From IMG/VR virus record IMGVR_UViG_3300044643_000367, positions 1-28,656 of that record: DNA of 28,656 nt, one strand, 5' to 3'. This DNA is from a virus. Positions 1 to 28,656 of this stretch are shown here, piece after piece; position 1 is the stretch's first letter, and the number at the start of each line of letters is the position of its first letter. The translations under genes were made by a program, and so were the position numbers. The notes below the pieces were generated by a model, which ran no database searches, was not told the DNA's origin, and saw only the letters and a program-made list of their open reading frames with translations.

Positions 1-1
1 T

Positions 2-3000
2 GCTATCAACCCTATTACAAAAGAAAGCATAGTTGAGTTCCCGATAGAAGGTCTTAGAAGACAGCAGTACATCGCTCCTAAGTATAAGAACGAGGCTACT
101 CTATCTACTCAGTTGGTTAAGATTCTATTCTCTAACTTCTATGAGGATGGTCAACTAGCCGGTGAGTATGCAGGTAATTCTGTTATTGGTCAAAAGATAG
201 AGAGAGCAAGACAAGCATTCATCAATAACTTGAATGTGGTTGTTGAAGCAGAGAAAGCCAAAATCTATACTAGGATTGGTGCAGAGATGAAGGACGGTAA
301 ACTTGTCAGCTTTGATACAGAGATGTTTGCTGATTGGATTACTTCTGAATTTGATAAGAAAGATATTCCACAGGCAGTTTATGACTATCTGTTGGTAGAG
401 AATAACCGTTTTGTATTCTCATTGGACGTGGCGCCACAACGTGCTTTGTTTGAAAGTGTACTCTCTAGTGCATTGAGCAAACGTGTAGTTCGTCCTAAGA
501 TGTTTGGTGAGGCATACATTCAGTTGGCTTCTAGTGGTTTCAACAAGACCAATACTAGATATACTAAGCCAACAGATGCTGATGTAGCAAAATACGGTGT
601 AGGTGGTTTGCGTGACTATGGTCGCATAGTTAACGGTAAACATCAACCGGCAGATATTAAGCTTGCCTTTAATCCTAAGAAGCATGCTCCTTTACTTAAC
701 TTGTCTTACAACGGAGAAGTAATAGGAACTCTAGATAGATTGAATGAAGCCTTGATGGACGATAATTGGGTAGAGCAAAACTCTGCAAAGATTACTATCG
801 TAGGTGTTCGTATTCCTGTACAGGCTTTGAACTCTATGGAGTTTTTGCGTGTACGTGAGTTCTTACCTGAGAAGGCCGGTCCGATTATCATTGTGCCTCC
901 CTCGATTGTAACCAAGTCAGGATCGGATTTTGATATAGATAAGTTGTTCATGTACGAGCCAGAGATGGACGACGAGGGCAATCTTATCCTAACTAACAAA
1001 GAGTTCCAAGCTAATCCTGCTGCTGTTTATGAGTTTATTAAATTCAGACAAGAGAGCAAAGTAGAATTATCTAGAGCTATCAACGTACTCAAGAACAAGA
1101 AGAAAGAATTTATCGACAGGTTCTCTGCTGATAAAACCATTCAAGATGTAATGAGTTCGTTTATTGCGAATAACAACATGGTGTTTAAGGTTTCCAAGTC
1201 TAAGAAGACAGACAAGGAAGAGTCAGCCATCATGGACAATGCACTTACCCAAGCAATCGTATTGGAGCAAGCATTGGCAGCGCAAACGCAAGACCCTGAA
1301 ATCATTGAGTTAACTAAGACTATTAGTAATCTTAAGAAAATCTACCAGAAGTATGAGAAGTACTCACCTGGAAGAATTAAATCAGGTTCCTCTAACGAAG
1401 TAATTGCTGCTATCTCTGATGTTCTTTCTGAGCCATCTGTGATGAGTACTTTCTTGAAGCCTACTGACTCTCCTATTTTGAAAGGATTGGCTAAGTATTA
1501 CGATGATAAGTATCGTATGGGTACCGGTAAGATTAAATCATCTAGGATGTTTACTCCTAGTGTATCTCTACAGATCTTTAGAGAGAATGCTACCGGTAAA
1601 AAATCTTTGGGTATTGATGCTAAGACAAACGCTTTGCATAAACTCTACCAGCAAGTAGGTTTGCGTTACACTGAAGAGTTCTTCTTGAACAACTTCTTGA
1701 TGCGTACCAACAAAGATGCCAATGGTATTGTACTTGGTGGTTTATATGAGGCTAATAACCCATACAGGGAAGGCGAGAATAAATACTTAATCTCAGATAT
1801 TATTAACGAGTTCATCAATGGACACGTTGACATCGAGAAAGAAGACTGGATTAACTACTTCAACGCAGACAAAGCAAGAACTGCTACTATTCTTCAGATG
1901 GTACTCAACGGTATGCCTATCGAGGATGCTATCTTGCTTGTTAACCAACCTATTGTTCACCACTACTTAAAGAACAGAAACCTCAATCAAACTGCTAGAC
2001 AGTTAGGTTTTTCTGGTAAGCGTATGGGCGACTACCTTAAAGAAGGTTTGACTGCTGTTGGCTTAAAGAGTTATCTTCAGTACGATAATGGTAAACTCTC
2101 TATTCGTAAAACCATTAGAGAGATGATGTCTGATGACTTGTTCAATAAGCATATCAAAAATTTCAATGAAGAAAATTATACACCAACTACCGATACCTCT
2201 AGAAATAGTTATGATCTATTGCTCAGTACTATTGACGAAGGTGACAACCGTGTTAAGGCTATTGCTCAGTTAGCATTCTTAACTCAGTATGCTTTGATTG
2301 AAGAGCAGAACGAAAACTTGCTTAACTTGACTTCAGTTATTGACTTTAACACAGCTTCTTACCGTAACTTGAATGACTTCCATAAAGTAGCACCTGCATT
2401 GCGTGAGGCACAAAACTTCTTTAACAAAGAAGCATTAGATAAGATTGTTTCAAGTAGCGTAGTGTCTCCGTTTAACGTAACGGAAGATGCTATTACTATC
2501 GGTACGCAAGTGTTTGATGTAATAGGAAGCAAAGAGTATCAAGAGTTCTTGAATCTTTACATTGATCAGTATGGTAAGTTCTGGGATCCGGACACTACTG
2601 TAACTGAAGTAAACAACTTGAATAGTGCTGTTATGCATGCATTCATTCAGAAGTTTACTGAACTGAGTGGCGTAGATTACTACCAAGAGTACGGACCTAA
2701 GTCTAAATACTTGACTAAGGGTGCTCAAGGTAACTTGGCAAGTCAATACAATAAACTGTTCAAGCAGTTTGCAAAGTACGATACTAACCTTGCTTCTTTT
2801 GCACGTAGGAATCTATTCTTAAAGAATTTTAGAAAGCAAGACGTAGAAGGAACTAACAAGTTCTATATAGCGATGCAGACTAACGAGCGTGATCCTGTTA
2901 CTGTCGATGCTATTCAGAAATCATTTGAAGATGGCTTAAACTATAACTACTCTCAATCTATTGAGGTTAACGGCCAAACAATTGACTTGAACGAATCTGT

Positions 3001-4135
3001 AAGACAGTTCTTCCAGGACGTAGCAAATGCTACAATACTCGGACAAGGTTTTGCCATTAAGTTCCGTAGTATCCAACCTTATCTTCCTGTAAACTCCTTG
3101 GAGTCTTTGTGGGGAGCTGTAGAAGAACTTAGAGATATTAAAGGCAAGTTGTTTGCGGACGAGTCTGAATTTACCGACGAACAAAAGGCAGAGTCTAAAC
3201 AAGGTCGTATTAACTTCTTGTCTTTCTTGAATCAGGTAATGAAGATACATGCTAAGCAAGCCTTCTCACCTGCCAGTAAATCACTTAACCGATTAAAGTA
3301 TTTCCCTGATTACTTGAGAGAGTCTGTAGCTAAAGGTATAGTTATAACTCCTAAAGCCAAAGGGATTGCTGCAATGCTTGTACCTAACACTACTGAGGCT
3401 AAGCTTAAGTCTAAGTTTCCTGTCAAGTTCGAAGGTAAAGAGTACTCAGATGTTATGGCTGCGTTTAACGCCAACAAACTTCCTTTCATTATTGAGGGAC
3501 GTAGGGAGAACGCTTCTATCTTGAGTGAGTTAATGACTAGCATTTTGACCGAGCGTTTCCGTCAGTATCCACGTATGTTTGGTCTTATCTCTGACTTAGG
3601 CGGTGTTGCCCTGCTTGAGATGAGTATCTACAAAGGCATGGGTTACGAGTGGCGTACAAGCACAACTAGTCCCGGTAACTACATCAAGTCCCTAATCAAT
3701 GCTTACAACAACGTAGAGGCTGAGTTGACTCCTATTTGGGAACAAATGCAGGCAGACAAAGCACAGGCTATGACAGAGGAAGATATGCCAGACACATCAC
3801 TTGATGATCAAGCTTACCTAGACTACCTCAATAAACAAGGAGGAGAAGAGTTCTCAGGTCCATTCATTGCTATTGAAGATGATGGTTCTATGGACTTGGA
3901 AGATACCGGTCTTAAGTTAAAGACACCTGCTGTTGTAGAAGAACCTATGTACGATACGGGTATGATAGATAAAAGTAATAACGAGATTAAGTTAAAGTAT
4001 AGTGAGGTCACTCCAGCTAGGTTAAGAGAACTTATGCCACAAGCATCTGAGGAAAAATTAAACTTTATTGTTGCTAACATCCAACAACAGATGAGAGACC
4101 AGAACCCAGGATTTGACTTTACAAGTACTTGTTAA
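2..4135 (+). CDS. Virion DNA-dependent RNA polymerase, crAss-like type (5' end outside window)
   Basis: C-terminal 1377 residues of a giant protein. The frame is open to the first base of the window, so the TTG at 113 is not the true start. The key feature is the DFDID motif at 926-940 (residues 309-313 of the visible part). It matches the DFDxD metal-binding signature of multisubunit-type RNA polymerases and of the crAss-like phage phi14:2 virion polymerase, a 2180-residue enzyme injected with the DNA to transcribe early genes. About 1060 residues follow the motif, ending in an acidic tail (residues about 1250-1320). The part expected to hold the other double-psi barrel lies upstream of the window. 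The gene is followed 21 nt later by another giant gene, as is usual in crAss-like genomes. Predicted role: packaged in the virion and used to transcribe the early (- strand) genes. The polymerase call is firm on motif, size and context; the domain layout beyond the motif was not determined. Confidence 0.85.
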   Translation, partial: AINPITKESIVEFPIEGLRRQQYIAPKYKNEATLSTQLVKILFSNFYEDGQLAGEYAGNSVIGQKIERARQAFINNLNVVVEAEKAKIYTRIGAEMKDGKLVSFDTEMFADWITSEFDKKDIPQAVYDYLLVENNRFVFSLDVAPQRALFESVLSSALSKRVVRPKMFGEAYIQLASSGFNKTNTRYTKPTDADVAKYGVGGLRDYGRIVNGKHQPADIKLAFNPKKHAPLLNLSYNGEVIGTLDRLNEALMDDNWVEQNSAKITIVGVRIPVQALNSMEFLRVREFLPEKAGPIIIVPPSIVTKSGSDFDIDKLFMYEPEMDDEGNLILTNKEFQANPAAVYEFIKFRQESKVELSRAINVLKNKKKEFIDRFSADKTIQDVMSSFIANNNMVFKVSKSKKTDKEESAIMDNALTQAIVLEQALAAQTQDPEIIELTKTISNLKKIYQKYEKYSPGRIKSGSSNEVIAAISDVLSEPSVMSTFLKPTDSPILKGLAKYYDDKYRMGTGKIKSSRMFTPSVSLQIFRENATGKKSLGIDAKTNALHKLYQQVGLRYTEEFFLNNFLMRTNKDANGIVLGGLYEANNPYREGENKYLISDIINEFINGHVDIEKEDWINYFNADKARTATILQMVLNGMPIEDAILLVNQPIVHHYLKNRNLNQTARQLGFSGKRMGDYLKEGLTAVGLKSYLQYDNGKLSIRKTIREMMSDDLFNKHIKNFNEENYTPTTDTSRNSYDLLLSTIDEGDNRVKAIAQLAFLTQYALIEEQNENLLNLTSVIDFNTASYRNLNDFHKVAPALREAQNFFNKEALDKIVSSSVVSPFNVTEDAITIGTQVFDVIGSKEYQEFLNLYIDQYGKFWDPDTTVTEVNNLNSAVMHAFIQKFTELSGVDYYQEYGPKSKYLTKGAQGNLASQYNKLFKQFAKYDTNLASFARRNLFLKNFRKQDVEGTNKFYIAMQTNERDPVTVDAIQKSFEDGLNYNYSQSIEVNGQTIDLNESVRQFFQDVANATILGQGFAIKFRSIQPYLPVNSLESLWGAVEELRDIKGKLFADESEFTDEQKAESKQGRINFLSFLNQVMKIHAKQAFSPASKSLNRLKYFPDYLRESVAKGIVITPKAKGIAAMLVPNTTEAKLKSKFPVKFEGKEYSDVMAAFNANKLPFIIEGRRENASILSELMTSILTERFRQYPRMFGLISDLGGVALLEMSIYKGMGYEWRTSTTSPGNYIKSLINAYNNVEAELTPIWEQMQADKAQAMTEEDMPDTSLDDQAYLDYLNKQGGEEFSGPFIAIEDDGSMDLEDTGLKLKTPAVVEEPMYDTGMIDKSNNEIKLKYSEVTPARLRELMPQASEEKLNFIVANIQQQMRDQNPGFDFTSTC

Positions 4136-4148
4136 TAGATTATATTTG
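4113..4148 (+). promoter_or_regulatory. Probable Bacteroidota-type promoter before the 1960-residue gene
   Basis: TATATTTG at 4141-4148 matches the Bacteroidota -7 consensus TAnnTTTG and ends 8 nt before the ATG at 4157. The nearest upstream TTG (4113-4115) gives a 25-nt spacer, longer than the usual 17-23, so the -33 element is weak. A perfect 12-bp palindrome, ACAAGTACTTGT (4121-4132), lies in the spacer, overlapping the 3' end of the polymerase gene. A start so close to the -7 box implies a very short or absent leader. Confidence 0.5.
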
Positions 4149-4156
4149 TAAATAAC

Positions 4157-7100
4157 ATGGCTAGACATTGCACATTAGATTTTCATAATCCTGTAACAGG
4201 GAAAGAGCATCACTCTCTTTTGGGTTATGTCTTGAACCAATACGGTGTACCTAAGGAACAGGTACAATCTATTCTTGATAAGGGCTTTTCTTACATAGTA
4301 AGTAACGGAGTTAAGTCTTGGGGTAAAAATAGAACTGAGAGTCCTTTCATTGAACCAAGCATAGAAGAATTACTAGCTTTAACCAAAGCAAATACTTCTC
4401 CTGGATTAATTAGTTACGTATCCAAAGTACAGAATTTTTACGACAGTAAGAACTTATCAATAGATACTAAGCTAAACATTAATCAGTTACACAGAATTAT
4501 TCAAGGTGCCAATGATTTGAACATTGCTCTTGAGTACGAGGTAACTAATCCTGATGCTCCAATAGAAGAACAGACTTACCGTGTGTATCCTATGGAAGAG
4601 TCTGAAGAGAATATGTTAGTAACAAACAATGCTTTGTTCAAACAGATTGATTCTTACTACGCTGCCTTAGGAAAGACTCGCCTAGTGGATAAGATGTCTA
4701 AGTATTTAGATTTAGGCAATCCTAGCATCTACAACACTATGCGTAAGATTCTTAACGATGATACAACTACGCAGTATGAAAGAGATTTGTTAAACACTTT
4801 GCTTGGTGTACTTGACTTAAACCCGTCTATCAAATTAAACTTAAGTTACGACTTAGCTATATCTAAAGAAGCCGGAGAAGTTACTTTTCCTGCAGGTGTG
4901 TATGATCTGAAAACAAACACCATTAGTATTTATTTATACCCTGCTCACAATCTAAATGACGAGGACTTTAAGCGTTTGTTGATTCACGAAACAATACACG
5001 CAGTTATTGCTTCTACCTTAGAAAACCCTCAGACCACTGCGGAGAAAGTATTTGTTTCTGAGATTGGTAGAATATGGGCGTACTACAAACAAAAGTACAG
5101 TGACGTAGAACCTATAGGTGATTTTTATGGTCTAAGAGATCAGCATGAGTTTGTTTCTGAGTTTCTGACTAATCCTACCTTTAGGGCTAGTTTAGAGGAA
5201 GCAGCTCCAGAAGTACACGGTAGTACGTTTCAATCTATAATTAACTTTTTCAAGAAGTTACTTGGAACCTACTTTGCTAAGTACAACAAACAAGTATCTG
5301 AGGATTACGTACAAGACTTGATTGAGAATATGTTTGAGACTATTCTTAACAATCAACAGTTAAACACCTCTTTGGTTTACACAGGTAACCAGGCTTTCAA
5401 CTCTGAAGGTAACAGCAAGAACTACAAACAGTTTTTGGAAAGTATGCCGGGAGTATCAGGTCGTGAGGTAGAAATCTTTTACGAAAGACTACGTGAGTTC
5501 TTAGAGAGTGACTCAGTCAATTGGAATACCGTACTACAGAATGCTCGTCAAAACGGAATCAATGCGTTTAGCCTTGAAGAAGCCCGTGAGACTTTAAATA
5601 ATATTGACCTTACTGACATCCCAGTAACTGATTTGCAGAAGTCATTTGAGAGTTTGGTTGCTCACCTATACGAAACTACTATGTTTCTTAGAGGCGTACA
5701 AGCTAACCTATCAGATGCACAAAGAAACAAGACGCTTAGTCCTAGAGATTTATACTCTCGTTCTTACCACGCTGCTAAGATGGGAGAGTTCTTTAAGGAC
5801 TACATAACTCAGTTTAGAGATACTATGTATCCTAACGGGCAAATACCGCCCGCTAACACTGTGATTGCAAAGTACATGAATAACATCAATGCAATCTCAG
5901 ATAGTATTATTGGTACGCTTAACACTCAAGCAGCAAAAGCTGTAGCAGGTAGACTTGCTGAGGAAATGTTCCCACAAACAAAAGCTATTCGTAAAGGACT
6001 CGAAGAAAACATTCAACGTCTCCAGGATGAGCTGGTTATGTCTACTACTGATAGAACCAAACGTTTACTTAATGCTAAGATTAAAGAAGAGAAAGAGCGT
6101 CTTTCTATCTTGGCTACTCCTGAGAACCTTGAGAAAGCATTACTTGGTACGTTAGATGTAGAAGCTAAATCAAGTACAGGTAAACTTGCATCTCACGTAG
6201 GAGCTATGTTTGAGTCTGCTGCTATCTCAGGTAACCTTGTAAGCGGAACTCTAGACTCATTGATTAATAATCTTTGGTCAAAGTCTACTCAAGAAGCTAT
6301 GCAGTTCCAAGGCCAGATGAAAGTCTTGGCTGACGAACTTTCTGCACACTTAAGTTCTAAAGGAATCAATGCTAATACCGGACTTGACTTCAATAAAGTA
6401 TTTAGCCGGTTCCTGAAAAGAGTAACTGTTCTTGAGATAAAGAACGGAAATCTCGTAGAACGTGAAACCCTTGTACTCCAAAGTAGGATGGATGAAGTTT
6501 CTTACACCAATGATTGGAATCGTAAGAAGGTTAACATCCTTAAACTAGAAAATATTAAGAACCGTACTCCTCAACAAGAACTTGAACTTGAAAATCTCAT
6601 CACTGACTTGACTGACTTTGAAGAGAAACACTTGGAGAGTTATTATACAGACGAGTACCACCGTATTCAGTCTTTGTTATCACCTGTTGCTAAAGCAAGA
6701 AGAGATGACATCATAGACAAGATGCGTAAGATTCAGTTGAGTCCTAATCAAGGAGAGAACTCAGAAGAAGACTTGGATAAGTTGGATGACTTAAAAGCCC
6801 AGCTAGATGCTCTTGAGCAAGAAACTGATGAATACGGTGTGATTAAGTCTGAAGAAGATTTACAAATTGCTCGTAGTATCCGTGAGTGGAAGCAAGAACG
6901 TTCTGCTGCTAACTTGATTAAGTATGAGGTAACTCCTAAGAACAAATTAATCTTCCAAGAACGATACAACATTGTCAAGGAAAACGTCAAACAAACTTTT
7001 TCTGATTTAGAGAATGCCAAACTCGAAGGAGACGCACAACAAGTAATTGTATCTCAAGCTAAATACGATAAGGCTGTTAAAGACCTAGAGTCATTTAAGA

Positions 7101-10039
7101 AAGCCAACGTAGTTAAGAGAATCTCTCCAGAGTTCTATGAGGAACGTGCTGAGATTATAGATGCAATTGCCGCTATCCAATCTAAATACAAGCAAGATGT
7201 TAATGGACGTACTGTATCCGATGTGTACAAAGAACTATTCTCTTTGCTTAAACCTTATAAGAATGTAAATGGTGAGTACGAAGGTTCTAAAGTAATCACT
7301 GAGTTACAGGAATACATAGATGAAACCGGAGCAACAGTTAAAGTTAACATCCCAACTAGGGTAAGGCAACTTCAGTCAGAGATTGAAGACATTCGTCAAG
7401 AACTCTCTGAAGGAGAGCAAGTCGCAAGGGAAGATAAAGATGCTTTGGTTCAACTGTATTCTATGCTTGGCGCCATGCAAGAGCGTACTACCACAGAGGA
7501 CTATGATAAAACTTTGAAAGCTCAATTCAGTGTAGCTCGTCAGGAAGTACTGGCTAAGAACTCACAAGCATTTGTAGGTTTAACTGAATCTGAAGCCAAT
7601 AAGAAGATAATGATTGCCCTCCGTAAGGGAGATTGGTATAAGATGAATCACAGAAAGGTATACGATTATACCTCTCGTAGCTTTATCAATGAACCATTGT
7701 TCCATTGGATGGTAACCTTGCCGAAGAATCCAGCATACATTTCTGAAACAGAACCTTCTTTCCGTTGGTACACAACTACAGTTAATGATGAGAAAGATCC
7801 TGTTACAGGCAGACCTAAGTACATTAACCCGGCTGTAAAAGAATCTCGTAACTCTAAACGAGTTTTGTTAAAGGCTAACAGTACTTACTCTAATTCTGGT
7901 TATGACTCTCTTGACGATACAGAGAAGAGTATCTTGGATAGAATAACTGCTTTGTATGAAGTTCAGCAAAAGGGTTTGCCAAGAAATCTCCGTAAGGGAT
8001 TAGAACTACCATCTGTTCGTAAGTCAGGTCTAGAATCTTTTGGTGACAAGTCATTCAAAGGCATCTGGGATGAAACAAAGAGTGTTTGGCAGAATACCGT
8101 AGACTCTATGTTCGGACGTAATGACGATGATTTGTCTAACGGGGGGGATACCTTGCTTGGTAGAAAAGGAAGCTCTAAAGTAAATCAGTATAAAGATAGA
8201 TTACACTTAAAGTACGTAACGCCTATCGATGCTGATCAAATGACTGTAAACTTCTTTGACTCTATTACTCAGTTTGGTTCCGACTCTATCCGATTCAAAA
8301 ACCTATACAGCAACTTGCCATACATCCTAGGTGCAAGAGATTTGATTAATAAGAACTTGCCAGGTACTGTTACTGCTAAAGTAGTAAACAATCTACTAGA
8401 ACGTAAGATTAATGGTCAGGGTAAGGTAGCAATGACTGACGTAGCTGCTCTTAGAGTTATTGGATACGTTGCAGACAAGACCTTGGGACTAGGTGCAAGC
8501 ATGGCTTTGTCTTTAAACTTACCTTCATCTATTAAGAACTTTCAAGCCGGTACGCTTAACATCTATAACCAACTTGGAAGATTCGGATTAGACAAGAAAG
8601 AAATCCACGCAGCAATGGCTCGTAATGCCGGCCAGTATTGGAACTTGCTTACCTCTCAAATAGAAGAAGGTAAGAACACTCCTTACATTGCTAAGATGAA
8701 ATACTTTAGTGTTATGCCTTCAGATACTTTGTCTGAGGCAGGCAAACAGTTATTCATAACAAACTTAGATAAATCTGCAAAGTACAATCCAATCAAGCAC
8801 TTGACTTTCTTTAGAGAGTTTGGTGAATTTGAAATGCGTAGTGCTGTGGCAGAGGCTATGTCTAAGCAACACCTAGTGAAGCTTAACAATGGAAGCTTTG
8901 TTCCTATCCTGGATGCATATACCGTAGAAGGTAACATGCTTGTACCAAGAGATGATATTGCCGACATGAATGAGTTGGCTTCTCAGGAACAGTACTATCG
9001 TAATAGATTAAACACAGTTAACTCATTAATTCATGGTAACTATGGTGCTATGGATAAAGGTGAATACTCTCGATACAATATGGGTCGAGTAGTTATGTAC
9101 ATGAAAGGTTGGCTTGCAGGTCAGTGGTTGTCAAGGTTTGGTTCTCGTAGAATGGCATACAGTGCCGGTATGGAGTTCCAAGGTATGTACATTACTGTCT
9201 ACCATGCAGCTAAGATGTTGTTTAACACCAGAGGTAATTTTGCAACTACTGGTAAGCTTTTATCCGAAAGAGAAAAAGATGAGTTAGTAGCAGCAGGTTT
9301 AGATACTATGTCAATTGCAGTTGCAATGTTGTTGTCTACTATTGTAGCAAGTGCTTTGTACTCAGACGACGATGATGACCAAGATAACTTAGTTGATTAC
9401 TTCATGCTTTATAATCTTCTTTACTTAGAGGATGAGTTGAGTTCTTTGCATCCTCTTGCAGGTTCCGCATCTATCTACTACTCTCGTGTTGTAAACAACG
9501 TAGACGGTAAAGACTTCTTCACTTACTACTTCAATAAGAACATACTAATGCCTTTTAGAAGTGTGACTGACATAATGAAAACTCTTTACGAGTACAGTCC
9601 TTTGGGTGATGTAGATATGTTTGCTGACTATGTGCCTCGTAGTAGAGCAGGAAGAGTACTTAATCCTAAACGTTACCAAAGAGATCCTTTCCTAGACGGA
9701 CAACCTGAAGTAGTCGCTAGACTAAACAGACTATGGGCAATTAACAACTCAGTAAACTATCTTTACGGAGGACAAGAATTCATGTATCGTAGATACGAAT
9801 ACTCTAACCCTAAGTGGTTTATTCCTTCCTACAAAGGTGACTTACGTTCTGCACGCAAAGGTGTTGATGGCGCCAAGAAAGAAATCAAAGCCATTGAGCA
9901 AGAGATAAGATACGTAGATGACTTGGATACCAAAGCTGTTCTGGAGGAGAAGATTGATAAGTTGCAAAAAGTAATTCAAGATGGTAAGGAACAAGAGGAA
10001 GATTTGAAAGACGAGTACGGCACTATTGATCGTAAATAA
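4157..10039 (+). CDS. Giant virion cargo-like protein with HExxH metallopeptidase motif
   Basis: A 1960-residue protein placed directly after the virion RNA polymerase, where crAss-like phages carry giant proteins thought to be packaged and injected with it. A zincin-type HETIH motif lies at residues 277-281 (4985-4999), within a compact domain of about residues 230-345. A downstream HEFVSEF stretch near residue 332 could supply the third zinc ligand. This resembles the small metallopeptidase domains found in phage polyvalent proteins. Long charged helical and coiled-coil stretches fill about residues 600-1150 and 1895-1960. Two hydrophobic segments stand out, near residues 1440-1470 and 1711-1732, the second followed directly by a run of five Asp. 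A run of seven G at 8141-8147 does not break the frame. The protease could process itself, the polymerase or a host target; that is inference. No other domain was recognised. Confidence 0.65.
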   Translation: MARHCTLDFHNPVTGKEHHSLLGYVLNQYGVPKEQVQSILDKGFSYIVSNGVKSWGKNRTESPFIEPSIEELLALTKANTSPGLISYVSKVQNFYDSKNLSIDTKLNINQLHRIIQGANDLNIALEYEVTNPDAPIEEQTYRVYPMEESEENMLVTNNALFKQIDSYYAALGKTRLVDKMSKYLDLGNPSIYNTMRKILNDDTTTQYERDLLNTLLGVLDLNPSIKLNLSYDLAISKEAGEVTFPAGVYDLKTNTISIYLYPAHNLNDEDFKRLLIHETIHAVIASTLENPQTTAEKVFVSEIGRIWAYYKQKYSDVEPIGDFYGLRDQHEFVSEFLTNPTFRASLEEAAPEVHGSTFQSIINFFKKLLGTYFAKYNKQVSEDYVQDLIENMFETILNNQQLNTSLVYTGNQAFNSEGNSKNYKQFLESMPGVSGREVEIFYERLREFLESDSVNWNTVLQNARQNGINAFSLEEARETLNNIDLTDIPVTDLQKSFESLVAHLYETTMFLRGVQANLSDAQRNKTLSPRDLYSRSYHAAKMGEFFKDYITQFRDTMYPNGQIPPANTVIAKYMNNINAISDSIIGTLNTQAAKAVAGRLAEEMFPQTKAIRKGLEENIQRLQDELVMSTTDRTKRLLNAKIKEEKERLSILATPENLEKALLGTLDVEAKSSTGKLASHVGAMFESAAISGNLVSGTLDSLINNLWSKSTQEAMQFQGQMKVLADELSAHLSSKGINANTGLDFNKVFSRFLKRVTVLEIKNGNLVERETLVLQSRMDEVSYTNDWNRKKVNILKLENIKNRTPQQELELENLITDLTDFEEKHLESYYTDEYHRIQSLLSPVAKARRDDIIDKMRKIQLSPNQGENSEEDLDKLDDLKAQLDALEQETDEYGVIKSEEDLQIARSIREWKQERSAANLIKYEVTPKNKLIFQERYNIVKENVKQTFSDLENAKLEGDAQQVIVSQAKYDKAVKDLESFKKANVVKRISPEFYEERAEIIDAIAAIQSKYKQDVNGRTVSDVYKELFSLLKPYKNVNGEYEGSKVITELQEYIDETGATVKVNIPTRVRQLQSEIEDIRQELSEGEQVAREDKDALVQLYSMLGAMQERTTTEDYDKTLKAQFSVARQEVLAKNSQAFVGLTESEANKKIMIALRKGDWYKMNHRKVYDYTSRSFINEPLFHWMVTLPKNPAYISETEPSFRWYTTTVNDEKDPVTGRPKYINPAVKESRNSKRVLLKANSTYSNSGYDSLDDTEKSILDRITALYEVQQKGLPRNLRKGLELPSVRKSGLESFGDKSFKGIWDETKSVWQNTVDSMFGRNDDDLSNGGDTLLGRKGSSKVNQYKDRLHLKYVTPIDADQMTVNFFDSITQFGSDSIRFKNLYSNLPYILGARDLINKNLPGTVTAKVVNNLLERKINGQGKVAMTDVAALRVIGYVADKTLGLGASMALSLNLPSSIKNFQAGTLNIYNQLGRFGLDKKEIHAAMARNAGQYWNLLTSQIEEGKNTPYIAKMKYFSVMPSDTLSEAGKQLFITNLDKSAKYNPIKHLTFFREFGEFEMRSAVAEAMSKQHLVKLNNGSFVPILDAYTVEGNMLVPRDDIADMNELASQEQYYRNRLNTVNSLIHGNYGAMDKGEYSRYNMGRVVMYMKGWLAGQWLSRFGSRRMAYSAGMEFQGMYITVYHAAKMLFNTRGNFATTGKLLSEREKDELVAAGLDTMSIAVAMLLSTIVASALYSDDDDDQDNLVDYFMLYNLLYLEDELSSLHPLAGSASIYYSRVVNNVDGKDFFTYYFNKNILMPFRSVTDIMKTLYEYSPLGDVDMFADYVPRSRAGRVLNPKRYQRDPFLDGQPEVVARLNRLWAINNSVNYLYGGQEFMYRRYEYSNPKWFIPSYKGDLRSARKGVDGAKKEIKAIEQEIRYVDDLDTKAVLEEKIDKLQKVIQDGKEQEEDLKDEYGTIDRK

Positions 10040-10041
10040 TC

Positions 10042-10071
10042 TTGATTTATTTCTAAATAAACATAACTTTG
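10042..10071 (+). promoter_or_regulatory. Promoter of the tail-lysis-two-component operon
   Basis: TTG at 10042-10044, a 19-nt spacer and TAACTTTG at 10064-10071 match the Bacteroidota housekeeping promoter (TTG-N17-23-TAnnTTTG) with ideal spacing. It lies in the 70-nt gap between two genes, 38 nt before the ATG at 10110. The spacer holds a perfect inverted repeat, TTTATTT-CT-AAATAAA (10046-10061), which could be an operator or chance in AT-rich DNA. No further promoter of this quality is visible before 15124, so it probably drives everything from 10110 to about 15121. Confidence 0.75.
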
Positions 10072-10109
10072 TAATATCGGACGCAAGTCGGTTTTAATAA
10101 CGAAACAAA

Positions 10110-10418
10110 ATGGATGCATCACAACAATCAAACGAACAAGCACGTCGTCTTAGGATGATTGCTTCTAACTCAGGTTTAGCTGTAGGTTCTGGAGGCTTTA
10201 AACGCCACGGAATAGAAACTGTAACTACTGTAAGATACAGTGCTTTAGTAGTACAAGAAGACACAGTATTTACTGAATTTAAGGTTAACGGTATTTCTTT
10301 ACTATCTGCTAATGGAATGTCAGGAGTAACCTTCAAGCAAGGTGCTTTTCTTTCTGCAGAAGCTGGATTTATTACAGACTTTACTACCACTAGCGGTAGT
10401 GTAATTGCCTATAAGTAA
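10110..10418 (+). CDS. Small beta-rich probable virion protein
   Basis: 102 residues, first gene of the operon behind the 10064 promoter. The N-terminal 35 residues are polar and Gly/Ser-rich; the rest alternates hydrophobic and polar residues with many Thr, Val and Gly, suggesting a beta-sandwich or barrel. It ends with an SGSVIAYK stretch like those of small phage structural or fibre-associated proteins. There is no signal peptide or membrane segment. Its stop codon shares one base with the next start (TAATG), so it is probably translationally coupled to the adhesin-like protein. A virion decoration or fibre-base role fits the context but is not proven. The start is the first in-frame ATG after an A-rich leader. 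Confidence 0.5.
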   Translation: MDASQQSNEQARRLRMIASNSGLAVGSGGFKRHGIETVTTVRYSALVVQEDTVFTEFKVNGISLLSANGMSGVTFKQGAFLSAEAGFITDFTTTSGSVIAYK

Positions 10419-11611
10419 TGATTGGCATTGGTATTGACATAAGGGGAGGAGGATTCACTCGACTTCCTTTTCGTTTTACTATAAATACGAACAATACCTC
10501 AGCAGGTAGTAGTACAAGTACGCAGTTTAAGTTACCCTTAGTTTCTTCAGGAACACTAAACGCTGTAGTAGATTGGGGAGATGGAACTTCTAGTACTATT
10601 ACTACCTGGAACCAAGCAGAAGTAACACATACCTACGCTACTGCAGGTGTATACGATATTAAAATTACTGGAGTACTTAGAGGATGGCAGTTTAATAAGG
10701 GTGGTGATAGATTAAAAATACTTGATATTATTAACTGGAGTGGATTAAATATTAGTACGGATTTTGGATTTTATGGATGTACTAATTTAACCGCAAGTGC
10801 AACGGATGCCCCTTTGATTACGGCCACAAGTTTAAGAGAATATTTTAGAGAATGTCCTAATTTTAACGGTCAGATTGGCAATTGGAATGTATCACAAGTT
10901 CAAAATATGCGAGGTATGTTTCAAGGAGTTTTGGGAGGTACAAGAAACATTTTTAATAGCTATATTGGAGATTGGAATACTTCAAGTGTTACAGATATGT
11001 CATACATGTTTGATTGGTGTAGTTTTAACCAAAACATATCTACTAAAGTAGTAACGGTTAATGGTAATACCTATACTGCTTGGGATATGTCAAATGTAAT
11101 AGATATTTCTATAATGTTTCGAGCAAACCAAATTTTTAATCAACCTATTGAAAATTGGGATACTTCAAACATTCAAGGTATGTTTGGGGTTTTTAATAGT
11201 GCAAATGCATTTAATAGACCTATTGAAATTTGGGATACATCAAGCGTCACGAGTATGGGTCAAATGTTTCAAGCCAATCCTATATTTAACAGACCGATTG
11301 GTGTTTGGAACACATCAAGTGTTACAGATATGAGAGAAATGTTTAATGGTAATACGGGTTTCAATCAAGATATTGGAGCGTGGAACGTATCAAATGTTAC
11401 TAATTTTTTAAATTTTATGGCCACTAGATCACCTGCCAACTATTCAGCCGCAAATCTTAATAGTATTTACAATGGGTGGAGTTCACGACCTGTACAACCT
11501 AACTTGAATATTACTTTTGGAAGCATAAAGTACACTGAGGCAGGTCAAGCAGGTAAAAACATTTTGGATTTTGCACCTAACAACTGGACAATAACAGACG
11601 GAGGTATATAA
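10418..11611 (+). CDS. BspA-like (DUF285) repeat protein with N-terminal PKD-like domain, probable tail adhesin
   Basis: 397 residues. Residues about 35-88 contain DWGDGTS followed by HTYATAGVYDIKITG, the core pattern of PKD/immunoglobulin-like domains. From about residue 147 to 330 the protein is built of DUF285 (BspA-like) repeats with core MFxxxxxFNxxIxxWNTSSVTDM; the clearest copies are exactly 25 residues apart. A C-terminal module of about 65 residues ends in WTITDGGI. BspA-family proteins are surface adhesins of Bacteroidota and other bacteria that bind host matrix or other cells. Here there is no signal peptide, and the gene sits between small probable structural genes, so a receptor-binding fibre part is the best guess. 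By eye the gene is more AT-rich than its neighbours, consistent with recent gain. It is coupled to both neighbours by TAATG overlaps. Family call firm, role inferred. Confidence 0.75.
   Translation: MIGIGIDIRGGGFTRLPFRFTINTNNTSAGSSTSTQFKLPLVSSGTLNAVVDWGDGTSSTITTWNQAEVTHTYATAGVYDIKITGVLRGWQFNKGGDRLKILDIINWSGLNISTDFGFYGCTNLTASATDAPLITATSLREYFRECPNFNGQIGNWNVSQVQNMRGMFQGVLGGTRNIFNSYIGDWNTSSVTDMSYMFDWCSFNQNISTKVVTVNGNTYTAWDMSNVIDISIMFRANQIFNQPIENWDTSNIQGMFGVFNSANAFNRPIEIWDTSSVTSMGQMFQANPIFNRPIGVWNTSSVTDMREMFNGNTGFNQDIGAWNVSNVTNFLNFMATRSPANYSAANLNSIYNGWSSRPVQPNLNITFGSIKYTEAGQAGKNILDFAPNNWTITDGGI
10857..11406 (+). repeat. DUF285 25-residue (75-nt) tandem repeats inside the adhesin gene
   Basis: Repeated units encoding W-D/N-T/V-S followed by MF and FNxxI recur about every 75 nt. 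Three consecutive clean units run from about 11157 to 11381. Units further upstream are degenerate and separated by insertions. DNA identity between units is moderate: the stretch encoding SSVTDM appears near 10983 and 11320 with few changes. This could support recombination and repeat-number variation. Confidence 0.65.
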
Positions 11612-11817
11612 TGAGTGAGATAAAATTCCCAACACAGAGAACATACTTTATCACTTATACTGATACGAGTATTTTTAGTTATGGTTATGTTGATCCAGAT
11701 CAACAAATGACAAGTGGTCAACCTGAATTATATCAAACCACAGATGAACAAGCTTGGATAACAGAACTGAAAACTGTATTTAATACTACATACCCGCCTA
11801 TTACCACTACTGAATAA
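11611..11817 (+). CDS. Small adhesin-linked hypothetical protein
   Basis: 68 residues, no signal peptide or membrane segment. It begins MSEIKFPTQRTYFITYTDT and has a central SGQPELYQT stretch, features seen in small proteins encoded next to phage fibre genes. It is coupled on both sides by one-base TAATG overlaps, to the adhesin upstream and the holin downstream. Possibly a fibre accessory or chaperone; no function can be assigned from sequence alone. Confidence 0.5.
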   Translation: MSEIKFPTQRTYFITYTDTSIFSYGYVDPDQQMTSGQPELYQTTDEQAWITELKTVFNTTYPPITTTE

Positions 11818-12236
11818 TGAAGACCTCTTTCCTCTTATATACAAGTACAACTATCTTAGCTTTTCTGGGAACTTACTTCTTTGATTTAGGAGCAGATAAC
11901 GCTGAACAGTACTTAGCTGTAGTTGCTGTTGTGTTTATAGATGGATTCTTTGGGGTATGGGCAGGAACTAAGATGGAAGGTTTTAAGACGCATAAGGCTC
12001 TTAGCGTGCTTAAAACTTTGATGGTGTGGGTATTTATGCTTACAGGTATCTTAATGATTGAGAAGGGCTTTGAGGGCACTTTCTGGCTAAGTGAGACTAT
12101 TTGTGCTCCCTTTATTCTCTTTCAGCTTACCAGTGCACTAAAGAACGCAGCCAGAGCAGGACTCATTAAGAACGAACTGCTGCAGTTAATCTTAGATAAA
12201 ATAGACCAACACAAAGTAAATGAAAAACAAAATTGA
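11817..12236 (+). CDS. Phage holin (Phage_holin_4-like)
   Basis: 139 residues with three or four hydrophobic helices: about residues 8-24, 32-50, 66-84 and a weaker one at 90-105. The loop between helices 2 and 3 carries the GVWAGTKMEGFKTHKA pattern typical of toxin-secretion/phage-lysis holins. A charged C-terminal tail of about 30 residues follows, as in many holins. Holins pool in the inner membrane and open lesions that trigger lysis. It is followed by two nested membrane-periplasm proteins and a histidine kinase, which makes this the lysis cluster. No endolysin is recognisable in the window. The start is coupled to the preceding stop (TAATG). Confidence 0.65.
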   Translation: MKTSFLLYTSTTILAFLGTYFFDLGADNAEQYLAVVAVVFIDGFFGVWAGTKMEGFKTHKALSVLKTLMVWVFMLTGILMIEKGFEGTFWLSETICAPFILFQLTSALKNAARAGLIKNELLQLILDKIDQHKVNEKQN

Positions 12237-12540
12237 AGCTATCATAATAGGGCTACTGCTAATAACAGTAGCCTTCTTGTTATGGGAAAGGCAGTCCCTA
12301 AATAGCGGAAACGAAGAAAAGTTTATGGCTTACATGGACTCAATGGAAAAACGTAACGAGACTTTTCTCAGCAGAGTGGATTCGTTATCTACACTTAAAC
12401 ATGAACAATTTAGTTACTATGAAAAAATCAACCTCAAGTATGACACTATTCAGATTGCTCTTGATACTATGCCTGACATTGACGGCACCAAGTATCTACT
12501 CACAATCTCTAGACAGCTTACCGCTAAAGGAGTTGAATAA
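12220..12540 (+). CDS. Inner-membrane spanin-like protein
   Basis: 106 residues: one N-terminal membrane helix (about residues 6-22) followed by a polar, mostly helical region with coiled-coil character (about residues 30-75). This is the usual layout of an i-spanin (Rz type), anchored in the inner membrane and reaching across the periplasm to help disrupt the outer membrane. It starts 17 nt inside the end of the holin gene, and another secreted protein is encoded in the +1 frame over its last third. The spanin call rests on topology and position; spanins share little sequence. An unrelated membrane-anchored coiled-coil protein is the alternative. Confidence 0.5.
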   Translation: MKNKIEAIIIGLLLITVAFLLWERQSLNSGNEEKFMAYMDSMEKRNETFLSRVDSLSTLKHEQFSYYEKINLKYDTIQIALDTMPDIDGTKYLLTISRQLTAKGVE

Positions 12541-12790
12541 CGAATTCCTTAAGGGAATCAAAGCAAGAGAACGTGTAGTTGTTCTTAAGACTGTTATTCA
12601 TTTGGACAGTCAGCAAATCAATCTATACAAGGATTCGATTGTTCCTAATTATCAACAGATGATAGAGGTGTCTAAAACAGAGGTCACCAAACTAAATCGT
12701 GTGATAGACAGAAAGAACTTAGAGATGAAGATGTACAAGTATGGATTCTTAGGTATGTCTTTACTAGCAATCTTTAGTTTTATCTTATAA
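12419..12790 (+). CDS. Nested secreted protein with C-terminal membrane helix, possible spanin partner
   Basis: 123 residues from the ATG at 12419 (a slightly longer form could start at 12401). It begins inside the i-spanin-like gene in a different frame, overlapping it by 122 nt, as in Rz/Rz1 pairs. The N-terminus is a signal peptide with a basic start, a hydrophobic core and a likely signal peptidase I site after SIYS. The cysteine in the core is not in a proper lipobox, so it is not an evident lipoprotein. A helical, coiled-coil-prone middle (residues about 40-100) leads to a C-terminal membrane helix (about 106-123). Signal sequence plus C-terminal anchor recalls unimolecular spanins, minus the lipid anchor. 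The role in lysis is inferred from context. Confidence 0.5.
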   Translation: MKKSTSSMTLFRLLLILCLTLTAPSIYSQSLDSLPLKELNNEFLKGIKARERVVVLKTVIHLDSQQINLYKDSIVPNYQQMIEVSKTEVTKLNRVIDRKNLEMKMYKYGFLGMSLLAIFSFIL

Positions 12791-12793
12791 TGT

Positions 12794-13996
12794 ATGCAGT
12801 TAAGTATAAGAGCCAAAGTGAGTGTAGTGGTAGCAAGCATACTTATGCTTTTCCTACTCTACAATCAATCTACAGTTGTACTTAAGTACAACCCACTTAA
12901 CTATGATAAGGAACTCTTAGAGTTTTGGTTAACTGTAGCTTTCTTACTATTCTTTTTCCTTGGTTGTATTGAGTTTGTTCGTAAGGCTAGGTATAAGTTT
13001 CAAAGCATTGACGCTACCTTCCACGCTATCAACTCATCAAACATACTGGTAGAGTTTGATACTGAGGGAGAGATACTTACAGCTAACGCTAAGTTTAAGC
13101 AACTCTTCGGAGATGTAGTCAGTCATAGAGACTTAGACGACTCTCCTATTAAGGAGTGGAGAGAGTTCTGGTTACATTTAAGAATAGGTTACTTTAAACA
13201 AGGTGAGTATAACTGTAATGGAGTTTGGCTCTATGGGAACTTTAACCCTATCAAAGATCCCTATGGAGAGGTTTATAAAATCCTTTTAATTGCTACGGAA
13301 ATTACAGAGAAGAAAAAGATTGAAGCAGAAATTGCCAAGAAGAACTCTTACTTAGAGCACGCAGCTAAAATCTTAAGACACGACATGCACTCTGGAATCA
13401 ACACTTACATTCCTCGTGGGTTGTCTTCCTTAAAAAGAAGATTAACTGAAGAGCAGATTAAAGAGTTAAAGATAGATGCTCCCTTAAGAATGGTAGAAGA
13501 GGGATTAATTCATACCCAAAAGGTTTACAATGGAGTTAAAGAGTTCACTAATTTGGTTAAGCAAGACGCACACCTAGAACTTAAGTTACACAATCTTAAA
13601 GAAATACTCCACAGTTACCTGTCTAGTACCTCTTACGAGAAACAAGTAGTCATAGAAGAGTTACCAGAGATTGAAGTTAACGAGTCTTTGTTCTGCACAG
13701 CTGTAGACAACCTGATAAGAAACGGACTCAAGTACAATGATTCGGGTACTAAGTTAGTTCGTATCTTTGCAGAAGGAGATTATTTAATCATCGAAGATAA
13801 CGGAAGAGGAATGTCTCAAGAAGATTTGATTCAGTGGTCTCAGCCCTACAAGAGAAAAGAAGGGCAACAGGAGACAGGAACAGGTCTTGGCTTAAACATA
13901 TGTACTGCAATTATGGAAGAGCATAAGTTTACTGTAGTTGCAGAAAAATTATCAGAACCAGAAGCAGGAACTAAACTAAAAATAAAAATAAAATGA
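12794..13996 (+). CDS. Phage-encoded membrane sensor histidine kinase
   Basis: 400 residues. Two membrane helices (about 8-24 and 43-62) are joined by a loop of only about 18 residues, then a PAS-like domain (about 75-178, with VEFDTEGEILTAN), a dimerisation helix with phosphoacceptor H196 in LRHDMHSGI, and a full HATPase domain: N310 (N box), D335 in EDNGRGM (G1) and GTGLG at 362-366 (G2). All catalytic residues are present, so it should be active. With so small an extracytoplasmic loop, sensing is probably in the membrane itself or by the PAS domain. The ATG at 12794 is 3 nt after the preceding stop; an ATG at 12790 is out of frame. The stop overlaps the response regulator start (ATGA). It lies in the lysis operon behind holin and spanin-like genes. 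Family call firm; signal and target unknown. Confidence 0.9.
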   Translation: MQLSIRAKVSVVVASILMLFLLYNQSTVVLKYNPLNYDKELLEFWLTVAFLLFFFLGCIEFVRKARYKFQSIDATFHAINSSNILVEFDTEGEILTANAKFKQLFGDVVSHRDLDDSPIKEWREFWLHLRIGYFKQGEYNCNGVWLYGNFNPIKDPYGEVYKILLIATEITEKKKIEAEIAKKNSYLEHAAKILRHDMHSGINTYIPRGLSSLKRRLTEEQIKELKIDAPLRMVEEGLIHTQKVYNGVKEFTNLVKQDAHLELKLHNLKEILHSYLSSTSYEKQVVIEELPEIEVNESLFCTAVDNLIRNGLKYNDSGTKLVRIFAEGDYLIIEDNGRGMSQEDLIQWSQPYKRKEGQQETGTGLGLNICTAIMEEHKFTVVAEKLSEPEAGTKLKIKIK

Positions 13997-14430
13997 TAGA
14001 CTCTATATTACTCGTTGATGATGAAGACTTATTCCATTTAGTGTTTGAAGACTCTTGTAGTTTATTAGACATTACATTAAGTCTACAGAGTTTAACTTCA
14101 TCTGATGAGGCAGATAAACTCTTTAAGAAATGGTTTCAAGAAGGACCCCAAGAGGAGAAACCTGACTGTGTATTTGTTGACCTTAACATAATTGGTTCTT
14201 CTTTTGACGGAATTGAACTGATACGTAAGATTAACTTTGAGTACGGCAATGGAGTTGTAATAGGGATTATTTCTTCTTCTGACGATAAGCAGGAGATTGA
14301 AAAGGCAAAGGCTGTAGGTGCTCAGTTCTGGATCATCAAGAGTGACGAGATTGAACCTCGCTTAGAAGCTTTCCGCAAAGATTACGATAGTTACAAGAAT
14401 AAAACAGCTCCCTTTAAAGTCTATAAGTGA
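13993..14430 (+). CDS. Single-domain response regulator (REC only)
   Basis: 145 residues, one receiver domain and nothing else. The conserved residues are visible: acidic pair D9/D10 (LLVDDED), phosphoacceptor D63 (VFVDLNI), Ser at 94/95 in IISSSDD in place of the switch Thr/Ser, and K116 (IIKSD). It overlaps the kinase gene by 4 nt (ATGA) and the next gene by 4 nt (GTGA), so it is surely the partner of the kinase at 12794. With no DNA-binding or enzymatic output domain it should act by protein-protein contact, like CheY or Spo0F. Candidate partners are the coiled-coil membrane protein encoded next, the holin, or a host phosphorelay protein. Partner identity is inference. Confidence 0.88.
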   Translation: MIDSILLVDDEDLFHLVFEDSCSLLDITLSLQSLTSSDEADKLFKKWFQEGPQEEKPDCVFVDLNIIGSSFDGIELIRKINFEYGNGVVIGIISSSDDKQEIEKAKAVGAQFWIIKSDEIEPRLEAFRKDYDSYKNKTAPFKVYK

Positions 14431-14975
14431 TATCCTTTAATAAAGATATTGAGTCGGACTTAATCTCTCTGTACAAATCTAAGAAGATTGCACTAGAGGG
14501 AAACTTACTTAAAGTAATTAAAACTACTAATAAGGAGTTCCAAGAATATCTAGAAGAGGCAAAAACCAAAGACCAAGACACTAGAAGGAAACGACTAGAG
14601 GTAACTAAACAAGTACAATCCCAGAACAAAGACCTAATAGATAGTCAAGCAGAGAAAGAGAAGTTAATGCTTGAGTTAAAGCAAGCTTTGTCTGAGTCAG
14701 AAAAGCTACGAGAAGTAGCGGTAGATGACTTAGAGACCCTTCAGAAGAAGACTCAGTTTGAACTTATAGGACTTATAGTAAAAGTAGCTTTGGGAGCTGT
14801 GGCTGCCGTATGTGTATTTACAACTATACTTTACTTATACGTTCTTAGCAAAGGATTAGATTCTAAAATCATTGAGAGTACCTGGAGTAATATGTTTGGT
14901 ATAATTCTAACTAACTGTTTCTCAATCATCGGTACTATAATGGGAGTTAAACACATAACAGATTCAAAAAAATGA
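14427..14975 (+). CDS. Coiled-coil protein with two C-terminal membrane helices, coupled to the two-component pair
   Basis: 182 residues starting at GTG 14427, a start supported by the 4-nt GTGA overlap with the response regulator. Residues about 1-108 are highly charged and helical with coiled-coil character (rich in Lys, Glu and Gln). Two hydrophobic helices follow (about 112-140 and 153-172), separated by a short loop, then a basic SKK end. Predicted topology: long N-terminal coiled coil in the cytoplasm, two passes through the inner membrane. It is not a recognised family. Its position makes it the best candidate for the membrane output of the phosphorelay, for example binding phosphorylated REC and changing a membrane complex. 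It is followed by a 49-residue membrane protein overlapping by 4 nt. Confidence 0.7.
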   Translation: MISFNKDIESDLISLYKSKKIALEGNLLKVIKTTNKEFQEYLEEAKTKDQDTRRKRLEVTKQVQSQNKDLIDSQAEKEKLMLELKQALSESEKLREVAVDDLETLQKKTQFELIGLIVKVALGAVAAVCVFTTILYLYVLSKGLDSKIIESTWSNMFGIILTNCFSIIGTIMGVKHITDSKK

Positions 14976-15121
14976 CACTACTATCATTACAAGAGTGGGC
15001 AAAGGGAGCTGAGGTATACATTGTATGCTTCTTTAATGCAGCTATGTTTATCATCTGTGCTTTTGGCTTAAGTTTTTTCTTTGACCAGTATTACGCCAAG
15101 AAGGAAAGAATGGATTTATAA
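14972..15121 (+). CDS. 49-residue single-pass membrane protein
   Basis: A small gene supported by its ATGA overlap with the preceding stop (14972-14975). The product starts MTLLSLQEWAKG, has one hydrophobic helix (about residues 14-37, rich in Phe, Ile, Val and Ala), then a short basic tail (YYAKKERMDL). The positive tail suggests that the C-terminus faces the cytoplasm. It is the last of four genes joined by 4-nt overlaps with the histidine kinase. Size and topology recall small holins, antiholins and membrane-kinase modulators. Function unknown. The stop at 15119-15121 is directly followed by a promoter-like motif for the nuclease. Confidence 0.6.
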   Translation: MTLLSLQEWAKGAEVYIVCFFNAAMFIICAFGLSFFFDQYYAKKERMDL

Positions 15122-15137
15122 CATACATTTGTGTATG
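15122..15137 (+). promoter_or_regulatory. Possible promoter/operator overlapping the nuclease start codon
   Basis: TACATTTG at 15124-15131 matches the TAnnTTTG -7 box and ends 3 nt before the ATG at 15135. No -33 TTG sits at the usual distance. The site is also a perfect inverted repeat, CATACA-TTTG-TGTATG (15122-15137), covering both the -7 box and the start codon. It could be an operator, or an RNA hairpin hiding the start codon in read-through transcripts. Promoter activity is uncertain. Confidence 0.4.
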
Positions 15138-15713
15138 AAAAACTTTATCTTATCTTTATTTCTCTTTGTTGCAACTTGTGTAAGTGCTCAAAGAGACAGC
15201 GTATTCATTAAGACACCTATCTATTCTTGTGTCTATTCTGAAATTTTACAACAGCCTAAGCGTGTATGGTACACAGTTCAATGCCCATCAGGGTCTTATC
15301 CTCGCAAGGGAATGGACTTCTACACTAACGATAGTGTAATTACATCTGACGGAAAAGACTACGAGGGTAATGTATGGGACAAAGGACACTGTGCCCCGGC
15401 TGCTGACTTTAACTGCACAAGAGAAACCTTGTGGCAGACGTTTTCTTATTTGAATTGTATCCTCCAGCACGAGAAATTAAACAGAGGTGCTTGGAGATTA
15501 CTAGAAGCGTATGAGCGTCAATTGGCTCTTACAACAAAGGTAAATGTACAAATAGATGTTATTTACGCTAAGAACGCAGCTAAGTTACCGACAGGTGCTA
15601 CTATACCAACTGCCTTTAGAAAAATAATTAGTTTTGATAATAAAAAAGAAATCTATTACTTTGTAAATGAAGCTCCTAAGTCAAATGACTTTAAGCTTTA
15701 TTTAATAAAGTAA
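15135..15713 (+). CDS. Secreted DNA/RNA non-specific endonuclease (NucA/Serratia type)
   Basis: 192 residues from the ATG at 15135, chosen because it begins a clean signal peptide (MKNFILSLF, cleavage after VSA at about residue 18). The motif DKGH at residues 82-85 within WDKGHCAPAADF is the DRGH catalytic motif of the beta-beta-alpha-metal nucleases, with H85 as general base. N107 in SYLNCILQ, followed by NRGAW, is the metal-binding Asn region of the family. Length is short for the family but complete. The mature enzyme should act in the periplasm or outside the cell, cutting DNA or RNA without sequence preference. Coming after the lysis genes, it may degrade released host nucleic acid or chromosomal DNA once membranes fail. 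Phage DNA is presumably protected in capsids by then. Role inferred, family firm. Confidence 0.85.
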   Translation: MKNFILSLFLFVATCVSAQRDSVFIKTPIYSCVYSEILQQPKRVWYTVQCPSGSYPRKGMDFYTNDSVITSDGKDYEGNVWDKGHCAPAADFNCTRETLWQTFSYLNCILQHEKLNRGAWRLLEAYERQLALTTKVNVQIDVIYAKNAAKLPTGATIPTAFRKIISFDNKKEIYYFVNEAPKSNDFKLYLIK

Positions 15714-15716
15714 ACT

Positions 15717-15950
15717 ATGGATTTACAAACACTTAGGTTTAAGATAAATGAATTTTATCTTGAATCAAAAAATAGAGAGTATCCTAATTCTCTGCTGGTT
15801 ACTAAAGACCAGTATAAAGATTTTCTGAAGGAAACTTTTAAAGTTCCTGATTTCTCAGAAATTCCTGATGGTGTGTTCATCACTTCTATCGAAGGACTAC
15901 AGGTTGTCTTTACAGACGATTTGGTTGAGCCAAGGGTATTAAAAATGTAA
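15717..15950 (+). CDS. 77-residue hypothetical protein
   Basis: Last gene of the + strand operon, 3 nt after the nuclease stop. Soluble, charged, no signal peptide or membrane helix. It contains TKDQYKDFLKETF and a likely beta-hairpin region around residues 50-66 ending FTDDLVEPRV. The pattern resembles small phage proteins of unknown function. The stop codon lies at the base of the convergent terminator hairpin. Confidence 0.5.
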   Translation: MDLQTLRFKINEFYLESKNREYPNSLLVTKDQYKDFLKETFKVPDFSEIPDGVFITSIEGLQVVFTDDLVEPRVLKM

Positions 15951-15972
15951 AGGGGAGCGAACTCCCCTTTTT
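15949..15972. terminator. Bidirectional Rho-independent terminator between convergent operons
   Basis: AAAGGGGAG-CGAA-CTCCCCTTT forms a stem with a GC-rich core, a 4-nt loop and T runs on both sides: TTTTT after the stem on the + strand, and an A-rich flank that gives a U-rich tail on the - strand. It lies exactly between the + strand stop at 15950 and the - strand stop at 15976. Confidence 0.85.
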
Positions 15973-15975
15973 CAT

Positions 15976-16308
15976 TTACTTCTTTACTACTGTAGGACCA
16001 CCGGTCATTTCGAAGAATGCCTTAATCTCGGCAACTTCTTTCAACTCAATGGTGATTGGTTCACTCGTAACTTCAAACTTCTTGATTTTTACGGGAACCT
16101 TTTGCTTAGTTGTAGGATCAATCTTGTACTCGTACTCTACGGGATTCAACTTATCCGCATTACGATTTAAGATTACTGCTAAACCTTCCTTTACAGGATA
16201 GGTCATAACTACTGAGTCTATGTCAAATGAATAGCCAGTTTCTGGGACAAACTCCATTTCTTCTCCGTCCTCTATTTTTTTCTTCTCGGTGTAATAAAAC
16301 AGTCTCAT
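15976..16308 (-). CDS. 110-residue hypothetical protein
   Basis: Last gene of the - strand operon, ending at the shared terminator. It starts by a 4-nt ATGA overlap with the preceding gene. Beta-rich and charged, with Lys/Glu-rich stretches, a central YEYKIDPTTKQK turn and ELKEVAEIKAFFE near the C-terminus. No signal peptide, membrane segment or known motif. Function unknown. Confidence 0.55.
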   Translation of the reverse strand: MRLFYYTEKKKIEDGEEMEFVPETGYSFDIDSVVMTYPVKEGLAVILNRNADKLNPVEYEYKIDPTTKQKVPVKIKKFEVTSEPITIELKEVAEIKAFFEMTGGPTVVKK

Positions 16309-16742
16309 GATTTTTTATTTCTAGGCTTGCTTGGGTAATGTTTCTTTTTCTTTTTAGTAGGTTCTGAGTGAGGTACTACGTTAGCAGCAACTGGCTTAGG
16401 CTCTTCTTTAACCTCAGGTAGAACTTCAGGTATAACTTCAGTAGCAACTACGGGTGTAGGCTCTTCTGTAGGCATCTCCATTTCGTAGACATCATCTGTT
16501 GCATCAGGAGCAACTAACTCAGCCTCTACTTCTTTGGTAGGTTCGATTACTTCAACTAAGTCTTCTTCTCTAACGAATAAATCAGATGGTGGAGGCTCAG
16601 GTGCTTCTTTTGCTAGAAGTTCGTCCATAATCTTATCTGCTACCTCTTCTGTAGTACTGGGGACTGGATCTCCGCTACTTACTACTGCGATGATAAGAGC
16701 TATCAAAAGTAGAAATCCAATTAAATAAATTGCGGTTTCCAT
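16305..16742 (-). CDS. Membrane-anchored Pro/Glu-rich protein with basic tail
   Basis: 145 residues. One membrane helix at about residues 4-22, then a long low-complexity segment (about 25-120) dominated by Glu, Pro, Val and Thr with many EP, PT and KP pairs. A strongly basic C-terminal tail includes KKKKKHYPSK. The N-terminal half of TonB is built similarly (anchor plus Pro/Glu/Lys spacer), but no TonB C-terminal domain follows. The acidic N-terminus and basic C-terminus favour the tail in the cytoplasm, unlike TonB. It lies among small membrane and replication-linked genes. Function unknown; it could be a membrane tether or a decoy for a host complex. Confidence 0.55.
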   Translation of the reverse strand: METAIYLIGFLLLIALIIAVVSSGDPVPSTTEEVADKIMDELLAKEAPEPPPSDLFVREEDLVEVIEPTKEVEAELVAPDATDDVYEMEMPTEEPTPVVATEVIPEVLPEVKEEPKPVAANVVPHSEPTKKKKKHYPSKPRNKKS

Positions 16743-16746
16743 GTCT

Positions 16747-17034
16747 TTAATTCCAGATAAGTGAGATGTCCATATCTCTGATCATGATACGATCATCACC
16801 ATCGATAGGAAGGATTTCTGCATAGGCAAGTACAGCTGGAGATACATACACAAGGTCTCCGGCTTTAAAGTCAGTAACTTCGTCACCGACTGCAAAGATT
16901 TCAAGCTCTGTGTACTTCTTCATTTCTTCTTGCATTAACTGCTCTTTTGTTTCGGGAGATAACTCCAGACCCAAGTCATTGATTTGAGGCTTGTTCAATA
17001 GAACTCTTTTGCCTTTTAGGGAGAATGTGCTCAT
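16747..17034 (-). CDS. GroES-like co-chaperonin
   Basis: 95 residues, the size of Cpn10/GroES. It begins with LKGKRVLLNKP, has a middle like the GroES mobile-loop region (about 18-40), then VGDEVTDFKAGDLVYV and a C-terminal IMIRDMDISLIW, matching the GroES pattern of V-G-x-G, K-x-GD-x-V and a final strand with a D-I pair. Phage co-chaperonins such as T4 Gp31 replace GroES so that host GroEL can fold the capsid protein. No GroEL is visible. Start coupled to the preceding stop (TAATG). Distant similarity, moderate confidence. Confidence 0.5.
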   Translation of the reverse strand: MSTFSLKGKRVLLNKPQINDLGLELSPETKEQLMQEEMKKYTELEIFAVGDEVTDFKAGDLVYVSPAVLAYAEILPIDGDDRIMIRDMDISLIWN

Positions 17035-17303
17035 TATTTTGTTTCTGTTTTAGTTGGTTTGAATAATTCAAGTTCTGCTTCTCTAAGCTCTAACTGTTTC
17101 TGTACGAAGTTTTTTTCTCTAAGGTTTGCCTCTTCAGCCATAGCTAAATGCCTTTTATTCATTATTTGTGCTTCGAGATTTAACCTATGAATACGTTCAA
17201 AATTGTCATTACTTTTTATTAGCTGAACTAAATTTAAATGCCCAATGATAGTACTTACTAATAAACTTATTGTTATTAGTACGAGGCAGGTTTCGGTTAT
17301 CAT
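17034..17303 (-). CDS. Small membrane protein with coiled-coil tail
   Basis: 89 residues: a hydrophobic N-terminal helix (about 5-22, MITETCLVLITISLLVST) and a long charged helical tail (about 28-82) with coiled-coil character and ending Lys/Thr-rich. A single-pass anchored coiled-coil protein, topologically similar to i-spanins but encoded in the replication operon. It overlaps the dCMP deaminase gene by 4 nt (ATGA) and is coupled to the GroES-like gene. Function unknown. Confidence 0.55.
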   Translation of the reverse strand: MITETCLVLITISLLVSTIIGHLNLVQLIKSNDNFERIHRLNLEAQIMNKRHLAMAEEANLREKNFVQKQLELREAELELFKPTKTETK

Positions 17304-17725
17304 AATTTTTTCTTGTTAAGTTTATATTGGTCTACGTACACTCCACAGTTCTGAAGCAGTTTAACTCCTGCCTCATCCCTGTATTTATTTATGAAGTACA
17401 CTTTTTTGATACCACTCTGAATTATAAGTTTGGCACACTCTAAACAACATGAATGCGTAATGTACATAGTCGCTCCTTCAGTTGATATGGGGGACTTACA
17501 AGCCTTAGTAATGGCGTTTGACTCTGCGTGAAGGACATAACTGAAAGTCACATCTTCTTCCTCACATTTATTGGGCATACCGGAAGGTGTTCCGTTATAC
17601 CCAAATGATATGATGTTTCCGTCTTTTGCAATAATTGCACCTACTTGTAATCGCTTACAGTAAGATTCCTTAGCAACTCTTTCTGCTAAGTCTAAGTAGA
17701 GTTCTAATTTTTTTAATGCACTCAT
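17300..17725 (-). CDS. Deoxycytidylate (dCMP) deaminase
   Basis: 141 residues with the cytidine/deoxycytidylate deaminase zinc site: H66-A-E68 (HAES) as ligand and proton shuttle, and C94-L-E-C97 as the other ligands. The usual Pro before the first Cys is replaced by Cys (HSCCLEC). FGYNGTPSGMPN at about 41-52 matches the substrate-binding loop of dCMP deaminases. The enzyme turns dCMP into dUMP for dTTP synthesis. It belongs with the dATP/dGTP diphosphohydrolase-like and uracil-DNA glycosylase genes as nucleotide metabolism. 4-nt overlaps with both neighbours. Confidence 0.88.
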   Translation of the reverse strand: MSALKKLELYLDLAERVAKESYCKRLQVGAIIAKDGNIISFGYNGTPSGMPNKCEEEDVTFSYVLHAESNAITKACKSPISTEGATMYITHSCCLECAKLIIQSGIKKVYFINKYRDEAGVKLLQNCGVYVDQYKLNKKKL

Positions 17726-18153
17726 AAATTATACCTATAGATTTCTCTCGAATAATCTAAACCCATAATTAAATCGGAGTGCAAGTTAGTAACTTTTTTG
17801 AATTCATCCGAATACTTTCCAGGAATCATATGCTTTAATTTGTAGAAATCCTCCTGATATGCCTGTCCTACCTTAAAAACAAGCATTCTTTGTTTATCCA
17901 CACCTGTGTCATACCAATCGTAGAAAGACTGAAAGTTGATTACTTTTTCCTCCAACGTAGGATAGAATCTGTAGGATGTATTAAATAGAAATAAAATGCA
18001 GTTCTGATATTTACACCTATGCCCATAGTCATCTATATAAACATTAATTAGACCTGACTCTACAAGCATTGGCAAAGAACTTGAATTAAAGATAAGACCA
18101 GTAAATAACTTACTGGCCATATTAAATCTAGTTAAGTCTATGTTACTTGCCAT
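17722..18153 (-). CDS. 143-residue hypothetical protein
   Basis: Not recognised. Mixed alpha/beta, rich in Tyr and Phe, with LFLFNTSYRFYPTLEEK in the middle and a GKYSDEFKK stretch near residue 115. No signal peptide or clear membrane helix. It overlaps the PD-(D/E)XK nuclease gene upstream by 11 nt and dCMP deaminase downstream by 4 nt. A perfect DnaA-box 9-mer (17894-17902) lies inside it. Function unknown. Confidence 0.5.
   Translation of the reverse strand: MASNIDLTRFNMASKLFTGLIFNSSSLPMLVESGLINVYIDDYGHRCKYQNCILFLFNTSYRFYPTLEEKVINFQSFYDWYDTGVDKQRMLVFKVGQAYQEDFYKLKHMIPGKYSDEFKKVTNLHSDLIMGLDYSREIYRYNL
17894..17902 (+). other. Perfect DnaA-box 9-mer TTATCCACA
   Basis: Exact match to the high-affinity bacterial DnaA box, inside the 143-residue hypothetical gene (its complement encodes part of GVDK). 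Relevant because the phage encodes a DnaA domain IV-like protein. Confidence 0.35.
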
Positions 18154-19138
18154 TATCTACCGTAGGTAAAGTTATCAATCTAACACCTTCGTTTTGATAA
18201 TCTTCCATAGGATAATCCCACAAATCATTTTCACTATGCCAAGCGAGACGCTTGATAGCTTGGTCAAAACCTTCATACTCTCTGCTGATCATACGACCAC
18301 CGAATCTACCAAAGTCAATAATAGGTAAACCTGCCTCAAACACCAAAGGAGTTCCAGGACTGCTTTGACTCTCTACAATAAACTTGAACGGCTTAATCAC
18401 GGTACAGTTATACTTTTGACAGTAGTTGCCTAAGAACAAACCATTAACGTAGAATGCTGCTTGGAAGTCATAGCGTAGTTTCCAGAACATAGAAAGCCAG
18501 TTAGTTGTCTTTACGTTAGTAGTTTTGATGTCGATAGGATACAAATACCCTTTCTCTTTGTCAACTACTAGCATGTCCAAAAGACCTTTGCAAGCTATTC
18601 CGTTGTATTCAAATTCGATAGGAACTTGGTAATGTACTTCGTACCTTTCGTTTTGTTGGAAGTACTTGGCTGTGTAAGGATGATTCAACAAACTGTCTTT
18701 GATAGAATAAATCTGTACTAGTTGTTGCGAAGTAATCACTGTCTTAGTTTCACCGGCTAATAGCGCATCGTAGTACTCTTTGCCTTCAACCTTAAACCTC
18801 TCTAGGACTTTATCAAAAGAATCTCTCTTGAAGCCTACAGTACTGTACGCAATCTCTGCTGCTTCAGGATTACCTCTGTTGATGAATAGTTCCCACACAA
18901 AGTCTCCCATCTGACCAGAAGGTCTTTCTACGTTACTGATGTGAAATCTTTCGTGGAAGACTTCCTCGCTTTGGGTGATTAGAATATCAACGGCATCTCC
19001 TACTACAATGTTTGCTTTAGGCTCGTCAAACTCAGTGTCGTAACTAGAGTTAAGATATTCTGTTGGGTGAATCAGGATTTTCTTTAAACGGCTCTGACTC
19101 ACTGCCGTACTGTCTAGGTATGTTTGATCTGTTATCAT
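18143..19138 (-). CDS. PD-(D/E)XK exonuclease (RecE/exonuclease VIII-like)
   Basis: 331 residues from the ATG at 19138, chosen over an upstream GTG at 19174 because the ATG sits in a 4-nt ATGA overlap with the preceding gene. The PD-(D/E)XK core is visible: D188 in GLLDML, D203-I-K205 in YPIDIKTT, and Q226 in YDFQAAFY. The N-terminal SRLKKILIHPTEYL is the usual opening of this phage exonuclease family (exodeoxyribonuclease VIII-like domain). Such enzymes resect double-stranded DNA for annealing recombination or process replication ends. Likely partners are the single-strand binding protein and the NinB/NinG-like genes of the same operon. Confidence 0.8.
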   Translation of the reverse strand: MITDQTYLDSTAVSQSRLKKILIHPTEYLNSSYDTEFDEPKANIVVGDAVDILITQSEEVFHERFHISNVERPSGQMGDFVWELFINRGNPEAAEIAYSTVGFKRDSFDKVLERFKVEGKEYYDALLAGETKTVITSQQLVQIYSIKDSLLNHPYTAKYFQQNERYEVHYQVPIEFEYNGIACKGLLDMLVVDKEKGYLYPIDIKTTNVKTTNWLSMFWKLRYDFQAAFYVNGLFLGNYCQKYNCTVIKPFKFIVESQSSPGTPLVFEAGLPIIDFGRFGGRMISREYEGFDQAIKRLAWHSENDLWDYPMEDYQNEGVRLITLPTVDNGK

Positions 19139-19320
19139 TTCTTGATTTCTATTAAAATTGAAAAGTAAAGCCACCCTATGTGTAAGGAATAGCTTTGTGC
19201 TCTGGTTTTAGAATATCCTATTAAAGGAATAAAGTAAAAAAATACGTAAGGATTATCTCTCTGTCCGTACTTTTTCTGAAAGAAATTGTGCGCTGAAATC
19301 TTAATCTTGTTGGAGGTCAT
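19135..19320 (-). CDS. 61-residue hypothetical protein
   Basis: Starts at the ATG at 19320, inside the end of the upstream gene, and its stop overlaps the nuclease start (ATGA), which supports it as real. The first ten residues are basic, followed by FFQKKYGQRDNPYVFFYF and a C-terminal WLYFSILIEIKK; aromatic and beta-rich, possibly a small barrel. A longer form from 19365 is less likely. Function unknown. Confidence 0.5.
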   Translation of the reverse strand: MTSNKIKISAHNFFQKKYGQRDNPYVFFYFIPLIGYSKTRAQSYSLHIGWLYFSILIEIKK

Positions 19321-19684
19321 TGTACTCTTCCTTTTCACGTAAGACATAAGATAAAAATAAAGCATTGCACTGGATATGTCCTATGTGCTCAATGCCACTC
19401 TCAGGATCTACTAACTCACCCTCAAGTAACTTGAAGGTGTGTCTAAGCATACTCTCAATAATCTGAGTAGCTGGCATACCCTTACGCCAATTGTTCCGAG
19501 CATACTTGTGGCACCCGTACTCTAATACTCTTACCATTGGCTCTAGAGACTTAAAGTCTACCAAAGACCACTCTACCTTGCCCTGATTGTATCTAAGGGC
19601 TTGAGGAGATTCACCTAAACTTTTTGTTACGGCATCGATTTGTTCTTTTGTCCAATGCCCTTCACTAGTTATCTTGTTTTCCAT
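19301..19684 (-). CDS. dATP/dGTP diphosphohydrolase-like protein (DUF5664, MazZ-type)
   Basis: 127 residues. The run of motifs RYNQGKVEWSLVDF, YGCHKYARNNWRKGM, SMLRHTFKLLEGELVDPESG and HIGHIQCN matches the DUF5664 / dATP-dGTP diphosphohydrolase N-terminal family, an all-alpha MazG-like fold. The conserved Glu, Asp and His residues probably bind metal and nucleotide. In Z-genome phages, MazZ of this family removes dATP and dGTP so that diaminopurine can replace adenine, but the family is also common in phages with normal DNA. No PurZ is present in the window. It sits between a NinB-like gene and a nuclease gene, with overlaps on both sides. Family call from motif memory; substrate inferred. 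Confidence 0.6.
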   Translation of the reverse strand: MENKITSEGHWTKEQIDAVTKSLGESPQALRYNQGKVEWSLVDFKSLEPMVRVLEYGCHKYARNNWRKGMPATQIIESMLRHTFKLLEGELVDPESGIEHIGHIQCNALFLSYVLREKEEYNDLQQD

Positions 19685-20129
19685 ATTCTTTAGTTGGTTC
19701 TGGGATGGTTACATCAAGAATGTTACGCCCAAATTCGATAACATCTTGGATAAATTTAAGTACCTCTGACTTCTTAGCCTTAGCTAAAGACATTGGTATC
19801 TTCTTGAATTCTCCTTCGAATAAAACTTCTTCGTACAGGTACATGGTTTTTAGGATACTGATCGTCTCATCCTTAGTAAAGGTTGTACCTTCTAACTCCT
19901 CGAAGCGTTCTTTAATGATAGGCAGAACTATGCCGTAGAAATAAGCCAATTGTGGTAATGTACGTTTAGAATCAACTCTAATTATACTTACCTCTACGTT
20001 TACTTCTGGTTCGCCTAACATCAATTCACCGAAGTAAGATTGCATTAAATCTTTATCTACCTTGAGGTAGATGTTGCCGTCTAGATTCTTACTGAGTTTA
20101 CCCGGCAGGTGTATTCTTGTTATTGACAT
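19665..20129 (-). CDS. NinB-like recombination protein (tentative)
   Basis: 154 residues, soluble. Residues about 51-75 read DSKRTLPQLAYFYG followed by a VLPIIKERF helix. This resembles the conserved 'R-x-x-x-Q-x-x-Y-x-x-G-V-V-x-P' segment of NinB-type phage recombination proteins and related Bacteroidota phage proteins. A Lys-rich helix follows (about 120-140). Neighbouring recombination genes (PD-(D/E)XK exonuclease, NinG-like protein) fit. Similarity is weak and the call is a suggestion. The start overlaps the preceding gene by 32 nt. Confidence 0.35.
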   Translation of the reverse strand: MSITRIHLPGKLSKNLDGNIYLKVDKDLMQSYFGELMLGEPEVNVEVSIIRVDSKRTLPQLAYFYGIVLPIIKERFEELEGTTFTKDETISILKTMYLYEEVLFEGEFKKIPMSLAKAKKSEVLKFIQDVIEFGRNILDVTIPEPTKEYGKQDN

Positions 20130-20391
20130 CTTCTTTTTCTAGTTCCTCTAGTAATCTAAATGCTAATTCTTCCTCTGCCTCTAATTGTCCTTTCAAGTTA
20201 CGCTTACCAAAAGCTGCATCAATCTGTCTCATAAAGTACGAGTTAGTGCCTTTAGCATTACTTATTGCTTTGTACAAATCTGGGTTAACGTATTCACGAA
20301 TGAATTGATATTGGATATTAAGGGCCTTTGCTAATACATAGGCCCTTCTTATATCCGCTAACACTTGTTGGTCAGAGGGTTTTTTCGTCAT
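20098..20391 (-). CDS. 97-residue hypothetical helical protein
   Basis: Not recognised. Almost entirely helical and charged, with SDQQVLADIRRAYVLA at the start and EAEEELAFRLLEELEKE near the end; no membrane segment. An 8-bp perfect inverted repeat (20320-20327 with 20340-20347) lies in its early codons. It overlaps the genes on both sides by 20 and 32 nt. Possibly a small DNA-binding or adaptor protein; no direct evidence. Confidence 0.5.
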   Translation of the reverse strand: MTKKPSDQQVLADIRRAYVLAKALNIQYQFIREYVNPDLYKAISNAKGTNSYFMRQIDAAFGKRNLKGQLEAEEELAFRLLEELEKEDVNNKNTPAG

Positions 20392-21025
20392 GTTCTTGGT
20401 TTGCTAAATAATCTTTGTATGCTTTTTCCAAAAGATTTAAATCCTCTTGAGTAAGTTCACCCCAATAATCTATTTCGAAGTGATTTATAATTTCTTCCAT
20501 GCTGTCAAAGTAACCTTCTTCAATAGAATCCATTGTGTTCTGCCAAAAGCCTTCAGGATTTTCCATCATTTGCATTTGGTTATAACTCATCTGCGTGTCT
20601 TCCAATTCTCCCGTAGGAGAGATAGTGAATTTACCTGCAAAATCCATTCCTGACTCTTCGTAGTAGCCTTCTAGGGTTAGTTTATACTCAACAGCTAGCT
20701 TGATAAAAAATGGAAGCATAGGACTCCAAGCAGAATCTCCTGATATGGTAAGTGAACCATCTTCAACATCTATCTCAAACTCACCTTGAAACCATTTAGA
20801 ACCGTAATTTTCATATACAGCATTCCAAGGTTTTTTATCATCATCGAATTCTTCTTGCTCTAATATCTCTTGAGGAAAGAACATTGGATAAACCTTGTAA
20901 TAACATTCTACATAGGTAGTGCTTGTTTCTTTATTATCCAATAAAGCATCTACAATTGACTTTAAACGAGCCAGGTTCTCTTTGGAACCCGACCCATTTA
21001 CATAGTTATAACAATGATTTGCCAT
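20372..21025 (-). CDS. YubB/Api92-like protein with ferredoxin-like domain
   Basis: 217 residues. The opening MANHCYNYVNGSG, the middle GSKWFQGEFEI and DSAWSPMLPF, and YYEESGMDFAG are the hallmarks of the YubB ferredoxin-like (DUF1281, Api92-like) family found in phages and plasmids. The C-terminal 70 residues are acidic and helical. Biochemical function of the family is not established. The gene lies 2 nt after a small gene and overlaps the next by 20 nt. Confidence 0.65.
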   Translation of the reverse strand: MANHCYNYVNGSGSKENLARLKSIVDALLDNKETSTTYVECYYKVYPMFFPQEILEQEEFDDDKKPWNAVYENYGSKWFQGEFEIDVEDGSLTISGDSAWSPMLPFFIKLAVEYKLTLEGYYEESGMDFAGKFTISPTGELEDTQMSYNQMQMMENPEGFWQNTMDSIEEGYFDSMEEIINHFEIDYWGELTQEDLNLLEKAYKDYLANQEHDEKTL

Positions 21026-21027
21026 AA

Positions 21028-21273
21028 TTAAAACTGATGAAATTCAGCAGAGGGTGGTTGTACAAATAGTACTCCAGAGTTATTACCTTCTCCATCTCTA
21101 CTAGGGTAAAACAAAGTGCCATCTTCCAACTCTAGAACGATTAACTCTTCGTCCCAATGTAAATCTTCAAGTTCTTCTTGAGAAGCATAACGTACTGACT
21201 TAATCTTCTTTCCAACAAAGATATCTTGAGCCATTTCCAATCTTTCTACTTGATATTCTACCATTGTCTTCAT
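21028..21273 (-). CDS. 81-residue hypothetical acidic protein
   Basis: Not recognised. Begins at a TAATG overlap with the preceding stop; an internal ATG at 21264 is an alternative start. Acidic, beta-rich middle (KIKSVRYASQEELE, then LIVLELEDGTLFYPSRDG), suggesting a small SH3-like or double-strand fold. Function unknown. Confidence 0.5.
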   Translation of the reverse strand: MKTMVEYQVERLEMAQDIFVGKKIKSVRYASQEELEDLHWDEELIVLELEDGTLFYPSRDGEGNNSGVLFVQPPSAEFHQF

Positions 21274-21824
21274 TATTCTGCTGCGTAACCAAAGAAATAG
21301 TACTGACCAGGAGCTTGGTTCTTGTCGTGCTTAAACTTAATTCTAGCTACTGTAGGACTACAACTAACTAGTACACGCTCCATGATAACAGAAGTATTTT
21401 CCATAGTCTTTTCTGTGTACTGTCGAGCCAACTTAACAGCTTCAGTCTTGTGTCCACTAGAGTTAATCTTTTGTCCGTGGTTATTCAGTACAAAGTAAAC
21501 CAAGTCCCACTTCTTAGTACCTGGAACTACAATGTCTTCTACTTGAGTTTTAACCTTAAGCTTATTTTCTTTAGGGTCTTGGATACATACTCCCCAAGCA
21601 GGTCCCCACTTAGACGTGTTTTCAATTTCTTTATCGATAAATGATCGTATGTCTAATTTACTTTTTTTCCACTCAGCGGTTTTGTCTACAAAACCTTCCG
21701 TAGTACTGATGGTTCCGTTGTAACGATCATTGCCGTATTCAGAACGTGCATCGTCTACTAATTGATTGTACGCCTCTCTCATAGAGTAGGCTCTTGATTT
21801 TTCTACAAATGTTGTTGCTCCCAT
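21273..21824 (-). CDS. 183-residue conserved phage hypothetical protein
   Basis: Opens MGATTFVEKSRAYSMREAY and contains YNGTISTTEGFVDKT, a sequence style I associate with a widespread but uncharacterised Bacteroidota phage protein. Mixed alpha/beta with GPAWGVCIQDP and a C-terminal YYFFGYAAE; no membrane segment. It follows the polymerase gene by 16 nt. Function unknown. Confidence 0.55.
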   Translation of the reverse strand: MGATTFVEKSRAYSMREAYNQLVDDARSEYGNDRYNGTISTTEGFVDKTAEWKKSKLDIRSFIDKEIENTSKWGPAWGVCIQDPKENKLKVKTQVEDIVVPGTKKWDLVYFVLNNHGQKINSSGHKTEAVKLARQYTEKTMENTSVIMERVLVSCSPTVARIKFKHDKNQAPGQYYFFGYAAE

Positions 21825-21840
21825 AATTTTAGTTTTTAGT

Positions 21841-23844
21841 TTATTTTTTCCAGAATTTTTCTATGCAAGGATCTGCTTTAAGCGGTACTCGCTTACAGAA
21901 GACAGCCCCTGCTTTTACCATTGCATCTTCTAGTGCATTTGCTACTTCTCCTGATAAAGACTCAGGACACTCTACTAGGTTCTCGTCGTGAACCGTGTTA
22001 ATAAATTTGATTGTGAACAATAGTTTGTTCGGTAGTAAATAATCTTCCCAGAAATAAACACAGGATAGTTTAGTTATCTCAGCGCTTTCACCCTGTATCG
22101 GGTAGTTCAATGACATACGCTCTATCTGACCTTTCTTACCGAAGAAAGTAGATACCTGTTGTTTAATCTTAGAGTAAGATGCTGTTTTGTGTTCTCTGTG
22201 TTTTTTGTAGTTATCCCAAAAGCCCTTAACACCTACAGCTTTTTTTGCTTCGAGAAACTCATCATAGTAATCTACGTATGATTTTTTGCCTGTTACGGCT
22301 GAGATTAGTACATACCCGTTATCCACACCAAACTTCTTGGCTTCGTCAAAGTATGCTTTCAATCCCGGGAAGGCTGCAAAGTACGCATCATAGATCTTCT
22401 GACCTTGTTCTACATCTAATCCTAGTTGGTCGGCTATACCTATGCCGCTACCACCGTAGTTGATTGCAAAACCAGCTACTTTAGCTGACTGACGCTTGTC
22501 TTTGTGCTTCTTTTTAATTTCATCTAGAGTCAATCCATCTAGTTCATCGTACATCTTGCTGGCAACAAAGCTGTGCATGTCACCCAAGTCTTTGTCATAG
22601 AACTCTAAGAGGTTTTTATCCAAGCATTTGTTAACCAAAACAATCTGTTCCTGGCCTGTGTAGTCACATCCGATAATAACATTACCATCCTCTGCTACGA
22701 AACAACTGCGAGTCTCTTCATCGCTAGGTATGTTCTGTAGGTTAGGATATGCTTCACCGGTTTCTTTGTTTCTACCACCGCTTGATAGACGGCCCGTGTT
22801 CATCAACTGTTTGTACTGTGTGTGGATTCTTCCGCTTACAGGATTGATTAGTCTAATCCAATTCTCTCCATAAGTACCCAAATCTTTCTGAGCTTGCTTG
22901 TACTTTAAGTAAGTCTCAATGATTGGGAACTTGCCTTGGACTTTAATCAAGTGACTTGCCTCGATAGTATCCTTGGTCTCTCCTTTATCAGTAACTGAGG
23001 TGTCTACTCCAAGTGATTTGAAAAAATCTACTACTTGGTGAGAAGAGTTCCAGTTAATAGAGGTTTTGATTTCAGGATTAAACAGATCTGTTTGTCGTTG
23101 GATAAACCGAATCATCTTATTGTCTAGGATGAATTTATCTAGCGTCTTCTCAGCCTCATCTAGTTCCAATTTAGTCTTGCCCATTTTAACTCTCCACTTG
23201 TCTTGGTCTAGCTTAATACCGCAGTATTCTATGTACGCTAAGACCTTAACGAACCTATTGTCGAGTTCTATGGACTTTAAGGAACCCTGTTTTTCAAGTA
23301 TATCTAATTGAATATCTTTGAGTTGGTGTAAATAAGTCACATCGAGGGCAGAATAAAGAAGAAATGGGACGGTGAATTTTCCATTGATATTCTTCCGTTC
23401 TGTCTTATCCATTACTACGCCTAAGTGACGATACACACATGCATCCAAACTACATCTGTGACTATCTATACCTAACCTTGTGGTCTTCTCGCCTAAGAAA
23501 GTATCATAGACCTTAGTAGGAATGATTCTCTCGTGGTATAGGAACTTCAAGTCAAACTTTAAATTGTGTCCAATAAGCTCTTTGGTTTCCAACAGCTCCT
23601 TGAAGAACTGTATGTCCACACTCTTGACATCAATTACAAACTGATGCTTCTCATTGCCTAACTGAATAGTCAATAAGTCTGTAGTGTAAGGATCAAAGCC
23701 TAGAGTCTCGCAGTCAAAGCCTAAGACATCCTTTTGTTCTAGTGCAGATAACGCTTGCTCTTTGCTACAGAATACAATACCGTCTTCAGGCCTAAGCTTT
23801 AAAGTCCTTTGTATGGTTGGGTTCTCTGTTACAAATCCTATCAT
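21841..23844 (-). CDS. polA: Family A DNA polymerase with 3'-5' proofreading domain
   Basis: 667 residues. The N-terminal DEDDy exonuclease has Exo I D44/E46 (FDCETLGFD), Exo II D98 (GHNLKFDLKF) and Exo III Y164/D168 (YSALD), so proofreading should work. The polymerase domain has TGRLSS (about 350), motif A D394-Y-T-G-Q-E399, motif B R451/K455/F459/Y463 (RQSAKVAGFAINYGG), the NYPIQG helix (580-585) and motif C H619-D-E (TVHDEN). There is no 5' nuclease domain, as in other phage replicases of this family. Motif A differs from cellular Pol I (TGQE in place of SQIE) but keeps Asp and Glu. The phage replicase, working with the primase and single-strand binding protein here. Starts by ATGA overlap with the NinG-like gene. 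Confidence 0.95.
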   Translation of the reverse strand: MIGFVTENPTIQRTLKLRPEDGIVFCSKEQALSALEQKDVLGFDCETLGFDPYTTDLLTIQLGNEKHQFVIDVKSVDIQFFKELLETKELIGHNLKFDLKFLYHERIIPTKVYDTFLGEKTTRLGIDSHRCSLDACVYRHLGVVMDKTERKNINGKFTVPFLLYSALDVTYLHQLKDIQLDILEKQGSLKSIELDNRFVKVLAYIEYCGIKLDQDKWRVKMGKTKLELDEAEKTLDKFILDNKMIRFIQRQTDLFNPEIKTSINWNSSHQVVDFFKSLGVDTSVTDKGETKDTIEASHLIKVQGKFPIIETYLKYKQAQKDLGTYGENWIRLINPVSGRIHTQYKQLMNTGRLSSGGRNKETGEAYPNLQNIPSDEETRSCFVAEDGNVIIGCDYTGQEQIVLVNKCLDKNLLEFYDKDLGDMHSFVASKMYDELDGLTLDEIKKKHKDKRQSAKVAGFAINYGGSGIGIADQLGLDVEQGQKIYDAYFAAFPGLKAYFDEAKKFGVDNGYVLISAVTGKKSYVDYYDEFLEAKKAVGVKGFWDNYKKHREHKTASYSKIKQQVSTFFGKKGQIERMSLNYPIQGESAEITKLSCVYFWEDYLLPNKLLFTIKFINTVHDENLVECPESLSGEVANALEDAMVKAGAVFCKRVPLKADPCIEKFWKK
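22319..22327 (+). other. Second perfect DnaA-box 9-mer TTATCCACA
   Basis: Exact 9-mer inside the DNA polymerase gene, in the same orientation as the one at 17894. Its complement encodes part of GVDN, so codon choice may explain it. Confidence 0.35.
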
Positions 23845-24488
23845 AGTTTTACCAACTTACTAATAATCATGTGATAGTCGTACCAACAGTCTTCCATCAA
23901 GGATAATCTTTCAGCACTAGATAATGATTGGAACTCTAACTTTTCCAAAGCTTTCTTGTAGATCTCATAAATCTCTCTGCGATCATTGTTGTTCATCTTC
24001 AAACTAATAGGAGCTATGCTTAACAGAGTTTCTGTCATTTCTGCTCCCCAGATTTTATTGATGGACTTGCCTAGATTCCAAACGTGATGAGGTGTGTACA
24101 TGTTGCATGTAGGACAGCCGGGTAACATATTGCGTAGGTCAAATCGAGTGATACTCTTGGTTCTACTTACAAAGTGACAACATTGCAATTGTTTACGAGG
24201 CATTCTTACTTCACAGGCATGGCATTTCTCATCAAAGGCAGCCCTAATCAACCAAGAAGTCATCTGGTCTAGTTTAGCTTGAGTGATGGTACTGGCTTTC
24301 TTCTCACGGACTTTAGCACGTTTTTCCTTAACCTTCGCTATTTGTGATTTTTTCACACAAACGGCACATAATTTCTTGGTTTTGTTAGAATAAGGCCTCT
24401 TTTTACCACAATCTGAGCAAATTGTCTCCATTAAGGGTTTTTCAACTTCCCCTTTAATAGGCACTTTTTTAACTGTCTTTTTCAGCAT
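23841..24488 (-). CDS. NinG/HNH-like recombination endonuclease with zinc ribbon
   Basis: 215 residues from the ATG at 24488 (a TTG at 24494 falls in the -7 box and is unlikely). A four-cysteine zinc ribbon (C24, C27, C41, C44) precedes a basic coiled region (about 45-70). It is followed by C89-x2-C92, CCHFVSR with H105, FDLRNMLPGCPTCN with N120, and C125-x2-C128. This is the treble-clef HNH arrangement found in phage NinG (Rap) proteins, which cut branched recombination intermediates. It lies directly behind its own promoter and is coupled by ATGA overlap to the polymerase gene. NinG is the best match; a generic HNH nuclease is the alternative. Confidence 0.65.
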   Translation of the reverse strand: MLKKTVKKVPIKGEVEKPLMETICSDCGKKRPYSNKTKKLCAVCVKKSQIAKVKEKRAKVREKKASTITQAKLDQMTSWLIRAAFDEKCHACEVRMPRKQLQCCHFVSRTKSITRFDLRNMLPGCPTCNMYTPHHVWNLGKSINKIWGAEMTETLLSIAPISLKMNNNDRREIYEIYKKALEKLEFQSLSSAERLSLMEDCWYDYHMIISKLVKL

Positions 24489-24491
24489 AAA

Positions 24492-24521
24492 CAAATATAA
24501 TAAATAAAATTAAAGGGCAAA
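24492..24521 (-). promoter_or_regulatory. Promoter of the ninG-like/polA segment
   Basis: Read on the - strand: TTTG (24521-24518), an 18-nt spacer, then TATATTTG (24499-24492), a good Bacteroidota promoter. The -7 box ends 3 nt before the ATG at 24488, so the transcript is probably leaderless or nearly so. The -33 TTTG lies inside the terminator hairpin of the preceding gene. Confidence 0.7.
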
Positions 24522-24540
24522 AGAAATCTCTTGCCCTTAA
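24511..24540 (-). terminator. Terminator of the DUF932 gene
   Basis: On the - strand, AAGGGCAA (24538-24531) pairs with TTGCCCTT (24520-24513) around a 10-nt loop and is followed by a T-rich TAATTTTATTTATTA tail. It lies in the 76-nt gap between DUF932 and the NinG-like gene and overlaps the -33 region of the next promoter. Confidence 0.75.
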
Positions 24541-24564
24541 CATAGAGAATTATAACTTTATAAG

Positions 24565-25434
24565 TTATACCTCATCAACTCCTACCAAATGGTAAGTTTT
24601 GTTGATAGTTGGTTCTACAAATTCTCTGTAGATTTCGTCAAAACCTCTTTGGTTGGTTCTGAATGCAATACCACTCATCAAAGCATTACGCTTAGCCTCA
24701 ATGTCCTTGTAGGTAAGCATGTGGTTTGTGTAGCGAGTAACTGCATTGAACAATCCGTAAGCTGTCTCACCGTGAGTGTTGAACTCGGTAGTCATAGCAA
24801 CTCTAAAGTTGTTCAAGCGATTCTTGGTACGAGTAAATTCCTCGTCTCCGCCAATGATACTAAGCAAGAACTCGTCAGTAATCTTTGTTGGGATAGTGGT
24901 GTTGCTCATCTGAATCATAGTTTCAATCAACTGCTCTTCCTGGAATACAGAATTACGCAACTGATTACTGATAATTGCAATCTTTGCTTTAGAGTTGGCA
25001 GTGTGACGAACACGCTCCATGTCTTTAAGTGCAGAGAAGAATGTGTTGGCACAAACTACTACTACGTTAGTGGTACCGAATCCAATAGGAGCCGAACCAT
25101 CGTGAGAAGTCAAAGCGGTCAAGAATCTTTTAGAGTCTGAACCACCGATACGAACATCAGGTAGAGCCAACTGAAAGTAAACCTTCTGACCGTTACCGAG
25201 CATACCAGCTCTACTGATTTGAAGATTCTGCTGACCTGCAGCCTCATATAGAGTTTCTGCAATCTCCCTGTTTTGAGTAGGAGTATACTTACTACCTACA
25301 ATACCTAAACATTGGTTGTTGTCGCTTCTGAAAATACCGAAGCCTTGAGTTGCTTGACCTTGTGGGCCGTAAAGAGTTTCTTTGGTTACTGACCAGTTAG
25401 CGTTTGCTTGTTCTAAAATTTGTTCTACTGACAT
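24565..25434 (-). CDS. DUF932 (phage/plasmid-like TIGR03299) protein
   Basis: 289 residues. It has the family pattern: early GIVGSKYTPTQNREI, then GNGQKVYFQLALPD, LTSHDGSAPI, and VVVCANTFFSAL followed by VRHT near residues 125-150, and a helical C-terminal half. DUF932 proteins are common on phages, plasmids and mobile elements, often near recombination genes; their function is not established. The gene has its own terminator, which suggests a separately tuned transcript. It starts 2 nt after a small gene. Confidence 0.8.
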   Translation of the reverse strand: MSVEQILEQANANWSVTKETLYGPQGQATQGFGIFRSDNNQCLGIVGSKYTPTQNREIAETLYEAAGQQNLQISRAGMLGNGQKVYFQLALPDVRIGGSDSKRFLTALTSHDGSAPIGFGTTNVVVVCANTFFSALKDMERVRHTANSKAKIAIISNQLRNSVFQEEQLIETMIQMSNTTIPTKITDEFLLSIIGGDEEFTRTKNRLNNFRVAMTTEFNTHGETAYGLFNAVTRYTNHMLTYKDIEAKRNALMSGIAFRTNQRGFDEIYREFVEPTINKTYHLVGVDEV

Positions 25435-25436
25435 AA

Positions 25437-25694
25437 TTAATTTTTTTTATTGGTTGATTCTGCGATTTTACTGATTTCTGTGTGTTTGCCTTGTTCTCTA
25501 ACAAAAGCGTCAAGGTGTTCTAATTCCTTTAGTTGGCCAGCGTTAGTACAATAATCGTACTCGCTGGATTTAATAGTGTTTTTAAGTGATTCTAGTCGCT
25601 CTCCTATGTACATTAATAGGTTAGTTCTGAATCGATAATAAGTAAGCATCTCTTGCCTAATACGATCATCGTTGTTGTCTAAAAATTCAGCCAT
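25437..25694 (-). CDS. 85-residue hypothetical helical protein
   Basis: Not recognised. Charged and helical throughout (DDRIRQEMLTYYRFRTNLL, then LESLKNTIKSSEYD), no membrane segment, ending Lys/Asn-rich. It overlaps the glycosylase gene by 16 nt and precedes DUF932 by 2 nt. Possibly a small accessory or inhibitor protein; function unknown. Confidence 0.5.
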   Translation of the reverse strand: MAEFLDNNDDRIRQEMLTYYRFRTNLLMYIGERLESLKNTIKSSEYDYCTNAGQLKELEHLDAFVREQGKHTEISKIAESTNKKN

Positions 25695-26383
25695 TTGATA
25701 GTGTCTCCGTTGTTGTGTAATAAAATTTTATTGATTTCCTCAAAGTGATCGCAATCCCACTTGCCGCCTTTGTAGACTGCAGATACAGGATGCGATGATT
25801 GAAGCACGTGGTGAAATTTACTGTTTACTAGAGGCATGAATTGCTGTGCATCTTTGCCCCAGAAACAAAAGATAACCCCTGTGCTGTTCTCAGAGATAGT
25901 TTTAATTACAGTTTCCGTAAAGGACTTCCATAATTTTAGATGAGCACCTGCCTGATTCTTTTCTACGGTAAGTGCTGCGTTAAGCAGGAATACTCCTTGC
26001 TCAGCCCACTTGTGTAGATTCATATCAGTTTCCAGAAAGTTAATCTCATCTACATATAGAGTTTCTTTCAGTCGATTGTAAATCTGCCTAAGACTAGGAG
26101 GCACAAACTCTGTGTGGCGTGGAGCAAATGCCAATCCACAAGCAACCGGTTCTCCTTTAAACTCTGTTGGGTAAGGATCCATTCCGATGATAACAACCCT
26201 TATCTTGTTAAAGGGTGTCAGCTGGAATGCCTTGAATACCTCATCAGATTTAGGGTAAACTGTCTTGGTTGTTCTTAAGATTCTAAGTGCACCTGCTATG
26301 CGAGTAAACTCATCCGACTCTATGACTCCTTGTAAGTGTCCATACCAATCATCTGGTATGTTAATTCGCTTTTGCTTCTTCAT
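25679..26383 (-). CDS. ung: Uracil-DNA glycosylase (family 1-like)
   Basis: 234 residues, full length for the family. The water-activating motif is G67-M-D69-P-Y71 (usual GQDPYH), so catalytic D69 and the thymine-excluding Y71 are kept while Gln and His are replaced by Met and Pro. LLNAALTVE (133-141) holds the uracil-binding Asn135, and SSHPVSAVYKGG has catalytic H198 of the DNA-intercalating loop. The enzyme removes uracil from DNA; with dCMP deaminase making dUMP in the same operon, it guards against uracil incorporation. The variant motif argues for checking activity. Confidence 0.88.
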   Translation of the reverse strand: MKKQKRINIPDDWYGHLQGVIESDEFTRIAGALRILRTTKTVYPKSDEVFKAFQLTPFNKIRVVIIGMDPYPTEFKGEPVACGLAFAPRHTEFVPPSLRQIYNRLKETLYVDEINFLETDMNLHKWAEQGVFLLNAALTVEKNQAGAHLKLWKSFTETVIKTISENSTGVIFCFWGKDAQQFMPLVNSKFHHVLQSSHPVSAVYKGGKWDCDHFEEINKILLHNNGDTIKWLNF

Positions 26384-27023
26384 ACTTTACTAGTGCTTCC
26401 TTGATTTCCTTTAATTGATTCATGTCCTTCTTTTCTTTGACCCATCTAGTAGCAAATCTTTCCCACTTAGCTTGGTCAAATTCTTTCCGTAAGTCAGACA
26501 AGCTCACTGGCTTGGTGTTGAAGTAATGAGGCAACTGTTCTTTAACTTCATCTAGTAGTTTCTTGAAACCAATTGCATAAGATCCGTTAGATTGTAGCAG
26601 GTCGTCATGAGTGTTGATAGCATGAATTACCGTACTATGGTCTCTGCCTCCAAATAAAAGACCTGTCTTGTCTAAAGTGTAGTCTAAGTAGATAGCAAAG
26701 ATTACCATTGCTTTCTTACGTATATCTACTACGGTTCGTTTGCGTCCTACAGCCTCTAACTCCTCATAAGATACCTCAGTCAACTCGTAGATAATGTCAA
26801 ATATCTTACGTTCATCTGCAGTTAAATTAATACGGTTCAAAGACCTGACTGGATTCTTGCGAACAGTTTTTGAGTTGTCTATCTTCCTCTTACGTATGTG
26901 CTTCTCAAAACCTTTTAAGTTTATTAAATTTCGGTAGACACGTACTGCATCTCCGGGATAACCACCCATCTTCTCCACTGTATACTCAACAGACTTTTTT
27001 ATATAATCATCAATGTTTTGCAT
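26361..27023 (-). CDS. DnaA domain IV-like DNA-binding protein
   Basis: 220 residues. The centre (about 65-150) matches the DnaA C-terminal DNA-binding domain, including the signature GGRDHSTVIHA at 125-135 with R127, D128 and H129, which in DnaA read the DnaA box. There is no Walker A/B or AAA+ domain, so it cannot form a DnaA filament by itself. The N- and C-terminal flanks are basic and helical (C-terminal KERFATRWVKEKKD-like region). It lies between primase and glycosylase, overlapping the primase by 25 nt. It may mark the phage origin, recruit host initiator or block host initiation. Two perfect DnaA-box 9-mers occur in this window. Confidence 0.8.
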   Translation of the reverse strand: MQNIDDYIKKSVEYTVEKMGGYPGDAVRVYRNLINLKGFEKHIRKRKIDNSKTVRKNPVRSLNRINLTADERKIFDIIYELTEVSYEELEAVGRKRTVVDIRKKAMVIFAIYLDYTLDKTGLLFGGRDHSTVIHAINTHDDLLQSNGSYAIGFKKLLDEVKEQLPHYFNTKPVSLSDLRKEFDQAKWERFATRWVKEKKDMNQLKEIKEALVKYEEAKAN

Positions 27024-27979
27024 AATTCTAAAAATTTTTCTTTTCCGTGGTCTCTATAAATATCACTAGGGTCTTTGCCCAACTCAGCATTGTGTTGCAG
27101 AAACGGGAGATTAAATTTCTCACTCATTTTCTTGGCGCCATTAATACCTGCTTCGTCTGCATCAAACCATAGCCATATATTCTCAAATCGATGTTTCAGT
27201 ATCTCGTAAGCATTATCTGAAACTGGTGTATTCTCGCTTCTTACAGCGACTGCATTAATTCCCATAGAATGTAAAGTCATTACGTCCTTTAAACCTTTAG
27301 TAATAACTAGATTAGTCCCTCTAGACGGTAATTGAGTATAACCCTCTAATATACCACCAAAGAAGCTAGATCTAAACTTATTTCTTTTGTCTCCTAGTGG
27401 TCTATATAACTTGAACCGGTTCTTCTCTTTGTAGCGGTAACAAGGATCAAAGTTATTATTGATATACCACAGGTCTTCGTTTATCCAAGCACGCTCTATT
27501 CTTCGAATGTCATAATACTCTAGGATGCTAGGAGTAATTCCGAACTGTGCCCAGTACTTGTAGTCGCTTTTTGTAAAAGTGCATAATCGCACTTTTATCA
27601 CAGCCGGCTTTACTTCAGGAGCAATGAACTCTTTTGCTTCTAGAACTAGACGATTCTTGTCTGAGAGATTCAAGTCTTTGATGTTGAAGTCAGACTCTAT
27701 CTTATACAGGATATCAGGAAAAGAATATCCCGTCATTAGGATAGCTACATCTAAACAACTGTAGTAGGTTTGAGAGGTACCGTAATCTACGAAATACAAA
27801 TGACCGCCTGTTGTCCATCGAAAGAAACACCCAGGAGTTTTGTCATCTCTGAATGGATTTATGTAACGCCTTTTAAGGTTGATGTCTGTCTTCATGTAAA
27901 AAGACATTATCTGTTCCTCGCCTAATAGTCGGTACAATGCAGATACCGTTAGCGGTATTTCAATTTGTTCTAAGTCCAT
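26999..27979 (-). CDS. DnaG-like primase with Toprim domain
   Basis: 326 residues. The N-terminal part (about 35-75) has RYINPFRDDKTPGCFFRW and a HLYFVDYG strand, the DnaG zinc-binding-domain fold pattern, but the zinc-ligand Cys/His set is absent. The Toprim domain has TKGLKDVMTLHSMG (about 220-235), WFDADEAG with D273/D275, and KDPSD (302-306). The usual catalytic Glu of the first Toprim motif is Lys here (TKG in place of EG). It probably primes synthesis for the phage polymerase. The ATG lies 8 nt after the stem of a terminator hairpin that ends the single-strand binding protein transcript. Confidence 0.8.
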   Translation of the reverse strand: MDLEQIEIPLTVSALYRLLGEEQIMSFYMKTDINLKRRYINPFRDDKTPGCFFRWTTGGHLYFVDYGTSQTYYSCLDVAILMTGYSFPDILYKIESDFNIKDLNLSDKNRLVLEAKEFIAPEVKPAVIKVRLCTFTKSDYKYWAQFGITPSILEYYDIRRIERAWINEDLWYINNNFDPCYRYKEKNRFKLYRPLGDKRNKFRSSFFGGILEGYTQLPSRGTNLVITKGLKDVMTLHSMGINAVAVRSENTPVSDNAYEILKHRFENIWLWFDADEAGINGAKKMSEKFNLPFLQHNAELGKDPSDIYRDHGKEKFLELCKTLMII

Positions 27980-27986
27980 AAATAAA

Positions 27987-28008
27987 AGGGAGGCTTTTAC
28001 ACCTCCCT
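27987..28008 (-). terminator. Terminator/attenuator between the ssb-like gene and the primase
   Basis: AGGGAGG (27987-27993) and CCTCCCT (28002-28008) form a 7-bp GC-rich stem with an 8-nt loop. On the - strand it is followed by TTTATTT running into the primase ATG at 27979. Partial termination would set a high level of the single-strand binding protein over the replication genes behind it. Confidence 0.8.
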
Positions 28009-28015
28009 ATATTAA

Positions 28016-28656
28016 TTAAAACTCAAGGAAAGGTTCGTCTGAACCAACAAACGGGTCAGGAGTTTCTGTAGCTCCTCCACCAAACATATCAGTTACTCCG
28101 CCATCAACTTCAGCTTCTGCTGGTGCTGCATCTGGCAAGAACTCTTTCAAGTCGTAAGAGTTACCATAGTACTGCTTGTAACCATACTCACCCTCAACTA
28201 CTTTCTTTACGTAATCGGTTACACGACCTTGTACGTTCAAGAAAATGTTAGTGAATACATCTTGGTACTTGCTGTCTTTGATACCCATCAATACTTTGAT
28301 ACCGCCATCAAGTTTGTTGAAGTGAGCAAAAAATGCTTCCAACTCACTACCGTTACCTTTTGCTACTGCACTCCAATCATCCAATACGAATGGTTTGGTT
28401 TTAGGACTAGCGTTAGCATAGGCTTTCATCAAAGAATAAATATTCTCTTCACCTTCTCTTGCCTCACGGATACTTGATTTGTCTAGGCGACGAGACTCGT
28501 CCCAGTTTCTCATAGTATCGCTCAATCCCGCTAGGTTCTCAGCCCATGCAGTTTTGGTGTAGTTGTCGATGAATTGCTTTTTGTCTGACTTTGAAATACG
28601 AGTGTTGTTAGACACCCACAAAGAAAACTTACCACGTAATTCTACTTTGCTAGAAG
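28016..28656 (-). CDS. Single-strand DNA-binding protein (5' end outside window)
   Basis: About 213 residues visible; the frame is open to the window end, so the start lies beyond it. The visible N-terminal part begins SSKVELRGKFSLWVSNN, beta-rich as expected for an OB-type core, with helical middle segments. The last 40 residues are a flexible Gly/Pro/Asp/Glu tail ending DEPFLEF, the acidic hydrophobic-tipped tail of single-strand binding proteins that contacts polymerase and recombination partners. It is transcribed first in this part of the operon and has its own terminator, fitting a protein needed in quantity. Family assignment is by tail and context; the core fold was not verified. Confidence 0.65.
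   Translation of the reverse strand, partial: SSKVELRGKFSLWVSNNTRISKSDKKQFIDNYTKTAWAENLAGLSDTMRNWDESRRLDKSSIREAREGEENIYSLMKAYANASPKTKPFVLDDWSAVAKGNGSELEAFFAHFNKLDGGIKVLMGIKDSKYQDVFTNIFLNVQGRVTDYVKKVVEGEYGYKQYYGNSYDLKEFLPDAAPAEAEVDGGVTDMFGGGATETPDPFVGSDEPFLEF

Follow-up and report, generated by a model that had tools for sequence, protein, structure and literature searches.

A phage-encoded module of histidine kinase, stand-alone receiver and coiled-coil membrane protein with a possible role in lysis timing

The window analyzed here, meaning the whole 28,656-nt stretch of IMG/VR record IMGVR_UViG_3300044643_000367, encodes a sensor histidine kinase (HK), a stand-alone receiver (RR), a coiled-coil protein with two transmembrane (TM) helices (CC) and a small single-TM protein (TM49) (Table 1). 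As stated in the initial annotation, the list of open reading frames (ORFs) joins these four by successive 4-nt overlaps (ATGA, GTGA and ATGA). A gene for a Phage_holin_4_1 protein lies upstream of HK, as do two spanin-like ORFs, which share ~140 nt (12401-12540) in different frames within 12220-12790, an Rz/Rz1-like embedding. The gene at 10418-11611, upstream of the holin gene, encodes DUF285 repeats together with a PKD-like domain, and its product may be an adhesin or part of the tail tip; DUF285-like and other putative tip proteins differ among relatives of the window phage. The minus strand at 16000-28621 carries a replication block comprising a PD-(D/E)XK exonuclease, a family A DNA polymerase, a Toprim primase, a uracil-DNA glycosylase and a deoxycytidylate-deaminase-like protein. 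The late promoter that had been proposed for the unit was not confirmed: the window contains 12 sigma-70-like sites versus 17.9 in shuffled sequence. Bacteroidota-type promoter motifs, sought as a clue to the host, were likewise not enriched. No observation favored a crAss-like affiliation of the phage.

Table 1. Positions of the cassette genes and their neighbors in the window
Feature	Position	Strand	Description	Basis
Holin-like protein	11817..12236	+	Neighbor	Phage_holin_4_1 / PHROG 199
Inner-membrane spanin-like ORF	12220..12540	+	Neighbor	N-terminal TM and coiled coil by eye; no family match
129-aa ORF	12401..12790	+	Spanin-like by position; signal-peptide-like start, C-terminal hydrophobic segment	No family match
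HK	12794..13996	+	Sensor histidine kinase of 400 aa made up of TM hairpin, PAS, DHp (with H196) and ATPase domain; core gene 1	ORF list, Pfam, motifs, AlphaFold2
RR	13993..14430	+	Stand-alone receiver, 145 aa; D9/D10, D63, S94, K116; core gene 2	ORF list, Pfam, motifs
CC	14427..14975	+	182 aa, GTG start; N-lobe, long cytoplasmic coiled coil, two TM helices; core gene 3, proposed output, without known family	
TM49	14972..15121	+	49-aa single-TM ORF, translationally coupled; accessory, near relatives only	
DNA/RNA non-specific endonuclease	15135..15713	+	Secreted; local neighbor, outside conserved core	Family match

HK has the hallmarks of its class, a phospho-acceptor histidine in DHp plus the N, G1 and G2 boxes of an ATPase domain. 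In Pfam it matches HATPase_c (1.8e-13), with additional weak PAS matches and no match to HisKA. The AlphaFold2 model (pLDDT 86) consists of a TM hairpin, a PAS domain, a DHp helix pair and an ATPase domain, with H196 located within the first DHp helix (171-216), and solved histidine kinases in the PDB match the cytoplasmic part of this model. H196, N306/N310, D335 and G362/G364/G366 are unchanged in an alignment of 29 diverse HKs, the H-box YLEHAAKILRHDMHSGINTY is nearly invariant, and the RHDMHSG(I/L)N box is present in all kinases inspected (101/101).

The modeled TM helices (residues 5-29 and 37-82) are connected by a loop of ~7 residues. Two TM helices, a loop of under ~25 residues and no periplasmic domain are the feature of intramembrane-sensing kinases, and the window HK and most of its relatives have it. 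Most members thus resemble kinases of the BceS/LiaS type in having two TM helices, a very short loop and no periplasmic sensor domain, but many of the phage HKs add PAS or GAF domains, and some have no TM helices or have a secreted N-terminal part. Two TM helices are predicted in 67 of 101 HK relatives and none in 14, so not all members would sense the membrane directly. By sequence reading, the TM hairpin can be placed directly on the DHp domain (300 aa) or be combined with one PAS domain (400 aa), and longer inputs contain two PAS domains (540 aa) or a GAF and two PAS domains (717 aa). In several large phages (L203, L209, L213, L228, L235, L241 and L253), two kinases sharing the H-box precede a single RR and CC; the second of these starts like a signal peptide, continues with an extracytoplasmic coiled coil and a TM helix, and lacks PAS, and a secreted coiled-coil protein of ~200 aa can separate the two kinases (L203, L213 and L228).

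RR matches Response_reg in Pfam (9.1e-9) and contains the acid pair, phospho-acceptor aspartate, S/T and lysine of a receiver. D9, D10, D63, S94 and K116 are unchanged across 25 diverse RRs, and the receiver motifs are kept in 108/108 RRs. The claim that this phage carries a complete kinase and receiver is borne out by the ORFs, the HATPase_c and Response_reg matches, and the invariant H196/N310/D335 and D9/D10/D63/K116. RR consists of the receiver domain alone (145 aa) and has no DNA-binding output domain, which sets it apart from the transcriptional two-component class with OmpR, NarL, NtrC or LytTR output. The arrangement is that of systems with stand-alone, CheY-like receivers, in which neighboring genes encode a DHp/ATPase kinase bearing the H, N, G1 and G2 boxes and a receiver bearing the acid pair, the phospho-accepting aspartate, S/T and lysine. 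In contrast to its bacterial counterparts, the present system is phage-encoded and is always accompanied by a dedicated coiled-coil protein that has two TM helices and belongs to no known family.

The model of this third protein, CC (pLDDT 81.5, with a low pTM of 0.34), contains a small N-lobe, a 107-residue helix that spans a cytoplasmic part and the first TM segment, plus the second TM helix, which is the most conserved stretch of the protein (SNxFGIxLTNxFSIxGTIMGVK). No known family, holin models included, matched CC above cut-off in Pfam, PHROGs or NCBIfam, and sub-threshold Pfam matches such as LMBR1 and KAP were taken as coiled-coil noise. Foldseek found no solved structure in the PDB resembling CC and a single match among viral models, to an uncharacterized phage protein (E 5.7e-12). 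Neither the family nor the structure searches indicated any likeness to a known holin or antiholin. CC represents a new membrane-protein family.

Scanning IMG/VR with RR yielded 453 loci, while scans with the CC alignment and with a distant-receiver alignment gave at least 548 and at least 553 confirmed loci, respectively; these sets overlap, and the best 80 of each were examined. No RR relatives were found among 50,697 phage records. In 44 non-redundant loci, HK, RR and CC are present in 43, 44 and 41, respectively, and every other neighbor in at most 15. When receivers were clustered so that RRs were <97% identical, giving 108 non-redundant loci, all three genes were found in the order HK-RR-CC in 99; seven loci are cut by contig ends and two are start-codon artifacts. 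In these last two, the apparent exceptions L188 and L238, the missing gene is present and the predicted overlap is longer. Overlaps of 4 or 1 nt are usual among trio loci. A reverse search starting at CC produced the same picture, and CC always occurs with RR and HK wherever the contig extends far enough. The trio-bearing contigs range from a few kb up to 430 kb, and HK-RR-CC is a strict three-gene module in phages of ordinary to huge genome size. The four-gene order proposed in the initial annotation therefore stands for HK, RR and CC, with TM49 falling outside the core. Both TM49 and the nuclease, which had been described as flanking the unit opposite the holin and spanin-like genes, are confined to close relatives of the window phage and were excluded from the core for this reason. 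Other genes occasionally occur within the cassette: by eye, HK and RR are separated by a GIY-YIG homing-endonuclease-like gene in one locus (L212:3324-4046, similar in L258), and protein families with an MKITRRQLRxLI start surround the cassette in L221, L222, L230 and L261, in the first two of which they are also found between RR and CC.

RR is the most conserved of the three genes, with a median amino-acid divergence of 0.23 compared to 0.44 for HK and 0.45 for CC, and is under strong purifying selection. Its four-fold sites are 34% identical at the median, i.e., saturated, so that the conservation of the protein must be old and maintained by selection. Chance ORFs or chance likeness are ruled out by motifs that stay invariant across saturated synonymous sites. 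That HK and RR, as ordinary two-component domains, might be host-derived passenger genes lacking a phage function is a reading refuted by this long purifying selection in phages, and given that phage loci number in the hundreds, with motifs unchanged although the synonymous sites are saturated, together with a single apparently chromosomal copy in all the genomes searched (see below), we regard it as extremely improbable. The strong conservation of RR, as if it contacted a conserved partner outside the trio, and its lack of an output domain of its own would also fit a role in which HK and RR mainly target the host (regulators, protease adaptors or RNA polymerase) and reprogram the cell, with CC as an anchor or scaffold for RR. 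This we consider unlikely, since CC is never seen without RR and HK where the contig permits a view, and its membrane hairpin, which a scaffold would not need, is strongly conserved. Mirror-tree correlations between the three proteins (HK-RR, 0.69; RR-CC, 0.57; HK-CC, 0.69) are too unspecific to argue for contacts.

A scan of genome contigs returned two loci. One (L124) resembles a phage contig, having PhoH-like and terminase-like neighbors by eye. The other (L125) is apparently on a bacterial chromosome, in a 4.9-Mb Bacteroidetes metagenome-assembled genome (MAG), where its neighbors encode a Por-secretion-tail protein, a DUF5690 protein and an FAD oxidoreductase. Here HK and RR of the phage-module type adjoin a third gene (L125:8041-9090) whose product contains the N-lobe and coil of CC (E 4.5e-24), followed by HisKA and HATPase domains in place of the TM hairpin. 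Because this fusion stands beside an HK and RR of the same type, the N-lobe and coil appear to form an interchangeable input module. This one case, from a metagenome assembly, suggests that the CC N-lobe may answer to RR, and that the TM hairpin would be the phage output. No further clear chromosomal copies were found in 395 genomes of the phylum searched with the CC profile or in 341 genomes of the order searched with the RR profile; five other Bacteroidota genomes gave weak N-lobe matches at noise level (E 0.003-0.008).

The presence of the CC N-lobe on a second kinase in L125 could also be taken to mean that CC is an extra sensor or kinase regulator, whose TM hairpin senses and signals to HK or RR, and since a pair of kinases per RR is common in large phages, several inputs can converge on RR. 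With CC on the input side, the trio would have no output of its own because RR has none, and the position of CC after RR is constant; we consider this arrangement very unlikely and treat CC as the proposed output.

The initial annotation had stated beforehand that its proposal would fail if the cassette were not conserved beside lysis genes in related phages, and the association holds across unrelated phages. In a whole-contig scan, a GH24 lysozyme, PHROG 3000 or PHROG 199 holin lies within 3 kb of RR in 18 of the 25 contigs having a detectable one. In a second, largely different contig set, 14 of 20 contigs have a GH19 endolysin within 3 kb against an expectation of 2.0 (Fisher p 2e-8), and contigs of 290, 294 and 430 kb are among them; since related phages do not count as independent, p-values for this linkage overstate the evidence. 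Of 62 well-covered loci, 32 have a hydrolase or holin no farther than 4.5 kb away, and the other 30 have no recognized lysis gene at that distance. The hydrolases belong to six unrelated families (GH19, GH24, Amidase_2, Peptidase_M15, PHROG 3000/33083 and PHROG 1501). PHROG 3000 and PHROG 1501 are given no function in PHROGs, but PHROG 3000 proteins also match an endolysin family, and for PHROG 1501 we infer a cell-wall role. The trio thus lies beside lysis genes more often than chance, as an enriched and not universal association. The linkage could also arise if the trio and the lysis genes were both late genes sharing a region.

Such a shared region is part of another explanation, in which the trio serves superinfection exclusion or membrane surveillance: HK would detect the envelope disturbance caused by a second phage, CC would block DNA entry or depolarize the membrane, as Imm/Sp or RexAB do, and the lysis genes would be near only as late, envelope-related genes. 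The TM hairpin with a very short loop in most HKs, the membrane location of CC with its strongly conserved second TM helix, and the roughly half of loci with no recognized lysis gene nearby all agree with this. However, the linkage recurs with unrelated endolysin families, and HK, RR and CC have no match to known anti-phage defense in PADLOC. We judge surveillance as the principal role to be rather unlikely, and it is compatible with a lysis role, since lysis inhibition itself answers superinfection.

We lean, by a narrow measure, toward a phage-encoded three-component signaling module in which HK signals through RR to the membrane effector CC and thereby tunes lysis. With its TM hairpin, which in most members has almost no periplasmic part, and with the optional PAS or GAF domains, HK would sense some condition in or close to the inner membrane. 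It would then phosphorylate the stand-alone RR at D63, RR would in turn act on CC at its N-lobe and coiled coil in the cytoplasm, and the two-helix membrane hairpin of CC would change state, which would advance or delay lysis jointly with the phage's own holin and endolysin. As judged from sequence, phosphotransfer from HK to RR is very probable and signaling from RR to CC is likely. A role in lysis timing, the part of the initial annotation that spoke of a lysis-control system, is somewhat favored by gene context and protein anatomy; the enrichment of lysis genes agrees with it, and the 30 loci with none recognized nearby do not.

Lysis timing is usually attributed to a holin clock, and lysis inhibition has been reported for a few phages. 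Lysis inhibition in T4 through RI/T (PMC11413866), in N4 (PMC12642591) and in ICP1 (PMC7182436) is effected by antiholins in the periplasm or by other proteins, none of them known to be a histidine kinase or receiver; the likeness to the present module, an envelope condition sensed and the lysis time changed, is by proposal only. Among bacterial systems, LytSR is a two-component system tied to the Lrg/Cid holin-like membrane proteins. The holin-like genes concerned are cidAB and lrgAB (PMC6997555). The link to holin-like membrane proteins is the point of likeness, but LytR is a bacterial DNA-binding transcription factor, whereas the phage RR has no output domain and belongs to a viral module. 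A receiver fold is also carried by jumbo phages in the form of cREC, a receiver-like domain that accompanies NAD/ADPr enzymes and is reported never to occur in histidine-kinase systems (PMC7824862), in contrast to the RR of the trio, which always occurs with a histidine kinase. Phrase searches, which covered few subscription journals, returned no paper, experiment or cultured phage concerning a phage-encoded kinase-receiver cassette.

More tentatively, and somewhat short of an even chance in our estimation, the trio may constitute an undescribed form of viral signal transduction, a histidine-kinase relay in phages from ordinary to huge in which the receiver would directly drive a dedicated membrane effector and set the time of lysis by the state of the envelope, related to a bacterial two-kinase relay by a domain swap between kinase core and membrane hairpin. 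If this is true, many phages, represented by hundreds of environmental contigs, would use classical phosphotransfer to gauge the condition of the infected cell and only then lyse it, and uncultured viruses, among them ones with very large genomes, may base the moment of lysis on what they sense of the cell's state.
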